From contig SCRN01000013.1 in assembly GCA_004322045.1 (NCBI GenBank), positions 124,001 to 188,000 on the forward strand: a DNA stretch of 64,000 nucleotides, in the 5' to 3' direction. This document shows positions 1 through 64,000 of the stretch, in pieces (the first letter of the stretch is position 1; each line of letters starts with the position of its first letter). The notes beneath the pieces are model-generated. The model had not been told where the DNA came from. It saw nothing but the letters and a program-made list of their open reading frames with translations, and did no database searches. A program made the translations under genes and the position numbers. This stretch comes from Paraburkholderia sp. (GTDB lineage Bacteria; Pseudomonadota; Gammaproteobacteria; Burkholderiales; Burkholderiaceae).

Positions 1-592
1 GTCGAAGGCCGTCATGGACATGCTCGGTGTCTACCAGCCCGACTTCGGCTATTTGCTGTCCGGGATGGTGTACGGCGAAGGCGAACAGATCGCGCTCGAT
101 ACGCTGATTCAACCGAAGGCGGAGGGTGAAATCGCCTTCGTGCTCAAAAAGGATTTGCTCGGCCCAGGGGTCACGAATGCGATGGTGCTCGCGGCGACTG
201 AATGCGTCATGCCTTGCTTCGAGATCGTCGATTCGCGCATTCGCAATTGGCAGATCAAGATTCAAGACACGGTGGCCGACAACGCCTCTTGCGGTGTGTT
301 CGTACTGGGCGACCGCGCAGTGCGTCCCCGCGACGTCGACCTGGCCGTGTGCGGGATGGTGCTCGAGAAGAACGGCGAGGTGATCGGCACGGGCGCGGGC
401 GCCGCGGCGCTGGGCTCTCCGGTCAACGCCGTCGCATGGCTCGCCAACACGCTGGGCCGCCTCGGCATTCCCCTTAAAGCAGGCGAAATTGTGCTATCGG
501 GCGCGCTCGCCGCAATGGCGAGCATTTCGCCGGGAGATGACTTCCGCGTCTCGATCGGGGGCATCGGCGCCTGCTCGGTGCGCTTCTCCTGA
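1..592 (+). CDS. dmpE: 2-oxopent-4-enoate hydratase, 5'-truncated by window edge
   Basis: Hydrates 2-hydroxypenta-2,4-dienoate (2-oxopent-4-enoate) to 4-hydroxy-2-oxovalerate in the lower catechol meta-cleavage pathway; cytoplasmic. The frame is open from the first bases, and about 196 C-terminal residues of an expected roughly 260 are present, so the start lies left of the window. Family blocks of the fumarylacetoacetate-hydrolase-like fold are visible: PKAEGEIAFVL with its acidic residues, and FEIVDSRIRNW followed by VADNAS. The same blocks recur in dmpH at 2649, the decarboxylase partner that normally forms a complex with this hydratase. The stop at 590-592 is 27 bases before dmpF. The gene order dmpE-F-G-H supports this over other hydratases of the fold. 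Confidence 0.9.
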   Translation, partial: SKAVMDMLGVYQPDFGYLLSGMVYGEGEQIALDTLIQPKAEGEIAFVLKKDLLGPGVTNAMVLAATECVMPCFEIVDSRIRNWQIKIQDTVADNASCGVFVLGDRAVRPRDVDLAVCGMVLEKNGEVIGTGAGAAALGSPVNAVAWLANTLGRLGIPLKAGEIVLSGALAAMASISPGDDFRVSIGGIGACSVRFS

Positions 593-619
593 TCCCATCG
601 TTTTCACAAGGACATCGTC

Positions 620-1543
620 ATGACTCAAAAAATTCGTTGCGCACTGATCGGACCCGGCAACATCGGCACCGATTTGCTCGCCAAGCTGCTGCGCAGCCCC
701 GTGCTGGAACCCGTTTGGATGGTCGGCATCGACCCCGAATCCGACGGCCTCAAGCGCGCCCGCGAGTTGGGCATCAAGACCACGGCGGAAGGGGTCGACG
801 GCCTGCTGCCCCATGTCAAAGCCGACAACATCCAGATCGCATTCGATGCAACGAGTGCTTATGTCCATGCCGAGAACAGCCGGAAACTCATCGAGCTCGG
901 CGTCATGATGATCGATCTCACCCCGGCCGCCATCGGGCCGTATTGCGTCCCTCCGGTGAATCTGCGCGAGCACCTGGGCAAAGGTGAAACGAACGTCAAC
1001 ATGGTGACTTGCGGCGGCCAGGCGACGATCCCGATGGTGTCCGCGGTGTCCCGCGTGCAGCCGGTCGATTACGCCGAGATCATTGCGACGGTGTCGTCGC
1101 GCTCCGCGGGACCCGGCACGCGCAAGAACATCGACGAATTCACGCGCACGACTTCCGCAGCCGTGGCCAAGGTGGGCGGCGCGAAGCGTGGCAAGGCGAT
1201 CATCGTCATCAATCCGGCCGATCCTCCGCTGATCATGCGCGATACGGTGCATTGCCTGACCGAAGGCGAGCCCGATCAGGCCCGCATCACCGAGTCGATC
1301 CACGCGATGGTGGAACAAGTGCAGCGCTATGTCCCCGGCTACCGTCTTGTGAACGGCCCGGTGTTCGACGGCAAGCGCGTATCGGTCTATCTGGAAGTGG
1401 CGGGCCTGGGCGATTACCTGCCGCGGTACGCGGGCAACCTCGACATCATGACCGCGGCAGCGGCCCGCACGGCCGAAATGTTCGCCGAACAGTTGCTGGG
1501 ACTTCGGCCGCAGGCCGCCGCGGCGGAGCGGGAAACCGCCTGA
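620..1543 (+). CDS. dmpF: Acetaldehyde dehydrogenase (acylating)
   Basis: Oxidises acetaldehyde to acetyl-CoA with NAD+ and CoA, taking acetaldehyde by channelling from the DmpG aldolase. The 307-residue length is normal for the DmpF/MhpF/BphJ family. An N-terminal Rossmann motif GPGNIG (residues 11-16) binds NAD, and the catalytic cysteine is C131 in [10 protein letters not shown]. The C-terminal part carries [17 protein letters not shown], typical of the family. It sits between dmpE and dmpG, 65 bases before the aldolase, as expected for two subunits of one bifunctional complex. The start ATG at 620 follows an AAGGACATC ribosome-binding site. Confidence 0.96.
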
Positions 1544-1608
1544 CCGGATCGGTCGGAGCCGCTGGGGAAGCCACTGACAGGACTATTTAGGATAACTAAG
1601 GAATTGAG

Positions 1609-2652
1609 ATGGATCTCAAAGGCAAGCGAATCACCGTTCACGACATGACATTGCGTGACGGTATGCATCCGAAGCGCCACCAAATGACGCTCGAGCAAAT
1701 GCGCACGATCGCCAAAGGGCTCGACGAGGCCGGCGTTCCGCTGATCGAAGTGACGCACGGCGATGGGCTCGGCGGCTCGTCGGTCAACTACGGCTTTCCG
1801 GCGCACAGCGACGAAGAGTATCTCAGTGCAGTCATTCCGCTTCTGAAGCGAGCAAAGGTGTCGGCGTTGCTGTTGCCCGGCATCGGCACGGTCGATCATC
1901 TGAAGATGGCGCATGGGCTTGGCGTCCACACGATTCGGGTGGCGACGCACTGCACCGAGGCCGATGTCTCCGAGCAGCACATCACGATGGCACGCAAACT
2001 GGAGATGGATACCGTCGGCTTTCTGATGATGAGCCACATGAACAGCCCCGAAGGCCTCGTCAAGCAAGCGAAGTTGATGGAGGGCTACGGCGCGAACTGC
2101 ATCTACATCACCGACTCCGCGGGCTACATGCTGCCCGACGATGTGAAGGCGCGTCTGAGTGCGGTGCGCGAAGCGCTGAAGCCGGAGACAGAACTCGGCT
2201 TTCACGGTCACCACAACCTGGCGATGGGCGTGGCCAATTCGCTGGCGGCGATCGAGAGCGGAGCGAACCGTATCGACGGTGCGGCGGCCGGACTCGGCGC
2301 AGGCGCCGGCAACACGCCGCTCGAAGTGTTCGTGGCGGTGTGCGATCGCATGGGCATCGAAACGGGCGTCGACGTTTGGAAGATTCAAGACGTCGCCGAA
2401 GACCTCGTCGTACCGATGATGGATTTTCCGATCCGCATTGATCGCGACGCGCTCACGCTCGGCTATGCCGGCGTCTACGGCTCGTTCTTGCTGTTCGCCA
2501 AGCGTGCTAGCGAGAAGTATGGCGTGCCGGCACGCGACATTCTCGTCGAGCTCGGCCGCCGCGGCATGGTGGGCGGCCAGGAAGACATGATCGAGGACAC
2601 GGCGCTGACGATGCGCAAAGAGCGCGCAGAGCGCGCGAAGGAAGCGGCATGA
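1609..2652 (+). CDS. dmpG: 4-hydroxy-2-oxovalerate aldolase
   Basis: Cleaves 4-hydroxy-2-oxovalerate to pyruvate and acetaldehyde; a divalent-metal class II aldolase that channels acetaldehyde to DmpF. The 347-residue protein has the HMGL-like TIM-barrel signature [10 protein letters not shown] with R16, D17 and H20, and the metal-ligand block GFHGHHN with H199 and H201. The C-terminal extension that docks to the dehydrogenase is present. It ends in an ATGA overlap with dmpH (2649-2652), which implies translational coupling. This is the last carbon-cleaving step of the meta pathway. Confidence 0.96.
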
Positions 2653-3437
2653 ACCTCTCCACCAGCACCCTGGAAGCGCTGGCGCAACGGCTCGACGACT
2701 GCGCTCGCGAAGCGCGCGATACGGTCAAGATCACCGACGAGTGGCCCCAGATGGACTGGGGCGACGCGTATGCCATCCAAGACGCGATGCGCCGGCGCCA
2801 CTTGCAACGCGGCGCCAGGCTAGTCGGCTACAAGGCCGGCCTGACGTCCCACGCCAAGATGCGCCAAATGGGCGTCGATACGCCCGTGTTCGGCTATCTC
2901 GTCGATACGTTCTCGATCGAGGACGGCGGAGCGTGCGAGGCGCGGACGTTGATCCATCCGAAGGTCGAGCCTGAGATCGCGTTCGTCACGAAGGCTGAAT
3001 TGAAGGGGCCCGGCTGCCATATCGGCAGCGTGCTCGCGGCCACCGACTTCGTCATCGGCGGCATCGAGATCATCGACAGCCGCTATCGCGATTTCAAGTT
3101 CGATCTGAAGAGCGTGGTGGCCGACAACACGTCGGCCGCGCGCTTCGTCATCGGCGGCCAGCCTCTGGGCGTGAACGGAATCGATCTGCGAACGATCGGC
3201 ATCGTCATGGAGAAGAACGGGCGGCCCGTATCGTTCGGCGCAGGGGCGGCCGTGCTGGGCCACCCCGCAGCGGCCGTGGCGCAACTGGCCAATCACCTCG
3301 GTGCGCGCGGCGAATCGATTCCGGCCGGCAGCTTGATTCTGTCGGGCGGCATCACGGAAGCCGTGGCCGTCGAGGCCGGCGACAACGTCACGCTACGCGT
3401 CCAAGGCATGGGCAGCACTAGCGTGCGGTTCATCTAA
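2649..3437 (+). CDS. dmpH: 4-oxalocrotonate decarboxylase
   Basis: Decarboxylates 2-oxo-3-hexenedioate (the keto form of 4-oxalocrotonate) to 2-hydroxypenta-2,4-dienoate, the substrate of DmpE. The 262-residue length is normal. It shares the hydratase fold and motifs with dmpE ([33 protein letters not shown]), so hydratase and decarboxylase could be confused. The assignment rests on position between dmpG and the tautomerase dmpI and on the N-terminal region, with [18 protein letters not shown] in place of the DmpE start. It overlaps dmpG by four bases and ends 21 bases before dmpI. Confidence 0.9.
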
Positions 3438-3458
3438 CCCATCGGAAAGGAGGCTAGC

Positions 3459-3650
3459 GTGCCCATCGCTCATTTGTACATCTTGGAAGGCCGAGACGAA
3501 GAGAAGAAGGAGCGGTTGATCGCCGAAGTGAGTGAGGCGATTCACCGTGCTATCGATGCCCCGCTGGACGCTGTGCGCGTCATCGTCACGGAGATGCCGA
3601 AGGCGCATTTCGGTATCGGCGGCCAAAGCGCGAAGAAGCGGGGCCGATAG
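3459..3650 (+). CDS. dmpI: 4-oxalocrotonate tautomerase (2-hydroxymuconate tautomerase)
   Basis: Isomerises 2-hydroxymuconate to 2-oxo-3-hexenedioate. The 63-residue subunit has the family length. The GTG start at 3459 is chosen because it leaves Pro as residue 2, which becomes the catalytic N-terminal proline after Met removal, and because a strong GGAAAGGAGG ribosome-binding site precedes it at 3444-3453. The conserved arginine lies in [10 protein letters not shown], and the tail [10 protein letters not shown] fits the family's C-terminal segment. It serves the dehydrogenase/oxalocrotonate branch, while dmpD downstream serves the hydrolytic branch, so both branches are encoded. Confidence 0.95.
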
Positions 3651-3689
3651 GCCTCGCTCTTGGGGACTCATTTTTTACGGTAGGACACT

Positions 3690-4520
3690 ATGCAAACGAA
3701 TCCTGAACTCGGAGATTCGATCGTCGCCGCGGGTATTCGCACGAATTACCACGATCAGGGCAAAGGCCCCGCTGTCCTCTTGATTCACGGCTCCGGGCCC
3801 GGCGTGACGGCGTGGGCGAACTGGCGGCTGACCATGCCGGCATTGTCATCGCACTTTCGCGTGATCGCACCCGATATGGTCGGCTTCGGGGAGACGCAGC
3901 GCCCCGAGGGTCACCGCTACTCGATGCAAACCTGGCTCGTTCATTTGCTCGGTCTGCTCGACGCGCTCGATATCGAACGGGTCCATGTGGTCGGCAATTC
4001 GTTCGGCGGGGCACTGGCGCTCGCGCTGGCGATCCACGCGCCCCAACGGGTCGGAAAACTCGTGCTGATGGGCAGCGCCGGCGTTTCGTTTCCGATCACC
4101 GAAGGGCTCGACGCCGTATGGGGTTACGAGCCGTCGATCGACACCATGCGTGCCTTGCTCGACATCTTCGCGTTCGACCGGTCGCGCGTGACCGACGAAC
4201 TCGCCAAGCTGCGCTACGAGGCAAGCATCCGGCCCGGCTATCACGAGGCGTTTTCGCAGATGTTTCCCGCACCTCGCCAGCGCTGGGTGGATGCGTTGGC
4301 GAGCGACGAGGAGAAGATTCGGCGCGTGGCGCACGACACCTTGATCGTTCACGGCCGCGACGATCGCGTAATTCCGCTCGAGACCTCGTTGCGGCTGCAT
4401 GCACTCATCGGCCGTTCGCAATTGCACGTATTCGGGCAATGCGGCCACTGGACCCAAATCGAACACGCCGCTCGTTTTAACCGCCTCGTCATCGACCACT
4501 TCAACGAGGTGGATGCGTAA
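3690..4520 (+). CDS. dmpD: 2-hydroxymuconate-semialdehyde hydrolase
   Basis: An alpha/beta hydrolase that cleaves meta-ring-fission products, releasing formate from 2-hydroxymuconic semialdehyde (or acetate from the methyl-substituted product) and giving 2-hydroxypenta-2,4-dienoate. The 276 residues include the oxyanion-hole motif LIHGSGPGVTAWANW (from residue 31), the nucleophile elbow GNSFGG with S104, an acid-loop Asp in HGRDDRVIPLE and a C-terminal catalytic His in GQCGHWTQIEH. The classical dmp operon has dmpD before dmpE; here it lies at the distal end after dmpI. The substrate range cannot be read from the sequence; BphD- and TodF-like relatives are the alternative. Confidence 0.9.
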   Translation: MQTNPELGDSIVAAGIRTNYHDQGKGPAVLLIHGSGPGVTAWANWRLTMPALSSHFRVIAPDMVGFGETQRPEGHRYSMQTWLVHLLGLLDALDIERVHVVGNSFGGALALALAIHAPQRVGKLVLMGSAGVSFPITEGLDAVWGYEPSIDTMRALLDIFAFDRSRVTDELAKLRYEASIRPGYHEAFSQMFPAPRQRWVDALASDEEKIRRVAHDTLIVHGRDDRVIPLETSLRLHALIGRSQLHVFGQCGHWTQIEHAARFNRLVIDHFNEVDA

Positions 4521-4574
4521 TCCGCCCGCCGAGGGTTGCATGGCCGCATAAGTAAGTACAACTAACGACTAATC

Positions 4575-4591
4575 GATCTTTTCAAAAGATC
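4575..4591. promoter_or_regulatory. 17-bp perfect palindrome just before the tbuX ribosome-binding site
   Basis: GATCTTTTCAAAAGATC is an 8+1+8 perfect inverted repeat that abuts the AGGAGA ribosome-binding site of the porin gene. It is AT-rich against a GC-rich background. It could be a repressor operator or a weak RNA hairpin covering the ribosome-binding site; the sequence does not decide. Confidence 0.45.
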
Positions 4592-4602
4592 AGGAGACAG
4601 AT

Positions 4603-5982
4603 GTGAAAGGCAATTGCATTCGCACCGCGGCGGCGGCATGTATCGCGGCTTGGGCGGGCCACGCCCAAGCCACGGACGTTTTCAATCTGGAGGGCTTTGG
4701 GCCGGTTTCACGTGCGATGGGCGGCACCGGCGCCGCGTACGATATCGGTCCCGGTGCGATGATGATGAACCCGGCGACGCTAGGTTTGATGAGCGACGGA
4801 CGGTATTTGAGCATGGGCCTCGATGTGGTCACGACCGACATCAAGGCTACCAACACGGCTACGGGCGAAACGGCCTCGTCGGGGAACCACGGCGGCAATA
4901 ACGGTCCGTATTTCGCACCGGAAGCTGCGTTCGTCTACCGCAGCGGGGCTTATGCGTTCGGCGTCGGCGCATTCGCCGAGGGAGGCCTGGGTACGCAATT
5001 CGGCGGCAGCAGTTTCTTGTCGCGCACGGTCACGAACGGAATCGATACCGGGTTCGACAACTTCTCTCGGTTGCTCGTGCTGCGCATACCGTTCTCGCTC
5101 GCCTACAAGGTGAACGACAAGCTGACGGTCGGCGGCTCGATCGATGCCGTATGGACATCGCTGAATCTCGGCATGCTGCTCGATGCGTCGCAGATCGGTG
5201 GGCTCGCTGCGCAAAATCGTGTCTCCGGTACGCTGTTGCCAACGCTGCTCGGTGTCCCCGGACTATCGGGCGGATACGTCAATTTCAACCATAAGGGTAT
5301 CGTGGGCGGCGGCGCCAGCGCCTGGGGCATCGGCGCAAAGCTGGGGCTGACCTATCGGATCACGCCCGATACGACACTCGGCCTCGCCTATAACTTCAAG
5401 ACGCATGTGGGCGACCTGACGGGGCATGCCACGCTGACGGCCGTCAGTTCGGTGGCCGGCAATATTCCACTCAGCGGCGACATCGCCGTTCATGAGTTCG
5501 AGATGCCGGCGCAATTCACGGCGGGAATCACCCATCGCTTTACCGATCGGCTGAGCGTTTCGGCCGACTACCAGCGCGTGTTTCTGTCGAGCGTCATGAA
5601 GGACATCAACGTGACGTTCACGCAGGCGGGCACCGGTGCGAACCTGAATCTTTCGTTGCCGCAGAACTACCGCGACATCAACGTGTTCGGGCTCGGTGCG
5701 CAATATCGCTACAACGATACGTGGACCTTCCGGGCAGGCTTTCACTACGCTCAGGAGGCGATCCCGAACAACATGATGTATGCGGTCATTCCCGCGATTC
5801 CGACGACGAGCGTCACAGGCGGCGTGTCTTATGCGTTCGGAAAGAACGACATACTGGATGTCGGGTTGTCTGTGGGTATGCAGAAAACATTGACGAATAC
5901 GAGTGCGCCTAATACGGCGGTTCCGTTGAAGGTGACGCATTCGCAACTCAATGCCGTGATCGCTTATCAGAAGCGCTTTTGA
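4603..5982 (+). CDS. tbuX: FadL/TodX/TbuX-family outer-membrane hydrocarbon channel
   Basis: Forms a beta-barrel that admits hydrophobic aromatics such as toluene across the outer membrane. The 459-residue protein has a signal peptide ending near HAQA-TDV, followed by the FadL-type N-terminal segment NLEGFGPVSRAMGGTGAA and the block GPGAMMMNPATLGL. The body is rich in alternating beta-strand segments, and the protein ends in aromatic Phe (YQKRF), as outer-membrane barrels do. The GTG start at 4603 follows AGGAGA; an ATG two bases earlier is out of frame and stops at once. It lies 82 bases after dmpD and converges with tbuT. In Ralstonia pickettii PKO1 tbuX likewise lies next to tbuT. Confidence 0.9.
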   Translation: MKGNCIRTAAAACIAAWAGHAQATDVFNLEGFGPVSRAMGGTGAAYDIGPGAMMMNPATLGLMSDGRYLSMGLDVVTTDIKATNTATGETASSGNHGGNNGPYFAPEAAFVYRSGAYAFGVGAFAEGGLGTQFGGSSFLSRTVTNGIDTGFDNFSRLLVLRIPFSLAYKVNDKLTVGGSIDAVWTSLNLGMLLDASQIGGLAAQNRVSGTLLPTLLGVPGLSGGYVNFNHKGIVGGGASAWGIGAKLGLTYRITPDTTLGLAYNFKTHVGDLTGHATLTAVSSVAGNIPLSGDIAVHEFEMPAQFTAGITHRFTDRLSVSADYQRVFLSSVMKDINVTFTQAGTGANLNLSLPQNYRDINVFGLGAQYRYNDTWTFRAGFHYAQEAIPNNMMYAVIPAIPTTSVTGGVSYAFGKNDILDVGLSVGMQKTLTNTSAPNTAVPLKVTHSQLNAVIAYQKRF

Positions 5983-6002
5983 CTTGAACCCCGGGTAGGC
6001 CG

Positions 6003-6039
6003 AGCACGCCGGGCCGACGTAAAGCCGGCCCGGCGTGCT
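6003..6039. terminator. Bidirectional hairpin between converging tbuX and tbuT
   Basis: AGCACGCCGGGCCG (6003-6016) pairs perfectly with CGGCCCGGCGTGCT (6026-6039), giving a 14-bp GC-rich stem with a 9-base loop. It lies between the stops of the convergent genes tbuX (5982) and tbuT (6049). No T-tract follows on either side, so termination may be weak or Rho-assisted. Confidence 0.7.
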
Positions 6040-6048
6040 GCCCGCTTG

Positions 6049-7833
6049 TCAATCGCGGTCGACGGGGATGCCGTATTTGCGTAGCCGATAGGCGAGCTTG
6101 GGGCGCGTGATGCCGAGCACGCGGGCCGCCAGCGAGAGGTTGCCGTTGGCCTCCGCCACGGCCGCCCGCAGCATCGCGGTTTCGGTTTCCGCCAAACCGG
6201 GACGGCTCGTGGGCAGATCGGCTGCCACACTGGTTTCGGCGACATCGTTGATGGGGGCGAGGTTGCCGCTACGTTTGAGTACGAACGACGATACGTCGAT
6301 CTCCTCGCCGGTTGTGAATAGGTGACACAGATCGAGGGCGCCGCCGTCTTCGGCTAGGATAATCGCCCGCTCGATCATGTTTTCCAGTTCACGCACGTTG
6401 CCGGGCCAGTCGTAGTTGAACATGGCGTCCACGGCTCGCTCACGAAATCCCGTGATGTTCTTGCCGTGCTTCTTCGCGAGCCGCTGCAGGAACCAATTCA
6501 TCATCAGCGGGATATCGTCGCGCCGATCGCGCAGCGGGGGGACGAGAATCGGGAAAACGTTCAGGCGAAAAAATAGATCCTCTCGGAATTGGCCGGCTTT
6601 CACGGCTTCACGGAGATTGACATTCGTCGCCGCAACCACGCGCACGTCGATCTTGCGGGTGCGCGTATCGCCGACGCGCTCGATCTCGCCTTGCTGAAGC
6701 GCGCGTAGAAGCTTGCCTTGCGCGGTGAAACTGAGCGTGCCGACTTCATCGAGGAAAAGCGTGCCGCCGTCGGCCCGCTCGAACCGCCCCGGCCGGGACG
6801 ACGTCGCACCCGTGTAGCCGCCTCGTTCGACACCGAACAATTCCGATTCCATGAGGTGCTCGGGGATCGAGGCGCAATTGACCGCCACGAACGGCCCGTC
6901 CGCGCGCTTGCTCAGGCGGTGCAGGTTATTGGCGAAGACTTCCTTGCCGACTCCGCTTTCGCCGAGAAACAGCACGGTCGCTTCCGTGGGCGCGGACTTG
7001 TTGACCATATGGCAGACCGTATTGAATCCCGCCGAGGCGCCGACCACGCCGAAGCTGTTCTCGGGGGCTTGCGCGAGTCTTGCCGCGATCCGACTCGTAG
7101 CCGGTAGCGCCGCCTCGGGCTTGAGCGACCATTTGACGAAATCGCCGATCTGCAAGAAGCGCAGATCGTCTTGTGCGTCCTCCCAGTCTTCGACAGGCTT
7201 GCCGATGACGCGGCACTTCGAATGCCCCATGCCCCGGCATTCCACTTCTCGCCATAAGATGGGCCGGCCCATGAATGCGCTCGTGTACCCGCATGCATAG
7301 CCGATCAACATCCAACATACGGGCTCGTGGCCGATGCCGTAGCTGGCGACGTGCGCCTCCGCTTCGGAACTGTCGATCAAATAGAAATCGCCGAAGTAGT
7401 GCCCGCGTTCGACGTCGATTTCCAAAGCGATTGGCTCGCAATGGACGATGCCCTCGAGCGATACGAGTTGCGGTCCCGCGAGGAAGTCGTCGTACCGATT
7501 CGATCCCGCGCGCACCTTGCGCGTCATCGCCGCGTCGTGGCTGCCGGCTTGATAGCCGATGCGGGTGATGAGCCCGCGCGCGGTCTCTTTGCCCAGACTT
7601 TCGATCAGCTCTTGACGCAAGGCGCCGAGCGAGCTGATGTGCATGAGCATCATCCGCTGATCGTCGAGCCAGATGCGTCCCTGCTGCGGGGCGAAACGAA
7701 GTCGCTTGGCTAGGTCGTGAATGGCAGGGACGCGGATTTCTTTCGGCCGCTCGTGAGGTGCGGAGGTATCGGTTTTGTACACGGCCGTGGAGACGGCGCC
7801 GTGTTTGCCGGCGTGTGGCGGACGTTCGTGCAT
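6049..7833 (-). CDS. tbuT: Sigma-54-dependent activator of the TbuT/XylR/DmpR class
   Basis: An NtrC-family regulator that binds an aromatic effector and activates the tmo promoter with sigma-54. The 594 residues comprise an N-terminal XylR_N/V4R sensor (about 36-215), a linker, an AAA+ domain with Walker A GESGVGKE (291-298), Walker B LFLDEVG (359-365) and arginine-finger region, and a C-terminal Fis-type HTH (about 560-590). Start ATG 7833 is chosen from a GAGGT site upstream and from homology; a longer reading frame runs upstream but lies outside the family. A zinc site matching MopR is kept (C173, E196, C199, C207). The sigma-54-contact motif reads GGYTGA (338-343) instead of GAFTGA. It follows tmoF by 236 bases on the same strand, so it may be expressed by read-through from the tmo promoter. 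Confidence 0.93.
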   Translation of the reverse strand: MHERPPHAGKHGAVSTAVYKTDTSAPHERPKEIRVPAIHDLAKRLRFAPQQGRIWLDDQRMMLMHISSLGALRQELIESLGKETARGLITRIGYQAGSHDAAMTRKVRAGSNRYDDFLAGPQLVSLEGIVHCEPIALEIDVERGHYFGDFYLIDSSEAEAHVASYGIGHEPVCWMLIGYACGYTSAFMGRPILWREVECRGMGHSKCRVIGKPVEDWEDAQDDLRFLQIGDFVKWSLKPEAALPATSRIAARLAQAPENSFGVVGASAGFNTVCHMVNKSAPTEATVLFLGESGVGKEVFANNLHRLSKRADGPFVAVNCASIPEHLMESELFGVERGGYTGATSSRPGRFERADGGTLFLDEVGTLSFTAQGKLLRALQQGEIERVGDTRTRKIDVRVVAATNVNLREAVKAGQFREDLFFRLNVFPILVPPLRDRRDDIPLMMNWFLQRLAKKHGKNITGFRERAVDAMFNYDWPGNVRELENMIERAIILAEDGGALDLCHLFTTGEEIDVSSFVLKRSGNLAPINDVAETSVAADLPTSRPGLAETETAMLRAAVAEANGNLSLAARVLGITRPKLAYRLRKYGIPVDRD

Positions 7834-8069
7834 GCTGACCTCGATCGCTGCCGTGCGCAGGCTCGTCGCAAAGCGGCGCACCTGTGGCGGCGCGCGGCCT
7901 GCAACCCGCTTGCACCGCAAGCGCGGAAACGGATGACGTGTTAGCTTACGCCGCTCCTCGTTCGATGGCGATTGGTGGAACCACGCTGAGCGGTGACTTT
8001 GCATGCGCCGCGCGTCGCCTGCCTGCCTTCTCGGTTTCTCCGGGGTGCCCTTCGACGTTAGCCAGAAGA

Positions 8070-9077
8070 TCAGACGAAACGATCGAAGTGAATATGCTCG
8101 AACGGAACGCGATGCCGCAGCATCAACATTTCCTGCAAGGCTTCGATCATCGGGGGCGGGCCGGCGAAGTAAAACTCGTGCTCGGCCAGCGACGTGCCCA
8201 GATCCCGTTCGACCAGCGTGTGCACGAAGCCCGTTTCGCCGTGCCATGCCGGCATCGGCTGAGGCGCAGAAAGCACGACTTCGACCTTCATGCGCGTATG
8301 TTCCGCCGCGAGCGCATCGAGGCCTTCGAGGGCGCTGAGATCCGCTTGGCTGCGCGCCCCATAGTAGAAGCGCAGACGGCGCGTACCGGGCTGTGAGAGG
8401 GCGCCGCACGCGATCGAGAGCATCGGCGCGAGTCCCGATCCGCCGGCGATGCAGACGATGTCGCGAGTGCTGTCCTCGCGCAGGTGCGCATGACCATAGG
8501 GGCCATCGAGCACGATCTGCTCGCCCACGTCGATCGCGTCGAACAGCGCATTGCTGCCTGCCCCGCCGGGCACGCGGCGGATGATGAACTGCCACAGGCC
8601 GTCGCCGTTCGGCAGGTTCGACATCGAATAGGCGCGCGCACCGTGCGCCGCTTGCGGATACAGCAACGCATATTGACCCGCTCGAAAGTGCGCGTGCTCC
8701 GGAATATGGAAGGTGAATTCGCTCATGTCGGGCGTCAATGCGCGGCGCGCTTTCAGCGTGGCGGTCCGTTTCGAGGTGGCGACGACGGGGCGGTAGCTGT
8801 CGTCGCAGCGCACGCGGATGGTGCAATCCCCCGCGGGCTTCGACTGGCAAGCCAAGCGCTTACCGCGTTTGCGATCTCGCTCCGTCAGGCCGGGCGCTTC
8901 GTCCCACAACGTATCGATCGAGCCTTCGACGAGTTCGAAGCGGCAAGCGCCGCATCCGCCGACGCTGCACTCATGCGGCAACCCGACTCCCGCACGCAAT
9001 GCGCCGCGCAGCAGGGTGTCTTCGTCGTGGGCGACCTCGAATGCCTCGCCCGAGTCCAGGGTGATCCGGTATTTCAT
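8070..9077 (-). CDS. tmoF: Toluene monooxygenase NADH:ferredoxin oxidoreductase
   Basis: Passes electrons from NADH through FAD and a plant-type [2Fe-2S] centre to the Rieske ferredoxin TmoC. The 335 residues comprise an N-terminal ferredoxin domain with C37, C42, C45 and C77 (CSVGGCGAC and the distal Cys), an FAD-binding motif RAYSMSN, and an NAD-binding motif CIAGGSGLAPM. The C-terminus VPFEHIHFDRF is shared with TmoF/TbuC rather than with phenol-hydroxylase reductases. Start ATG 9077 (MKYRIT) is chosen by family alignment; an upstream in-frame ATG would add 41 unrelated residues. It is the last structural gene of the six-gene operon, 55 bases after tmoE. Confidence 0.93.
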   Translation of the reverse strand: MKYRITLDSGEAFEVAHDEDTLLRGALRAGVGLPHECSVGGCGACRFELVEGSIDTLWDEAPGLTERDRKRGKRLACQSKPAGDCTIRVRCDDSYRPVVATSKRTATLKARRALTPDMSEFTFHIPEHAHFRAGQYALLYPQAAHGARAYSMSNLPNGDGLWQFIIRRVPGGAGSNALFDAIDVGEQIVLDGPYGHAHLREDSTRDIVCIAGGSGLAPMLSIACGALSQPGTRRLRFYYGARSQADLSALEGLDALAAEHTRMKVEVVLSAPQPMPAWHGETGFVHTLVERDLGTSLAEHEFYFAGPPPMIEALQEMLMLRHRVPFEHIHFDRFV

Positions 9078-9132
9078 AGGGCTGCTCAAACTTTTTCGAA
9101 TGGCTGGGCCGGCTTGCGCCGGCCGTCTCAAC

Positions 9133-10119
9133 TTAAAGTCCGATCGACTGCCGGAACGCTCGCGTAGCGGCGATTGCGTCGTCGGCGGCGCTGCCTGCAT
9201 CGGGCAATGCCGCGCACCAGGCTGACATCGCGGCTTCGCCGAGCGGCTCCCACTTGGCGACCCATGCCTTCAGCACATCGTCGTTGCCCGCTTGCTCGAG
9301 CGCCATGCGCACGAGTTCGGCGGCCCAGCGGCGATGCCGTTGCGCGTCGATGAGCTGAGCGTCGATCAGCAAGCCGAGCAGCGTGTCGCCGTTTCGACGC
9401 GCGGCGGCGCCGAGCGCGCGCAAGACGGTTTCCTCCACGGCAGGGCGTACCACGAGGCTCAGCGCCACGAAGCTTTCGCCCCAGTCCCATGCCGTCAACG
9501 CGTGTTCGACGAGCTTGCGAAAGCCCTGCCACGCAGCGTCGCTTTCCCAATATTGCCGCTCGTTTTGCACAAAGCCGATGTCGCCGAACGTCTGCGCGAG
9601 CTCTCGCGTGCGGTAGGCCGTATGCGTGAGCCAGCGCAACGAGTCCGCCGTTTGATAGGCCGCGCAGTTCGAGATCGTGGAGGCCGGCGCCAATTGCGTG
9701 AGGTAGGCCGAGCCCATCTGCAGGGCATGAAACAGATAGCGCGCGGGGGTATAGAGTCGGGCCAGCGTCCCAGCCCACGTCCGATCGAGCATGGTGTCGT
9801 GCCCGCGTTCGGAAAATTGGTCGAGCAAGCCGAGCACATACGTCTCTTGCCCGTCTTGCAACATGTTGTACGTGCGGTAGACGATCTCGTCGGGATCGCG
9901 AAACGCGTTCCAATCGGGATGCTTCAGCGGTGAAGCGTTGCGGTAACGCTTGAACCATTGCGCCATCTCGAAGTTCGGATCGAGTTCGAACGGCGCGTCC
10001 GGATTGTCGGTCGTGTAGTGCAGGTTGGTCGAGACGATTTCATACTCGCTCGGCTTGCGCCGGCGCGCGGCCAAATGGCTCCACGTCTTGAGCGGCTTTA
10101 GGGTGTCGGGTTGGTTCAT
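9133..10119 (-). CDS. tmoE: Toluene monooxygenase hydroxylase beta subunit
   Basis: Structural subunit of the (alpha-beta-gamma)2 diiron hydroxylase; it stabilises the alpha subunit and has no iron ligands of its own. The 328-residue length matches TmoE/TbuA2. Recognisable features are the N-terminal KTWSHLAARRRKPSEYEIV segment, which wraps the alpha subunit in the family, the ferritin-like helices with RTYNMLQDGQETYV, and WDWGESFVAL. It lies fifth in the operon, 12 bases after tmoD. Confidence 0.95.
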   Translation of the reverse strand: MNQPDTLKPLKTWSHLAARRRKPSEYEIVSTNLHYTTDNPDAPFELDPNFEMAQWFKRYRNASPLKHPDWNAFRDPDEIVYRTYNMLQDGQETYVLGLLDQFSERGHDTMLDRTWAGTLARLYTPARYLFHALQMGSAYLTQLAPASTISNCAAYQTADSLRWLTHTAYRTRELAQTFGDIGFVQNERQYWESDAAWQGFRKLVEHALTAWDWGESFVALSLVVRPAVEETVLRALGAAARRNGDTLLGLLIDAQLIDAQRHRRWAAELVRMALEQAGNDDVLKAWVAKWEPLGEAAMSAWCAALPDAGSAADDAIAATRAFRQSIGL

Positions 10120-10131
10120 GCTCGTCTCCGG

Positions 10132-10446
10132 TTACAGCGTTTTTTCGTAATAGAAACGCACGTAGTCGTCGGTCGTTTCAATGCGGCCCGCGAAGGAGCT
10201 CAGGTTCACTTCGAGTTCGGACATGCGAAACGGTCGGCCCAGCGTCTCCTCCAGCGTGGCGCGACGCAAAATCAGCTCGCCGTCGGCGTAGATGCGGACG
10301 TAGGCCAGCTTGTCGTCGACATTGATTTCCTTATCCGGGTTGTCTTCGTGCGCGGCTTCGATGACGCCCGCGGTGATACTGCTCGCGCGCAGCACGGGGC
10401 CGACGCGGTTGTTGCGGTAGGCGTGCGCGGTGTTGTCGGTGCTCAT
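10132..10446 (-). CDS. tmoD: Toluene monooxygenase catalytic effector protein
   Basis: A small cofactor-free effector that binds the hydroxylase near the diiron site and raises turnover and coupling. The 104 residues match the MmoB/DmpM/TmoD family length. The family features [11 protein letters not shown] near residue 12 and [20 protein letters not shown] in the core are visible, and the C-terminus [12 protein letters not shown] is typical. Start ATG 10446 has GGAAA upstream; a longer open frame reaching into tmoC is rejected. It lies 14 bases after tmoC and 12 before tmoE. Confidence 0.94.
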
Positions 10447-10460
10447 GTGTGTTTCCGAAT

Positions 10461-10796
10461 TCAAGAGTGGGCGAACAGCGGCTCGACGCCCTGGACTGAG
10501 ACGAGGACGTCGTCGCCCTCGACTTTCACCGCGTACTCGGCGAGGCGGCAGTCGCCGGGATTGATGCCCTTGCCCGTGGACGCATCGAACGTCCATTGGT
10601 GCGCGCGGCACATCAGCACACGGCCGTCGAACTTGCCTTCCGCGAGCGGGATGTCCTGGTGCGGGCAAATGCCTTGGAACGCCCGGGGTTCGCCCCCTTC
10701 CGGACGCACCAGCACGATCACGTGCCCGTCCACTTCGACTTCGGTCATCTCGCCTTCCCAGACGTCGTCGAGCGTGCAGACTTTCTGATAGCTCAT
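10461..10796 (-). CDS. tmoC: Toluene monooxygenase Rieske-type ferredoxin
   Basis: Carries electrons from TmoF to the hydroxylase. The 111-residue protein has a complete Rieske [2Fe-2S] motif, CPH (C44, H46) and CRAH (C63, H66), spaced as in TmoC. The ferredoxin distinguishes four-component toluene monooxygenases from phenol hydroxylases, which lack it. It lies seven bases after tmoB. Confidence 0.97.
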
Positions 10797-10803
10797 GTCT
10801 GCC

Positions 10804-11064
10804 TCATGCGTCGCAAAAGATGAATTCGAGCGTCTCCATCGGCACGATGTCCGTGTCGCTCAATTTGGCGTTGCGCGGATAGAAGATGTCGCTGCCTTGA
10901 CGGCGCACGCGTACGACCTTGTCGGGGCGAGGCGCGACGCGCCGACCCACCGAATGATGAGCGGCTGCTGCGGCGACTTCGTCGATGGTGTTGTCCGTGT
11001 CGACGGCGACCAGTTGCAGTACGAAGTCGTACTGAAAATTAGAAATCAGCGGAAAAAGCGCCAT
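10804..11064 (-). CDS. tmoB: Toluene monooxygenase hydroxylase gamma subunit
   Basis: Small third subunit of the diiron hydroxylase. The 86 residues match TmoB/TbuU; the family features FPLISNFQYDFVLQLVAVD at the start and VGRRVAPR in the middle are clear. Its place between tmoA and tmoC, 24 bases after tmoA, is the canonical order. Assembly with TmoA and TmoE is inferred from family knowledge. Confidence 0.94.
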   Translation of the reverse strand: MALFPLISNFQYDFVLQLVAVDTDNTIDEVAAAAAHHSVGRRVAPRPDKVVRVRRQGSDIFYPRNAKLSDTDIVPMETLEFIFCDA

Positions 11065-11088
11065 GTCGTCCTCCAGGGATGCGTCGCT

Positions 11089-12594
11089 TCAAGCGGCGCG
11101 TTTGTCTGCACGTGCGGCGCGATATGCCTCTATCCACGCGTAGTGATGGGCGTCGTCGCCGATTTCGCCGGGCGCGAGATTCATGTACTTGAGCGCGCCG
11201 CTCAAATTGGGCGGCTGGATGTGGCCGGCCAAGAATCGGTCGACGAGCGTCAGGTGATCGCGATATCGCAAGGGATCTTGTTGGAAGACCCAACGATCGA
11301 TCTCTGAATTGAAGTGGTAGGTGCGGCCGTGGTAATCGAGCGGATAGTCCTTCACGTTCCAACCGTTGCCCGGTATCGCGCAAATCGGCAACTGGCTCAT
11401 GTTGCAAACGATCGGCAATGTCTCGGGCACGGTGAGTTCGGGCTTGCCGGCCAGCAGGTTATCGATGATGACGTCCCACGCCTTGCCGAACGTGTCGTTC
11501 CAGCCTGGATATTTCTCCTCGAGCCAATCGCGGCAATCCGGCGTCATGCCGGCGGCGGGGTTCCACCAGACGGTTGGGCGCCAGAACCAGATGCCCATTT
11601 GATAGGCATGATGTTGATAGTCGAACTCGTTGATCATCTGATCCCAGTACCAGGGCAGATCGAGGCCCAAGTCGATCAGCGTGCGTTCGAATTGGCCGAC
11701 GATCCATTCGCGCATGAACTCTTTGAACGATTGCTTGCGGTGCTCGAGCGGCGTGGCGTAATCCATCGACGTGCCGGTGAGCAGGCAGAACAAACGCCAG
11801 GCGCGCGCGATCGCGATGTCCACCAGCTTTTGAGCCTGTTCCTTGCGCCCGTTCGCAATGAGAATCTGCAGCGCTGGGCCGCCGATCTGTGCGTGGCGCG
11901 ATTCGTCGGTCTGGATGCTCGAAATGAGGCTCGCGAAGGTGAAGTCGCCCGCCTCTGCGGCATCGGCAGCAAGGCCGAGAAACTGCATGTTGGTGAAGCC
12001 TGTCTCGAACGCGAACGTCAGCATGACGGCGATTTCGATCGCGCTGCGCGACATGAAGAGGTCGTCGAACGTGCTGCGAGCGGCGATCGCCCCCCACTCG
12101 TTCGTGTGATAGGCCTTATGAGCCCAATCGAACTGGCGATCTTTCGGGCAGTAATCGTGCGGGAAATACAGTTGAAGCTGTCCGTGACGATTTTCGTCGA
12201 GCATGCCGAATGTGGCCATATTGCGCATGCCGGGCGCTCGGCCGAAGCGGGCCATGCGCGCCTCCGCACTCATCGCTGCATATTCGCCGAGAGCAATCGC
12301 CCCATAGTGCGCTTTGAGGATGGAAAGCCAGCCCGGATCGGCGTCTTCGAACATACGGCTGCGTTCGAGCGCGGCCTTGACCGAGTAGGCGCCCGCATCC
12401 TTCTCGCGCTGCACGCGGACGTATTCGGGATAGGAAGTCTTGTAGGGCTCGTCGTAGGCTTCCCAGTCTTCCGTCGGCACGCCTTGCGCTCCGGACATGA
12501 GTTCGGGGAAGAGTTCCGACTGCGTGACATAGCTCGGGGTCCAGTTGGTGGAGCGTGCGATGTCGTACCACGCCGCGCGTTCGAGTAACGCCAT
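11089..12594 (-). CDS. tmoA: Toluene monooxygenase hydroxylase alpha subunit
   Basis: Catalytic subunit that uses O2 at a carboxylate-bridged diiron site to hydroxylate toluene, benzene and related rings. The 501 residues keep all six iron ligands at TmoA numbering: E104, E134, H137, E197, E231 and H234. Pocket residues I100, G103, A107, Q141, F176, F196, T201 and Q228 also match toluene 4-monooxygenase positions, so a T4MO/TbuA1-like pocket is likely, though regiospecificity is not certain. Start ATG 12594 (MALLER) fits the family length and has GGAG upstream; the open frame runs 30 codons further without similarity. First gene of the operon, with a sigma-54 promoter 74-89 bases upstream. 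Confidence 0.97.
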   Translation of the reverse strand: MALLERAAWYDIARSTNWTPSYVTQSELFPELMSGAQGVPTEDWEAYDEPYKTSYPEYVRVQREKDAGAYSVKAALERSRMFEDADPGWLSILKAHYGAIALGEYAAMSAEARMARFGRAPGMRNMATFGMLDENRHGQLQLYFPHDYCPKDRQFDWAHKAYHTNEWGAIAARSTFDDLFMSRSAIEIAVMLTFAFETGFTNMQFLGLAADAAEAGDFTFASLISSIQTDESRHAQIGGPALQILIANGRKEQAQKLVDIAIARAWRLFCLLTGTSMDYATPLEHRKQSFKEFMREWIVGQFERTLIDLGLDLPWYWDQMINEFDYQHHAYQMGIWFWRPTVWWNPAAGMTPDCRDWLEEKYPGWNDTFGKAWDVIIDNLLAGKPELTVPETLPIVCNMSQLPICAIPGNGWNVKDYPLDYHGRTYHFNSEIDRWVFQQDPLRYRDHLTLVDRFLAGHIQPPNLSGALKYMNLAPGEIGDDAHHYAWIEAYRAARADKRAA

Positions 12595-12667
12595 GGGGTT
12601 GTCTCCGTGATTGGAATAGGTGGCTTCGATCCCGAGGGCCGATGGCCGGTCCGGGCGCCTATTCCAA

Positions 12668-12683
12668 TGCAAGGGCAATGCCA
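12668..12683 (-). promoter_or_regulatory. Sigma-54 (-24/-12) promoter of the tmo operon
   Basis: Read on the minus strand the site is TGGCATTGCCCTTGCA, which matches the sigma-54 consensus TGGCAC-N5-TTGCA at every conserved base except the C of CAC. The invariant GG and GC are correctly spaced. The predicted start of transcription near 12657 leaves a leader of about 63 bases before tmoA. Confidence 0.85.
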
Positions 12684-12805
12684 ACGACGTTCAATGCCGA
12701 CTTGCCGCAGAGGGAAAATCCCGAGATTCCTACGGTGGGCCTCGCTCCGAGCAGATGGCGGATCGAGCATGGTGGCGTGTGAGGCGGGTACGTTTCAGTG
12801 CTGAT

Positions 12806-12821
12806 TTGATGGCCTGATCAA
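12806..12821. promoter_or_regulatory. TbuT/XylR-type upstream activating site, proximal copy
   Basis: TTGATGGCCTGATCAA is a 16-bp inverted repeat (TTGAT-N6-ATCAA) centred about 156 bases upstream of the predicted tmo transcription start. It shares both half-sites with the distal copy and falls in the usual range for activators of this class. Confidence 0.7.
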
Positions 12822-12850
12822 ACCGAAGTGCGAGTAGTCAGTGTCTTCGC

Positions 12851-12866
12851 TTGATCAATTGATCAA
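12851..12866. promoter_or_regulatory. TbuT/XylR-type upstream activating site, distal copy
   Basis: TTGATCAATTGATCAA is a perfect 16-bp palindrome of the kind bound by DmpR/XylR regulators. It is centred 45 bases from the proximal copy and about 201 bases upstream of the predicted start. Two spaced sites fit cooperative assembly of an activator hexamer. Confidence 0.78.
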
Positions 12867-13100
12867 GAAACCAGTAGAACGATAATCTCGATATTCGTGG
12901 GTGAGCGTGCTTGCCTCCGGAGGAACCCGTAGAGCGCGGCGACGTAGCGGCTAGTCATCATCGGCACGATATCGATGCCTTCGACATTGACCGCTCTCGG
13001 AGCGTCTCCGCGTTCGCGCGATTGCCGCACGTGCGCATATCGCACCAGCGACGCCTCACGCTCGCCTCCGGTAAACAATTAGCAACGTGAGAAGTGCGTC

Positions 13101-13529
13101 TTACTTGCCCGCCGGCGGCTGCGGATTGTTGGCCGGGTTCGTATCGAATCTCGTCACGCTTTCAATCCCCGCTTTGCTGGCGAGCGCGGTCAGACGTGCA
13201 TGCAGCCAGTCGGCCGTTTCCCGGTCGTAGACCGCCTCGCCGCCCACGTAGACCGTAAACGACCGGAGGTATTTCGCTTTCTTCTGACTGTCTGCGATCG
13301 TGTCTTTCGTCCATTGGTACAGCGGATATCGGTCCGGGCCCACCGCCTCTGCCTCTTCCACATATTCGGCGAACGCATCGAACTGGCATTTCAATGCAGC
13401 GTTGCGTTCACGCAAGGCAGCGTCGAGTAGCGCTTGCCGCTCGTCCCGTTCTCCGTGTGGCGTGCGCAATGTGTCGGCCAGCTCAGGCACGACGGTGATC
13501 CGGACTTGAAATTGCCATGGTTCTGTCAT
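13101..13529 (-). CDS. Hypothetical protein, 142 aa
   Basis: I do not recognise a family. The protein is soluble, acidic to neutral, without a signal peptide or membrane segment. It has a helical middle (DAALRERNAALKCQFDAFAEYVEEAEAV), a short aromatic segment (YLRSFTVYVGGEAVYD) and a proline-rich end (NPANNPQPPAGK). Codon use is like the neighbours, and the ATG at 13529 has an AGGAGACATAC site just upstream, which supports a real gene. It is transcribed towards the tmo operon but separated from it by the regulatory region. Confidence 0.65.
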   Translation of the reverse strand: MTEPWQFQVRITVVPELADTLRTPHGERDERQALLDAALRERNAALKCQFDAFAEYVEEAEAVGPDRYPLYQWTKDTIADSQKKAKYLRSFTVYVGGEAVYDRETADWLHARLTALASKAGIESVTRFDTNPANNPQPPAGK

Positions 13530-13721
13530 GTATGTCTCCTGCGTTAGCTGTTCAGTCCAACTGTGCGGCGAGGCTGGCCGCAGCCGGGGTAAGGTGGGTG
13601 AAAGGAAAACTCACCAGGTACGCGCAATCAGATCTGGTCGGTCGGCGCGGGTTACGACTACGGCAACTTCTCGCTAGGCCCTCCATTCTGTTGGGATGCT
13701 CGCGTTACTGATCCCCGCGGA

Positions 13722-15167
13722 TCACGGCTGGCGTTTGCCCCGGCCGGCAGCGGGTTTGCCAGCCGGCCTATGTGAACCCGCAGATGGCTTGCTGGCCGGT
13801 TTGCTGCTCGGCTTTTGCACGCTGAATGGATTACTGCTGGACAAGCGTGCGCCTTTGCCCGCGGTCGTAGCGCGCTGCGCCGCGGGCTTGCGTTTGTTTT
13901 CGCCACCTTGTGGGTGCGGTTTATTGCTGAGCATCGGCGTAGCGCCGGGCGCAGCTTGCGGCACTTTGGGCTTCTTAGGCTTTTTGGGTTTCTTGATGAT
14001 CTGGCCCGTCGTGCTGGTTTGCGGCACGCGGTGTTCGGCTTCAAAACCCGGCTCTTCTTTACGGGGCAGCGTTTGCCGGATCAGCGCTTCAATTGCAGCG
14101 AGTTGCGGCGCTTCATCGGCACACACGAGCGACACCGCTACGCCGCTGGCGCCCGCGCGTCCAGTACGGCCGATTCGGTGCACATAGTCTTGCGCCACGA
14201 TCGGCAGGTCAACGTTGATCACCAGCGGCAGATCGTCGATATCCAGCCCGCGCGCAGCGACATCGGTGGCTACCAGCATGCTTACTTCGCGGGTTTTGAA
14301 GCGCTCCAGCGCGCGAAGGCGCGCGGGTTGCGGCTTGTCGCCGTGGATGGTGTCGACCGAATAGCCCGCTTCATCCAGCAAGGCTGCCAGATAATCCACG
14401 CCATTGCGGGTTTTGACGAACACTAGCGCGTGCTCCCAATGGTTCTCAGCGACAAGGTGCATGAAGAGATCAGGCTTGTTCCTTTTATCCACCGGCACCA
14501 CCCACTGCTCGATCTTGTTGGCGGTGGCATTGGGCGGGCTGACGCTGATGTTCACCGGGCTGCGCAGAATGCTCGCCGCCATGGCGCGGATATCATCGGT
14601 AAATGTGGCAGAAAACAGCAGGGTCTGGCGCCGAGCGGGCAAGGCAGCAAAGACGGCGTTGAGTTCGCGCGCAAAGCCCAGATCCAGCATGCGATCGGCT
14701 TCGTCCAGCACCAGCGTTTGTATTTGATCAAACTGGACGGCGTTCTGGCGATGGAGGTCTAACAAACGGCCCGGCGTGGCGACGAGCACATCAACGCCTT
14801 TGCGCAACTTCATCATCTGTGGGTTGATACTCACACCGCCGTAGGCGGCCAGAAATCGTAGGTCGAGGCCTTTGCCGTATTCGATAAAGCTTTGCAGCAC
14901 TTGTTCAGCCAGTTCACGTGTGGGCACCAGCACCAGAACACGCGCGCGGTTGCTGGAGACCGCCGGGCCGTGTTGCACTAGGCGCTGCAACAGCGGGAGC
15001 GCAAAACCCGCGGTTTTGCCAGTGCCGGTCTGCGCCGCAGCCATGACGTCCTTGCCACTGAGCACAGCGGGAATCGCCTTGGCCTGCACCGGCGTAGGGG
15101 TCCGGTAATTGAGGTCCTGCACATTGCGCAGCAAGGGATCGATCAGGCCGAGCGAAGCAAAAGACAT
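13722..15167 (-). CDS. rhlE: DEAD-box ATP-dependent RNA helicase RhlE
   Basis: ATP-dependent RNA helicase for ribosome assembly or RNA turnover. The 481 residues contain the Q-motif region TPTPVQAKAIP, motif I AQTGTGKT, motif II DEAD, motif III SAT and motif VI HRIGRTGRAG, in two RecA-like domains over about residues 1-375. The C-terminal 100 residues are a disordered basic tail with the repeat KKPKKPKKPK and many Ala, Ser and Lys, which varies between species and usually aids RNA binding. The N-terminus MSFASLGLIDPLLRNV is the standard RhlE start. Monocistronic by position. Confidence 0.94.
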   Translation of the reverse strand: MSFASLGLIDPLLRNVQDLNYRTPTPVQAKAIPAVLSGKDVMAAAQTGTGKTAGFALPLLQRLVQHGPAVSSNRARVLVLVPTRELAEQVLQSFIEYGKGLDLRFLAAYGGVSINPQMMKLRKGVDVLVATPGRLLDLHRQNAVQFDQIQTLVLDEADRMLDLGFARELNAVFAALPARRQTLLFSATFTDDIRAMAASILRSPVNISVSPPNATANKIEQWVVPVDKRNKPDLFMHLVAENHWEHALVFVKTRNGVDYLAALLDEAGYSVDTIHGDKPQPARLRALERFKTREVSMLVATDVAARGLDIDDLPLVINVDLPIVAQDYVHRIGRTGRAGASGVAVSLVCADEAPQLAAIEALIRQTLPRKEEPGFEAEHRVPQTSTTGQIIKKPKKPKKPKVPQAAPGATPMLSNKPHPQGGENKRKPAAQRATTAGKGARLSSSNPFSVQKPSSKPASKPSAGSHRPAGKPAAGRGKRQP

Positions 15168-15454
15168 TGGCGTATTCCGGGCTAAAGCTGCAATTTTAAC
15201 GGTTGCCCCCTCCCTGCGCTGAAGGACTAACGGCCGGGATTGCTCAGCGTTGCTTTGGTGGGTCGTCGAAAGTGCAGGCCTTGCGCAGGCCGAAGTCGAC
15301 CCGTACAGGACGATGGTGACAGCTTGGTCGCGATGTCGGTTCCTTGCTCCTCGCGGTGAATCGCCAGCAGGTCTCCCCGCACCGTAGCGGTCAATGAAGC
15401 CCCCGCAACGCTGGTGGGCTACTTGCCGGTCGGCGATTTCTTGTACGCCATGAC
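15168..15454. other. Intergenic stretch, possible decayed gene end
   Basis: No intact gene is visible. On the plus strand near 15390-15455 a short frame reads VNEAPATLVGYLPVGDFLYA and stops, preceded in frame by a stop codon. It looks like the 3' end of a decayed gene, but the family is not recognisable and chance cannot be excluded. Confidence 0.3.
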
Positions 15455-16444
15455 CTAAGGGGCGTTGCCGCCCATGTTCCCGGAAAAAAGCGCACTCACA
15501 CGCACCGTACCTAGCGAACTATCTCGCTCGATCGAATATTCATACCAAGACAGCGGCGATCCTTTCTTTCCATAGCGCGTGATTGTTGCCGAACCGACGG
15601 TGCTGCGTGCGGTTGCCGCAGGAAAATTGGGAATCGGCGCCTCAGGTCGAAGGTAAATAACGGTGGGCTTCTCGAGCCAAATGCGGGAAAATCGACCTGC
15701 CACGGCCTGCTGAGTGATATCCGTTTCCCATTCGTAGTCCATTATTTTCAGATCTCCAAGCCAATTCAATCGCATGTGTTGCGGTAGCTCGGTCGCTATC
15801 TTGTTCATGAGCGCAATTTCGGGAGCGTAGTGCCGTTCGAGGGCGACGATCTCAGGATTCTTTACGCTATGAAATATCTCTGGCGAGCCCGTATAGAAGA
15901 TCGCTGCTACCCCAACACTATTTGCGAGCAACAACGCGCTAACCCGGCCCACGGAAAGGGATGTGGAGAAACCGATTTTCAATGTCGCCGATTCCACCGC
16001 TGTGTCGACGATCGCCATTCCGGCGAGCGTTAGCGCCGCCTCAACCGTGTTGCCCAGTTCCCATGTCATATGAGAGGTCCATGGGACGACGATTGGCGCC
16101 AAGATAGGATAAAGCAGCATGCCAACCGGAAAATAAAGGAATAGCCCCGCCAATGCCGACACGGCATTGATCACAATTGAGGCCTTGGCAGCTTGTAGCC
16201 AGCCCATCCGGAATACGAAGCGCAGGACAATCGCCTCGAACGGTAATGTGAGGACGATCGCCCACCATGCGGAAAGTTTCAGCGAAGCAGCCCCAAAGAA
16301 GAAGGGGACATTCGCAAGCGCCGGCGCCGCAGCAAACGGCATCAAGCCAAACACGAGCGCGAATCGCCAAGAAAATTTCGCGGCGAGTTGCCCGGCAGCG
16401 CTCGAAGAACGATGCAGCAAACAGGAACTTTGCATAGGACGCAT
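15455..16444 (-). CDS. Unknown integral membrane protein, 329 aa
   Basis: I do not recognise a family. The N-terminal half is hydrophobic, with a signal-like or first membrane segment (FALVFGLMPFAAAPALA) and three or four more helices up to about residue 200 (AWWAIVLTLPFEAIVLRF, ALAGLFLYFPVGMLLYPIL, VSALLLANSVGVAAIFYTG). The C-terminal 130 residues are hydrophilic and may be exposed (about 200-329). The base composition is less GC-rich than its neighbours, suggesting acquisition. The start is uncertain between the ATGs at 16444 and 16435. It is followed by rhlE on the same strand after 287 bases, so an operon is unlikely. Confidence 0.6.
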   Translation of the reverse strand: MRPMQSSCLLHRSSSAAGQLAAKFSWRFALVFGLMPFAAAPALANVPFFFGAASLKLSAWWAIVLTLPFEAIVLRFVFRMGWLQAAKASIVINAVSALAGLFLYFPVGMLLYPILAPIVVPWTSHMTWELGNTVEAALTLAGMAIVDTAVESATLKIGFSTSLSVGRVSALLLANSVGVAAIFYTGSPEIFHSVKNPEIVALERHYAPEIALMNKIATELPQHMRLNWLGDLKIMDYEWETDITQQAVAGRFSRIWLEKPTVIYLRPEAPIPNFPAATARSTVGSATITRYGKKGSPLSWYEYSIERDSSLGTVRVSALFSGNMGGNAP

Positions 16445-16700
16445 CCGGCCAGTGAACCAACGGGGTCAGATATGTTCCTGCTTCGAATGCGGACTAAGTT
16501 ATGCGCAAACCCACATAACGGTGAAAAGACTGCATCAACTTTGACTGATGAACAACGGTTTACAGACATTTCGCTGAGTCGAATGGCCAATTGCCGGGCA
16601 AAGCCGGCGTCCGAACCTTCAAACGGCAAGGCGTCGGAATGACCTGCCGCGGCCGACTGCCATGCGCGCTCTGCCGCTACCGCCGCGACAACCGATCCGG

Positions 16701-18038
16701 CTATTGTGCAGCGAGCTTTTTGCTTTGCCTTCGCATCCCCTCGAAAATCTTGTCCGCGACCTCCTCGGGGAAACGATTCGGCAACTGTGCCGCTACGTTC
16801 TCAATAACCGCCTCTGTTATTCCAGTCAGCGTGTCGATCATTTCCTCGACCTCCTCCGTCGCCAGCGTTACGCGCTGTCCTTGCGCAATCCAATGACGTC
16901 GACGGATCTCGCTGATGAGGTAGTGCGCGTTCTTGCTGCGCACGGCCACGGCAAGATTGACCCGGCGGGGAGAGAACTGGTTCCGTCCGTTCCCAATGAT
17001 CGGGTGGGCGGACAGCACGTCATAAAGCGGCGTGGCTACGTAACGGTTTGAGTTGAGATGAGCGATGCTGAAATTCTTTGCGTGGCCGTCGGGCGCCGCG
17101 AGAATCCAAAAAATGATCTGCGCCTTGAAGAAATTGAACTGGTCGACTCTCGCCTGCTCGGAGCCCGCGAGAACGCCCATGATTTGCTGGATACCCGGGC
17201 CGCCGTCCGCTTCGTACTTGCTATTGGAAGACGTACCTGTAGCCTGGCACATGTCCTCCTGGGGAAGGCGCAGAATCCAAGAATCGTTACTCGCCAATCT
17301 CCGGTCGAATCTCTCCACCACGAGCACTTTCTGATTCTCGAAAGTACCGATTTCACAGTTAGCGATCGGCAGTCCATAGGCGGCAACTATTTTGGAGCAC
17401 AGCCACTCGTTCTCGATAGATGAGCGCATGTCGGCTCGCATATTTCCTACCAGCCCAAGCGGGAGCTTTAGGATATGTGTTGTGGGGGTACTGCCCGCCG
17501 GCAGGAGCCACTGACCGCCATGCCGCAAAAGCGCGCTTTTCTCCTGCGCGCCGGCGATGGAGAGGCGGAGATCGTCGATGGGCTCGTGCTGTCCGAGTGG
17601 TGCAGCGGTGACATCGCGCAGCAAGCGCGCGATGTCAGCCTCGTTCATGGGCTTTCCGCGGATTTGCTGAAGATCGACCGGCCGCTCGCCGGGCGGGAGC
17701 ATCTGGATTGCGCCGGCGCAGTCGCGTCCCAATGCGGACAGCAGCTCGAAGGGGGACGTGCCCCTTGTTTTGTGGCGTATGGCGATACGCTCGCGGATCG
17801 TCTTGCTGTCGGGAAGCAGGTTGTCGAAAAAGTTCGATACGACCTTTCCTCGGTACGGCTGATTGCCGGGGGTGAACGGCAGTGAGAGCGAGAGAGGGCG
17901 CCCTTGTTCGTCTTCGACCCAGGACTCGAAGTAGGTGAGCTTCTCGCCGTCACGCGTGGTCTCCCAGGTTCCGACGGGAATGCCATTCATCCACAGTTCC
18001 AGACTTCTCGTGTGCGCTCTGCGACCCATCGTTACCAA
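16701..18038 (-). CDS. hipA: HipA-family serine/threonine kinase toxin
   Basis: Toxin of a type II toxin-antitoxin pair; HipA kinases arrest growth by phosphorylating glutamyl-tRNA synthetase in Escherichia coli. The 445-residue protein has the N-terminal HipA-couple domain (about 10-110) and the kinase core: LSIAGAQEKSALL with the gate serine and ATP-loop region, TPTTHILK, VVERFDR, LPQEDMCQATG and the catalytic DGHAKNFS. All key kinase motifs appear intact. It overlaps hipB by seven bases (18032-18038), so antitoxin is translated first. The target in this organism cannot be read from the sequence. Confidence 0.92.
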   Translation of the reverse strand: MVTMGRRAHTRSLELWMNGIPVGTWETTRDGEKLTYFESWVEDEQGRPLSLSLPFTPGNQPYRGKVVSNFFDNLLPDSKTIRERIAIRHKTRGTSPFELLSALGRDCAGAIQMLPPGERPVDLQQIRGKPMNEADIARLLRDVTAAPLGQHEPIDDLRLSIAGAQEKSALLRHGGQWLLPAGSTPTTHILKLPLGLVGNMRADMRSSIENEWLCSKIVAAYGLPIANCEIGTFENQKVLVVERFDRRLASNDSWILRLPQEDMCQATGTSSNSKYEADGGPGIQQIMGVLAGSEQARVDQFNFFKAQIIFWILAAPDGHAKNFSIAHLNSNRYVATPLYDVLSAHPIIGNGRNQFSPRRVNLAVAVRSKNAHYLISEIRRRHWIAQGQRVTLATEEVEEMIDTLTGITEAVIENVAAQLPNRFPEEVADKIFEGMRRQSKKLAAQ

Positions 18039-18478
18039 TTCTCCCGCTTCTTGATGACTGGGGCGATAGGGAGAGGCTCGTTGGAGCGGCTTTTCGGTGG
18101 AGGTTTGGGTTGATCGGTCTCGCGTTTTGTGCCGGTCTTGGCCGTGCCCCGCGTGCGCGATTTGATGCCGGTCTTTATCGCGGGCTGCCGCTTGGCTGGG
18201 GCGAGTCCTCCCTCAGTCCTCGTGACCAGCGTCGCAGCACCACCCTCGGGTCTCGCTGGGCCTGACGCCTGAGTCAAAACGAGGCCGACGTTGAGCAGCT
18301 TCAAAACGAGATAAAGACGATCGAGACTAGTAGACTCGGGTTTCGCTTCGAGTTGGGCGTATGTCTGCTGGGTAACCCCTAAGCGCGCCGCCAACTGCGC
18401 CTGCGTCAAGCCGGCCGCCTTGCGAAAGCCCACCAAGAGCGGGCGCAACTGCTGAGGAGTTTTGACGGGGTAGTCCAT
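18032..18478 (-). CDS. hipB: HipB-family antitoxin and autorepressor
   Basis: DNA-binding antitoxin that neutralises HipA and represses the operon. The 148 residues hold an N-terminal Cro/CI-type HTH (about residues 8-65) with LTQAQLAARLGVTQQTYAQLE, followed by a long basic, Pro/Lys-rich tail (about 75-148) that is longer than in E. coli HipB (88 residues). The start ATG 18478 is set by the HTH beginning MDYPVKTPQQL; the open frame upstream runs through the operators and is not coding. Three palindromic operators lie just upstream. Confidence 0.9.
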   Translation of the reverse strand: MDYPVKTPQQLRPLLVGFRKAAGLTQAQLAARLGVTQQTYAQLEAKPESTSLDRLYLVLKLLNVGLVLTQASGPARPEGGAATLVTRTEGGLAPAKRQPAIKTGIKSRTRGTAKTGTKRETDQPKPPPKSRSNEPLPIAPVIKKRENW

Positions 18479-18506
18479 GGTGGGTGTCGCTAAAACAGAA
18501 GATTTT

Positions 18507-18525
18507 CTGTAAATGACAAATACAG
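18507..18525. promoter_or_regulatory. hipBA operator copy 1
   Basis: CTGTAAATGACAAATACAG, with arms CTGTA and TACAG around a 9-base spacer. It lies 29 bases upstream of the hipB start codon and recurs identically at 18563. Its left end overlaps a further inverted repeat, ACAGAA-N4-TTCTGT (18495-18510). Confidence 0.75.
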
Positions 18526-18533
18526 CATAACAC

Positions 18534-18554
18534 CTGTATTGTTCTATTGTACAG
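18534..18554. promoter_or_regulatory. hipBA operator copy 2 (longer spacer)
   Basis: Same CTGTA and TACAG arms as copies 1 and 3 but with an 11-base spacer. It lies midway between them, with starts 27 and 29 bases apart, about three helical turns each. Confidence 0.65.
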
Positions 18555-18562
18555 AGAATTGG

Positions 18563-18581
18563 CTGTAAATGACAAATACAG
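18563..18581. promoter_or_regulatory. hipBA operator copy 3
   Basis: An exact second copy of CTGTAAATGACAAATACAG, 56 bases from copy 1. The three copies together cover the AT-rich promoter region of hipBA. Confidence 0.75.
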
Positions 18582-18795
18582 AAAATGAAGTGTTGAGGTT
18601 TGCGGGTACGCGCGTGTACTTGCAACTCAACGAGTGGGGAGCAGGCTGGCTCTCCCGACGCGGTTTGCGATAAAAGCCTGTCGAGGCGGTGGCCTGACCA
18701 GTACGCGGCGGAGACGTCGAACATACGTCGCCGTTGCGTTCAAGTCGACGCCGCCATCTGCCGATAACGCACTTAACCGTAATTGGACGATCACG

Positions 18796-19848
18796 ATGAG
18801 CCACGAAGACAAAAAATTGCCCGACAGCGCACTTCAGGCCGCATTCCTGCGCCACCAGGACAGCCTTGCACCGCCCGGCCCTCTGCTCGGCGACGACGAC
18901 CCCACCGTTTATCGCACGCTGCTCGAATCCACCCGGGCGATTCCTTGGAAGATCGACTGGGCGACGATGCAGTTCGTCTATATCGGCCCGCAGATCGAAA
19001 CGCTGCTCGGCTACGCGCCGTCCACCTGGAAAACAGTCGAGGACTGGGCCGCGCGCATGCATCCGGACGACCGTGAGCCGGTAGTGAACTTTTGCGTTGC
19101 TCAGTCGCAGGCGGGCACCGATCACGAAGCGGACTATCGCGCGCTTACCGCCGACGGCGGCTACGTGTGGATTCGCGACGTTGTCCACGTCGTGCGCAAA
19201 GAGAACGGCGACGTTGAGGCGCTGATCGGTTTCATGTTCGACATCAGCGAACGCAAGCGCACGGAGGAACGGCTCGCCGAGCTTCAGCGCGAATTGGAAC
19301 GCCTGTCGCTGTCCGACAGCTTGACGGGTGTCGGCAACCGTCGCCTGTTCGACACGGTCATCGCGCGCGAATGGGCGAGCGCGGCGGCATCGGGCAAGCC
19401 GCTCTCGCTCGTGATGGTCGACATCGATTTCTTCAAGTCGTACAACGATTATTACGGTCACCTGCAGGGCGACGAATGTCTGAAGCGCATTGCGCGCGTG
19501 CTCGGCGAGGCTGCCGGGCCGAACGCGTTCCTAGGCCGGTTTGGCGGCGAGGAATTCGTGCTCGTGCTGCCGGAAACCGACGCCGATGACGCCGTGCGCG
19601 TCGCGGAGCGTTGCCGCACGCGGATCGCGGACGAGGCCATCGCACATCTGCGCTCGCCGCACAGTCAGCTAGTCACGGCGAGCTTCGGGGTGGGCACGGT
19701 TGTGCCCAACGAAGGCATCGACATCATGGCGTTCATCAATCTAACGGATGCGCAGCTCTATCAGTCCAAGGACCAGGGCCGCAACCGCATTTCGGCCGTC
19801 GACCGGGCAGGTATCGGCGGGGAAGGGTTCAAGCTGCAGTCGCGCTGA
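18796..19848 (+). CDS. PAS-GGDEF diguanylate cyclase
   Basis: Makes cyclic di-GMP from two GTP. The 350-residue soluble protein has a PAS/PAC domain (about 30-160, with GYVWIRDVVHVVRKENGDVEALIGFMFDISERKR), a short coiled-coil linker (ERLAELQRELERLS) and a GGDEF domain (about 170-335) with signature FGGEEF and the segment DIDFFKSYNDYYGHLQGDECL. The active-site signature is intact. The inhibitory I-site RxxD five residues before it is absent (GPNAFLGRFGGEEF), so product feedback is probably lost. The ATG at 18796 is chosen because the PAS domain follows soon after; the open frame extends 54 codons upstream without similarity. No membrane segment. Confidence 0.9.
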   Translation: MSHEDKKLPDSALQAAFLRHQDSLAPPGPLLGDDDPTVYRTLLESTRAIPWKIDWATMQFVYIGPQIETLLGYAPSTWKTVEDWAARMHPDDREPVVNFCVAQSQAGTDHEADYRALTADGGYVWIRDVVHVVRKENGDVEALIGFMFDISERKRTEERLAELQRELERLSLSDSLTGVGNRRLFDTVIAREWASAAASGKPLSLVMVDIDFFKSYNDYYGHLQGDECLKRIARVLGEAAGPNAFLGRFGGEEFVLVLPETDADDAVRVAERCRTRIADEAIAHLRSPHSQLVTASFGVGTVVPNEGIDIMAFINLTDAQLYQSKDQGRNRISAVDRAGIGGEGFKLQSR

Positions 19849-20038
19849 TGCTTTGATAGTGCGGTGATTCTTCTAAGATAGGTGCGCTTCGCGCGAATCG
19901 GAATTCCCGTCCGTACGCTATGCCGGCGCCGGCGAGAGCGGCGGACAGCAACATCTGCATGTTGTGGGCCGACATTCGCGATGGTCCTTCGATGACGTAC
20001 GCTCGATTTTTCGCATCGAACAGTCGTCTCGCTCAGCG

Positions 20039-21058
20039 CTAATTTATCCAAGAAAGATCCGTAAGCGCGTTGCTCTTCGAAATATTGCACTTGGCACAGT
20101 ACGGTCTTAGATTGAACGCGGAATGCATACACGCATTCAGTACCGGCTGAAGGCCCGCCGATGCAATCAGCACGCTCAGCATCGTCATCCCCTTGGCCGT
20201 CAGGGTGTAGCGCCGCTCCTTTGCGAAATCGGAAGAGGATGACGAACCGGCTCTGCCCGCCCTCGTAGGCAATGGGTCGACCGCGCCGGTTCTGTACGCA
20301 TTCACGAAGTGTCCGCTGCCCGGCAGCATAGTCAGGTGACAGGACAAGCCCCGAAAGACCTTCAAGATCGCTTGATCTTGCCCTCCCGCCTGTGGTTTCG
20401 TATGGTCGATCGTTATATGAGAAGCAGGCAGAATCAGGCCGCAGTTGTAGCACGGTAGCGACGCCTCAGTGCTCGTACGCGGCGTAGTGCCTTCGATGTA
20501 GTTGAAGTTCCGGTCTTGAACATTGAAAAGCTGCATCCAATACGGTTCCCGAAGCACGCGCCGGTAATCTGTGGTCATGTAGGCTGCGGTCAACGACGCT
20601 GCGATCTTGGCGGCCTCGTCTAGCCCCAGCGAATATTCGACCTTAGGGGGGGCGAACGGGCTTGTTCGTTCTACTAGCTGAAACCTTTCGAGCTTCTGCG
20701 GAGAAAGCTTTTTCTCGACAACGAGTGTCGCGCGGTTTTCCACTTGAATTTGGCTGCCGATACTCGTGTAAGCATCGAATGCTGCGCCATCGGCGTTTTG
20801 AGTAAAAAGTTGCCTGACGTTCGCTTCGAAATTGGCCACGTCGCCCCCGCTCGGATCTATTGTTAGAGAAGCACCGGCGCAGCCAGGCCAGCGCATTCCG
20901 AAAGCGCATTGTGGACGATATGCGCTCGAGCGTCGAGTAGCCGCCGAAAAAAGCTCATGATTATGGTAAAAGCGACGACGAAGCGTACCGATTCCGACTG
21001 CCCCAGCGCTGTCACGCAAAGGTCGTAGGCTGGTTGATACGTATAAATGAGGATACAT
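20039..21058 (-). CDS. HNH-motif putative nuclease-like protein
   Basis: Not assigned to a family. The C-terminal third holds an HNH-like zinc arrangement: CYNCG (Cx2C), then ITIDHTKPQAGG with Asp-His, and near the end NLRPYCAKCNISKSN (N, Cx2C, N). These are the elements of an HNH fold, although an insertion of about 90 residues separates the two halves. The N-terminal 230 residues have no clear domain. The base composition is less GC-rich than neighbouring genes. The start is uncertain: 339 codons are open from 21058, and ATG 20896 is an alternative. No partner gene is adjacent. Confidence 0.55.
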   Translation of the reverse strand: MYPHLYVSTSLRPLRDSAGAVGIGTLRRRFYHNHELFSAATRRSSAYRPQCAFGMRWPGCAGASLTIDPSGGDVANFEANVRQLFTQNADGAAFDAYTSIGSQIQVENRATLVVEKKLSPQKLERFQLVERTSPFAPPKVEYSLGLDEAAKIAASLTAAYMTTDYRRVLREPYWMQLFNVQDRNFNYIEGTTPRTSTEASLPCYNCGLILPASHITIDHTKPQAGGQDQAILKVFRGLSCHLTMLPGSGHFVNAYRTGAVDPLPTRAGRAGSSSSSDFAKERRYTLTAKGMTMLSVLIASAGLQPVLNACMHSAFNLRPYCAKCNISKSNALTDLSWIN

Positions 21059-21200
21059 GCGGCTGCTTACGCGTATTACTATTTGCCGCGTGGTTGCTGG
21101 GTGGAACGGTGGCCGCTAGCTCGTGTGCGATATTTTGTTGATATCGATCCGGCCTGTAACGGGGCGCACGGCGGTTATCCTTGCGTATTCGAGGGCAATG

Positions 21201-21572
21201 ATGCGGCCACCTTTCGTTAAGCTGACTAAAGCCGTCGTTATATTCGTCACTGCTTTTTGCGGCAACGCGAATGCCACGGCGCCGGATTGGGTTTTGGACG
21301 AAACCGTTCAAGTGAACGCTTCCGACCCACCCACCGCCGTGAAATCGGAGCGGCGCTCCGGCGAGCGAGCGCACGGTGTGGTTGCGGGGTCGCATGGCCA
21401 TCGTGGCGAGCGAATGGATCAGCATCGGGCGGCGGAGTCCCTGGTGAGCGATAGCCGAGCGTCTCAAAGCCTCAGCGATCATTACACGATGCCGCACACG
21501 TTATTCGGCGCTGGGAGCATTGCGCTAAGTGCGCTAGGTAACGGCGCGCCTACTTCAGTCGTTTGTTTCTGA
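21201..21572 (+). CDS. Small putative secreted protein
   Basis: Not recognised. From ATG 21201, with GAGGG at 21191-21195, the 123-residue product begins with a plausible signal peptide (KLTKAVVIFVTAFCGNANA, then TAPDW). The rest is hydrophilic and His/Arg-rich, without a visible domain, and ends in a hydrophobic stretch. In-frame codons extend upstream to 21123 but without a ribosome-binding site. The mixed composition means it could be a chance frame, so confidence is low. Confidence 0.4.
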   Translation: MRPPFVKLTKAVVIFVTAFCGNANATAPDWVLDETVQVNASDPPTAVKSERRSGERAHGVVAGSHGHRGERMDQHRAAESLVSDSRASQSLSDHYTMPHTLFGAGSIALSALGNGAPTSVVCF

Positions 21573-21627
21573 TCGGTGCGGGCAGCTAGTCAACGGACGA
21601 AATCGACCTTGTGAAATATCTCGATCA

Positions 21628-22311
21628 ATGCTTACTGCGTTCGGTCAGAACATCTATTTTGCCGACGGGCCAGTTGTATCGTTCCACGGCTTTCCTTATC
21701 CCACCCGCATGGTTGTCGTGCGCCTCTCGTCGAGTGAAACTTGGGTATGGTCGCCCATCGAGCTGACGGAAGATTTGGCCGTCGCCGTGGAAGCGGTCGG
21801 CCCGGTCGCGCATATCGTGTCGCCGAACAAACTGCATCATCTCGCACTGCCAGCTTGGAAGAGCCGTTGGCCGCAAGCGCGCTTGCATGCGCCTCCTGGC
21901 CTTGCTCGGAAAATGAAAGGGATGCGCTTCGATGCCGAACTTGGTGACGAACCGGCCCGAGAATGGACCGTCGACATCGATCAAGTCGTGTTTCGCGGAT
22001 CGTTTGCTATGGAAGAAGTGGTGTTCTTTCACCGCGCATCACGCACCGCGATATTCGGCGACCTGATCCAACGCTTTCCGGATGCGGCGGCAACGGGATG
22101 GAAAGGCATGCTCCTGCGGCTCGACGGCCTTGTCGGACGGCACGGCAGCACACCGCGTGACTGGCGGCTGAGTTTTCTTTCACGCAGTGCCGCGCGCGCG
22201 GCGCGCCAAAAGGTGCTCGATTGGAAGCCCGAGCGGCTGCTGATCGCTCATGGTGAATGCCTCGGCAGTGACGCAACGCATGTCATTGCCGAGGCGTTGC
22301 GATGGATTTGA
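21628..22311 (+). CDS. DUF4336 domain protein
   Basis: Function unknown. The 227-residue protein matches the DUF4336 pattern: NIYFADGPVVSFHGFPYPTRM near the start, WVWSPIELT, HIVSPNKLHHL with paired histidines, and LLIAHGE near the end. The spacing resembles a metallo-beta-lactamase-like fold that has lost parts of the canonical HxHxDH motif. No signal peptide. Stand-alone by position; the next gene is convergent. Confidence 0.75.
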   Translation: MLTAFGQNIYFADGPVVSFHGFPYPTRMVVVRLSSSETWVWSPIELTEDLAVAVEAVGPVAHIVSPNKLHHLALPAWKSRWPQARLHAPPGLARKMKGMRFDAELGDEPAREWTVDIDQVVFRGSFAMEEVVFFHRASRTAIFGDLIQRFPDAAATGWKGMLLRLDGLVGRHGSTPRDWRLSFLSRSAARAARQKVLDWKPERLLIAHGECLGSDATHVIAEALRWI

Positions 22312-22363
22312 CGGGCTGTGAGTCAGGCCGGTTGCCGCGAAGTGGCAGTGAATTCGAGCACAG

Positions 22364-23221
22364 TTACCGGCCGGTGCTCAATTCCTGCTGTCGCCGCACT
22401 CGCGCTTCTTCCTCGAGACGCGTCTCTTCGAGTTCCTGCAGCACGCCATCGAGGTCCACAGGTCGTGTGTCGACCTCGACGCGGCCGGTCAGTTCGACAT
22501 CGACATGCAGCTGCCCGGCTTCGAACAGCGCCCACATCTCGGGGCCATAACGCGCAGTGAGTATCTGCGGTGCAAATTGTCCGAAGTACGCAGCCAGGTT
22601 GTCGACGTCCCGCATGAGCATCGAGGCGGCTTCGTTGTTGCCGGCCGCGTCGACGGCCTGTGGAAGATCGATGATCACCGGCCCATCGGCAGCTAGCAGA
22701 ATGTTGTATTCCGACAGATCGCCATGAATGACGCCCGCACAAAGCATGCGGACAACTTGGTTCAGCAACAGCGCGTGCAGTTCGAGGGCGCGTGCTTCGG
22801 TCAGATCGACGTCGTTTAGCCGAGGTGCGACGTCGCCCGCCTCGTCGATCACCAGCTCCATCAGCAATACGCCGTCTGTGCAGATATACGGTTGCGGCAC
22901 GCGCACACCTGCGTTGGCGAGCCGGAACAGTGCGTCCACTTCAGCGTTTTGCCACGATGCTTCCTGCATTTGACGGCCGTAGCGCGTTCCTTTTTCCATC
23001 GCCCGCGCTTGCCGGCTGTTCTTGACCTTGCGACCATCCCGATACGACGCGGCTTGCCGAAAGCTGCGCTGCTTCGCGTCCTTGTAGACCTTCGCGCAAC
23101 GCGTCGATCCGCCGACGCGAACGACATAGACAGTTGCCTCCTTGCCGCTCATCAACTGGCCGATCACTTCGTCGATAAGCCCTTCTTCGAGAAGCGGTGC
23201 GAGGCGTTTGGGGATCTTCAT
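22364..23221 (-). CDS. RIO1-type serine/threonine protein kinase
   Basis: A small atypical protein kinase like Pseudomonas PA4780. The 285 residues include the ATP-binding segment MSGKEATVYVVR with the following Lys in CAKVYK, the family block RSFRQAASYRDGRKVKNSRQARAM, the catalytic HGDLSEYNIL, and the metal-binding IDLPQAVD. The C-terminal 40 residues are a charged helix (LQELEETRLEEEARVRRQQE). Start ATG 23221 (MKIPKRL) is preferred from family alignment; an in-frame ATG at 23254 would add 11 residues. The bacterial substrate is unknown. Confidence 0.88.
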   Translation of the reverse strand: MKIPKRLAPLLEEGLIDEVIGQLMSGKEATVYVVRVGGSTRCAKVYKDAKQRSFRQAASYRDGRKVKNSRQARAMEKGTRYGRQMQEASWQNAEVDALFRLANAGVRVPQPYICTDGVLLMELVIDEAGDVAPRLNDVDLTEARALELHALLLNQVVRMLCAGVIHGDLSEYNILLAADGPVIIDLPQAVDAAGNNEAASMLMRDVDNLAAYFGQFAPQILTARYGPEMWALFEAGQLHVDVELTGRVEVDTRPVDLDGVLQELEETRLEEEARVRRQQELSTGR

Positions 23222-23645
23222 GCGATCGTTGACCGTAGGTCGTGAAACGTGCATTCCACGCGTTTGGACGGTGAGTGACCGGCTGAGGCATGTGCGAACA
23301 ACAAAACGATGGACCGGCTAGCCCGAGCGGGTGGCCGGAAACGTGCGGCGTGGGAGATGGATCGAGTCATGCCGGATTATAAGGGCGGCGGAGGACGAGC
23401 GGTGAAGCCTATTAGACGTCATACCGGGATAATCGTTGGCCTTCCTTGCCAAGCCGCATGAGCGGAAACTACCCAGATACTCGAACGGGGAAAACGCCAT
23501 GATCACGGCAACGCGCCTCGGTGAGCCATATTGCGTACAACTGAGTAGAGGCGCAGTTCGAACGTCACCCGTTGCGCGGACGCTAGGCAAACCCGTAGCG
23601 ATTCGCTCAGTTGCGATCGTCACTACTTGATCCAGGATATTTGCC
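23222..23645. other. Intergenic region with one doubtful small frame
   Basis: The 424 bases between the kinase and the methyltransferase are divergent promoter territory. A 43-codon frame at 23499-23630 (+) has a GGGGAAAACGCC leader and begins MITATRLGEPYCVQLSRG; it may be a tiny gene or the start of a decayed one, but there is no family support. Confidence 0.4.
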
Positions 23646-24233
23646 GTGGACAAACAGACCGTCGAAACCTACTCGACAAACGCGAGCCGCTTTGCGGACG
23701 AGTGGCGCGAGCAGCCCCCACCGACCGACATGTACGCACTCTTGCAGCGCTACTTCACTCCGGGAGGCAAAACCGCAGACATTGGTTGCGGGGCGGGACG
23801 CGACGTCGCGTGGCTCAACGAACATGGCTTTCGCGCTGTCGGCTACGATGCTGCCGAGGGATTGCTCGCCCAAGCCGTGGCCAATTTTCCTTCGCTGGAT
23901 TTCAGGCGCGCGGAGCTTCCCGCGCTGGATGGTGTCGCGAAAGACTCCTACGACAACGTGTTGTGCGAAACCGTCGTCATGCATTTGCCGCCTGATGAGG
24001 TCACCCAGGCCTGTGCTCGCTTGTTCGAGATTCTTAGGCCAAAGGGCACGCTATATCTGAGCTGGCGAGTCGCCGACTCGGCTGCTACTCGCGATGCTGC
24101 TGGGAGACTTTACGCCGCGTTCGACGCCGCGCGGGTTAGAGAAGGCCTTCGCGATGCAGAATTCTTGCTTGATGCCGAGGCAGTCAACTCGTCTTCCGGC
24201 AGGCGGGTGCACCGACTAATCGCACGGCGATGA
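23646..24233 (+). CDS. Class I SAM-dependent methyltransferase
   Basis: The 195-residue soluble protein has the Rossmann-type SAM-binding motif I ADIGCGAGRD (about residue 44), an acidic residue at the end of strand 2 (VGYDAA) and the post-motif VLCETVVMHLPPDEV, as in Methyltransf_11/25 enzymes. The start is a GTG at 23646 with AGGATATTTGCC upstream. The substrate cannot be told from the sequence; neighbours give no hint. Confidence 0.85.
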   Translation: MDKQTVETYSTNASRFADEWREQPPPTDMYALLQRYFTPGGKTADIGCGAGRDVAWLNEHGFRAVGYDAAEGLLAQAVANFPSLDFRRAELPALDGVAKDSYDNVLCETVVMHLPPDEVTQACARLFEILRPKGTLYLSWRVADSAATRDAAGRLYAAFDAARVREGLRDAEFLLDAEAVNSSSGRRVHRLIARR

Positions 24234-24529
24234 TGATCGAAGACAGTGGCATCTCGCTAGGGACGGATATTGGTTGGGTCGGGGCCGCGTAGTTTTGGCG
24301 ATCAAGCACGATCAACGGCGGGAGAGTGGTGCGGCGCTTATAAACGGGCATAGAAAGCAAATGCTTTCTCGGAATACTTCGTGCGACATCGAGCCCAGCA
24401 TGCCCTAGGCGAAAATCGCGGTCCTGCTCAGGGAACTTTAGTCCTGCTGACACAAGGGTTGTTCTTAGCGGGCGTGCAGACATATGGAGCAACGTGCTAC
24501 GCTGCCCTGCATTCCCTAGGAAGTTAGCA
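24234..24529. other. Intergenic region with an 18-bp palindrome
   Basis: No gene seen. It contains AGAAAGCA-AA-TGCTTTCT at 24352-24369 (8-bp perfect arms), 160 bases upstream of the DsbA-family gene, preceded by an AT-rich TTATAAAC. This could be an operator or a weak hairpin. Confidence 0.45.
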
Positions 24530-25177
24530 ATGACAGCCCAACCGCTAGAAATAGATTTCGTTTCCGATGTCGCGTGCCCATGGTGTGCGATCGGACTGTC
24601 GTCGCTCCAGCAGGCGCTCGCACGCGTGGGGGGCGAGGTCGATGCGCGCATCGCCATGCACCCGTTCGAGCTGAATCCGGAGATGGCGCCCGAAGGCGAA
24701 AACGTCATCGAGTATCTCTCGAAGAAATACGGCCGCACGCCGGAGCAGATCGCCGAGACGCAAGCGACGATTCGCGAGCGAGGCGCAGAGGTCGGCTTCC
24801 GTTTCGGCGAACGCAAGCGCGTCTACAACACGTTTGACGCGCACCGCCTCCTTCATTGGGCGAAAAGCGAAGGCAAGCAGGTTGCGCTCAAGCTCGCCTT
24901 ACTGCAGGCCTACCATACCGACGGGAAAGATCCGAGCGACCGCACTGTGTTGATCGATGTCGCACGTTCGGTCGGGCTCGACGCCGGGAAGGCGCGCGAC
25001 ATACTCGAAAGCGGGCAATTCGCGGACGAGGTTCGCGCCGAAGAGCAGGAGTACCAGGCCATGGGGATCCATTCTGTGCCGGCGATCATCTTCAACGGGC
25101 GCTATCTTCTGAGCGGCGGCCAGCCGGCGGAAGTTTTCGAGCAGGCAATCAGGCAGATCGTCGCCGAAAAGCAGTGA
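24530..25177 (+). CDS. FrnE-like DsbA-family oxidoreductase
   Basis: Thioredoxin-fold protein of the FrnE/DsbA group, cytoplasmic by lack of a signal peptide. The 215 residues start with a strand and the redox motif CPWC (C16-C19), then a helical insertion (about 60-140) and the cis-Pro region GIHSVPAIIFNGRYLLSGGQP. Start ATG 24530 has TAGGAAG upstream; an earlier in-frame ATG at 24494 adds only an unlikely leader. Relatives act in oxidative stress or polyketide synthesis; here the neighbouring aldo/keto reductase (convergent) does not define a role. Confidence 0.88.
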   Translation: MTAQPLEIDFVSDVACPWCAIGLSSLQQALARVGGEVDARIAMHPFELNPEMAPEGENVIEYLSKKYGRTPEQIAETQATIRERGAEVGFRFGERKRVYNTFDAHRLLHWAKSEGKQVALKLALLQAYHTDGKDPSDRTVLIDVARSVGLDAGKARDILESGQFADEVRAEEQEYQAMGIHSVPAIIFNGRYLLSGGQPAEVFEQAIRQIVAEKQ

Positions 25178-25223
25178 TACTGCGATGCGCTTAGCCGCCG
25201 TTGGCCGCCCTTCGCGATTCCCT

Positions 25224-26279
25224 CTAATTCGATGAACCGGCCTTGAAAGGCAGGGGACGCCTGCTTGCGTCTTGACGTTCGATCATCCAGTCCGGATAGG
25301 AGGGCGCCAAAGCACTTACAGCGTCAAGACGCGCAAGCTCGTCCTCGGTAAGCGCCACATCGACGGCAGCAAGGTTATCTTCGAGTTGCTCGACCCGTTT
25401 GGCGCCGATGATCACACTCGTGACATGCGGCTTGGCGAGCAACCAGGCGAGCGCGATCCGCGCGACTGAGACACCGCGCGCATCGGCCATGACGCGCATC
25501 TGCTCGACACACGGCCAGGCCCGATCGAGATCGACCGGTGGAAAATCGAAATGGGTCCGCCGCGAACCTTCTTCGGTTTGCGCGCCCGGACCAAACTTCC
25601 CCGAAAGCAATCCGCCGGCAAGCGGCGACCAGACCAGCAACCCCATTCGTTCCTCGATCACGAGCGGCACGAGTTCGCGCTCGACGTCGCGTCCGGCGAT
25701 CGAGTAGTAGGCCTGTAGCGTCTCGAAGCGCGTGGCGTGCAACGCTTCGCTGATGCCGAGCGCTTTACCGATCTTGCCTGCGCGCCAATTCGACACGCCG
25801 ACATAACGGACCAGCCCCTGCCGCGTGAGATCGTCGAGGGCGCGCAGCGTCTCTTCAAGCGGCGTGATCGGATCGCTGGCGTGAATCTGATAAAGGTCGA
25901 TATGGTCGACTTGAAGCCGTTCCAAGCTTCTCTGCACGGAATCCATGATGTGGCCGCGCGAGGCCCCCTGCTGGTTGGGCTTCGAGCCCATCGGGCCGGC
26001 GGTCTTCGTCGCCAGGACGATCTCGCTGCGCGGCACGCCGATGTCTTTGAGCGCCTGCCCGACGACGCGTTCTGACTGCCCGAAAGAATAGACGTCGGCG
26101 GTGTCGATGAAATTGATTCCCTCGGCAACCGCGCGGGCGATCAACTGATTCGCCTCTTCCTGCTTCAGTGCGCCGATCGCCTTCCACATGCCGGCGTCGG
26201 CATTGCCGCCCAACGTCATGGTGCCGAGGCACAGCTCGGAGACATACAGGCCGGTGCGGCCCAATTGCTTATATTTCAT
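25224..26279 (-). CDS. Aldo/keto reductase
   Basis: NADPH-dependent reductase of carbonyl compounds, AKR superfamily. The 351-residue TIM-barrel protein shows the tetrad elements FIDTADVYSFGQSE (Asp, Tyr), LATKTAG (Lys) and YQIHASDP (His), and the cofactor-binding end SVIIGAKRVEQLEDNL. Start ATG 26279 (MKYKQLGRTGL) has AGGAC upstream and is the standard family start; the longer frame adds 20 unrelated residues. It is divergent from a LysR gene, which probably controls it. The closest types are YajO/PhdX-like reductases; the substrate is unknown. Confidence 0.92.
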   Translation of the reverse strand: MKYKQLGRTGLYVSELCLGTMTLGGNADAGMWKAIGALKQEEANQLIARAVAEGINFIDTADVYSFGQSERVVGQALKDIGVPRSEIVLATKTAGPMGSKPNQQGASRGHIMDSVQRSLERLQVDHIDLYQIHASDPITPLEETLRALDDLTRQGLVRYVGVSNWRAGKIGKALGISEALHATRFETLQAYYSIAGRDVERELVPLVIEERMGLLVWSPLAGGLLSGKFGPGAQTEEGSRRTHFDFPPVDLDRAWPCVEQMRVMADARGVSVARIALAWLLAKPHVTSVIIGAKRVEQLEDNLAAVDVALTEDELARLDAVSALAPSYPDWMIERQDASRRPLPFKAGSSN

Positions 26280-26471
26280 GGCGATGTCCTTGAAGATTGG
26301 AGCAACGGAACGCGACGGAATCGGAGCCGGACCCCTCACATCCCGTAAGGCGGGGGTTCAGTTGTTTCGTTCGATTCGTCGCGATGGACGACATGGGAAA
26401 GCACTCTACTGGGTTGCATTTGAGTTATAAATGACGGCAATTTGAACGTTCCGTTACTCCCGGGAAGAACA

Positions 26472-27377
26472 ATGCAGAACCTCGACGCGCTTTTGATCTT
26501 CGCACGTGTCGCCGAAATGACGAGCTTCACGCGAGCGGCCGAGAGCCTCGGTATACAGAAGGGACGGGTGTCGATGGTGATCCGTGACCTCGAGCGTGAG
26601 GTGGGGGTTGCCCTCCTGCATCGGACCACGCGGACCGTCCAGCTGACTGAAGATGGACGCGCATTTTATTCACGCGCTCGCGACTTGCTGGCCGAAGTGG
26701 AAGAGCTGCAATCGATGTTCGCCGCCGAAGGGACGCAACTACGGGGGCGATTGCGCGTGGACATGCCGACGGAGCTGGCGCATAGCGTCGTGATTCCGGC
26801 GTTGCCGCAACTCATCGCGGCGCATCCACAGTTGGAACTCGAACTATCCAGTACCGATCGTCGCGTCGATCTCGTGCAAGAGGGGTTCGATTGTGTGATC
26901 CGTCTGGGTCCGGTGGTCGACGACACGCTCGTTGCGCGGCCGCTCGGCAAGCTGCGCATGATAAACGCGGCGAGCCCGAGCTATCTGGAGCGGTTCGGCA
27001 CGCCGCAAACGCTCGATGACCTGCGCAGCCAGGGGCACCAAATGGTTCATTACACGCGAACATTGGGCGCCAAGTTGGCAGGATGGGAGTATCCGGACGG
27101 CGACGGCTACGCCTCGCTTCCGCTGCCCGGCGTGGTGCAAGTCAATAGCGTGCAGACCTACCATGCAGCCGGGCTTGCCGGCATTGGGTTGATCCAAGCG
27201 GGATATTCGGGCCTCGCGCGTTACCTCGAACGCGGCGCGTTGGTGGAGGTGCTGCCGGACCTGCGCCCCAAGCCCCTCGACGCCTGGCTCGTCGTGGCCC
27301 ATCGACGTAACTTGTCGCAGCGCGTCCGGGCGTTCATGAATTGGATCGAGACGGTGTTGAAGCCGTACTTCGACTAG
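26472..27377 (+). CDS. LysR-family transcriptional regulator
   Basis: The 301-residue protein has an N-terminal winged HTH (about 1-60, with SFTRAAESLGIQKGRVSMVIRDLE) and a C-terminal LysR substrate-binding domain of the PBP2_CrgA-like type (about 90-295). Start ATG 26472 has GGGAAGAAC upstream; a TTG ten codons earlier is less likely. Divergent arrangement with the aldo/keto reductase, across 192 bases, suggests it regulates that gene and itself. Confidence 0.92.
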   Translation: MQNLDALLIFARVAEMTSFTRAAESLGIQKGRVSMVIRDLEREVGVALLHRTTRTVQLTEDGRAFYSRARDLLAEVEELQSMFAAEGTQLRGRLRVDMPTELAHSVVIPALPQLIAAHPQLELELSSTDRRVDLVQEGFDCVIRLGPVVDDTLVARPLGKLRMINAASPSYLERFGTPQTLDDLRSQGHQMVHYTRTLGAKLAGWEYPDGDGYASLPLPGVVQVNSVQTYHAAGLAGIGLIQAGYSGLARYLERGALVEVLPDLRPKPLDAWLVVAHRRNLSQRVRAFMNWIETVLKPYFD

Positions 27378-27678
27378 CGGGGCGGCTGTGCGGGTCAAAG
27401 AGCCGAGAATTACGTTCGGCTCAGCCGTCCGTCGAAACGGTGGTCGGTTCCCACGCATCGGTGGTGCGAGAATCGTAACGCCGGAGCACTCGATCTACCT
27501 AGAATGAACTGCCTGCGATGTGTAATCGATGGATGGCGTGGCTGCCGAGCGACGGGTGAATCCGCGTTGCTTTCCTCTTCCGGCTGCTATTGATGGAGTG
27601 CCCCGTCCCGGAAACCAGACTGCGCCATGCCGCATTTTTTGCTTGTTGCAAATCTTTCCAGCCAAACCATCACCCGCG
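27378..27678. other. Intergenic region holding a copied gene end
   Basis: The 301 bases contain the first copy of a 54-bp direct repeat (27407-27460) identical to sequence over the SDR gene stop at 28829-28882. Otherwise no gene or site was recognised. Confidence 0.7.
27407..27460. repeat. 54-bp direct repeat, left copy
   Basis: Identical base for base with 28829-28882. It reads as the last codons and stop of the SDR gene (minus strand, ending DAWEPTTVSTDG) but without the rest of the gene. The identity stops abruptly at both ends. Confidence 0.9.
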
Positions 27679-28503
27679 TCAGATCGCTTTGTCGCTCGTC
27701 GGCTTGCCGAAAAGGGTAATCGTCTTCTCGCCGTCCTTCTCGAAAGCGCTATACGTCCAATCGAATTGTGCGCTCGACGTCGCCAGCGAACGGTTCAGTC
27801 CCACCCCATATTCCGTCAAAAAGGTGCGCCGGGTCTTGCTTTGAATGATGCCGTCCTTGGATTCCTCGCACTCGAAGTCGATCGCCTTACCCGTTAGCGC
27901 GGCGCTGATTCGTGAAGCGGGATAGTAGTGGCCCGTGTGACAGTTCGACGTGGTCGTGCGAAAGTTCGCGATTTGGACCGTCGTGCCGACCTTGAACGTC
28001 GTGGTGTACGTTGTGTCTTCCTTTGGGGCATCGAACGCGAACTGGCTGTTGTCGCTGTCGTGCACGACGAAAGGAATGAAAGCCATCGTCTGCGAATACG
28101 ACGCGGTCTCTTGTTTCAGGCTGTACATGTTGAGGTACGACAGGCTGAACGTCGCGCTGCTCGGGACATCGTTGGCCGACGTCTCGAGCACTTGCTGGAC
28201 CAAACCGGTGTCCTTCGCGTTGACCAGCGTGGCTTTGAACGTGTCCTTTATGGCGGTGGCGCCGACGTGCCCTGAAAACGTGCCCGACAGCGTCAATACC
28301 TTGAACGGCAGTACGTGCGCACCGGGGGCGGGTAGCTTCTCGCGTACCGCAGTGGGCAACGATTCGATGCTGAAATGCGTTGCGAGATACCCTGGCTTGT
28401 CGCCGGCAATATCCTTCACGGGCACGAACTGAACGCATCCTGCCAACAGCCCTGTGGCAGCCAACGATATGCCGGTCAGCGCGCTGGTCTTCTTGATTTG
28501 CAT
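27679..28503 (-). CDS. Hypothetical lipoprotein
   Basis: No family recognised. The 274-residue protein has a lipoprotein signal peptide with lipobox LAGC (C23), so it is anchored in the inner or outer membrane. The mature part is beta-rich and Thr/Ser-rich with two paired cysteines (TSNC and FECEE) and no membrane helix. Start ATG 28503 is chosen because GAGGA lies ten bases upstream and gives a normal n-region MQIKK; a TTG nine bases earlier abuts that site. Composition is a little less GC-rich than the neighbours. It is the only gene between two copies of a 54-bp direct repeat. Confidence 0.8.
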   Translation of the reverse strand: MQIKKTSALTGISLAATGLLAGCVQFVPVKDIAGDKPGYLATHFSIESLPTAVREKLPAPGAHVLPFKVLTLSGTFSGHVGATAIKDTFKATLVNAKDTGLVQQVLETSANDVPSSATFSLSYLNMYSLKQETASYSQTMAFIPFVVHDSDNSQFAFDAPKEDTTYTTTFKVGTTVQIANFRTTTSNCHTGHYYPASRISAALTGKAIDFECEESKDGIIQSKTRRTFLTEYGVGLNRSLATSSAQFDWTYSAFEKDGEKTITLFGKPTSDKAI

Positions 28504-28842
28504 ACTGGTCAATCCTCTATCGGCTTATTGCATCCCGTGTATTCAATGCTTGCCCGCGAAGGCGACATGGGACGCGGTGATCTGCATATCGGCACCGAAC
28601 ACTGAATCTTTAGGGGGCGATGTCCACGTCGCCACCCACACCGATGCTCACTTCGCGAACGCAAGCCATGTCCAGGTGACGCCGATGTTTCTATTTGCTT
28701 GCAGGGCAGAGTTGCTACGGACATTGAGCACGAGTTTCAGAGGGTGCGTTTCTCTCTAACGCGGCGGCTACGGACTTCCTCGTGTCGCAATCTTCTTCGA
28801 TCTATCCGCTAGCGGCTCGAAGGGCGGCGAATTACGTTCGGC
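28504..28842. other. Intergenic region between lipoprotein and SDR genes
   Basis: Upstream region of the lipoprotein gene. No gene recognised. Its right end begins the second copy of the 54-bp repeat at 28829, which runs over the SDR stop codon. Confidence 0.6.
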
Positions 28843-28882
28843 TCAGCCGTCCGTCGAAACGGTGGTCGGTTCCCACGCATCG
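28829..28882. repeat. 54-bp direct repeat, right copy
   Basis: Identical to 27407-27460 and 1,422 bases from it. This copy is in its natural setting, covering the last 13 codons and the stop of the SDR gene plus 14 bases beyond. Confidence 0.9.
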
Positions 28883-29676
28883 ATTTCCGCGTTCAACGCG
28901 GACAGCTTGTCTCGAACGAGCCCGAGTGCGTCGCTGCCGAGCAAGAGATGCCTGGGAGGATGATCCGCTGCAATGGCAGCCAGCATTGCGCGCGCCGCTT
29001 TCCTTGGATCGCCCAATTGTTTGCCGCTTTTGTCCTCGCGGGCTTGGCGAATGGGATTGAAAATAGCGTCGTAATCCGAAATCGAGCGGGGCGTTCGCAC
29101 CATCGAGCGGCCTGCCCAGTCAGTGCGAAATGAGCCCGGCGCCACGGCCGTCACGGCAATGCCCAGCGGCGCGACCTCTTTGCCGAGCGCCTCGGAGATG
29201 CCCTCCAGCGCGAACTTGCTCCCACAGTAGTACGCGATGCCCGGCATCGTAATGTGGCCGCCCATCGACGTGATATTCAATATGTGGCCGCGGCGGCGCC
29301 GGCGCATCAACGGCAGGACTGCCTTTATCATGGTCACCGCGCCAAATACATTCACATCGAACTGTCGGCGCATTTCCGAGAGCGGCGATTCTTCCATGAC
29401 GCCCTCATGGCCGTACCCGGCATTGTTCACCAACACATCGATTGGGCCGACGTTGCGCTCGATTTCCGTCACTACGCCGTCGATCGCGTCGAAGTCGGTC
29501 ACGTCGAGCACGCGTGCCCAAGCGGCATTCGCGGAGATGGACTCGAATTCGCGCTTTGCCTGGGTGCTTCTCACGGTACCGACCACCTTATGGCCCGCCG
29601 CTAGTGCTTCCTGAGCGAGCGCGCGGCCGAAGCCGCTGCTCACGCCGGTGATGAGCACAATGTTGCTGGATGTCAT
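28843..29676 (-). CDS. Short-chain dehydrogenase/reductase
   Basis: NAD(P)-dependent oxidoreductase with a Rossmann fold. The 277 residues show TGVSSGFG (cofactor), VLDVTDFD, NNAGYG, the catalytic Ser in LNITSMGG and the YxxxK motif YYCGSK. The substrate is unknown. It is divergent from an AraC-family gene 94 bases away, which probably controls it. The gene end is duplicated at 27407. Confidence 0.92.
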   Translation of the reverse strand: MTSSNIVLITGVSSGFGRALAQEALAAGHKVVGTVRSTQAKREFESISANAAWARVLDVTDFDAIDGVVTEIERNVGPIDVLVNNAGYGHEGVMEESPLSEMRRQFDVNVFGAVTMIKAVLPLMRRRRRGHILNITSMGGHITMPGIAYYCGSKFALEGISEALGKEVAPLGIAVTAVAPGSFRTDWAGRSMVRTPRSISDYDAIFNPIRQAREDKSGKQLGDPRKAARAMLAAIAADHPPRHLLLGSDALGLVRDKLSALNAEIDAWEPTTVSTDG

Positions 29677-29770
29677 TTGAGCTTCTCCCGAATATCGATT
29701 CGCGAGTGCATACTAATCTGACGGACGAGGTAAATTAAGGCGTTTTTCGCTGATTTTCTTGCATAAAACT

Positions 29771-30742
29771 ATGAGCACGCTACGCGATTCGGCCCCGCAT
29801 CCAGCGCTACCCGCACGAAGCCAGAAACGCATGGTTGCCCTGCTGCGCGCGTTGGCGCCCGATGAGGGCTACAACCTGACGGCACTGCCGAGCGTGCGCA
29901 TCTTGCGCTCGAACCGGGCGCTCTCTCGCACGCCCGTTCTGTACGACCCCGGGATCGTGATCGTCTGTCAGGGGTGCAAGCGAGGTTATTTCGGCGGCGA
30001 ACTCTACCTGTACGACGAGCGTCACTACCTGGCCGTGTCCGTGCCTGTGCCGTTCAGCATGGAGACCGATGCAACCGAAGCGCGCCCGCTGCTTGCGCTG
30101 TATCTGCACCTCGATTTCGCATTGGCTGCCGAACTGGCGGAGCAAATCGACCGCGAAGGCGAGCCGCAGCGTGCGCCGGCGCCTCGGAGCATGATGTCCA
30201 CGCCCATGGATGAGGCAATGTATGCATCCGTGCTGCGCTTGCTCGAGGCGATGCATCGGCCGCTCGAAGCGGCTGTGTTGGGCGGCGGGTTGTTGCGTGA
30301 GCTGTATTTCCGCGTGCTCACCGGAGCCCAGGGAAGCGCGTTGCGCGCGGCTTTGGCGATGCGTGGACAGTTTGGCCAGATCGGCCGCGCGCTTCGGCTG
30401 ATACACGCAAGCTATGCATTGCCCCTCGACGTCGGGCAACTGGCGGACGAAGCGGGGATGAGCATTCCAAGCTTCCACAGCCACTTCAAAGCAATTACGC
30501 AGGTGTCGCCGATGCAATACGTAAAGTCGACGCGCCTGCACCAGGCTCGCTTGCTGATGGTCCGCAATGATCTGACTGCGGAGGCGGCGGGGCATGCCGT
30601 GGGCTACGCGAGCCCGTCCCAGTTCAACCGGGAATTCAGGCGTTTGTTCGGATCGACGCCGGCCGCGGAGGCCAAGCGCATGCGCGAGAGCTTTGCTATC
30701 CCGCCCGTATTCTCCGAGACGGCTTATGTTTCCTCGCACTGA
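29771..30742 (+). CDS. AraC-family transcriptional regulator
   Basis: The 323-residue regulator has an AraC_N (PF06719-type) ligand domain (about 20-200) and two C-terminal HTH motifs (about 215-310) with LDVGQLADEAGMSIPSFHSHFKAI and AGHAVGYASPSQFNREFRRLFG. The ATG at 29771 is preferred over an in-frame TTG at 29759. Relatives often sit divergent to oxidoreductase genes, as here with the SDR. Confidence 0.92.
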   Translation: MSTLRDSAPHPALPARSQKRMVALLRALAPDEGYNLTALPSVRILRSNRALSRTPVLYDPGIVIVCQGCKRGYFGGELYLYDERHYLAVSVPVPFSMETDATEARPLLALYLHLDFALAAELAEQIDREGEPQRAPAPRSMMSTPMDEAMYASVLRLLEAMHRPLEAAVLGGGLLRELYFRVLTGAQGSALRAALAMRGQFGQIGRALRLIHASYALPLDVGQLADEAGMSIPSFHSHFKAITQVSPMQYVKSTRLHQARLLMVRNDLTAEAAGHAVGYASPSQFNREFRRLFGSTPAAEAKRMRESFAIPPVFSETAYVSSH

Positions 30743-30966
30743 GTTCTGTGGTTTCGAAGGCCGTTGGCCGTACCCGAGCGGGAACGTCTGGCGGCGCTGG
30801 CGCCGCTTCTTTGCTGTTATTGCCACGCACTTCGCAACATATCCAGGCAGAACGTTTTGCGGTTTGCGGACGAGCTACAGTTGCCGGGCCGCACCTCAAT
30901 CGCATAGCCGAGCCAGACGCAACGGTATATGCGATCTATCGTCCGGCATAACACTGCATTCGCGCA

Positions 30967-32187
30967 TCAAACATAGAGACCCATGCTCGACATGCTTGCC
31001 GTGAGTTGTCGCGTGGAGATATCCACCGCTTGCTGCCCGCCGCCGCGAATGGGCAGCAACACGGTCGGAACGCCGCTCAGCCGCGTCGGCTGGAAGCCGA
31101 TGTCGATCAGTGATTGCTTGAGCGCCGTATAGAACTCGGCTTTCTTATAGTCCTGAACGACTGCCCGCGTATCGGCGCCTTGATTCTCGAAGACCCACAT
31201 GTACAGGTGGGGCAAGGTGCGCTTGAATATTCGGCGATGATGCTCGTTGATGAAGAAATCAGAGAACTTCACGTATTGATCGACGCGGTTATTGAGAAAA
31301 TCTCGCGTCTTGCGAGCCCCTAATAATGCGCCGCCGATGCCGGGGCTTGTTTTTTTATAGCCGGACATCTTCGATTTCATTTTTGCGTACAGATTACATT
31401 GCTCGAGTGCATTGTAATCCGGCGAGGGAGGAGCGGTAAATCTCGTACCGAAATGATCGAGAAATTTCCATGCAAGAAACCAAGCCATTTGCGCGGATTC
31501 GCCTAGTTCCTTTTTTGCGCTCTTATCCAGATTGACTTGTCCGCTATGATTTCCGGGAAATGGAATGTAAATCGCATTCGTCCCGGAGTTGGTGAACGTG
31601 ACGCGTTTGGCGTCCTGCGGCTTGAAAAAGCCTCGCGTCTCGTGCATCGAGAGCACCGACAGATAATTCTTGACGTTGCCGCGAATCGTGCTTGCATCAT
31701 CGTCGCTCTTGTTCCCGATGCCGGCGACAGGGTCCACCGCGAAGATGTTGACCGCGATGTCCGGAAAGATTTCTCGGAGCTTGTACGCGAGTTTCGTGCA
31801 AGTCACCGCGCCGCGGCTCCAGCCCAGCATGTTGACGGTCCGGGGCGCAGGACTCAACTCCGCGATGGTTGCGACGGCATGCATGACGTTATCGTCCCAA
31901 CCGGCCCCCGTCATGACCCCCGTCGCCTTCCAATTGTGATGGGTGTGCCCCATTTCCTTGCTGCCGAAGAACGACTTCGCCTGCTTGTCGCGCGTGAATG
32001 GATTGAATTGCCCCGGGATCGGCGCCGTTGTCGGACTGCTGCCCGGACCGTCGCAAATTAGGAAGTCCTTATATTCGACGCCTGCGGCGAGACGGCCGAA
32101 TTCCGCAACGATTTCCCCTTGGCCATCTCGACTGGCGCACGTGCCATGATTAAAGACGGTGAATACGGGTGAAGTAAATGCGGGCAT
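30967..32187 (-). CDS. Lipase-like alpha/beta hydrolase beside T6SS, candidate Tle-type effector
   Basis: The 406-residue soluble protein has no signal peptide. It begins VFNHGTCASRDG, reminiscent of the (N/D)GT opening of DUF2235/Tle hydrolases, and has a nucleophile elbow GWSRGA (S124), an acid candidate in FAVDPVAG (D152) and a His candidate in FPGNHSG (H214), in the correct order and spacing for a Ser-Asp-His triad. The C-terminal 190 residues are basic and unassigned. It is divergent from tssB across 822 bases. Other alpha/beta hydrolases are possible; delivery by the T6SS is inference from context. Confidence 0.65.
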   Translation of the reverse strand: MPAFTSPVFTVFNHGTCASRDGQGEIVAEFGRLAAGVEYKDFLICDGPGSSPTTAPIPGQFNPFTRDKQAKSFFGSKEMGHTHHNWKATGVMTGAGWDDNVMHAVATIAELSPAPRTVNMLGWSRGAVTCTKLAYKLREIFPDIAVNIFAVDPVAGIGNKSDDDASTIRGNVKNYLSVLSMHETRGFFKPQDAKRVTFTNSGTNAIYIPFPGNHSGQVNLDKSAKKELGESAQMAWFLAWKFLDHFGTRFTAPPSPDYNALEQCNLYAKMKSKMSGYKKTSPGIGGALLGARKTRDFLNNRVDQYVKFSDFFINEHHRRIFKRTLPHLYMWVFENQGADTRAVVQDYKKAEFYTALKQSLIDIGFQPTRLSGVPTVLLPIRGGGQQAVDISTRQLTASMSSMGLYV

Positions 32188-32363
32188 GGGTATTCACCTT
32201 CAATGGAGTATCGCGGCATGGTTAGTCAGGCTGTCGCTGGCATGCAAAGTGCAGGCTGACGGATTGAGATCGCAGCATAGCAGCGCAATTGCATATATCG
32301 CAATGAGGTCGGAGACGATGGTCGCGGAACCGGTGCCAATTCCCGTGTTCGGCATACCCGGTC

Positions 32364-32391
32364 TTTGTATTGATTTAATTAATCATACAAA
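32364..32391. promoter_or_regulatory. AT-rich inverted repeat upstream of the lipase-like gene
   Basis: TTTGTAT at 32364 and ATACAAA at 32385, with GATT and AATC extending the arms inward around an AT centre; one arm has an extra T. It lies 177 bases upstream of the lipase-like start. Operator or AT-rich promoter element; undecided. Confidence 0.4.
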
Positions 32392-32616
32392 TAAATGAAA
32401 TGCAGAATGACTCATGCGCGCAGACTTATATGCCTAGTCAATTTAAGATGTGCAATTAGGGTTTTCGCTTAACCTCCCGTCCGCCGAGCTTCCTCCGACA
32501 TTCCATTGCCTTACTAGTGTGCTCGAGCGGCCAAGCCCTAATTGACAGCGCCGGAAATCTGTTCGTGAACTAACACTTTTTAAGTTTTGTATGCTAGAGT
32601 CGCGCCTCAAAGAAGC

Positions 32617-32630
32617 TTGATACAGATCAA
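32617..32630. promoter_or_regulatory. FNR/Anr-type box
   Basis: TTGATACAGATCAA fits the FNR/Anr consensus TTGAT-N4-ATCAA exactly and lies inside a 16-bp perfect inverted repeat beginning CTTGAT. It is 27 bases downstream of a candidate -10 element, so it could repress that promoter or activate another one starting near 32665. Confidence 0.5.
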
Positions 32631-33009
32631 GGCAGAAATCAGTCGAACGGCGTTGCGGACCACAACCTTTTCAACACGGCACAGGGACAACCCACGGATG
32701 CGTCGAGCATCGACCATTTGAACGAGTCATCACGAGGTACGCGCGGCATCGGTCGATGCTTGCGCTCACCTCCGCAGTGAAGCGGTGTGCGGTCGGGGGG
32801 CGCGCCGGGTCATTGCTATCGCAGGGCGTCAGCGCCGAGCAGCGGCCTCTAGGTTCGTCGCATGTGCGCCCCGCGTCTTCAGGGGTAATTTCCTTTCCCC
32901 GTTTCTCAGCAGCACCCGCCCCCCTTTCGAGTCCGAGTCATTTCATCGCGAAGCGCCGCACCCGCGGCTATTGCGATTGCGCGTTTGTGTTTTTAGTCCG
33001 GAGGGGACC

Positions 33010-33549
33010 ATGTCCAATAGTTTGCAGAAATGGGTCGGGCGCAATCGTCCGCCGCGCGTTCAGATCACCTATGACGTCGAGATCGGCGACGCAGTCGAAA
33101 AGCGCGAATTGCCGCTGGTCGTCGGCATGATGGCCGATCTTTCGGGGCAGCCGGCCACGCCGCTTCCCAAGCTGAAGGAGCGCCGCTTCGTCGAGATCGA
33201 CCGCGACAACTTCGACGAAATCATGGGCAAGGTCGAGCCGCGTCTCGATCTTGCCGTGCCCGACACGATGAAAGGCGAAGGCAACCTCAAGGTCGAGCTC
33301 AAGTTCAATCAGTTCTCCGATTTCCATCCGGAAAGCATCGTGCGCCAAGTGCCGCGCCTCGCGAAGCTGCTGGAAGCGCGTCAGCAGTTGCGCGACCTGC
33401 TGGGCAAGCTGGACGGCAACGACGAACTCGATTCCATCCTCGAGCGCATCGTTCAAAACGCCGAAGAGCTCAAGAAAGTGCAGAGCGAGGCGAACGCCGG
33501 TGGCGCGCCCGCAGCCGAGCCGGCAGCCGAAGGCGCACCGGCCGAGTGA
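33010..33549 (+). CDS. tssB: T6SS sheath small subunit TssB
   Basis: With TssC forms the contractile sheath. The 179 residues start at ATG 33010 after GAGGGG; the open frame upstream is not coding. Family blocks PPRVQITYDVE, LPLVVGMMADLSG, RRFVEIDRDNFDEIM and FNQFSDFHPESIVRQVP are clear. The C-terminal 25 residues are Ala/Glu-rich. First gene of the T6SS operon. Confidence 0.97.
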   Translation: MSNSLQKWVGRNRPPRVQITYDVEIGDAVEKRELPLVVGMMADLSGQPATPLPKLKERRFVEIDRDNFDEIMGKVEPRLDLAVPDTMKGEGNLKVELKFNQFSDFHPESIVRQVPRLAKLLEARQQLRDLLGKLDGNDELDSILERIVQNAEELKKVQSEANAGGAPAAEPAAEGAPAE

Positions 33550-33612
33550 GCGGCGCGGCGCGAGGCTCGCGCCCACCGTCGCTGATGCAACGAACTGACA
33601 AAGGACTACCAG

Positions 33613-35106
33613 ATGGAAACGAATTCCGCCGCCGAATCGTCGGGTGCAAGCGCAACGACGAACGCTGATCTCTCCCTGCTCGATCGCATCGTGCTCGAAG
33701 GCAATATGGCCGTCGAGCCGTCGCAAGGCGTCTACGCGAAGAAGCTGATCGGCCAGCTCGCATCGCAGATCCTCGACGAAGGCATGCGCACGAGCCCCGA
33801 CAAGGGCGTGGTCGCGATGATCAATGAGCGCGTCGCCGAGATCGACAAACTGCTCACGGATCAGCTCAACGCGATCATGCACGATGAGGCGTTTCAAGCG
33901 CTCGAAGCGTCGTGGACGGGCTTGCACGACATGGTCTACGGCACCGAAACCAGCACGCGCCTGAAGCTGCGCCTGCTGAACGTCACGAAGAAAGAACTGC
34001 TCAAGGATCTCGAGACCGCCGTCGATCACGACATGAGCGTGCTCTTCAAGAAGGTCTACGAAGAGGAATATGGCACCTTCGGCGGCTATCCGTACTCGTT
34101 GCTGATCGGCGATTACACGTTCGGCCGGCATCCGCAGGACATCGCGCTGCTCGAACGCATCTCGAAGGTGGCCGCGGCCGCGCACGCGCCGTTCATTACC
34201 GCCGCAGCGCCGAGCCTGTTCGATTTGAAGGCGTTCACCGAGTTGGGCGTGACGCGCGACTTGTCGAAGATCTTCGAAAGCGCGGAACTCGCGACGTGGC
34301 GCAGCTTCCGCGCCTCGGAAGATTCGCGTTACGTCTCGCTCGTGCTGCCGAGCTACGCGGCGCGTCTGCCCTATGGCGCGAAAACCAAGCCGGTCGAGTT
34401 GTTCAATTTCGAGGAGGACGTCGACGGCTCGGATCACAGCAAGTATCTCTGGGCGAACTCCGCGTACCAGATGGGCCTGCGCATTACCGATGCCTTCGCC
34501 AAGTACAGCTGGTCGACGGCGATCCGCGGCGTGGAAGGCGGCGGCAAGGTCGAAGGGATCGCCGCGCATGCGTACAAGACGTCAGAAGGCGACGTCGCGC
34601 TCAAGTGCCCGACCGAAGTGACGATCACGGATCGCCGCGAGAAGGAGCTCAGCGATCTGGGCTTCATCGCGCTCGTGAACTCCAAAGGCTCGAACTACGC
34701 GGCGTTCTTCGGCGGTCAAACGGCCAATAAGCCGGTGCTGTACAACAAGGACGAGGCGAACGCGAACGCGCAGTTGTCGGCGCGCTTGCCGTACGTGCTC
34801 GCGGCGTCGCGCTTCGCGCATTACCTGAAAGTGATCATGCGCGATAAGGTCGGCAGCTTCCAGACGCGCGGCGGCATCGAAGCGTTTCTGAACAACTGGA
34901 TCTCCGATTACGTCCTGATCAATCCTTCGGCGTCGCAAGAGCAGAAGGCACGCTTCCCGCTTGGCGAGGCCCGCGTGGACGTGACGGAAGTGCCCGGCAA
35001 GCCCGGCTCGTATCGCGCGACGTGCTTCATCAAGCCGCACTTCCAAATGGAAGACCTGACGGCTTCGATTCGGCTCGTGGCCGACCTGCCGGCGGCGGCT
35101 GCCTGA
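33613..35106 (+). CDS. tssC: T6SS sheath large subunit TssC
   Basis: Large sheath subunit, 497 residues, the usual length. Recognisable are ALEASWTGLHDMVYG, the block SLLIGDYTFGRHPQDIALLE, KIFESAELATWRSFR, LPSYAARLPYGA and the C-terminal PGSYRATCFIKPHFQMEDL. It follows tssB by 63 bases. The C-terminal domain that ClpV reaches through TssB is intact. Confidence 0.98.
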   Translation: METNSAAESSGASATTNADLSLLDRIVLEGNMAVEPSQGVYAKKLIGQLASQILDEGMRTSPDKGVVAMINERVAEIDKLLTDQLNAIMHDEAFQALEASWTGLHDMVYGTETSTRLKLRLLNVTKKELLKDLETAVDHDMSVLFKKVYEEEYGTFGGYPYSLLIGDYTFGRHPQDIALLERISKVAAAAHAPFITAAAPSLFDLKAFTELGVTRDLSKIFESAELATWRSFRASEDSRYVSLVLPSYAARLPYGAKTKPVELFNFEEDVDGSDHSKYLWANSAYQMGLRITDAFAKYSWSTAIRGVEGGGKVEGIAAHAYKTSEGDVALKCPTEVTITDRREKELSDLGFIALVNSKGSNYAAFFGGQTANKPVLYNKDEANANAQLSARLPYVLAASRFAHYLKVIMRDKVGSFQTRGGIEAFLNNWISDYVLINPSASQEQKARFPLGEARVDVTEVPGKPGSYRATCFIKPHFQMEDLTASIRLVADLPAAAA

Positions 35107-35183
35107 CGGCAAGCATCGCATGAACGTGCGGCGTGCGCGCAAGCGCCGCCGCCTCTCTCGCCAAACATCGCATCGGAATAAAA

Positions 35184-35672
35184 ATGGATACAGTCATCCT
35201 GCAGTTCAAGGACATCAAGGGCAACTCGCTGATCGACGGCTACGCCGACGGCATCGTGCTCTATTCGTTCAGCCACAGCGTCGCCATGCCGATGAATTCG
35301 GACACGGCCAACACCGAGCGCACGATGGGCCGCCCGACCTTCAGCGAGTTCTCGATCACGAAGGCGACGGACCAGGCAACCCCGGCCCTGTACGCGGCGT
35401 GCGCCGCGGGCACGAAGCTCGGCGATGCGACCATCTCGATCGGCCGTAACGAAGGCGGCAAGTTCATGCTGCTGATGAAGTACGTGCTCAGCAATTCGAT
35501 GATTTCGCACATCAGCACGGGCGGCGGCAGCTCGGAGATGTCCGATTCGGTCACGATCCACTTCACGCAGATGACGTCGCAGTACACGCAGCAAAACACG
35601 GACTCGACGAAGAAGGGCAATGCCTCCTTCGGTTGGGATCTTGCCGCGAACAAGGCCGTCAGCGTGTCGTGA
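35184..35672 (+). CDS. hcp: T6SS tube protein Hcp
   Basis: Forms the inner tube and may carry small effectors. The 162-residue protein shows the Hcp core: FKDIKGNSLIDGYADGI near the N-terminus, FSITKATDQATPALYAACAAG, and the C-terminal TIHFTQMTSQYTQQN. The start ATG 35184 is set by the family N-terminus MDTVILQF; open codons upstream are not used. No C-terminal extension, so it is a plain tube subunit. Confidence 0.97.
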   Translation: MDTVILQFKDIKGNSLIDGYADGIVLYSFSHSVAMPMNSDTANTERTMGRPTFSEFSITKATDQATPALYAACAAGTKLGDATISIGRNEGGKFMLLMKYVLSNSMISHISTGGGSSEMSDSVTIHFTQMTSQYTQQNTDSTKKGNASFGWDLAANKAVSVS

Positions 35673-35737
35673 TGAAGTGAATGCGGTGCGCCGCCCGGCG
35701 GTGGCGCACCCATGGTTTTGGGTTCTACGCTTACGTT

Positions 35738-36187
35738 ATGTCGACCATGCGCCAGGGCTATGCGATGCCGCTGTTCGAGCGTCTCGTCGAGGATTCCGAC
35801 GCCTGGCTCGAAGGCGAGGGCGCGCTGCGCGATTCGGTGGCGCGTGAGCTCTCGCGCCTGTTGAACGCGCGCTCGCGTTTGACGATGGCCGAGTTCGCTC
35901 GCAGCGACTGTGGCGTGCTCGACTATGGCGTGCCCGATTTCTCGGAGCGTTCGCTGCGCTCGGGCGCCGATTGCGACGCGATCCTGGCAGCGGTGCGCCA
36001 AGCGATCGCGCTGTTCGAGCCGCGGCTCGTCAACGTGAACGTAAAGTTCGCCTTTCGCGGCGATAACAGCCGCGACGCGGTGCTTGTCGTCGAAGGCGAC
36101 ATTCGCGTCGAGCGATCGGTCGACCACGTGTTTTTCGAATTGGCGGCCGGCGCCGGTGCAAGCCGGGATGACCCGGACGGATGCTGA
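35738..36187 (+). CDS. tssE: T6SS baseplate protein TssE (gp25-like)
   Basis: Baseplate wedge component related to phage T4 gp25. The 149 residues include PLFERLVED near the start, SVARELSRLLNARSRL, VLDYGVPDFS and the C-terminal VNVKFAFRG. The ATG 35738 is chosen to match the family N-terminus; no good ribosome-binding site is visible, and ATG 35681 is an in-frame alternative. It overlaps tssF by seven bases. Confidence 0.93.
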   Translation: MSTMRQGYAMPLFERLVEDSDAWLEGEGALRDSVARELSRLLNARSRLTMAEFARSDCGVLDYGVPDFSERSLRSGADCDAILAAVRQAIALFEPRLVNVNVKFAFRGDNSRDAVLVVEGDIRVERSVDHVFFELAAGAGASRDDPDGC

Positions 36188-37962
36188 CCGACATGGCGCC
36201 AGACGACATTCTCCAGTACTACAAGCGCGAGCTGTCCTACCTGCGCGTGCAGGGCGCGGACTTCGCTCAGCGTTATCCGAAGGTCGCCTCGCGTCTCGCG
36301 TTGCACGGCACGGAGTCGCTCGACCCTCACACCGAGCGTTTGATCGAAGCGACCGCGTTTCTCGCGGCGCGCGTGCATCGCGATCTCGATCAAGCGTTTC
36401 CGCAAATTGCCTCGGCACTGCTCGAGAACGTTTGCCCCTCGCTGGCGCAGACCGTGCCGTCGATGACCGTCGCCCAGTTCGAGCTCGATCCGACGCAAGG
36501 GAAGGTGACGGCCGGTTTTCGCGTGCCGCGCCATACCGGGCTGGCGGCGCTGACGGAGGAAGGCGATACGTGCCGCTTCCGCACCGCATGGGAAACCGTG
36601 CTGTGGCCGCTCGTGATTGCCGACGCGCGTTTCGGCGACGACACGACGCTGCGCCTGCGGCTGGACTGCGAGCCCGGCGCCGATTTCTCCGAGCTCGAGA
36701 TCCGCACGCTGCGGCTGCACTTGCATGGCGACTGGATGGTCACGATGCCGCTGTACGAGTTGCTCGTATCGGGCGTCGTCGGTGTTTCGCTCGCGCCTCC
36801 CGATGCGCCGCTCGTGCGCCTCGGGCAATCGGCGTGGCGCGAAGTGGGTTATGCCGAAGAAGACCGAGTGCTGCCTGCGCCGGCTCACGCGCATCCGGCC
36901 TACGGCCTGTTGCAAGAATATTTCGCCTTTCCGCGCAAATTTCACTTCTTCGATTTGGACGTGCCGGCCGGCGTATTCGGCAGCGGGCGCAGTTGCGAAA
37001 TCGTTCTGCATCTCGACCGCATGCCGCGCGCTCGCGCGCTCATGCACATCGGCGCACAACATTTTCGCCTCGGCTGCACGCCCGTGGTCAACCTGTTCGC
37101 GCAGACCACCGAGCCGATCGTCGTCGACGGGCGCCGCTACGAGCACCGTCTCGTCGCCGAACAGAAGCGCGAGGCGATCACCGAGATTCATTCGATCGTC
37201 TCGGTCATCGCTTCGGATCCCGTTGCCGATCGCGCGATCGTGCTCCCGGGCTACACCGCCGTCGATCGCATGGATTTGGACGGGGCCAGCAAGCAATCGA
37301 CATTCTGGTTCGCGCGGCGCGAGCACAGCATGCGCGGCAATGTGCCAGGCGTCGACACGTACCTGAGCTTCGTCGATGCGGGGCGCAACTTCGTCGATCC
37401 TGCCACGCCGGTCGTCTACGCGAACGTCCTTTGCACGAACCGTCGCCTTGCCGAGCATGTCCCCATCGGCGCGCGCATGCTGGTCGAGCGAGTGTCGCGC
37501 AATACGCGCGTGCGGTGCCTCTATGAACCTACGGCGCCGCGCGACCCCGCGCTCGGCAGCGAAACGCTGTGGCAGCTGGTGTCTTTGCTCACGCGCAATT
37601 ACCACTCGCTCGTCAGTGGCCCGAACGGCAGACGCGAGTTGCAGGAAATGCTGATGCTGTTCGCGTCGGAAGGCTTGCGCGAACAAGATCAGATACGCGG
37701 GATCAGCCGCATCGGAGCGCGCCACGTCACGGCTCACGTGGGCACCGACGCATGGCGCGGCTATTGCCGCGGCACCGAGGTCAATATCGAATTCGATGCG
37801 GACGCGTTCGTCGGCAGTTCGCCCCTGATGATGGCCGCCGTGCTCGCGCGCTTCTTTGCGATGTGCACCTCGGTCAACTCCTTCGTCCGGCTTGTGGTTT
37901 GCCGTGGAGATGAGATATGGAAGCAATGGGAACCGATGACCGGTTACCAGCAGTTGCTCTGA
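36181..37962 (+). CDS. tssF: T6SS baseplate protein TssF
   Basis: Major baseplate wedge protein, partner of TssE, TssG and TssK. The 593 residues begin with the family signature DILQYYKRELSYLRVQGADFAQRYPKVASRLALHG split over the first 40 positions, and include VERLIEATAFLAARVHRDLD-type helices and the C-terminal VNIEFDADAFVGSSPLMMAAVLARFF region. Start could be ATG 36181 or ATG 36193. It overlaps tssG by 46 bases, indicating translational coupling. Confidence 0.96.
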   Translation: MLTDMAPDDILQYYKRELSYLRVQGADFAQRYPKVASRLALHGTESLDPHTERLIEATAFLAARVHRDLDQAFPQIASALLENVCPSLAQTVPSMTVAQFELDPTQGKVTAGFRVPRHTGLAALTEEGDTCRFRTAWETVLWPLVIADARFGDDTTLRLRLDCEPGADFSELEIRTLRLHLHGDWMVTMPLYELLVSGVVGVSLAPPDAPLVRLGQSAWREVGYAEEDRVLPAPAHAHPAYGLLQEYFAFPRKFHFFDLDVPAGVFGSGRSCEIVLHLDRMPRARALMHIGAQHFRLGCTPVVNLFAQTTEPIVVDGRRYEHRLVAEQKREAITEIHSIVSVIASDPVADRAIVLPGYTAVDRMDLDGASKQSTFWFARREHSMRGNVPGVDTYLSFVDAGRNFVDPATPVVYANVLCTNRRLAEHVPIGARMLVERVSRNTRVRCLYEPTAPRDPALGSETLWQLVSLLTRNYHSLVSGPNGRRELQEMLMLFASEGLREQDQIRGISRIGARHVTAHVGTDAWRGYCRGTEVNIEFDADAFVGSSPLMMAAVLARFFAMCTSVNSFVRLVVCRGDEIWKQWEPMTGYQQLL

Positions 37963-39005
37963 TCGAGCGGCTTCTCGCTCGTCCTCATGACTTCGACTTG
38001 TTCCAGGCGATTCATTTGCTGGAATGCGCGCAGTCGTGGGCGCGGCCGCTCGGAACGGGCGACGGCACGGACGAGGCGGTGCGCCTTTCGGGCCATGTAT
38101 CGCTCGCCTTCGAGCCGAGCGACATCCGCGCCGTGCGCAGCCGGGCCGCCGGCAACGATCGCGCCACCTATACCGTGAGCACGGCGGCGATGACGCTCGC
38201 CGGCGCGAGCGGGCCGTTGCCGCTGGCGTTCACCGAATGGCTCTTGCGGCGCCGCGCGGCACGGGAAACTGCGATGTCGGATTTCCTCGACATCTTCAAT
38301 CATCGCTTTCTTTCGTTCTTGTATCGCAGCCGTCAGAAGCATGCGCCGGGTCTCAATGGGCGCGCGCCCGACGATGCGACGCTGACGGCTTGCCTCGATG
38401 CCCTCGGCAATCTCGGCCTGCGTGCGGGTGAGCGCGGGCCGCAAGGCGCGCGGCGCTGGTTGCGTCATGCCGGGTTGCTCGGTGGCGCGCCGCGCTCAAT
38501 GGCGGGGTTGCTGGCGATGCTGTCAGACCGGCTTGGCGTGGCCGTGCGCGGTGCGCAGTTCATCGGTGGCTGGCGCGTGCTCGACGCGCGCGATTCTGCG
38601 CGTCTGTCGGGCTGTCGCGGCGCAGCTTCGCGTTTGAACGGCAGAGCGGTCGTGGGGCGGCGCTGCTGGGATCAAGCGGCGGGCGTGCGCATCGAGTTCG
38701 TCGATCTGCCGCAAGACCGGTTCGAGGCGCTGTTGCCCGGCGGCGCGCTGCACGCGCTCACCGCATGGCTCGTGCAATCGTATTTGGAACAGGACCTCGA
38801 TGTTCATATCGTGCTGCGGCCCGCGCCTAGGAAGGCCGTTCTGGCCGTAGGCGGCGCGGGCGCGGCGCGCCTCGGCTGGACGTCGTGGCTCGGCGCGGCG
38901 CGTGCCGCGAGCACGGACGCCAAAGCGCCGACGCCGCTCGCGCCCGCCCGATTCACGCTGCGCATGCCGCCGTCCGCGGCGGCATGGCGCCCATCGAATG
39001 CGTAA
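37917..39005 (+). CDS. tssG: T6SS baseplate protein TssG
   Basis: Baseplate wedge protein, 362 residues. Family features are the N-terminal ALIERLLARPHDFDLFQAIHLLE, the block LPLAFTEWLLRR, FLDIFNHRFLSFLYRS and LGVAVRGAQFIGGW. The last 50 residues are Ala-rich and variable. It starts inside tssF and ends 11 bases before tssH. Confidence 0.95.
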   Translation: MEAMGTDDRLPAVALIERLLARPHDFDLFQAIHLLECAQSWARPLGTGDGTDEAVRLSGHVSLAFEPSDIRAVRSRAAGNDRATYTVSTAAMTLAGASGPLPLAFTEWLLRRRAARETAMSDFLDIFNHRFLSFLYRSRQKHAPGLNGRAPDDATLTACLDALGNLGLRAGERGPQGARRWLRHAGLLGGAPRSMAGLLAMLSDRLGVAVRGAQFIGGWRVLDARDSARLSGCRGAASRLNGRAVVGRRCWDQAAGVRIEFVDLPQDRFEALLPGGALHALTAWLVQSYLEQDLDVHIVLRPAPRKAVLAVGGAGAARLGWTSWLGAARAASTDAKAPTPLAPARFTLRMPPSAAAWRPSNA

Positions 39006-39016
39006 CCCGGCCCATC

Positions 39017-41719
39017 ATGGAAATTGACATTCGCACTTTGGTGAGCCGGCTCGACCCGGCGTGCAAGCATGCCATGGAGCTTGCGGCGCAGCTGTGCGTG
39101 CGGCAGACGCATTACAACGTCGACGTCGAGCACTTCCTGCTGCAACTGCTCGAATCCGATGCGCCCGACTTGCGCGTGATTCTCGAACACTTCGAGATCG
39201 CCTCGGACGATGTCTGCGCGCAACTGCAAAAAGCCGTCGATCAGTTCAAGCGCGGCAATGGCCGCACGCCCGCGCTATCGCCGAACTTCTCGCGCTTGTT
39301 TCAAGAGGCTTGGCTGCTGAGTTCGATGCTGCTCGGACAGCAGCAGATTCGCTCGGGTACGGTCTTGCTCGCATTGCTCGAAGTGGACAGCTTGCGCGGC
39401 TTGCTGCTCGAGTCGGCGCCCTCGCTGCTCAAGATTGCACGTGCGACGCTGCGTGAATCGCTGCCGTCCGTGCTGGCAGCTTCGACCGAAGACGGCGGGC
39501 AGGCGGCGGCGCCTGCAGGCGCTGCGGCGGCGAGCGGTGCGTCCGCGGCGCAAGCACCGTTGCCGACGATGCCGTCGGCCGTCGGGCGCGGGCCGGGCGG
39601 CTCGGCGCTCGCGCAGTACACGGTCGATTTGACAGAACTCGCGCGCGAAGGGGCGATCGATCCAATTTACGGGCGCGATCTGGAGATTCGCCAATTGATC
39701 GACGTGCTGCTGCGCAGGCGCCAAAACAATCCGATCCTCACGGGCGAGGCCGGCGTGGGCAAGACCGCCGTGGTCGAGGGCTTCGCCCAGCGCATCGTGC
39801 AAGGCCAGGTGCCGCCTGCGTTGCGCAACGTCACGGTGCGCTCGCTCGATCTCGCGTTGCTGCAGGCCGGCGCGGGCGTGAAGGGCGAGTTCGAGAATCG
39901 GCTGAAGTCGGTCATTGCCGAAGTGAAGGCGTCCCCCGTGCCGGTGATTCTTTTCATCGACGAGGCCCATCAATTGATCGGGGCCGGTGGCAGCGAAGGA
40001 CAAGGCGATGCCGCCAATTTGCTCAAGCCCGCGCTCGCGCGAGGCGAGTTGCGCACGATCGCGGCCACCACCTGGGCCGAGTACAAGAAGTACGTCGAAC
40101 GCGATCCGGCGCTCGCGCGCCGTTTTCAAGTGGTCAAGGTCGATGAGCCCAGCGAGGCGGTCGCCATCGAAATGCTGCGCGGCATGGTGCCCAAGCTCGC
40201 GCATCATCATGGCGTCGAAATCGTCGATGAGGCGGTGCGCGACGCCGTCAAGCTGTCGCATCGCTATATCTCGGGACGTCAGTTGCCGGACAAGGCGATC
40301 AGCGTGCTCGATACGGCGTGCGCGCGCGTGGCCATCGGGCAAAGCGGCGTGTCGCAAGACCTGGAAGCGCTCGGCCGTGCGCTCGAAGCGGGCGAGAACC
40401 AATTGCGCGTGCTGCGCCACGAAGCCGCGACGGGCAGCGATCACGCCGATGCGATCGCCGCATTGACCAAGCAACTCGAAGAGCAGCGCGCCAAGCATGC
40501 ACGGCTCGCCGACAAGCTCTCGACCGAGCGGCGCGCGGTGGAGGAGATCCTCGCATGGCGGCGCAAGATCGCCCGCCAAGTCGATACGCAAGAGCCGGCC
40601 GAGGAGGGCGAGGACGCCGAGTCGTTGCTGGCCAACCTCGGGCGTCTCGAGAAAGGCCTCGAGGCCGTGCAGAACGACGAGCCGATGGTGCCGGTCTATG
40701 TCGATTCGGCGATGGTCGCCGAGGTCATCTCCGGGTGGACCGGTATCCCGGTCGGCCGCATGCTCGCCGACGAATTGCATACGGTGCTGTATCTGCACGA
40801 CAAGCTGGCCGAGCGCGTGGTCGGCCAGGACGAGGCGCTCGACGCCATCGCTCGGCGCGTGCGCACGTTCCGGGCCGATCTGGACGATCCGAGCAAGCCC
40901 GTCGGCGTGTTCCTGCTGGTCGGCCCGAGCGGCGTCGGCAAGACGGAGACCGCTGCCGCGCTGGCCGATACGCTGTACGGCGGCGAGCGCAACATGATCA
41001 CGGTGAACATGTCGGAGTTCCAGGAAGCGCACAGCGTGTCGGGGCTCAAGGGCGCGCCTCCGGGCTACGTCGGCTACGGGCGCGGCGGCGTGCTGACCGA
41101 AGCGGTGCGGCGCCGGCCGTACAGCGTCGTGCTGCTCGACGAGATGGAGAAGGCGCATCCGGACGTGCTCGAGCTGTTCTTCCAAGTGTTCGACAAAGGG
41201 GTCATGGAAGACGGCGAAGGCGTGCCGATCGACTTCAAGAATACGTTGATCTTGCTTACCTCGAACGCCGCGCAGGAAGTCATCACCGAAGCGAGCCAAG
41301 GGGGACGCCGGCCGCCGCCGGAGGAATTGATCGAGCGGCTGCGGCCTGCTTTACTGCGCCAGTTCAGCCCGGCGTTCCTCGGTCGGCTCGTGCTCGTGCC
41401 GTACTACCACCTCGGCGACGCGCAAATTGCCGCGATCGTGAACCTGAAGCTGAACCGGCTCGCGGAGCGCTTCGCGCGCAACCATCACGCCCAATTGACG
41501 TGGGATGACGATTTCGCACGCGTCATCACCGAGCGCTGCAAAGAAGTGGATAGCGGTGCGCGCAACGTGGATCACATTCTCACGCACATCGTGCTGCCGG
41601 AATTGGCGCGCGAGGTGCTCGAGCGGATCTCGGTGGCCGAGCCGTTCTCGGCCGTTCGTTTGAAGTTCACGCCAACGGGCGGCCTCGCGTTCAGCTTCAC
41701 GGCCGGCGACGGAGTCTGA
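39017..41719 (+). CDS. tssH: T6SS AAA+ unfoldase TssH (ClpV)
   Basis: Disassembles contracted sheath with ATP. The 900-residue protein has a Clp N-domain (about 1-150), two AAA+ modules with Walker A GEAGVGKT and GPSGVGKT, Walker B sequences LFIDEAHQLIGAGG and VLLDEMEKAHP, a coiled-coil middle domain (about 410-540), and a D2-small domain at the C-terminus. The Ala-rich linker after the N-domain (residues about 155-190) is longer than usual. Start ATG 39017 (MEIDIRTLVSRL) matches the family; codons open upstream lie within tssG. Confidence 0.97.
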   Translation: MEIDIRTLVSRLDPACKHAMELAAQLCVRQTHYNVDVEHFLLQLLESDAPDLRVILEHFEIASDDVCAQLQKAVDQFKRGNGRTPALSPNFSRLFQEAWLLSSMLLGQQQIRSGTVLLALLEVDSLRGLLLESAPSLLKIARATLRESLPSVLAASTEDGGQAAAPAGAAAASGASAAQAPLPTMPSAVGRGPGGSALAQYTVDLTELAREGAIDPIYGRDLEIRQLIDVLLRRRQNNPILTGEAGVGKTAVVEGFAQRIVQGQVPPALRNVTVRSLDLALLQAGAGVKGEFENRLKSVIAEVKASPVPVILFIDEAHQLIGAGGSEGQGDAANLLKPALARGELRTIAATTWAEYKKYVERDPALARRFQVVKVDEPSEAVAIEMLRGMVPKLAHHHGVEIVDEAVRDAVKLSHRYISGRQLPDKAISVLDTACARVAIGQSGVSQDLEALGRALEAGENQLRVLRHEAATGSDHADAIAALTKQLEEQRAKHARLADKLSTERRAVEEILAWRRKIARQVDTQEPAEEGEDAESLLANLGRLEKGLEAVQNDEPMVPVYVDSAMVAEVISGWTGIPVGRMLADELHTVLYLHDKLAERVVGQDEALDAIARRVRTFRADLDDPSKPVGVFLLVGPSGVGKTETAAALADTLYGGERNMITVNMSEFQEAHSVSGLKGAPPGYVGYGRGGVLTEAVRRRPYSVVLLDEMEKAHPDVLELFFQVFDKGVMEDGEGVPIDFKNTLILLTSNAAQEVITEASQGGRRPPPEELIERLRPALLRQFSPAFLGRLVLVPYYHLGDAQIAAIVNLKLNRLAERFARNHHAQLTWDDDFARVITERCKEVDSGARNVDHILTHIVLPELAREVLERISVAEPFSAVRLKFTPTGGLAFSFTAGDGV

Positions 41720-41720
41720 C

Positions 41721-43646
41721 ATGCCGGCAGTCACGACGGTTCAGGCGGGCAGCTTTCTTTCGGTCAGTACGCCGTTCGGGGCGGACGTATTGCTGCTCGA
41801 AGGCTTCTCGGGGCGCGAGGCGATTTCCGAGCCGTTCCATTTCGAGTTGCGTATGCGCTCGAGCAACATGGCGCTGTCGGCGGCATCCATCGTCGGTCAG
41901 AGCGCGACGGTGACACTGCAGACCCAAGGCGGATCGGCGCGCTACTTCAACGGCATCGTCACCCGCTTCGCGCAGGTGGGCGCCGACGCGGCGAACGGCT
42001 ACTACTCGGCCGCGCTCGCGCCGAGCTTGTGGCTCGCCACGCTCGGCAGCGACCGCGTGATCTATCAGAACCTGAGCGTGCTCGACATCATCCAGAAGGT
42101 GCTGTCTCCGTTCAACGTCACGGTGAAGCAGAGCACGACGGGCACCTACGCGGCGCGCGAGTACTGCGTCCAGTACGACGAGAGCCCGTTCCAGTTCATC
42201 TCGCGGCTCATGGAAGAGGAGGGCATCTTCTACTTCTTCACGTTCGCGGACGGCAGCCATACGATGGTGCTCGCCGACGGCCCGTCTGCCCACGAGCCGA
42301 TAGTCGGCGCTTCGCAGTTGTGGTTCTCGAGCGATTCGGCGGCGCACAGTCCGTCCGAGCGCGTGAGCGCATTCGAACTCGTGACGGGACTGACCGAACG
42401 CACGCATATCGTGGCCGATTACGACTTCACATCGGCAGCGGTCTCCACGGCGACTTCCTCTGCATCGAGCGGGGTGACCAACGGGACGCGCTATACGTTT
42501 CCGGGGCGCTACGCGCAGGCGTCGGACAGCACGCACACGGCCGACTTGCGGCTCGCGGCGCTACAGATCGGCCAGCAGACGGGCCGCGGCGCCAGCGCCT
42601 GCTATGCGCTCACGGCCGGCTCCAGCTTCACGCTCGGCGGCCATGCCAACAGCGCGGTCAATACGAGCTATGTCGTGCGCGCCGTCGAGCACAGCGCGGC
42701 GAACGACGTCTACAACAACGAATTCGTCGTGTTTCCCTCGTCGGTTCCGTTCCGTCCGCCGCTCGTCACGCCGCGGCCTGTCGTAGCGGGCAACCATACG
42801 GCGACGGTGTCGGGCTCTACGGGTGAGGAGATTTGGACTGATTCCTTTGGGCGAATCAAAGTCAAGTTTCATTGGGATCGCTCCGACACGCAGAACGAGA
42901 ACACGTCATGCTGGGTGCGCGTTGCGCAGACCGTCGCGGGCAGCGGCTGGGGGCATTTCTTCCTGCCGCGCGTCGGGCACGAGGTGATCGTGAGCTATGT
43001 CGACGGCGATCCGGACCGCCCGCTCGTGACCGGCAGCGTATACAACCAGTCGAGCACGCTGCCGTATGCGCAGCCGTCCATGCAGACGCGCAGCACCATC
43101 ATGTCGCGCTCGTCCAAGGGCGGCAGCGCCGGCAACGAAATCCGCATGGAAGATAAGACCGGCAGCGAGGAGTTGTTCTTGCATGCGCAGAAGGACATGA
43201 CCGTGTCGATCGAGAATGGGCTTACGACCACCGTGATCGCCGCTAACGAGACGCATACGATTCAAAAGGGCGACCGAACCGTGGACGTGCAAACGGGGAA
43301 GGAAACGCACACGGTCAAGGGCACGCGTTCGCTCGATGTGACCGGCGACGAGACGCATACCAATCATGCGAAGTACACGCACGACGTGACGGGAGATTAC
43401 ACGCTCAAGGTGAGCGGCAATTTGACGATCGACGTGAGCGGTTCGATCACGCTCAAGTCGGGTACATCGTTGGCCGCGCAGGCCGGCACTTCGCTCTCGA
43501 ATCAAGCGGGCACCACGCTGGAAAACAAAGCGGGCACCACGCTCACGCTCGAGGGGCTCGAGGTGCAATGCAAGGCGTCGGCCGCGGCGACGGTCGACGG
43601 GGGCGGGATGCTGACCGTGAAAGGCGGCCTCGTGAAGATCAATTGA
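41721..43646 (+). CDS. vgrG: T6SS spike protein VgrG (TssI)
   Basis: Trimeric tip that caps the Hcp tube. The 641 residues hold a gp27-like head (about 1-390, with FQFISRLMEEEGIFYFF), a gp5-type OB domain (about 395-470, with WVRVAQTVAGSGWGHFFLPRVGHEVIVSY split in the family pattern) and a repetitive beta-helix (about 480-640). No C-terminal effector domain is attached, so effectors must bind by adaptor or PAAR-like partner. One base separates it from tssH. Confidence 0.97.
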   Translation: MPAVTTVQAGSFLSVSTPFGADVLLLEGFSGREAISEPFHFELRMRSSNMALSAASIVGQSATVTLQTQGGSARYFNGIVTRFAQVGADAANGYYSAALAPSLWLATLGSDRVIYQNLSVLDIIQKVLSPFNVTVKQSTTGTYAAREYCVQYDESPFQFISRLMEEEGIFYFFTFADGSHTMVLADGPSAHEPIVGASQLWFSSDSAAHSPSERVSAFELVTGLTERTHIVADYDFTSAAVSTATSSASSGVTNGTRYTFPGRYAQASDSTHTADLRLAALQIGQQTGRGASACYALTAGSSFTLGGHANSAVNTSYVVRAVEHSAANDVYNNEFVVFPSSVPFRPPLVTPRPVVAGNHTATVSGSTGEEIWTDSFGRIKVKFHWDRSDTQNENTSCWVRVAQTVAGSGWGHFFLPRVGHEVIVSYVDGDPDRPLVTGSVYNQSSTLPYAQPSMQTRSTIMSRSSKGGSAGNEIRMEDKTGSEELFLHAQKDMTVSIENGLTTTVIAANETHTIQKGDRTVDVQTGKETHTVKGTRSLDVTGDETHTNHAKYTHDVTGDYTLKVSGNLTIDVSGSITLKSGTSLAAQAGTSLSNQAGTTLENKAGTTLTLEGLEVQCKASAAATVDGGGMLTVKGGLVKIN

Positions 43647-43656
43647 CGCTGCCGCC

Positions 43657-43677
43657 TACCTGATACCTGATACCTGA
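43657..43677 (+). repeat. TACCTGA tandem repeat, three copies
   Basis: Three exact, adjacent copies of the heptamer TACCTGA in the 43-base gap between vgrG and the MORN-repeat gene. Such heptamers can change copy number by slippage; here it would alter spacing only, not a reading frame. Confidence 0.8.
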
Positions 43678-43689
43678 TAAACGACCGCC

Positions 43690-44418
43690 ATGTCCGCTCC
43701 CACGCCCGCGAGTTCTCCGCTTTCCCCGGCCGCACCGCCGGGTGCGCTCGCGCACGCCGTGATCGAGCAGCGCGATCCGAGCGGCGCCGTGATCGCGCGC
43801 ACGTCGATGGCGGGCGGCGTGCCGCACGGCGCGATGACGCGTTGCACGCCCGACGGCAGGCCCACGTTGGAAGCGCAGTATGCGCACGGGGCGTTGTCCG
43901 GGCAGATGCGCGCGTTCGATCCGCCGGGCGTGCCCGTGAAAGAGGCGCATTACGTCGATGGCAAGGAGCATGGCGTGACGACGCTGTATCAGGATGGCCG
44001 TGTCGCCGCCCGGCAGCGCTTTGCAGCGGGGGTGCTTCAGGGCGAAAGCGTGTCGTATGCGCCCTCGGGCCAGGTCACGTCGCGGCTTCCCTACCTAGCC
44101 GGCAAGCTAGAGGGCGAAGCCGTGTATTTGCACGAAGGCGTAGTCGTGCGGCGCGCGCGATACCGCGCGGGGACACTCGAAGGAGAAACGCGCGAGTACG
44201 CCGCCGATGGCACGCTGGTGCAGAGCCTTCCGTATCGCGCCGGCTTGCTGCATGGAACGGCCCGGCGCTTCGCCCCGGATGGCCAAGCGCTGGCCGAGCG
44301 CCGCTATGCAAGCGGCAAGCCGCAGGAGGCATGGCGCAGCGTGGACGCACCTGTTGCCGGTGCGGCGGGCGGGTTGCCGAAGATCGTCGCGAACTTCGAG
44401 AAATGGGTGAAGGGCTGA
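43690..44418 (+). CDS. MORN/YwqK-like repeat protein
   Basis: The 242-residue protein consists of about seven repeats of the type G(E/x)-Y-DG-L---YR-G-L-G (examples GTLEGETREYAADGTLVQ and GLLHGTARRFAPDGQALA), the MORN/YwqK pattern. Such proteins lie beside PAAR-like DUF4280 genes and vgrG in many T6SS loci and may act as adaptors or chaperones for effectors; that role is inference. The N-terminal 25 residues are Pro/Ala/Ser-rich. It ends three bases before the DUF4280 gene, so the two are coupled. Confidence 0.85.
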   Translation: MSAPTPASSPLSPAAPPGALAHAVIEQRDPSGAVIARTSMAGGVPHGAMTRCTPDGRPTLEAQYAHGALSGQMRAFDPPGVPVKEAHYVDGKEHGVTTLYQDGRVAARQRFAAGVLQGESVSYAPSGQVTSRLPYLAGKLEGEAVYLHEGVVVRRARYRAGTLEGETREYAADGTLVQSLPYRAGLLHGTARRFAPDGQALAERRYASGKPQEAWRSVDAPVAGAAGGLPKIVANFEKWVKG

Positions 44419-44421
44419 GCC

Positions 44422-44808
44422 ATGGGCATTCTCGTCACCACCGGCGCCACGTTGCAGTGCAGCTTCGGCGTGGCGCCTTCGTCGCTGAACGTGCTGCCGA
44501 CTGCGTGCGTCATGTCCGGCGCGCCAGCCGCGTCGATCATGGACAACGCGCCCATGGTCAACGTCATGCCGTTCGGCATGTGCAGCTGCCCGGCCAACCC
44601 GCAGGTGGCGGCGGCGACGGCGGCGGCGCTCGGCGTGCTCACGCCGATGCCGTGCGTGCCGGTCACGGCGGCGCCGTGGGCGCCAGGCTCGCCGACGGTG
44701 TTGGTCGGCGGTATGCCCGCTTTGCAGGACAGCTCGAAATTGATGTGCAACTGGGGCGGCGTGATCCAGATCGTCGCGCCGGCGCAATTCACCACCATGG
44801 TTCCCTGA
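44422..44808 (+). CDS. DUF4280 PAAR-like spike tip protein
   Basis: Small cysteine- and proline-rich protein (128 residues) of the DUF4280 family, thought to cap VgrG like PAAR. The features are the opening GATLQCSFGVAPSSLNVLP, repeated short glycine/proline turns, MCSCPANPQVAAATAAALGVLTP, PCVPVTAAPWAPGSPTVLV and the closing LMCNWGGVIQI. It has no C-terminal toxin domain. It lies directly after the MORN protein. Confidence 0.9.
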   Translation: MGILVTTGATLQCSFGVAPSSLNVLPTACVMSGAPAASIMDNAPMVNVMPFGMCSCPANPQVAAATAAALGVLTPMPCVPVTAAPWAPGSPTVLVGGMPALQDSSKLMCNWGGVIQIVAPAQFTTMVP

Positions 44809-44820
44809 GGACGCGTCCCG

Positions 44821-45063
44821 ATGCCTTACGTTTTTTCCATGACTGCGCGAATGGCGACGATTGCAGCGTGCTGCATTCTGCTGCTATGCGTGCTGCTGTT
44901 CCTGCTCGGTGTCGAGATCGGTGCACGCTATGCTGCGCCGGCCGCGTCGGCCGCGCCAGTTGCTTCCGCCGCGCCTGCCGCTGCTGCCGTGAGCGACCGC
45001 GCGCCGCTGCCGGCGAGTGCGGACGCTGCGACGCCCGCCGCACCCGCTTCCAATGCTTCTTGA
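44821..45063 (+). CDS. Small single-span membrane protein
   Basis: The 80-residue protein has one strong membrane helix (ACCILLLCVLLFLLGVEIG, about 18-36) followed by an Ala/Pro-rich, probably periplasmic tail. No family recognised. It lies 12 bases after the DUF4280 gene and 22 before the solute-binding protein, so it belongs to the operon. Composition is that of a real gene, but the low-complexity tail limits confidence. Confidence 0.6.
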   Translation: MPYVFSMTARMATIAACCILLLCVLLFLLGVEIGARYAAPAASAAPVASAAPAAAAVSDRAPLPASADAATPAAPASNAS

Positions 45064-45085
45064 AAACTGTCAACGGTAATCGCTT

Positions 45086-46069
45086 ATGTCTACGCTTCAC
45101 ACTTCGTGTCCCGCACCGCACCGGCGTCACCTCTCGGCCCGCTCGCTGCGCGCGTTCGCCGGTCGCGTTGCGGCCGCTTTGACGATCGGCTTTTCGGTTT
45201 TCACGGGAGCGGGAATGGGTTCTGCCGCCGCGGCGGCCACGGTGGCGGCAGCGCCTGCCGCGGTAGCTTCGACGCCGGCCAGCGCGCCGCTTGCCGTGAC
45301 GTCGACCGGGCTCGTGCGCATGCCAGACGGGCGCCTGCTCGCGCCCGAGTTCGCGCGCATTGTGAACCGCGGCGAATTGGTGGTGGCGATGCTCGGCGTC
45401 GATCAGCCGCCGTTCTTCGAGACGCGCAACGGCCGCCTGCAAGGCATCGACGTCGATATCGCCGACGAATTGGCCGCTAAGCTCGGCGTCAAGGTGCGCT
45501 TCAACCGCGACGCGAAAACCTTCGACGGCGTGGTCGGCCTGCTCGCGAACGGCGACGCCGATCTCGCGATCAGCAAGTTGTCGCGAACGCTGGCGCGCGC
45601 CGAGCTCATCAGCTTCAGCACGCCGTATGTCCGGCTGCATCGCGCGCTCCTGCTCAATCGCATCAACTTCGCGCAGGTGGCGCATGGCCGCACCGCGCCC
45701 GACGTGATCCGTTCGTACGACAGCACGATCGGCGTGGTGATGAACTCGTCTTACTCGCAATATGTGCGCACCAACTTTCCGGATGCGAAGGTCAGGCCGT
45801 ATCCGAGTTGGGATGCGCTCCTCGGTGCGCTCGACAAGGGGGAAGTGACGGCCGCTTACCGCGACGAATTCGAAGTGAAGCATGTCCTCAAAAGCAACCC
45901 GACGGCATCGCTGAAGCTGCGCGTGGTCACGCTGGACGATCTCGACGATCCGATCGCGATCGGTGTGAACGTATCGACGCCCGCCATGCTCGCGTTCGTC
46001 AATCAGTTCCTGAGCGAACGCAGCAAGAAGCTCGACGTCAAGACGTTGCTGCAGGCAACCGATAACTAA
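45086..46069 (+). CDS. Periplasmic amino-acid-type solute-binding protein (SBP_bac_3)
   Basis: The 327 residues start with a signal sequence or anchor (about 25-60, low-complexity Ala-rich region to 80) and then a full SBP_bac_3 fold (about 90-320), with GELVVAMLGVDQPPFFE, GIDVDIADELAAKLGVKVRF, DLAISKLSRTLARAELISFS and DDPIAIGVN. These bind polar or acidic amino acids in ABC systems. No ABC permease or ATPase is near; instead a DAACS carrier follows by 28 bases. It may serve as a sensor or as an unusual partner of the carriers. Confidence 0.85.
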   Translation: MSTLHTSCPAPHRRHLSARSLRAFAGRVAAALTIGFSVFTGAGMGSAAAAATVAAAPAAVASTPASAPLAVTSTGLVRMPDGRLLAPEFARIVNRGELVVAMLGVDQPPFFETRNGRLQGIDVDIADELAAKLGVKVRFNRDAKTFDGVVGLLANGDADLAISKLSRTLARAELISFSTPYVRLHRALLLNRINFAQVAHGRTAPDVIRSYDSTIGVVMNSSYSQYVRTNFPDAKVRPYPSWDALLGALDKGEVTAAYRDEFEVKHVLKSNPTASLKLRVVTLDDLDDPIAIGVNVSTPAMLAFVNQFLSERSKKLDVKTLLQATDN

Positions 46070-46097
46070 AAAGACAGCGCATTTCGGAGACCGAACG

Positions 46098-47375
46098 ATG
46101 AATACTAAAAAGCTTTATGCCTTCGCCGTGAACCCGTGGGTGGTGATCGGCGCGCTCGCGCTCGGCAGCGCTTTCGGCTTGTTGCTTCCCGCGATGGCGG
46201 CGAGGCTGGAGGTGATCGGCGATCTTTACGTCAACTTGTTGAAGATGACGACGTTGCCGTTCATGGTATCGGCGGTGATCTTCAGCCTGCAGCGCCTCTT
46301 TCGCGATGGCGGCACATCGCGGCTGCTGCTGCGCGTGGTGATCGTGATCTTGGGCGCATCGGCGACGGTCGCGCTCGTGGGCGCGATCGTGCTGTTGACG
46401 ATGCGCCCAGGCGTCAATATCTCGACGGCAACGATGCATACGTTCGGCGCGATGGTGGGCAGCGACGATTCGGGCTCGAACGAGACGGTAATGAGCCTGT
46501 ATGGAACGGACACCGTGCCCAAGACCATCGGCTTGACCGACATGCTCAAAAGTCTGGTCCCGAGCAATATCTTCGCGGCGCTGGCCAGCGGCGACGCGCT
46601 CAAGGCGTTGGTGTTCGCATTGCTGTTCGGCCTGGCCGTTGGCCGCGTGCCGGAACGCATCTCGGTAGGCTTGAGCCAAGCGCTCGAAACCGTGTATCAC
46701 GCGTGCCAGAAGCTCATGCATTGGCTCAGCTATCCGCTGCCGCTGATCCTGTTCTGCATGAGCGCCGCGCAGTTGGGCAAATCGGGGGTGGGGCCGCTGC
46801 ATGCGATGCTGCAATTCGTCATCGCGTTCTTCGTCGTTGCGTTGTTGCTGCTCGTCATTGCCGCGACCATCATCTGGAAGCGTTCGGCCAATTCGCTCGG
46901 CAGCACGCTCGAGGCACTGCGTGCGCCGTTCGCGCTCGCACTCGCGACGCGCAACAGCGCCGCCTGCATGCCGAGCATGATCGAAAGCCTCGTCGACCGG
47001 CTCGGCTTTGCCCGCTCGCGCGTCGAGTTGATGGTGCCGCTGACGGTGTCGCTCTTACGCGTCGGGCCGATGGTCTACTACGTGTGCGCAACGCTGTTCA
47101 TCGCGCAGCTCTACGGCAAGCACCTCGGTGTGGCCGAAGTCGCCACCGTCCTGCTCGCATCGGTCCTTGCGGGCTTCGCATCGGCGGGGATGACCGGTCT
47201 CGTGACGGTGTCGCTGATCGGCATGACTTGCGTGTACCTGAGCCTGCCGTTCGAGGCGGCCTTCATTCTGTTCCTTGCAGTCGATCCGCTGTGCGACATG
47301 CTGCGCACGCTGATCCTCGTCATCGGCAATACGGCGGCCGTGTCGATCATTTGCCCCCGGCCGCTCAAGCTCTAG
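46098..47375 (+). CDS. DAACS-family dicarboxylate/amino-acid carrier, sodium-site residues altered
   Basis: The 425-residue inner-membrane protein has eight hydrophobic helices and the hairpin HP1 TRNSAACMPSMIESL of the glutamate transporter fold. TM8 keeps the substrate ligands as VDPLCDMLRT (GltPh D394, R397). The TM7 NMDGT motif is replaced by LRVGP, and the TM8 sodium ligands N401 and D405 (GltPh numbers, by alignment) read L and N. Coupling may therefore differ from the usual sodium mode. It lies between the solute-binding protein and the racemase (10 bases before it). Confidence 0.85.
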   Translation: MNTKKLYAFAVNPWVVIGALALGSAFGLLLPAMAARLEVIGDLYVNLLKMTTLPFMVSAVIFSLQRLFRDGGTSRLLLRVVIVILGASATVALVGAIVLLTMRPGVNISTATMHTFGAMVGSDDSGSNETVMSLYGTDTVPKTIGLTDMLKSLVPSNIFAALASGDALKALVFALLFGLAVGRVPERISVGLSQALETVYHACQKLMHWLSYPLPLILFCMSAAQLGKSGVGPLHAMLQFVIAFFVVALLLLVIAATIIWKRSANSLGSTLEALRAPFALALATRNSAACMPSMIESLVDRLGFARSRVELMVPLTVSLLRVGPMVYYVCATLFIAQLYGKHLGVAEVATVLLASVLAGFASAGMTGLVTVSLIGMTCVYLSLPFEAAFILFLAVDPLCDMLRTLILVIGNTAAVSIICPRPLKL

Positions 47376-47384
47376 GGGGCGGCC

Positions 47385-48095
47385 ATGGCGTTGATAGGCA
47401 TCCTAGGCGGCATGGGGCCGCTTGCCACCGTCGATTTCATCGAACGGGTGATCGCGTTGACGACCTCGGCCGGGGCCTGGTGCGACCAGCAGCATTTGCC
47501 GTTGCTGGTGGCGCATCTGCCGCATATTCCCGACCGGTCCGAGGCGTTGCTCGGCACCGGCGAAAACCCGTTGCCGGCGCTGCTGCGCGGCATCGACATG
47601 TTGAACCGAAACGAGGTGGAGCTCATCGTCATTCCCTGCAACTCGGCCCATCACTGGTACGACGCGATGTGCGCCGAGAGCCGCGCGCCCATCATTCACA
47701 TCGCCGAGGCGAGCGTCGCGGCGCTGCCCGCAGGCATCGGGCGCGTGGCTGTGCTGGCGACGGGCGGCACCTTTCATTGCGGGCTCTATCAGCGCATGCT
47801 CGCCGCGCGCGGGTTCGAAGCGGTCGAGCCGGACCTCGACACGCAGCGGCACATCGATGCGTGTATCCGCGACGTCAAGGCCGGAAAGATCGGCGCATCG
47901 ACCGAACACCTCGCGCTTGCGCTGGACTGGTTCGTCCGTCATGGCGCGAAGGCGGGCATCCTGGGCTGCACCGAGTTGCCGCTTGCCGCGCAGCAGATGG
48001 ACGCTGCGCCTATCCCGATGATCGACAGCACGCTCGAACTCGCGCGCGCGACAGTGTCGTACGGTCTCGCGCACGGCTGGAATCAGGCGCTATGA
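47385..48095 (+). CDS. Aspartate/glutamate racemase family protein
   Basis: Cofactor-independent two-cysteine racemase of the Asp/Glu family. The 236 residues start with IGILGGMGPLAT and hold both catalytic cysteines: C85 in IPCNSAHHW and C195 in LGCTELPL. Both are present, so it should be active; whether the substrate is aspartate, glutamate or another acid is not readable. It is flanked by two carriers, and its stop overlaps the start of the second as ATGA (48092-48095). Confidence 0.93.
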   Translation: MALIGILGGMGPLATVDFIERVIALTTSAGAWCDQQHLPLLVAHLPHIPDRSEALLGTGENPLPALLRGIDMLNRNEVELIVIPCNSAHHWYDAMCAESRAPIIHIAEASVAALPAGIGRVAVLATGGTFHCGLYQRMLAARGFEAVEPDLDTQRHIDACIRDVKAGKIGASTEHLALALDWFVRHGAKAGILGCTELPLAAQQMDAAPIPMIDSTLELARATVSYGLAHGWNQAL

Positions 48096-49513
48096 ACAAG
48101 CTGAGACAACTGCCCAATTCGGCGCTGCTCTTGCTGCTGTGCGTGCTGCTGGGCGCTGTCGCGGGCGCGTTCGCCGAGCCGGTGGGCGAGGCGGCCTATG
48201 CGGTCGGCCAGCTCTACATTTCGATTGTCAATATGGCTGCCGTCCCGTTGCTCGTGGTGGCCATGTTCTTCGGGCTGCGCCAGCTCATGGGGCTACCGCG
48301 TCCCGGCCTGCGTATCGGCACGATGCTGATGTTGGCGCTTGCGCTCGTGGCGCTATCGGCCCTCGCCGGGACGCTGGCCGGCGTGGTCGCGGCGCCCGGA
48401 TTGGGCTTGTCGCAAGCTGCGCATGCCGAGCTTGGCCGGCTGATCTTGTCTAGCGGCGGCGATGCCGGCGAAGTGCGCATGGCGCTGTTCTCGCAAGGCG
48501 CACAAGGCACACCCGAGCATCTGTTCGCACTGACCGAAATCGTCCCCGACAATTTCTACGGCGCGCTTGCGAACGGCCGGGCGCTCGGCATCCTGACCTG
48601 CACGATCGTCTTCGGCATGGCGTTCGCCGCCCTGTCCGCCGAGCAGACGAAGGTGCTCAACGGCATCTTCGAGAGCATCTACCGCACGCTCGAAGCGCTG
48701 ATCGATTACGCCAACCTGTTGTTGCCCGTGCTGGTCTTCGGCACGGCCGCCCATATGGTCGCGCATATGCCGCGCGAGATTCTATCGGCGATGGGCGGCT
48801 TCATTTTCGTCTTCGTGATTTCGGCGGGCGTATTGTCGTGCATCGCGCTTGCCACGATCGCAGCGCGTACGCGCGTCTCGTTCAGCCATACCGTCGCATC
48901 CCTGCGCGCGCCGATGTTGGTCGGATTCACGTCCGGCACGGCGACCGCGGCGATCCCCCACACGATCGAGGCGATGAGCGCGAAGCTCGGCCTCAGTCGA
49001 GGCGTAGCGGATCTCGTCGTGCCGTTCGGTGCGGTGTTTTTGCGCGCCGGTTCGGCGCTTTACTTCGCGCTCGTCGCCTCCTTCGTCGCGAACTTGTACG
49101 GCAACTCGCTCAGTCTCGGCGATTGTGTAATGATCTGCGCCGCCTCCACGGTGGCCGCGTTCGCATCGGCAGGGCGCAACGGCGTGGGGGGCATTGCCGT
49201 TGCGGGAATCGCCTTGTCGCTGCTGCGTTTGCCCGTGGAGGCCGCTTTGGTGATATTCGTCGGGATCGATCTGATTTGCGACGGTCCGCGCAATTTGCTG
49301 AGCCTGCTGTCCACCTGCATGGTCGTGGCGCTGGCGTCGGCGGGCTTGCAAACCGATCGGGCCGCTAGCGCTCAACCGAGCGCGATGCCGCATCGCGATT
49401 CCGTGGTCGTGCGCCTGGCGTTCACACGCGCGCAGCTTGCGGTAGTGGCGGGCTGCGCCTTCGTGGCGGCTTCTTTGATCGTAGTCATGGGTATAGGAGT
49501 GGGGGCAAGATGA
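48092..49513 (+). CDS. Second DAACS-family carrier, sodium-site residues altered
   Basis: A 473-residue carrier of the same family as that at 46098, but clearly divergent from it. Hairpin HP1 reads TSGTATAAIPHTIEAMS, and TM8 IDLICDGPRNLLSLLST keeps D394 and R397 (GltPh numbering by alignment), whereas N401 and D405 read S and T. The TM7 NMDGT is LRAGS; both carriers share the Arg in that place. A hydrophobic helix of about 25 residues is added at the C-terminus. Start ATG 48092 overlaps the racemase; a long open frame upstream is not coding. It ends in ATGA with tssJ. Confidence 0.88.
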   Translation: MNKLRQLPNSALLLLLCVLLGAVAGAFAEPVGEAAYAVGQLYISIVNMAAVPLLVVAMFFGLRQLMGLPRPGLRIGTMLMLALALVALSALAGTLAGVVAAPGLGLSQAAHAELGRLILSSGGDAGEVRMALFSQGAQGTPEHLFALTEIVPDNFYGALANGRALGILTCTIVFGMAFAALSAEQTKVLNGIFESIYRTLEALIDYANLLLPVLVFGTAAHMVAHMPREILSAMGGFIFVFVISAGVLSCIALATIAARTRVSFSHTVASLRAPMLVGFTSGTATAAIPHTIEAMSAKLGLSRGVADLVVPFGAVFLRAGSALYFALVASFVANLYGNSLSLGDCVMICAASTVAAFASAGRNGVGGIAVAGIALSLLRLPVEAALVIFVGIDLICDGPRNLLSLLSTCMVVALASAGLQTDRAASAQPSAMPHRDSVVVRLAFTRAQLAVVAGCAFVAASLIVVMGIGVGAR

Positions 49514-50091
49514 CCGACTGGCGACGCTCTGCGGGACAGCCTTCCTTCGCGCATGGCAGCGTGCTGCGCGATGCGCACGCGTGCTCGCGCGCAACGAGGT
49601 ACGCGGCGCGCGGCAACACGGCTCGCATCCGGCGATGGGCCGCGGGCCTCATGGCCGCAGTGTGCTTGGCGGGACTTGGCGGGTGTTCGATGCTGTTTCC
49701 GTCGGGCGACAAAGTGAAATGGGACGAGCTCACGCTCGCGGCAAGCGACGAAGCGAACAACGACAGCCCGGTCGCCGTCGACGTCGTATTCGTGACGGAC
49801 AAGACCCTGCTCGCCCGCGTGGCGGAGCTGCCCGCTTCGAAATGGTTTGCCGTGCGCGGCGATCTTGCCGCCACCTTTCCCGATTCGATCCGCTATCAAA
49901 GTTGGGAGCTCGTGCCCGGCCAACGGCTCGTCGTGCCCGGAGAAAAGCTTCGAGGGCCGCGCGTGGCGGGCGTCTTCGTATTTGCGGACTACTCGGGGCC
50001 GGGCGCCAATCGCGTACGCGTCGAGCGGTTCAACGGCCGGCTCGTCGTGCAGCTGGGCGACAACGCATTTTCCGTTTCGAGTGTGAAATGA
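49510..50091 (+). CDS. tssJ: T6SS outer-membrane lipoprotein TssJ
   Basis: Anchors the TssJLM membrane complex in the outer membrane. The lipobox LGGC places the lipidated cysteine at C59, and the mature part KWDELTLAASDEANNDSPVAVDVV onwards is typical of TssJ, with the loop-rich FAVRGDLAATFPDS and RLVVPGEKLRGP. The predicted start ATG 49510 overlaps the previous stop by four bases but leaves a signal sequence with about 40 residues before the hydrophobic core; a later alternative start would be needed for a normal length. Confidence 0.9.
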   Translation: MTDWRRSAGQPSFAHGSVLRDAHACSRATRYAARGNTARIRRWAAGLMAAVCLAGLGGCSMLFPSGDKVKWDELTLAASDEANNDSPVAVDVVFVTDKTLLARVAELPASKWFAVRGDLAATFPDSIRYQSWELVPGQRLVVPGEKLRGPRVAGVFVFADYSGPGANRVRVERFNGRLVVQLGDNAFSVSSVK

Positions 50092-50175
50092 CCGAACTTC
50101 GCTGTTCCTTCGATCGTCGGCGCGCAACCCCGCCGCGCGCCTGCCGGGCCTTTCTCCTTGACGGGAGGCGCCGTC

Positions 50176-51507
50176 ATGTCTGAGCGACTCGTTCCTGTCG
50201 TCGACCGCGTCGAGTGGTTCGAGGGCATGCTGCTCGCGCCGCAGCACTTTCAACTGCTCGGCGCGCGTGTCGATTCGCTCGTCGCGTGGCAGAGCTTGGC
50301 CGCGGCCCCGTTCAGTTGGGGCGTGCGGCGCCTCGTGTTCGACGAGGGATTGCTCGCGGCAGGTATCGTGCGCGTGCTTGCGCTCGAGGCGATCATGCCT
50401 GATGGCACGGCGGTGTCGTATTCGGCCGAACTCGCTCAGCACGGCCGGCTCGAGCTGTCGCTCGCCCCGTTCGCGGAGCGGCTCGCCACGGCTGCGCTAG
50501 AGATCTATCTGACGCTGCCCGTCGCTTCGTCGGCGCGCGGCGAATCCGACATGCGCCGGTTCCGCTCGGTGGCGGGCGAGCCGGTGGAAGACGACACCTC
50601 GGGCGCGCCGCCGGCCGACATTCCCCGCCTCGTGCCGAACCTCGCCCTCGAAGCGGGCGAAGTGCCGTCCGGGCGCTTCGTGTCGCTGTGTCTCGGCGCC
50701 GTCTACAAGGACAATGAAGTCGTCAAGCTCGGAGAGCGTCAACCTCCGCTGCTCGAAGTGGCGCGCGACAATCCGCTTTGGAAAGCGGTTGCGGGGCTGC
50801 TCGGCCAAGTGCGCGGCAAGGCGGCGTTCGTCGCGCGGCAGACGGCCATCCCCTCGTCGAAGGCGGATGATCGCTTGACCCAGCTCGAGCTGAAGGACCG
50901 CTTGCGCAGCCTCCTTTCGGCGCTGCCGCTGGCCGAAGCCGTATTGCGTACGCCACATCTGCATCCGCTCGCGCTCTATCATGCCCTCGCCGCGCTGCAT
51001 GGCTCGCTGTCGATGCTCGCGCCCGGTGGCCTGCCGCCCGTGCCGCCGGACTACGATCATGCCGATCCGCTCGCCGTCTTCACGCCGCTGCTCGGCTCGT
51101 TGCGCGAAGCGATCGCCGAAGTGAGCGAAGGGTACCGCGAGCGCAAGTTCCGCTACGGCAACGAGATGTTCGAGATCGTCCTGCAGGCGCAGTGGGTGCA
51201 GGGGCGGCTGGTCGTCGGCTTGCGCGGCCAATCGGATCGAGATCTGCTCGCTTGGATCGATGGCGCAGTGATCGGCTCCGAGTCGGTCTATGCATCGCTG
51301 CGCAGCCGGCGCGTGCTCGGCGCGGCGCGCCGCGCGGTGGAGTATGCGGAGGAGCTCGGCATACGGTCGGGTTCCGGCTACCTGCTGTTCGAGGTGCAAG
51401 CCGATCCCGCGCTCGTGCGTGCAGGCGAGGCCCTTGTCATCAGCAATCCGAACGAAGGGGCCAGCGCGCAGCGGCCTCAGGAAATGCTGCTGTTCACGAA
51501 AGACTGA
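50176..51507 (+). CDS. tssK: T6SS baseplate-membrane connector TssK
   Basis: Links the baseplate to the membrane complex. The 443 residues begin with MSERLVPVVDRVEWFEGMLL and APQHFQ, the family signature. Start ATG 50176 has GGGAGGCG upstream; six earlier open codons are less likely. The C-terminal domain that contacts TssL is present (about 330-443). The gene follows tssJ by 84 bases. Confidence 0.96.
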   Translation: MSERLVPVVDRVEWFEGMLLAPQHFQLLGARVDSLVAWQSLAAAPFSWGVRRLVFDEGLLAAGIVRVLALEAIMPDGTAVSYSAELAQHGRLELSLAPFAERLATAALEIYLTLPVASSARGESDMRRFRSVAGEPVEDDTSGAPPADIPRLVPNLALEAGEVPSGRFVSLCLGAVYKDNEVVKLGERQPPLLEVARDNPLWKAVAGLLGQVRGKAAFVARQTAIPSSKADDRLTQLELKDRLRSLLSALPLAEAVLRTPHLHPLALYHALAALHGSLSMLAPGGLPPVPPDYDHADPLAVFTPLLGSLREAIAEVSEGYRERKFRYGNEMFEIVLQAQWVQGRLVVGLRGQSDRDLLAWIDGAVIGSESVYASLRSRRVLGAARRAVEYAEELGIRSGSGYLLFEVQADPALVRAGEALVISNPNEGASAQRPQEMLLFTKD

Positions 51508-51521
51508 CGGTGTACACCACG

Positions 51522-52280
51522 ATGGCACGCACCCCTATCGAAACGAAAGAGAACGACCTCGCGATGGACCAGTTTTGCGCGTTCCTCGACGAACTCGTCA
51601 AATCGCAACGGCGTTTCTCCGAGGCGGCCGAGGCCGATGCAGAGCAAGCTGCACAGGGCATGTCGCGGCATCTTTTGAACGTGCTCGAGATTCAGACGCT
51701 GCAGTCGCGCCGCGACAGTACGCGCTTCGACATCGAGAACGTGGCGGACGCCCGCTACCTCAAAGCCGTTCTCGCCGACGAATTGCTGCTCAACACGCCG
51801 TGGGCTGGGCGTGAGCGCTGGACCGCATACTTGCTCGAATCGTCGCTGTTCCGCACCAACATCGCGGGCGACCTCGTCTTCAAGAAGATCGAGGAATTGC
51901 TGTCGGACCGCGAGCCGTCGCGTCGAGAAATCGCTCGGTTGTACCTCTTCGCGCTCGCGATGGGCTTTCAAGGGCGCTTCCGCGGCGCGGGCGAGCAGGC
52001 CGATGCGCGACTGCGCAGCTATCGCGAGGAACTCTACGAATTCATTTATCAGCGCCGCGCCGATTTGGGCGGGCGCGATCGTGTGGTGGCCGAGTCCGCG
52101 TATACGAACACGCTTTCCCATATCGCGCCGCGCAAGCTGCCGACCGTCAGCCGGTGGAGCGTGATGACGCTGCTCGCGGTCGTTGCGTTGCTTGCGATTT
52201 CGGAGATGCTGTGGCTGTGGCAGTCGTGGCCGGTGCGTCAGGCCTTGCACGGCGATACCGTGGTGGGAGCGAGCTCATGA
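51522..52280 (+). CDS. tssL: T6SS inner-membrane protein TssL (DotU)
   Basis: The 252 residues hold the cytoplasmic DotU domain (about 20-200, with RYLKAVLADELLLNTPWAG) and one C-terminal membrane helix (MTLLAVVALLAISEMLWLW). There is no peptidoglycan-binding OmpA domain, so anchorage to the wall must come from another protein. Start ATG 51522 is 14 bases after tssK. ATG at 51564 (MDQFCAF) is an alternative. Confidence 0.94.
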   Translation: MARTPIETKENDLAMDQFCAFLDELVKSQRRFSEAAEADAEQAAQGMSRHLLNVLEIQTLQSRRDSTRFDIENVADARYLKAVLADELLLNTPWAGRERWTAYLLESSLFRTNIAGDLVFKKIEELLSDREPSRREIARLYLFALAMGFQGRFRGAGEQADARLRSYREELYEFIYQRRADLGGRDRVVAESAYTNTLSHIAPRKLPTVSRWSVMTLLAVVALLAISEMLWLWQSWPVRQALHGDTVVGASS

Positions 52281-52317
52281 ACGCCTTGCATCGTTCGTTC
52301 ATTGCGGGGGCGGCGCT

Positions 52318-55300
52318 ATGCTGACGAGCAATCTTTTCCTGTTGTCGGTCGCCGTGCTGATCGTCGTCGTGCTCGTCGTGCTCGGTGCGATTTTCTGGAT
52401 CGCGGCGCATAGCGCGCAGAACAAGCCGGCCGCCGACCGCAAGATCGTGCGGTTGCGCACGGATTCGCTGCGTAACGCGTTTCGCCATGCCGTCGAGCTG
52501 ATCGAAGGCAACATCGCCTCGCGCAGCGAGCGTTACAACGTGCCGTGGGTCATCGTCCTGAACGAAGGCGAAGACCCACGTCCGCTGCCGATCGCGCAAG
52601 CGGGCGTCGCAAGCGTCTTGAGCTCGGAGGCGGCCAACCCGGCCGCGATCCAAGGCATCTCGTGGAATTTCTTCGATCGCGGCGTCGTGATCGACATCAA
52701 GGCCGCCTACCTCGGCTCGCCCGACGAAAGCAGCGACGAAAAGCCGTGGGACGAATTTCTGAGCCTGTGCCGCAACTACCGGCCGCAGCGGCCGTTCGAT
52801 TCCGTCGTCGTGACCGTGCCGGCTTCCATGCTGCTCGCCGACCACCCCGACGCGCGGCTCGAATTGGAGCGCCACGCGAAGCTCGCACATCGCCGGCTAT
52901 GGCTCGCACAGAATCGCTTCGCGATGCGCTTTGCGGTCTACGTCGTCGTGACCGGCTGCGAGGATCTCGAAGGCTTCGCCGGGTTCGCGCGCGCGTTGCC
53001 CGAGCCGCTGCGTGCAAGCATGCTGGGCTGGTCTTCGCCGTTCGACCTGTCCACGACCTACCAATCGAGCTGGGTCGATGCCGCGATGGGCGGCATCGAG
53101 CGCGCGGTGTCGGACGCGAGCGCCGAATTGTTCACGCTCGATACGGGCATGCTCGACGTGCAGGGGTGTCTGCTGCTGCCCGCGCGCGTCGATGCGATAC
53201 GTGCGCAGTTGCAGCTGTATGTCGATGAACTGATGCGGCCGAGCGCCTATCACGAGCCGTTCTTCTTCCGCGGCATTTACCTGACCGGTGACAGCGGCGA
53301 ACTCGCGCAGCGGGGCGTCGAAGACCGGCAGCAGGCAGGCGACGCGGCGGCGCTCGATGCGCCCGAGGCGATCGATCCGTATGAAGCGCCGCGCGAGCCG
53401 CGCTTCGTAGCGGAGCCGGGTGCCGACACGGAGGGGCTGGAGCACGACGGGCACGACGGCGGCCGGGCGTTGAACGACCTCATGCTGCAGCCGGCCTTCC
53501 TGCGCGACTTGTTCGAGAAGAAGATCTTCCTCGAATACGGGTTGACGCGGCCGTCGCGCTCTCAACATCTCACACGGCCGTTGCTGCATCGCGCGGTGCG
53601 TTGGGGCGCGATTGCCATGTTGGGCGGCTGGACGATCGGGCTCACCGGCGCGACGTTGGTGTTGAGCCATCGCAACCCGCGGCTCGTCGCCGCATTGAAC
53701 GAACTGCACATCGATTCACAGGAACGCGACGCGGCCGCGCGCGGCGGCGAGGCTTTGCCGTCGGACTGGTACCGCAAGAAGACGTTGTCGTTGATCGGCA
53801 TGAACGATCAGCACATCGGCACGCTTTGGACCGTGTTCATGCCTGGCTCGTGGAGTGCATTCGACGATTTGGACGAACGCGTGCGGGCTCGCTTCGAACA
53901 CGAGTTCGGCGAGATCGCACTAACGGCGCTCGAACGCGAGATGCTGCTGCGCGTGAGCCGAATGACTGGCGTGGCGAGCGATCCGAGCACCGGCCAACTG
54001 ATTGCCGGCGGCGACTGCGCCGCTCCGGCGCTCGGCAGCGATTCGCCCGTGGTCAGCAGCTTGGCCGTCGAAGACCTGCCCGCGATGCAAGCGATGCAGC
54101 GTTATGTCTCTTCGGTCGATCAGCTCGATGCGGCCTTGGCGGCCATGCAGCGGTTGCAGCGGCCATCCTCGGGCAACGAAGAGGCGCTGCGGCTCGTGGT
54201 GCGCTATGCATTCGGCGTCGAACTGCAGGGCAACGTCGCCGGTAGCCTGCGTTATTTCTATCGCGATGCTTCGCGCCGCGGCGGCGCGTATTCGGCAGAC
54301 GGCACGGGCGGTTTGAATACGCCGGTGATTCGCGACGCAGTGCGCTGCACGTTCGATAAAGGCGCGCAGCAACTCGATGCGCAGATGTTCACGGGCAACC
54401 CGCTACTCACGGCCGAACGCGCGGTGACCGCACAGATCGACGCCTTGTCGGTCGGCGGCGTCGGCCTGGGCGATTTTGCGCAGACGGACGGCAGCTATCA
54501 GGCGATCGTCTCCGGCATCGACACGCAGCAACGACTGCTCGCCTCCGGCAAGGCGGGCTGGATGCACCAGGCTCAGTTCAACCCCGGCCCCGTGTGGGAG
54601 CGCACGTTCGTTCGCGCCACGCAAAACCGGCTGCTCGGCGCCGACCTCGTCGCGCAAACGCGGGAGCGTTCGGCCACGGCGTTCCAGGCTTTCACCAGCG
54701 AAATGGCGCAGCGTTTCGGCGGCCCGGACGGCGCCATCGTTTGGGTAGATAAGGATGCGCGCTACGCGGTTTCGCCGGCGCGGCTCGCTTTGCGCGACGG
54801 CTTGGCCAAGTTGTTGGCGCAGCCGTTCATGGTGGCGCCGCGCAATCTATCGTTGCCGACGGTGGCCGACGGTTCGATCGTGACGTGGGACCGCACGCGG
54901 CTGGATCAGGCGGTTGCAATCGGCGACGAGCGCAAGAAGTATCTGACCGATGGCCTTGCGACTCTGCCCGATGCCGTTCGGCCCGCCGTGCAGCAAGCGC
55001 TCGATGCGCAGTTTGCGCGTCTCGTCCTCGATCAAGTGGCGTCGGCGGCGTCCGTGTCGCCCACGGATGGCGATCCGAACAGTGCAGCTTTCGAGGCGGC
55101 ACGCCCCCGGCTCGTGAAAATCCGCGCCGCGCTTGCGGAAATGGGAGCGAACGCGCAGGCGAGCGATCTGGACATGTTCGTGTCGAGCGACGCCATGCAG
55201 CACCTCCGTCTGGTGGATGCGATGCTGACGCAATCGGATCTCTACGCGACCCGCCCGGCGTACAGCGGATCGACCACAGTCAAGCCGGTGCTTGCGGCAT

Positions 55301-56478
55301 TCGGCGTGAACGATGTGGCAGCGCTGAACGCGTATCTGCAGCAGCAATCGTTGCGAGCGCTCACGCTAGGCAAAGATGCGAAGACGTATTTGGCGGCGCT
55401 CGATGCCGCCGACGCGAATTCGCCGCTCGCGCAGCGTTGGCAGGCGATCGTCACCGATCTGGAGCGCTACCAGCTCAAGAACCCGAACAGCGGCTTGTTG
55501 ATGCTCGAGCAGTTCTTGCAGACGGTCGCGGCCGATCCGAACGCGACCGATTGCGTCGACCGCTTCCCGCCGCGCCCAGCCGGTGTGGGCGGAGATTACT
55601 TCACGACGCTGCACATGCGGCTTTACGATGGCCTGCTGACGCGCTGCGGCTCGAGTTATGCAAGTACGTTGAGCAGAGAGTGGGATGGCTTCGCCACCGT
55701 GTTCAATCAGAGCGTGGCTTGGCGCCGGCCGTTCAGCAGCCCCTCGCGGTCTGTAAAACTGAACGACGCGGACGCAATGCCTGCCGATTTCGGCGAGCTC
55801 GGTGCGGCTTTGAAGCGCTACGAACAGGTGGCTTCCTCGCTGCGTTCGGCTGGCGGCCCCGGCGCGCGGGCCATTCATGCGGAGGCGGTGCGCCGCTTCG
55901 TCGAGCAGTTCGATCCCGTCGATGCATTGCTCTCGCCGCTTTATCCCGCTGCGGACGGCACGACCGCGGGCTACGACGTCAACGTCGACTTCCGCGCCGA
56001 CCGCACGGCGGAAGTGGCCGGCAACCAACTGATCGATTGGACGATCCGCATGGGGGATCACAGCCTGTCGATGCAGGATGCCCCGCATTCGCTGCATTGG
56101 GAATACGGCATGCCGGTCACGCTCCTGCTGCGCTTTGCGAAGAATTCGCCGCTGGTGGCGAAGAACGATCCGGCCCAGCGCAATTTCGCGACCGATGGTC
56201 AGACGCTCACATGGCAGTTCACCGACCCATGGGCGTTGCTTTCCTTCGTTTCGGCACAGCGCGTAGCTGATACGACGGTGCGAGCAAGCGCTGGCGCATC
56301 GCTGCTGCGATTCGAATTTCCGCTTGAAACGACCATCCCAGCCGACGCGGCGCTTGTCTCGAAGTTTCCGCGCGGCCGTGTCTTCGTGCGTGTACGGATG
56401 ACGCCCGGCGGCAAGAAGATCCCGCTCGCGTGGCCGAGCAGCTTTCCGACTCACGCCCCGACCTGGAGCGCCTCATGA
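52318..56478 (+). CDS. tssM: T6SS inner-membrane protein TssM (IcmF), no Walker A
   Basis: Spans the envelope between TssL and TssJ. The 1,386-residue protein shows one N-terminal membrane helix (about 5-30) and another at about 425-448, then a large periplasmic part ending in the TssM C-terminal domain. Family TssMs usually have a hairpin of two N-terminal helices and a Walker A GxxGxGK(T/S) after VPW; here VPWVIVLNEGEDPRPLPIAQ lacks it, so ATP binding is probably lost. It follows tssL by 37 bases and overlaps tssA (ATGA 56475-56478). The start ATG 52318 has GGGGGCGG just upstream. Confidence 0.93.
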   Translation: MLTSNLFLLSVAVLIVVVLVVLGAIFWIAAHSAQNKPAADRKIVRLRTDSLRNAFRHAVELIEGNIASRSERYNVPWVIVLNEGEDPRPLPIAQAGVASVLSSEAANPAAIQGISWNFFDRGVVIDIKAAYLGSPDESSDEKPWDEFLSLCRNYRPQRPFDSVVVTVPASMLLADHPDARLELERHAKLAHRRLWLAQNRFAMRFAVYVVVTGCEDLEGFAGFARALPEPLRASMLGWSSPFDLSTTYQSSWVDAAMGGIERAVSDASAELFTLDTGMLDVQGCLLLPARVDAIRAQLQLYVDELMRPSAYHEPFFFRGIYLTGDSGELAQRGVEDRQQAGDAAALDAPEAIDPYEAPREPRFVAEPGADTEGLEHDGHDGGRALNDLMLQPAFLRDLFEKKIFLEYGLTRPSRSQHLTRPLLHRAVRWGAIAMLGGWTIGLTGATLVLSHRNPRLVAALNELHIDSQERDAAARGGEALPSDWYRKKTLSLIGMNDQHIGTLWTVFMPGSWSAFDDLDERVRARFEHEFGEIALTALEREMLLRVSRMTGVASDPSTGQLIAGGDCAAPALGSDSPVVSSLAVEDLPAMQAMQRYVSSVDQLDAALAAMQRLQRPSSGNEEALRLVVRYAFGVELQGNVAGSLRYFYRDASRRGGAYSADGTGGLNTPVIRDAVRCTFDKGAQQLDAQMFTGNPLLTAERAVTAQIDALSVGGVGLGDFAQTDGSYQAIVSGIDTQQRLLASGKAGWMHQAQFNPGPVWERTFVRATQNRLLGADLVAQTRERSATAFQAFTSEMAQRFGGPDGAIVWVDKDARYAVSPARLALRDGLAKLLAQPFMVAPRNLSLPTVADGSIVTWDRTRLDQAVAIGDERKKYLTDGLATLPDAVRPAVQQALDAQFARLVLDQVASAASVSPTDGDPNSAAFEAARPRLVKIRAALAEMGANAQASDLDMFVSSDAMQHLRLVDAMLTQSDLYATRPAYSGSTTVKPVLAAFGVNDVAALNAYLQQQSLRALTLGKDAKTYLAALDAADANSPLAQRWQAIVTDLERYQLKNPNSGLLMLEQFLQTVAADPNATDCVDRFPPRPAGVGGDYFTTLHMRLYDGLLTRCGSSYASTLSREWDGFATVFNQSVAWRRPFSSPSRSVKLNDADAMPADFGELGAALKRYEQVASSLRSAGGPGARAIHAEAVRRFVEQFDPVDALLSPLYPAADGTTAGYDVNVDFRADRTAEVAGNQLIDWTIRMGDHSLSMQDAPHSLHWEYGMPVTLLLRFAKNSPLVAKNDPAQRNFATDGQTLTWQFTDPWALLSFVSAQRVADTTVRASAGASLLRFEFPLETTIPADAALVSKFPRGRVFVRVRMTPGGKKIPLAWPSSFPTHAPTWSAS

Positions 56479-57581
56479 ATCCATCCGATCTGATCGAAGC
56501 CGAATTGAGTTTTGCCGTCGATCTGGCGCCGCTTCTGAGTCCGTTGCCGGAGGGAGACGGTGTAGGCGTATCGCTGCGGTCGGATCCGGTCTGGCAGCAG
56601 ATTCGCGACGCGCAACGCGAGGACGATCCGTCGCTGCCGATGGGGGAGTGGGAGCGCCCGCTCGTCAAGGCCGATTGGAATCTAGTCGCATCGCTCTGCG
56701 TCGAGGCGCTTCGTTCGCGCAGCAAGGACTTCCATCTTGCGGTTTGGTTGTGCGAGGCGTGGACGCGGCTGTACCGTCTCGAGGGCCTCGTGGCGGGCAT
56801 GCAGTTGCTGAACGATTTCGTCGATCGGTTCTGGGAGCATGCATACCCGCAAATCGACGGCGAAGACACGGACGCGCGCGCGGCTCCGCTTCATTGGATC
56901 GGCCGCCAGCTCGAAATCGTGCTGAAACTTCATGTGCCGTTGATCGGCCTGCCGGTCGAGCCGGGCTTCGTCAATCTCGACGATTGGCGCCGCGTCGTTG
57001 CGGCATCGATGCAGGAAGAGGACGGGCCGGCCACGCGCTTGCCGCGGGAGATGCTCGATCGCGAGGCGGCGCAAGGATCGAATCTCGCTTTGCTCCGACA
57101 GCTCGAGCGCACTGCTGGCACCGTGCTGGCCGCGATCGACGCGCTATCGCGCCGGCTCGACCATCATTTGGGCGACGAAGCGCCGAGCTTTACGCGGGTT
57201 GCGGCCACATTGAGCGAGCTGCAGCGTGCGGCGCGCGCGCTGCGCGGCAATCACGTTCTGGACGAACTGCCGGCGGCTGCGCGGTCGGAGCCCGATGAAG
57301 TTATCGCGATCGAACATGACGATACGCCACTGGAGGTTGATATGCAGCCACGAGTGCTACCCCTTACCCGCGAGCATATCGTCGATCGATCGCATGCTTA
57401 TCGGTTGCTCGAAGAGATTGCACGCTATCTTGCCGAGCATGAGCCTCATAGCCCCACGCCATATTTGTTGGCGCGCGCCGTTAGCTGGGGCCGCATGCCG
57501 CTGCCGGACCTGATGCGTGACATCGTCAGTCAGGAAGGCGATCTCGGCCGGTATATGGCGATGCTGGACGTAGAACTATAA
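56475..57581 (+). CDS. tssA: T6SS assembly protein TssA
   Basis: The 368 residues begin with an ImpA_N domain (about 1-170, with GVSLRSDPVWQQIRDAQREDDPSLP and the following WNLVASLCVEALRSRSKDFHLAVWL), which in the family primes the baseplate and tube. The C-terminal half has the helices IVDRSHAYRLLEEIARYLAEHEPHSPTPYLLARAV of the short TssA class. Start ATG 56475 overlaps the tssM stop. Last recognised core gene of the locus. Confidence 0.94.
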   Translation: MNPSDLIEAELSFAVDLAPLLSPLPEGDGVGVSLRSDPVWQQIRDAQREDDPSLPMGEWERPLVKADWNLVASLCVEALRSRSKDFHLAVWLCEAWTRLYRLEGLVAGMQLLNDFVDRFWEHAYPQIDGEDTDARAAPLHWIGRQLEIVLKLHVPLIGLPVEPGFVNLDDWRRVVAASMQEEDGPATRLPREMLDREAAQGSNLALLRQLERTAGTVLAAIDALSRRLDHHLGDEAPSFTRVAATLSELQRAARALRGNHVLDELPAAARSEPDEVIAIEHDDTPLEVDMQPRVLPLTREHIVDRSHAYRLLEEIARYLAEHEPHSPTPYLLARAVSWGRMPLPDLMRDIVSQEGDLGRYMAMLDVEL

Positions 57582-57608
57582 GCGCCGACGCGCGCGAGGG
57601 GGCGAACG

Positions 57609-58982
57609 ATGGCAAAGGTGCTGGCGTGGTGTGCGCAGACGATGGGATTCGATTTCCACCCGGCCAAGCATATGCCGGTGGGACTCGCGTCGATCCACCA
57701 GATGCGCGAGCGCGTGACGCGCATCTATGCGTTTATCGACGCGGGCGGCAGAAAATCGGGTGAACGGACGAACCTGATTTCGTATCCGATTTCGCTGCGT
57801 CCTTTCGACGCGAGCATGTTTCACTCGCAGGACGATTACGATGAGATGCCTGCGCATACGGAGCGGGGGCACCTGATCGCCGACGTGTACGGCGGCGACG
57901 ACGACGAGCGCAATCTCGTGCCGATGCCGCGGCTGTTCAACCAGCAGACGTGGAAGATGCAGGTGGAAGCGGCGCTGAGCACGCTGGCCGCCTCGCGCAC
58001 CGACGAGTTGCTGGGAATGAAGATCGATTGCCACTACGATGGGCTCGATCCACGGATTCCCTCGCGATATTCCGTGGATTTCTACACGTTCGGCAAGAAG
58101 AACGACCTGCGCATCCGCGCCGGTTGGGAAAACGTGCTTTCGAGTGCTAACGCGATCTTCGGTGATATCCCGCGCGGCTACCAAAGCTCGATCGGCTTGC
58201 TGTTCAATCCGTTCAACTTCAAGCATATGCGCACGCTCACGCTTACGCCCTCGCTGCCGGGGCCGATCGTGCCGGAGGACGTTTCCGTGGTGGGGACGAT
58301 GAGCCTCGCTACGCTGCGCGAGCTCGTGACGGAGTTGCGCGAGCCGTTGCTCAGGGCGCATGCGGTGGTGACGGCTATCGGGTGGCGCTTGGAGAATACG
58401 CGCGATGCGACCTTCTTCAGTTTCAAGCTGCCGCCGCCGCACCGCCGGCCATACGCCGCGCTGGACTATATGCTCGAGAACGACGTCCTGCAGCGCATTC
58501 ACCCGAAGTTGGAACGGATGACGCTCAGTCAATGTTTCCGTGCGAACGGCTTCGACGATTGGCAGCGCGAACTGATTTTCGCGGCAAATATGATCTTCCA
58601 CGGCTACGATGCGTTGCTCGTTTCCGATAATGAGGATGACGAGGTCTATCGAGAAGTCGAGGTGACGATGGATCTGAGTGCCGCGCCCGCTGCGCGCTCG
58701 ACGATGGGGCGTTACGAGTATGCGGTGCGCGAATGGGCGCAGGCGGTGAATTTGCCGTCGCACTACAGGGTGCCGCGCGGTGCGTTGTTTCTCGATTCGA
58801 CTGCGTTTGCACCGCAGGTGGATCACATCATTGCGAAGGCTGGATCGGGCAATGGGATCGATGCGTTTAGTAATGCGCAGGTGGTGAGTGGCCGGTGGAA
58901 TCGGGCGAAATCCGATGATGTCATCGAACCGGGGACGGTGGCGCATGTGCGGGAGTGGCGCAGTGCGCGTCGGCGGCTTTGA
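57609..58982 (+). CDS. Putative nuclease with two nuclease-like motifs, T6SS-linked
   Basis: The 457-residue soluble protein has no signal peptide. Residues about 83-160 match Endonuclease_NS_2 (DNA/RNA non-specific) features: RGHLIAD (H88), GGDDDERNLVPM (N102), N111 and W115 in FNQQTWK, then YDGLDPRIPSRYSVDFYT. Residues 402-436 look like an HNH motif: VDHIIAK (D405, H406), SNAQV (N422) and NRAKSD (N431). The middle (about 165-400) is unknown. It follows tssA by 27 bases and ends the locus; the next gene is convergent after 30 bases, with no room for an immunity gene downstream. An effector role is inference; DNA processing or anti-phage roles are possible. Confidence 0.7.
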   Translation: MAKVLAWCAQTMGFDFHPAKHMPVGLASIHQMRERVTRIYAFIDAGGRKSGERTNLISYPISLRPFDASMFHSQDDYDEMPAHTERGHLIADVYGGDDDERNLVPMPRLFNQQTWKMQVEAALSTLAASRTDELLGMKIDCHYDGLDPRIPSRYSVDFYTFGKKNDLRIRAGWENVLSSANAIFGDIPRGYQSSIGLLFNPFNFKHMRTLTLTPSLPGPIVPEDVSVVGTMSLATLRELVTELREPLLRAHAVVTAIGWRLENTRDATFFSFKLPPPHRRPYAALDYMLENDVLQRIHPKLERMTLSQCFRANGFDDWQRELIFAANMIFHGYDALLVSDNEDDEVYREVEVTMDLSAAPAARSTMGRYEYAVREWAQAVNLPSHYRVPRGALFLDSTAFAPQVDHIIAKAGSGNGIDAFSNAQVVSGRWNRAKSDDVIEPGTVAHVREWRSARRRL

Positions 58983-59012
58983 GATCCGAAACGAGCGGAT
59001 CCACGCCTGGCT

Positions 59013-60377
59013 CTAGCGGCGAGCGCTCCCTTCAAGCCCGCTCTCGCATTCGCTGTCCTTCAAATTTTCGACTAGCGCCTCAAAGCCATCCGGCATACCC
59101 GAAGCCGGTGAGCGCAAGATTAGACGTGCGCCGCCCGCCTGAGCGATTGCGTTCGCGATGGCCAGCCCGAGGCCACTCCCTTTGGCTGTCGTCACGCCGC
59201 GCTCAAATGGCTCGATCAGGCGGGAAAGTTTGTCTGCGGCCACGATAGGGCCGCGGTTTATGACGCTCAGCCGGCCTTCGTCCGAGAGCGCGACATCGAT
59301 TGCCTCCGTCTTGGCGCCGTGCTTGACCGCATTCTCAATGAGATTGCGCGCGAGTATGGCGAATGCGTCCGGGTCGATTCGCGAGCGCACGGCACGTTCC
59401 GGCAATTGCAGACGAAGCACGTTCGATCGCTCGGTACGCCCGATGTCCTCGACGACCATGTGAAGAACCGGCCGCAAGTCCTGCGCGGTATCTGCAAGGA
59501 CACGACCGCCCTCTGCCCGGGCTAGTTGCATGAGCTTTTCACTCAGGCGTGCCAGTGTGTGCAACGCCGCCTCGACGTTCCGCGCGCGCGTCTCGACCGG
59601 CGTACCTTTTGTTTCCGATATCAAGCGCTGCGTTTGCGCAAGGGCTGCGGCAATGGGCGTGCGAAGTTCGTGCGCGCTATTGGCGGTGAAACTGCGTTCA
59701 GCCGTCAGCGCGCGGTGCAGCCGCTGCATCAGATCATTCACCGAATCGGCAATGGGTTCGATTTCGGCCACCATCCCCGCCTTGCCCAGCGGGCTAAGGT
59801 CGTCGCGGCCTCTTGCGGCTATGCCGTCGCAGAACAGGCGGATCGGGCGCAGTCCGGAACGAACGACGAGCCACGCGCCGAGAAGACCCAGCGGAACGAT
59901 GAGTAGTAGCGGCTGCAAGGCGGCAAGCGCCGCGTCGACCCCGGCGCGATGACGAGCCTCTAAGGGCTCGGCTATGGTGAGCGACACCGTTCCCTGAAGT
60001 ACCGTCTCCGTGTAAAGCCGATGCGTACGGGTGGAGGTGAATCCGGGTTTGAGCGCCGGCGGAAAGATGGCCGGATTCGCGTCATGGGACTGGAGCAGGA
60101 TCTCGCCTGTCTGGCCGCGGACGATATACGTCAGTAATTCCCCGTGCGCTCGCACGCCCGCGATGCGCTCGGCAGCGCTCTGCTGATCGCGATCGAGCAC
60201 ATCCATTACTGCGAGCGGCACGATGCGCTGTGCCGTCTCCTGCAGCGCACTGTCCGACATCCGATCGATCTCTGCACGCAACACTCGAAACGCCGCGGTC
60301 GCCGCAACGAGCGAGAGCACCGCGAGGCCAATGGCGATCATCGCGGCCAGTCGTGCCTGAAGGCTGCGCAAGATCAC
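59013..60377 (-). CDS. Sensor histidine kinase
   Basis: The 454-residue inner-membrane kinase has two membrane helices (about 10-32 and 150-172) around a periplasmic sensor, a HAMP-like segment, the HisKA box SAHELRTPI (phosphorylated H236), an N-box LARNLIENAVKHG and a G-box GSGLGLAIA. The type is QseC/PmrB-like. Its start overlaps the stop of the response regulator by four bases, so the two form an operon. The sensed signal is unknown; the divergent PepSY genes are the likely targets. Confidence 0.93.
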   Translation of the reverse strand: MILRSLQARLAAMIAIGLAVLSLVAATAAFRVLRAEIDRMSDSALQETAQRIVPLAVMDVLDRDQQSAAERIAGVRAHGELLTYIVRGQTGEILLQSHDANPAIFPPALKPGFTSTRTHRLYTETVLQGTVSLTIAEPLEARHRAGVDAALAALQPLLLIVPLGLLGAWLVVRSGLRPIRLFCDGIAARGRDDLSPLGKAGMVAEIEPIADSVNDLMQRLHRALTAERSFTANSAHELRTPIAAALAQTQRLISETKGTPVETRARNVEAALHTLARLSEKLMQLARAEGGRVLADTAQDLRPVLHMVVEDIGRTERSNVLRLQLPERAVRSRIDPDAFAILARNLIENAVKHGAKTEAIDVALSDEGRLSVINRGPIVAADKLSRLIEPFERGVTTAKGSGLGLAIANAIAQAGGARLILRSPASGMPDGFEALVENLKDSECESGLEGSARR

Positions 60378-61036
60378 GACAATGGCCTGAGCTTGTATCC
60401 GAGCCCGCGCACCGTCTCGATGAGGTCGGCTCCGAGCTTCTTGCGCAGGCGGCTCATATGCACCTCGATCGTGTTGCTACCGATCTCGTCGTTGAACGAA
60501 TAAAGACGCTCCTCGAGGTGTGCTTTGGACAGAATCGCATTGGGACGCTGAATCAATGCCTCGAGCAACGCCCATTCGCTGGCAGTGAGAGAAACGGGAC
60601 TGCCTGCGCGGGTGATGCTGTGTGCGGCCAAATCGAGCGCGATATCGCCAAACGTCACCAGCGGATTGGGATTGCCCGCGTATCGCCGCGCCACGGCATT
60701 CACACGTGCCGACAGCTCTGAAAGGTCGAATGGTTTGACGAGGTAATCGTCCGCGCCCGCATTCAATCCGGCGATCCGGTCCGCGATTTGGTCAAGCGCA
60801 GTGAGGATGATGACGGGAACGGACGAGCCGCTCACGCGCAATTCGCGCAGAAAGTCTATCCCTTTGCCGTCCGGCAGCAGTAGGTCCAGCAAGATCAGAT
60901 CGTAGTTCGCGGCTTTGACATAGCGCCGGGCGTCGCGCAGCGTCGTCACATGGTCGGTGGAGTGTCCGTCCCGCGTGATTTGCTCATTGACCGCCTCTCC
61001 GAGCAAATTGTCGTCCTCGACAAGCAGCACTCTCAT
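60374..61036 (-). CDS. OmpR-family response regulator
   Basis: The 220 residues are a receiver domain (D51 phosphorylated; acidic pair in VEDDN; K near 101) and an OmpR/PhoB winged HTH (about 125-218, with NTIEVHMSRLRKKLG). It is the QseB/PmrA type. It is divergent from the PepSY gene, with candidate direct repeats between them. Confidence 0.94.
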   Translation of the reverse strand: MRVLLVEDDNLLGEAVNEQITRDGHSTDHVTTLRDARRYVKAANYDLILLDLLLPDGKGIDFLRELRVSGSSVPVIILTALDQIADRIAGLNAGADDYLVKPFDLSELSARVNAVARRYAGNPNPLVTFGDIALDLAAHSITRAGSPVSLTASEWALLEALIQRPNAILSKAHLEERLYSFNDEIGSNTIEVHMSRLRKKLGADLIETVRGLGYKLRPLS

Positions 61037-61054
61037 GCTTTCGTCCTGGTGAAG

Positions 61055-61090
61055 TTAACGCCAAGTCTGCGTCGCCAAGCTTACGCCAGG
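61055..61090. promoter_or_regulatory. Direct repeats, possible response-regulator site
   Basis: CGCCA occurs at 61059-61063, 61073-61077 and 61084-61088, each within a similar nine-base context (AACGCCAAG, GTCGCCAAG, TTACGCCAG). Spacings are 14 and 11 bases; the latter is typical of OmpR/PhoB-family half-sites. It lies 19-54 bases upstream of the response-regulator start. Confidence 0.4.
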
Positions 61091-61173
61091 ATGAAGAAAA
61101 ATCCTCGCGATCGCAAGGCTCGCTTCAGCTTCCGGCTGCATTGTAGCGACTGTCAGATAAACCGGAGATCAGC

Positions 61174-61632
61174 ATGATGCGCCGCTCACTTCTCAACGGC
61201 CTTGCAGTCGTATCGCTTCTTGCAGTCGGCGCAGGCGGCGCCGGCGTGGTCCTCGCGGACGATGCCTGCAATGTGCCGCTCTCCGATTGGAAGCCCGTCA
61301 AGGATCTCGATGCATTTGCCAAGGCGCAGGGCTGGAACGTGACCAGGATCAAGACTCATGATGGTTGCTACGAAGTCCGCGGAACGGATCGTCAGGGACG
61401 ACGCTTTAAAGCAAAGGTGAATCCCGCCACGCTCGCCGTCGTTCGAATGAAGACCGATGGCGACGAGCGATCCGATGAGGGGCATGGCGAGCACAAAGGG
61501 CGTGACGCAGGCGACGCAAGTGCCGCAAAGCCGGTCGCACCCAACAGCGCGCCTGGCAATCCGGCAAGCGCCGCTGCGCCAGCCGAAGGAATCCTGACAC
61601 CTGGGACACGGCCACGCGTTCAGATCCAGTAA
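61174..61632 (+). CDS. PepSY-domain exported protein
   Basis: The 152 residues start with a signal peptide (LLNGLAVVSLLAVGAGGAGVVLA, cleaved near ADDAC) and a PepSY_2-type domain (about 35-95, with VKDLDAFAKAQGWNVTRIKTHDGCYEVRGTD). The C-terminal 55 residues are low-complexity, Gly/Ala/Pro-rich. Two cysteines (in DACN and DGCY) may form a disulfide. It heads the plus-strand group that leads to the reductase fusion. Confidence 0.88.
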   Translation: MMRRSLLNGLAVVSLLAVGAGGAGVVLADDACNVPLSDWKPVKDLDAFAKAQGWNVTRIKTHDGCYEVRGTDRQGRRFKAKVNPATLAVVRMKTDGDERSDEGHGEHKGRDAGDASAAKPVAPNSAPGNPASAAAPAEGILTPGTRPRVQIQ

Positions 61633-61719
61633 GGGCTTGATGCACTTGCGCAAGAGGTTCCCGCATTGGAATCCGGATTGTCACTCTTGTCACTATTTTC
61701 ACTATCGAAAGGTCAAATC

Positions 61720-62193
61720 ATGAGCATCAAGTTTGCACTCCCTGTTGCGGTTATCGCCGGCGCACTCGCGATTCCGTCGATGGCTTCGGCGCGCCCGGTC
61801 ACGGTGGAGACTCAACTGAGCAGCTACGGCGGCGACGGCGCGTACGTCGTCATGTATGTCACCGATCGGGGCGGACGCTATCAAGGAACATTGTGGATGG
61901 CCGGGGACAAGGCCAAATACTACAAACACCTTCGAGACTGGTATCGGATGTCGGGTGGGAGCGCCACGCTCGACGGCGTGACGGGAGCCAGCGTTGGCGC
62001 CGGTAAGACGCTGCGGGCGACGCTGGACATCGCCGACGCGCTGATCGATGCAGGCTATGAGATCCACGTCGACACCGCGGTGGAAAAGATGAACGAGAAC
62101 CCGTCCGAGGTCGTCATTCCCCTGACGACGTCCGGCGCTGGGAAGCCGGTCAAAGGCCGTGGCTACGTGAAATCGTTCCGTTATACCCTCTGA
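61720..62193 (+). CDS. DUF2271 protein with a flavinylation motif
   Basis: The 157-residue protein has a signal peptide (to about A23, SMASA-RP) and a DUF2271 domain (WMAGDKAKYYKHLRDWYR, GYEIHVDTAVE). Residues 85-91 read DGVTGAS, which fits the ApbE FMN-transferase target Dxx(S/T)GA(S/T), so Thr88 may carry covalent FMN. Start ATG 61720 follows AAAGG. It lies eight bases before the PepSY reductase gene and probably works with it in periplasmic electron transfer; no ApbE gene is in the window. Confidence 0.85.
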   Translation: MSIKFALPVAVIAGALAIPSMASARPVTVETQLSSYGGDGAYVVMYVTDRGGRYQGTLWMAGDKAKYYKHLRDWYRMSGGSATLDGVTGASVGAGKTLRATLDIADALIDAGYEIHVDTAVEKMNENPSEVVIPLTTSGAGKPVKGRGYVKSFRYTL

Positions 62194-62201
62194 GAATCGA
62201 A

Positions 62202-64000
62202 ATGCTTCGCAAGCTTCATTCAGTGCCCGGATTGATCGCGGCGATCATGCTCACGATCATGGCGCTCTCGGGCACGGTGCTGTCGATCAACCCCGCAGTC
62301 GAGCGTGCGCGGGCACCCGCACTTGCAGGGGGGGCGCTGGATGTCGCAACGCTCGCCGCACGGGTGAACGCCCAATACCCTTCGCTCGACAAGATCGTGC
62401 GCAGGCCGTCGGGCGAAATCGTTGCCTATTACGGCTCCGGCGGCGAGTCGCGTGCTTCCCGAATCGATCCGTCGACCGGGGCGGGCATCGGGCCGTATGC
62501 ACCTTCGCCCACGATGCGGTGGGTCACGAACCTGCATAGAAAGTTGCTGCTTGGCGATGCGGGCCGCATTGCGGCGGGTGTTGCCGCAAGCTTTATGTTG
62601 CTGCTGGGCATATCGGGCCTCGCGCTGCTTGCACGGCGCATGGGAGGATGGCGGCATCTTGCCGGCCGGATCCGGGGTAGCGGGCTTCAACGCGTGCATA
62701 ACGAAATCGCGCGCATCGCCCTCATTGGGCTGACGCTTTCAGCGGCCACTGGGCTGATGATGTCCTTGACGACCTTCGGGATCCTTCCCGAACGGCAGAC
62801 GGCGGAGCTCGCTTATCCGGATTATGTGAGCGTACAAGCGCCGCTTCCTGTCGCTCGGCTTGCCGCACTCAAAGCCGTGGACGTGACGGCCTTGCGTGAA
62901 CTCGCTTTCCCTGCACCGCAAAACCCTCACGATGTCTATGCATTGACCACTTCGAAGGGTACCGGATATATCGATCCGTCCTCCGGAGCGTGGCTCGCCT
63001 GGCAGAACGCCGACGCATGGCAGCGTGTCCATGAAACCGTACTGATGTTGCACACGGGTGAAGGGATTTGGTGGCTAGGGCTGTTACTCGGTGTGGAGAG
63101 CGCTTCGATTCCAGTGCTCGCCGTTAGCGGGATCTGGCTGTGGGCGCTCCGCCGTCGCGCGATGCCTAAGCTCCCCAATAACGTGGGTGCGCGGCGAGCG
63201 GATACGGTCATCCTCGTGGGCAGCGAATCGAACGCTACCTGGGGGTTCGCGACGGCCATTCATCAAGCGCTCACCAAAGCGAATTTTCAGGTGCATACCG
63301 CTTCGATGAACGATCTTTCGCCTCATTACGGCGCAGCGCAGCGGCTCATCGTTCTAACGTCGACCTATGGGGACGGGGATGCGCCATCGAACGCAACGCA
63401 ATTCCTCCCTAAGCTGGCTCGAATGAACGCCCCCGCCCAAATGCAATTTGCGGTTCTTGGCTTCGGTGATCGCCAGTTTCCGAGCTTCTGTGGCTTTGCC
63501 CGCACGGTTCATGACGCCTTGTGCGCAAAGGGGATGAGTCCGCTGACGGACCTCGGGATGGTGGATCGCCAATCGGAAAGTGAGTTCAGGCAATGGGCGG
63601 GCAGATTGGGCGCCGCGCTGGATGTCGAGATCGAGCCTCAATATCAGCCAACGTTGCCGCGCACGATTGCGCTTGAATTGATCGAGCGCAAGGACTATGG
63701 GGCGGGGGCCGAGACGTTCACCTCGGTATTGCGCTTTGCTCGTCCACGGAAGGCAGATTCAGCATGGCAACGACTGATGGGAGCCCGACTGCCCGCGTTC
63801 GAGGCAGGGGATCTGATCGGCATCGTGCCGCCGGGGGACACTGTGCCGCGATTCTATTCGTTGGCAAGCGCCTCGCGAGATGGCTTTGTCGAGATTTGTG
63901 TGCGCAGGCATCCGCACGGGTTGTGTTCCGGGTACCTGACAAGCCTGCAACCAGGCGACTCGATCGACGCATTCATCCGTACGAATCCTGGTTTCAAGCC
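62202..64000 (+). CDS. PepSY-flavodoxin-reductase fusion, 3'-truncated by window edge
   Basis: The frame is open from ATG 62202 to the last base, 599 codons without a stop, and continues past the window. The N-terminal half is a PepSY_TM protein with helices near 9-28, 125-145, 170-190 and 285-305 and histidines in VTNLHRKLL and VHETVLMLHTGEG that could bind haem. A flavodoxin-like domain follows (about 330-470: VGSESNATWGFATAI, STYGDGDAPSNA, GFGDRQFPSFC), then an FAD/NADPH reductase domain (from about 490, FAD motif RFYSLASA). It resembles sulfite-reductase-flavoprotein-type PepSY fusions that move electrons from NADPH across the membrane. Confidence 0.9.
   Translation, partial: MLRKLHSVPGLIAAIMLTIMALSGTVLSINPAVERARAPALAGGALDVATLAARVNAQYPSLDKIVRRPSGEIVAYYGSGGESRASRIDPSTGAGIGPYAPSPTMRWVTNLHRKLLLGDAGRIAAGVAASFMLLLGISGLALLARRMGGWRHLAGRIRGSGLQRVHNEIARIALIGLTLSAATGLMMSLTTFGILPERQTAELAYPDYVSVQAPLPVARLAALKAVDVTALRELAFPAPQNPHDVYALTTSKGTGYIDPSSGAWLAWQNADAWQRVHETVLMLHTGEGIWWLGLLLGVESASIPVLAVSGIWLWALRRRAMPKLPNNVGARRADTVILVGSESNATWGFATAIHQALTKANFQVHTASMNDLSPHYGAAQRLIVLTSTYGDGDAPSNATQFLPKLARMNAPAQMQFAVLGFGDRQFPSFCGFARTVHDALCAKGMSPLTDLGMVDRQSESEFRQWAGRLGAALDVEIEPQYQPTLPRTIALELIERKDYGAGAETFTSVLRFARPRKADSAWQRLMGARLPAFEAGDLIGIVPPGDTVPRFYSLASASRDGFVEICVRRHPHGLCSGYLTSLQPGDSIDAFIRTNPGFK

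Follow-up and report, generated by a model that had tools for sequence, protein, structure and literature searches.

The question raised by this locus was what is encoded by the gene that closes the T6SS cluster of the window (the whole 64,000-nucleotide stretch of DNA that was analysed), and how its producer would be spared if the product were a nuclease. The cluster (32785..57581, +) was read from the ORF order as tssB, tssC, hcp, tssE, tssF, tssG, tssH, vgrG, a MORN repeat gene, amino-acid transport and racemase genes, tssJ, tssK, tssL, tssM and tssA; hcp, vgrG, the MORN gene, tssA and tssC were named by search, and the remaining tss genes by eye from the ORFs. Its last structural gene, tssA (56430..57581, +; ImpA_N 111.6 bits), was followed after 27 bp by an intact ORF of 457 residues without internal stops (57609..58982, +), which was the final gene of the cluster on the T6SS strand and encodes a candidate T6SS cargo effector, predicted to be a two-domain His-Me finger nuclease. 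A ribosome-binding-like GAGGGGG (57596..57602, +; by eye) lay 6 nt 5' of its ATG. The stop codon was 30 bp from the end, at 59013, of a convergent gene (59013..60377, -), named by eye as sensor histidine kinase-like and treated as flank outside the system. Both positions given in the original prediction, directly after tssA and 30 bases before the next convergent gene, were reproduced. The idea of a terminator hairpin between the two genes was dropped, since the folding of the 30-bp gap did not exceed that of shuffled sequences (z = 0.62).

Elsewhere in the window, an amino-acid uptake and racemase block was embedded in the T6SS operon between the vgrG/MORN part and tssJ (45086-49513, +), with an SBP_bac_3 amino-acid binding protein, an SDF dicarboxylate symporter, an Asp/Glu racemase and what read by eye as another symporter. 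Adjoining the tssB end, a 406-residue protein (30967-32187, -) matched DUF5621 (38.7 bits; cut-off 25) and had a Tle1-like catalytic match under the cut-off (24.1; cut-off 27), making it a candidate lipase effector. A 339-residue ORF (20039-21058, -) carried HNH nuclease-like letters (CxxC ... IDH ... CxxC) and no Pfam match at E 0.01.

Endonuclea_NS_2 (PF13930) was the sole family matched in the Pfam scan of the 457-residue protein, above the gathering cut-off (34 bits vs 27) and over residues 78-156 (57840..58076, +), in agreement with the Endonuclease_NS_2-like block that had been proposed near residues 83-160. NCBIfam and PADLOC scans of the same protein returned no family. PF13930 was above the cut-off in all six full-length members scanned with Pfam: besides the window protein, those of P. 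gingeri (43.3 bits), of G114 from the genus of the window (35.1), and of G882 (37.8), G1136 (38.9) and G1085 (28.3) from the Pseudomonas genus group. The letters RGHLIA at 86 (with H88), N102-M106 and N111 were located in this part; H88 and N111 were invariant in eight aligned rows, and N replaced the R of RGH in G882. By likeness to NS nucleases, we take H88 to be the catalytic His and N111 the metal-ligand Asn. The 8-row family profile matched the EssD chain 8guo over the NS_2 part (1.2e-7), and the convincing match came only from this profile, EssD reaching just 0.053 when the whole window protein was compared with the PDB.

The tail (about residues 401-436) is assigned as a predicted Cas9-type HNH through the relatives and the family profile rather than the window protein alone; the domain (HNH_4-like) was placed at residues 401-440 (58809..58928, +). 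The window protein gave no Pfam HNH match and fell short of the gathering cut-off of HNH_4 (PF13395) on its own score, and its residues 401-436 matched phrog_589 HNH endonuclease in PHROGs at E = 0.066. Among the six full-length members, HNH_4 (cut-off 22) was exceeded in two, G1136 (25.0) and G114 (23.6), was below the cut-off in G882 (21.3) and P. gingeri (16.9; tail alone 19.1), and was absent in G1085 and the window protein. The 8-row profile matched the Cas9 HNH chain 8f43 over the tail (3.8e-5); when the tail alone was compared with the PDB, the result was a chance match only (M152, E 0.34), which was set aside. The letters VDHIIAK at 404 (with H406), SNAQV at 421 and NRAKSD at 431 were located, and the D-H ... 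N set of D405, H406 and N431, which we take to be catalytic as in HNH nucleases, was invariant in the eight rows. The HNH-like block predicted at 402-436 thus held, the suggested profile search recovering the first domain in the window protein itself and the second through relatives and the 8-row profile. The net charge of the last 20 residues was +3 to +6 in 8/9 sequences and +1 in G1085; as a speculation, the basic, Arg/Lys-rich tail of most members could serve DNA binding or nuclear entry.

The alignment held the window protein and seven relatives, down to 22% identity, with some redundancy among its eight rows, since L007 nearly duplicates the window protein, and L009 and L010 nearly duplicate each other. 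Invariant in all rows were P23, R38, P65, G87, H88, G96, P105, M106, N111, P151, P281, N327, L337, S339, D340, D405, H406, N422, A423, S427 and N431. In shuffles of the window protein, the NS-type pattern was found in 0/100,000 and the HNH-type pattern in 4/100,000, counts that are optimistic because both patterns were defined after seeing the sequence. The conservation of G87, H88, N111, D405, H406, N422 and N431 is the stronger argument against chance.

We take HNH_4 to belong to the Pfam clan CL0263. The original prediction spoke of two unrelated nuclease folds, which had to be given up: the cited part of PMC9990079 places both PF13930 and HNH (PF01844) in this His-Me finger clan, so the protein would combine, in tandem, two distantly related members of a single superfamily. 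The middle 230 residues, described as matching nothing recognisable, did lack a Pfam family, but they contained a block conserved across the family at residues 275-347 (58431..58649, +), with PYAxLD, N327, L337 and S339-D340. No fused Rhs, PAAR, VgrG or Hcp domain was found in the window protein by the Pfam scan. AlphaFold predictions with a 5-row alignment were discarded both for the whole protein (mean pLDDT 30.2) and for the 133-residue tail (mean pLDDT 34.5).

Members with both domains were found in the Trinickia tssA slot (G000, the window genome, and G059, presumably Trinickia sp. Y13), in G114 at an orphan site, in P. gingeri (G766), in Pseudomonas sp. FEN (G767), and in G882, G1136 and G1085; T. 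dabaoshanensis (presumably G097) carried a deleted form in the Trinickia slot behind tssA. The window and Trinickia sp. Y13 proteins were 96% identical (dN/dS about 0.07). Within the family of the window, 5/398 genomes matched, namely G000, G059, G114, the deleted G097, and G041 with NS_2 only. In the Pseudomonas genus group, 18/388 genomes had any match and 5/388 (G766, G767, G882, G1136 and G1085) had both domains in one frame. Matches were also obtained in 5 of 369 class, 8 of 300 order and 5 of 200 phylum genomes, with G000 in every set, and the motif test on these loci recognised no further two-domain member. When this loose two-motif test, which would overlook diverged cases, was run on all the collected loci, an NS-type and an HNH-type motif shared a frame only in the eight genomes named above as carrying both domains. 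The two-domain family is rare. Counted by location, with the three Trinickia tssA sites taken together, it had seven independent sites, distributed over Trinickia and Pseudomonas. On this basis P. gingeri and FEN count as separate sites, although their genes are 98% identical.

Several matches were excluded as members. The G041 protein (769 residues) had NS_2 at its end and no HNH, G410 had NS_2 only (by eye), and genome matches covering the NS_2 or the HNH part alone, several of them in open frames of 2,755-4,335 residues, were left out. The NS_2-like proteins of two Pseudomonas, L037 (6045-6959) and L102 (5376-6449), were regarded as neighbours of the family, with 17.5 and 15.4 bits (under the cut-off) and no HNH pattern; in both genomes they were situated past a run of tssH, vgrG and MORN genes and an ORF that looked DUF4150-like by eye. 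Among the members themselves, a distant one of 678 residues in L101 (6656-8692) was extended at both ends, the N-terminal extension being rich in cysteine, and the next gene encoded a protein with a peptidoglycan-binding domain whose SUKH-4 match stayed below the threshold. In L034 (8858-12500), three similar-looking tandem ORFs (422, 394 and 376 residues) followed a family member beside a Pseudomonas T6SS; two of the three were scanned and had no Pfam match over the cut-off.

T6SS structural genes lay within 5 kb at three of the seven independent sites (Trinickia, G1136 and G882). Two of these were at the 3' end of tssA, at 27 bp in Trinickia and, in convergent orientation, at 137 bp behind the tssA of a tssK-L-M-A run in G1136; in G882 the member and tssA were 3.3 kb apart, and tssB, tssC and hcp lay further on. 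At the other four sites (G114, P. gingeri, FEN and G1085), tblastn with 13 T6SS proteins of the window, a search that overlooked tssL in G1136 and is therefore non-exhaustive, found no T6SS gene within 5 kb, nor any in the 16.9 kb of P. gingeri, 13.6 kb of FEN, 18 kb of G114 and 16 kb of G1085 compared. The P. gingeri contig carried a T6SS cluster with vgrG about 14.5 kb off, and T6SS sheath genes were present in all nine carrier genomes. Without the window, two of six sites were within 5 kb of T6SS genes (binomial p = 0.004, a rough, post hoc value that assumes 3 clusters of 25 kb in 6.5 Mb). Looking for the gene after tssA in other genomes, as the original prediction had proposed, located it there in the Trinickia slot and in G1136, but not at the four sites away from T6SS genes; consistent occurrence away from T6SS loci, named in the original prediction as evidence against it, was thus found by half, at four sites and not at the other three.

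The slot behind tssA was compared in 6/11 genomes of the genus, those with a tssA at least 77% identical to that of the window. It held the full gene in G000 and G059, the deleted form in G097, a Fic gene in G114, nothing before a convergent gene in G044, and, in G078, an unrelated ORF (scanned length 219 residues) that matched no Pfam family, together with a DUF2846 protein. Such variable content suggests that the slot holds optional cargo, as expected of cargo in contrast to machine parts. The G078 slot (L068 352-1900) may hold a different cargo.

The sites distant from T6SS genes bear on another reading, in which the protein would be a cytosolic, non-secreted nuclease of mobile defence or DNA processing (anti-plasmid, anti-phage or homing-like) that is near T6SS genes by chance or in variable slots. 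The orphan site of G114 and the missing adjacent immunity gene are in line with it, as is the stretch common to P. gingeri and FEN, which extended for just 1283 bp around the gene (98.4% identical) with flanks otherwise unrelated (16.9 and 13.6 kb compared); a repeat search for mobile-element ends found no repeat at both ends of this stretch. In FEN, a Gabija pair (GajA 831 bits, GajB 429 bits; L010 131-6996) also lay at a distance of about 1 kb from the gene, and an ORF resembling a transposase and a further HNH-like one were seen by eye on the contig. However, PADLOC gave no match in two of four members (window and P. gingeri) and, in the other two, nothing beyond weak matches to Cas9 (E 0.01-0.05), confined to the HNH part. 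With tblastn, neither the window nor the P. gingeri protein matched a phage record; the window protein matched no plasmid record, and the ten plasmid records matched by the P. gingeri protein covered 11% of the query, corresponding to the NS_2 core. Among viral contigs, 26 pattern matches included no relative. Together with the proximity to T6SS genes at three of seven sites, these results make a mobile, non-secreted nuclease unlikely.

In T. dabaoshanensis, the stretch corresponding to residues 69-321 of the window protein (57813..58571, +; sequence comparison) was missing in frame, 253 codons in all, so that the whole NS_2 domain was gone and a 207-residue ORF was retained. This loss could be taken as a sign that the family is a decayed or inactive remnant. 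However, across residues 385-440 of the window protein the T. dabaoshanensis protein was 95% identical (dN 0.04, dS 1.44, dN/dS about 0.03), compared with 81% for tssA of the same genomes (dN 0.107, dS 0.86, dN/dS 0.12), ratios that are rough given the high dS and the single assembly, and in which constraint may partly predate the deletion. The comparison argues that the HNH tail remains important without NS_2 in this species, and with the catalytic-type residues invariant in the eight aligned rows, a remnant is very unlikely. The natural NS_2-less form makes the two blades comparable.

The original prediction saw no candidate immunity gene next to the nuclease gene, and the reading of the sites agreed. 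There was no room for one at the window site (gaps of 27 and 30 bp) or in G1136 (gaps of 100 and 137 bp), and no neighbour recurred by eye among the sites read, a result that is weaker for G882 and G1085, where the function of the neighbours is unassigned; the conserved neighbouring small gene that had been proposed as a check was thus not seen. The gene downstream in G1085 had a SUKH-4 immunity match below threshold (15.3 bits; cut-off 25.5). The YezG-like family, to which EsaG, the immunity protein of EssD-type nucleases, presumably belongs, was found in 0/9 carrier genomes, with a positive control in B. subtilis. Antibacterial effectors are described with an adjoining immunity gene, and double-blade effectors as needing two immunity proteins, in the cited part of PMC12135965. 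A P. aeruginosa survey, in its cited section, sets apart as a class those effectors that are encoded next to T6SS genes and lack immunity, e.g., tseF (PMC11751169), so the missing adjacent immunity is unusual and not unprecedented.

The protein is probably cargo of the T6SS, an accessory effector that carries two nuclease blades and has no immunity gene linked to it. This reading is supported by the intact gene, the domains seen with the family profile, the invariant catalytic-type residues, the repeated T6SS linkage, the sheath genes in all nine carrier genomes, the variable presence and the low dN/dS between the window and Y13 proteins. Against it stand the four of seven sites without a T6SS gene within 5 kb, the missing fusion to Hcp, VgrG, PAAR or Rhs, the N in place of the R of RGH in G882 and the HNH score of the window protein, which is under all Pfam thresholds; an antibacterial nuclease without an adjoining immunity gene is also atypical. 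The effector would be loaded on the T6SS by some part, for which the conserved middle block is a candidate as loading or spacer part, and would be injected into a recipient, whose nucleic acid, most likely DNA, it would cut with two metal-dependent active sites, H88/N111 and D405/H406/N431. The producer would be safe through protection that is unlinked, intrinsic or unnecessary, the last if the target were not kin bacteria. The overlapping explanation, a classical antibacterial effector protected by an immunity gene located elsewhere in the genome, predicts such a gene somewhere; no neighbour recurred by eye at the sites read, and the YezG-like family, the sole immunity family searched genome-wide, did not supply it in the nine carrier genomes. 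We regard this explanation as tentatively possible. Rather doubtful is the broader proposal of a T6SS-delivered family of nucleases, each a tandem of His-Me finger domains, which would move as one gene because no immunity gene is required, the protein either being autoinhibited until delivery or acting only where kin are unharmed, for example in eukaryotic (fungal or amoebal) cells; the antifungal T6SS nuclease TseN, which has an immunity protein according to the cited part of PMC12574953, speaks against the form with a target harmless to kin. With a predicted two-nuclease protein behind tssA in two genera and no adjacent immunity gene, the survival of the producer would become a directly testable question.

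Among the matches listed in a search of open-access PMC literature, no description of this two-domain T6SS architecture was recognised, and the comparison with known systems was made by parts. EssD/EsaD, a T7SS nuclease toxin with PF13930, is alike in its NS_2 domain and motif order (profile match 1.2e-7), but the present protein has an extra C-terminal HNH, is encoded at a T6SS and not a T7SS locus, and has no YezG-like gene in its nine carrier genomes. The likeness to Cas9-type HNH (HNH_4; 3.8e-5) was limited to the HNH part, and the protein is not a Cas9. The WHIX double-blade effectors (Awe1) resemble it in having two toxic domains that flank a middle part, but as described in the cited part of PMC12135965 their domains are predominantly periplasm-targeting and the double-blade forms need two immunity proteins, whereas none is adjacent here; the WHxxxH motif was found in 0/9 sequences checked. 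The Dickeya T6SS effectors RhsA and RhsB share the PF13930 and PF01844 domain types as T6SS toxins, carried on two separate Rhs proteins according to the cited part of PMC9990079. The predicted domain types are thus known as T6SS toxins, and the difference is that here a single small protein, with no Rhs core, carries both.
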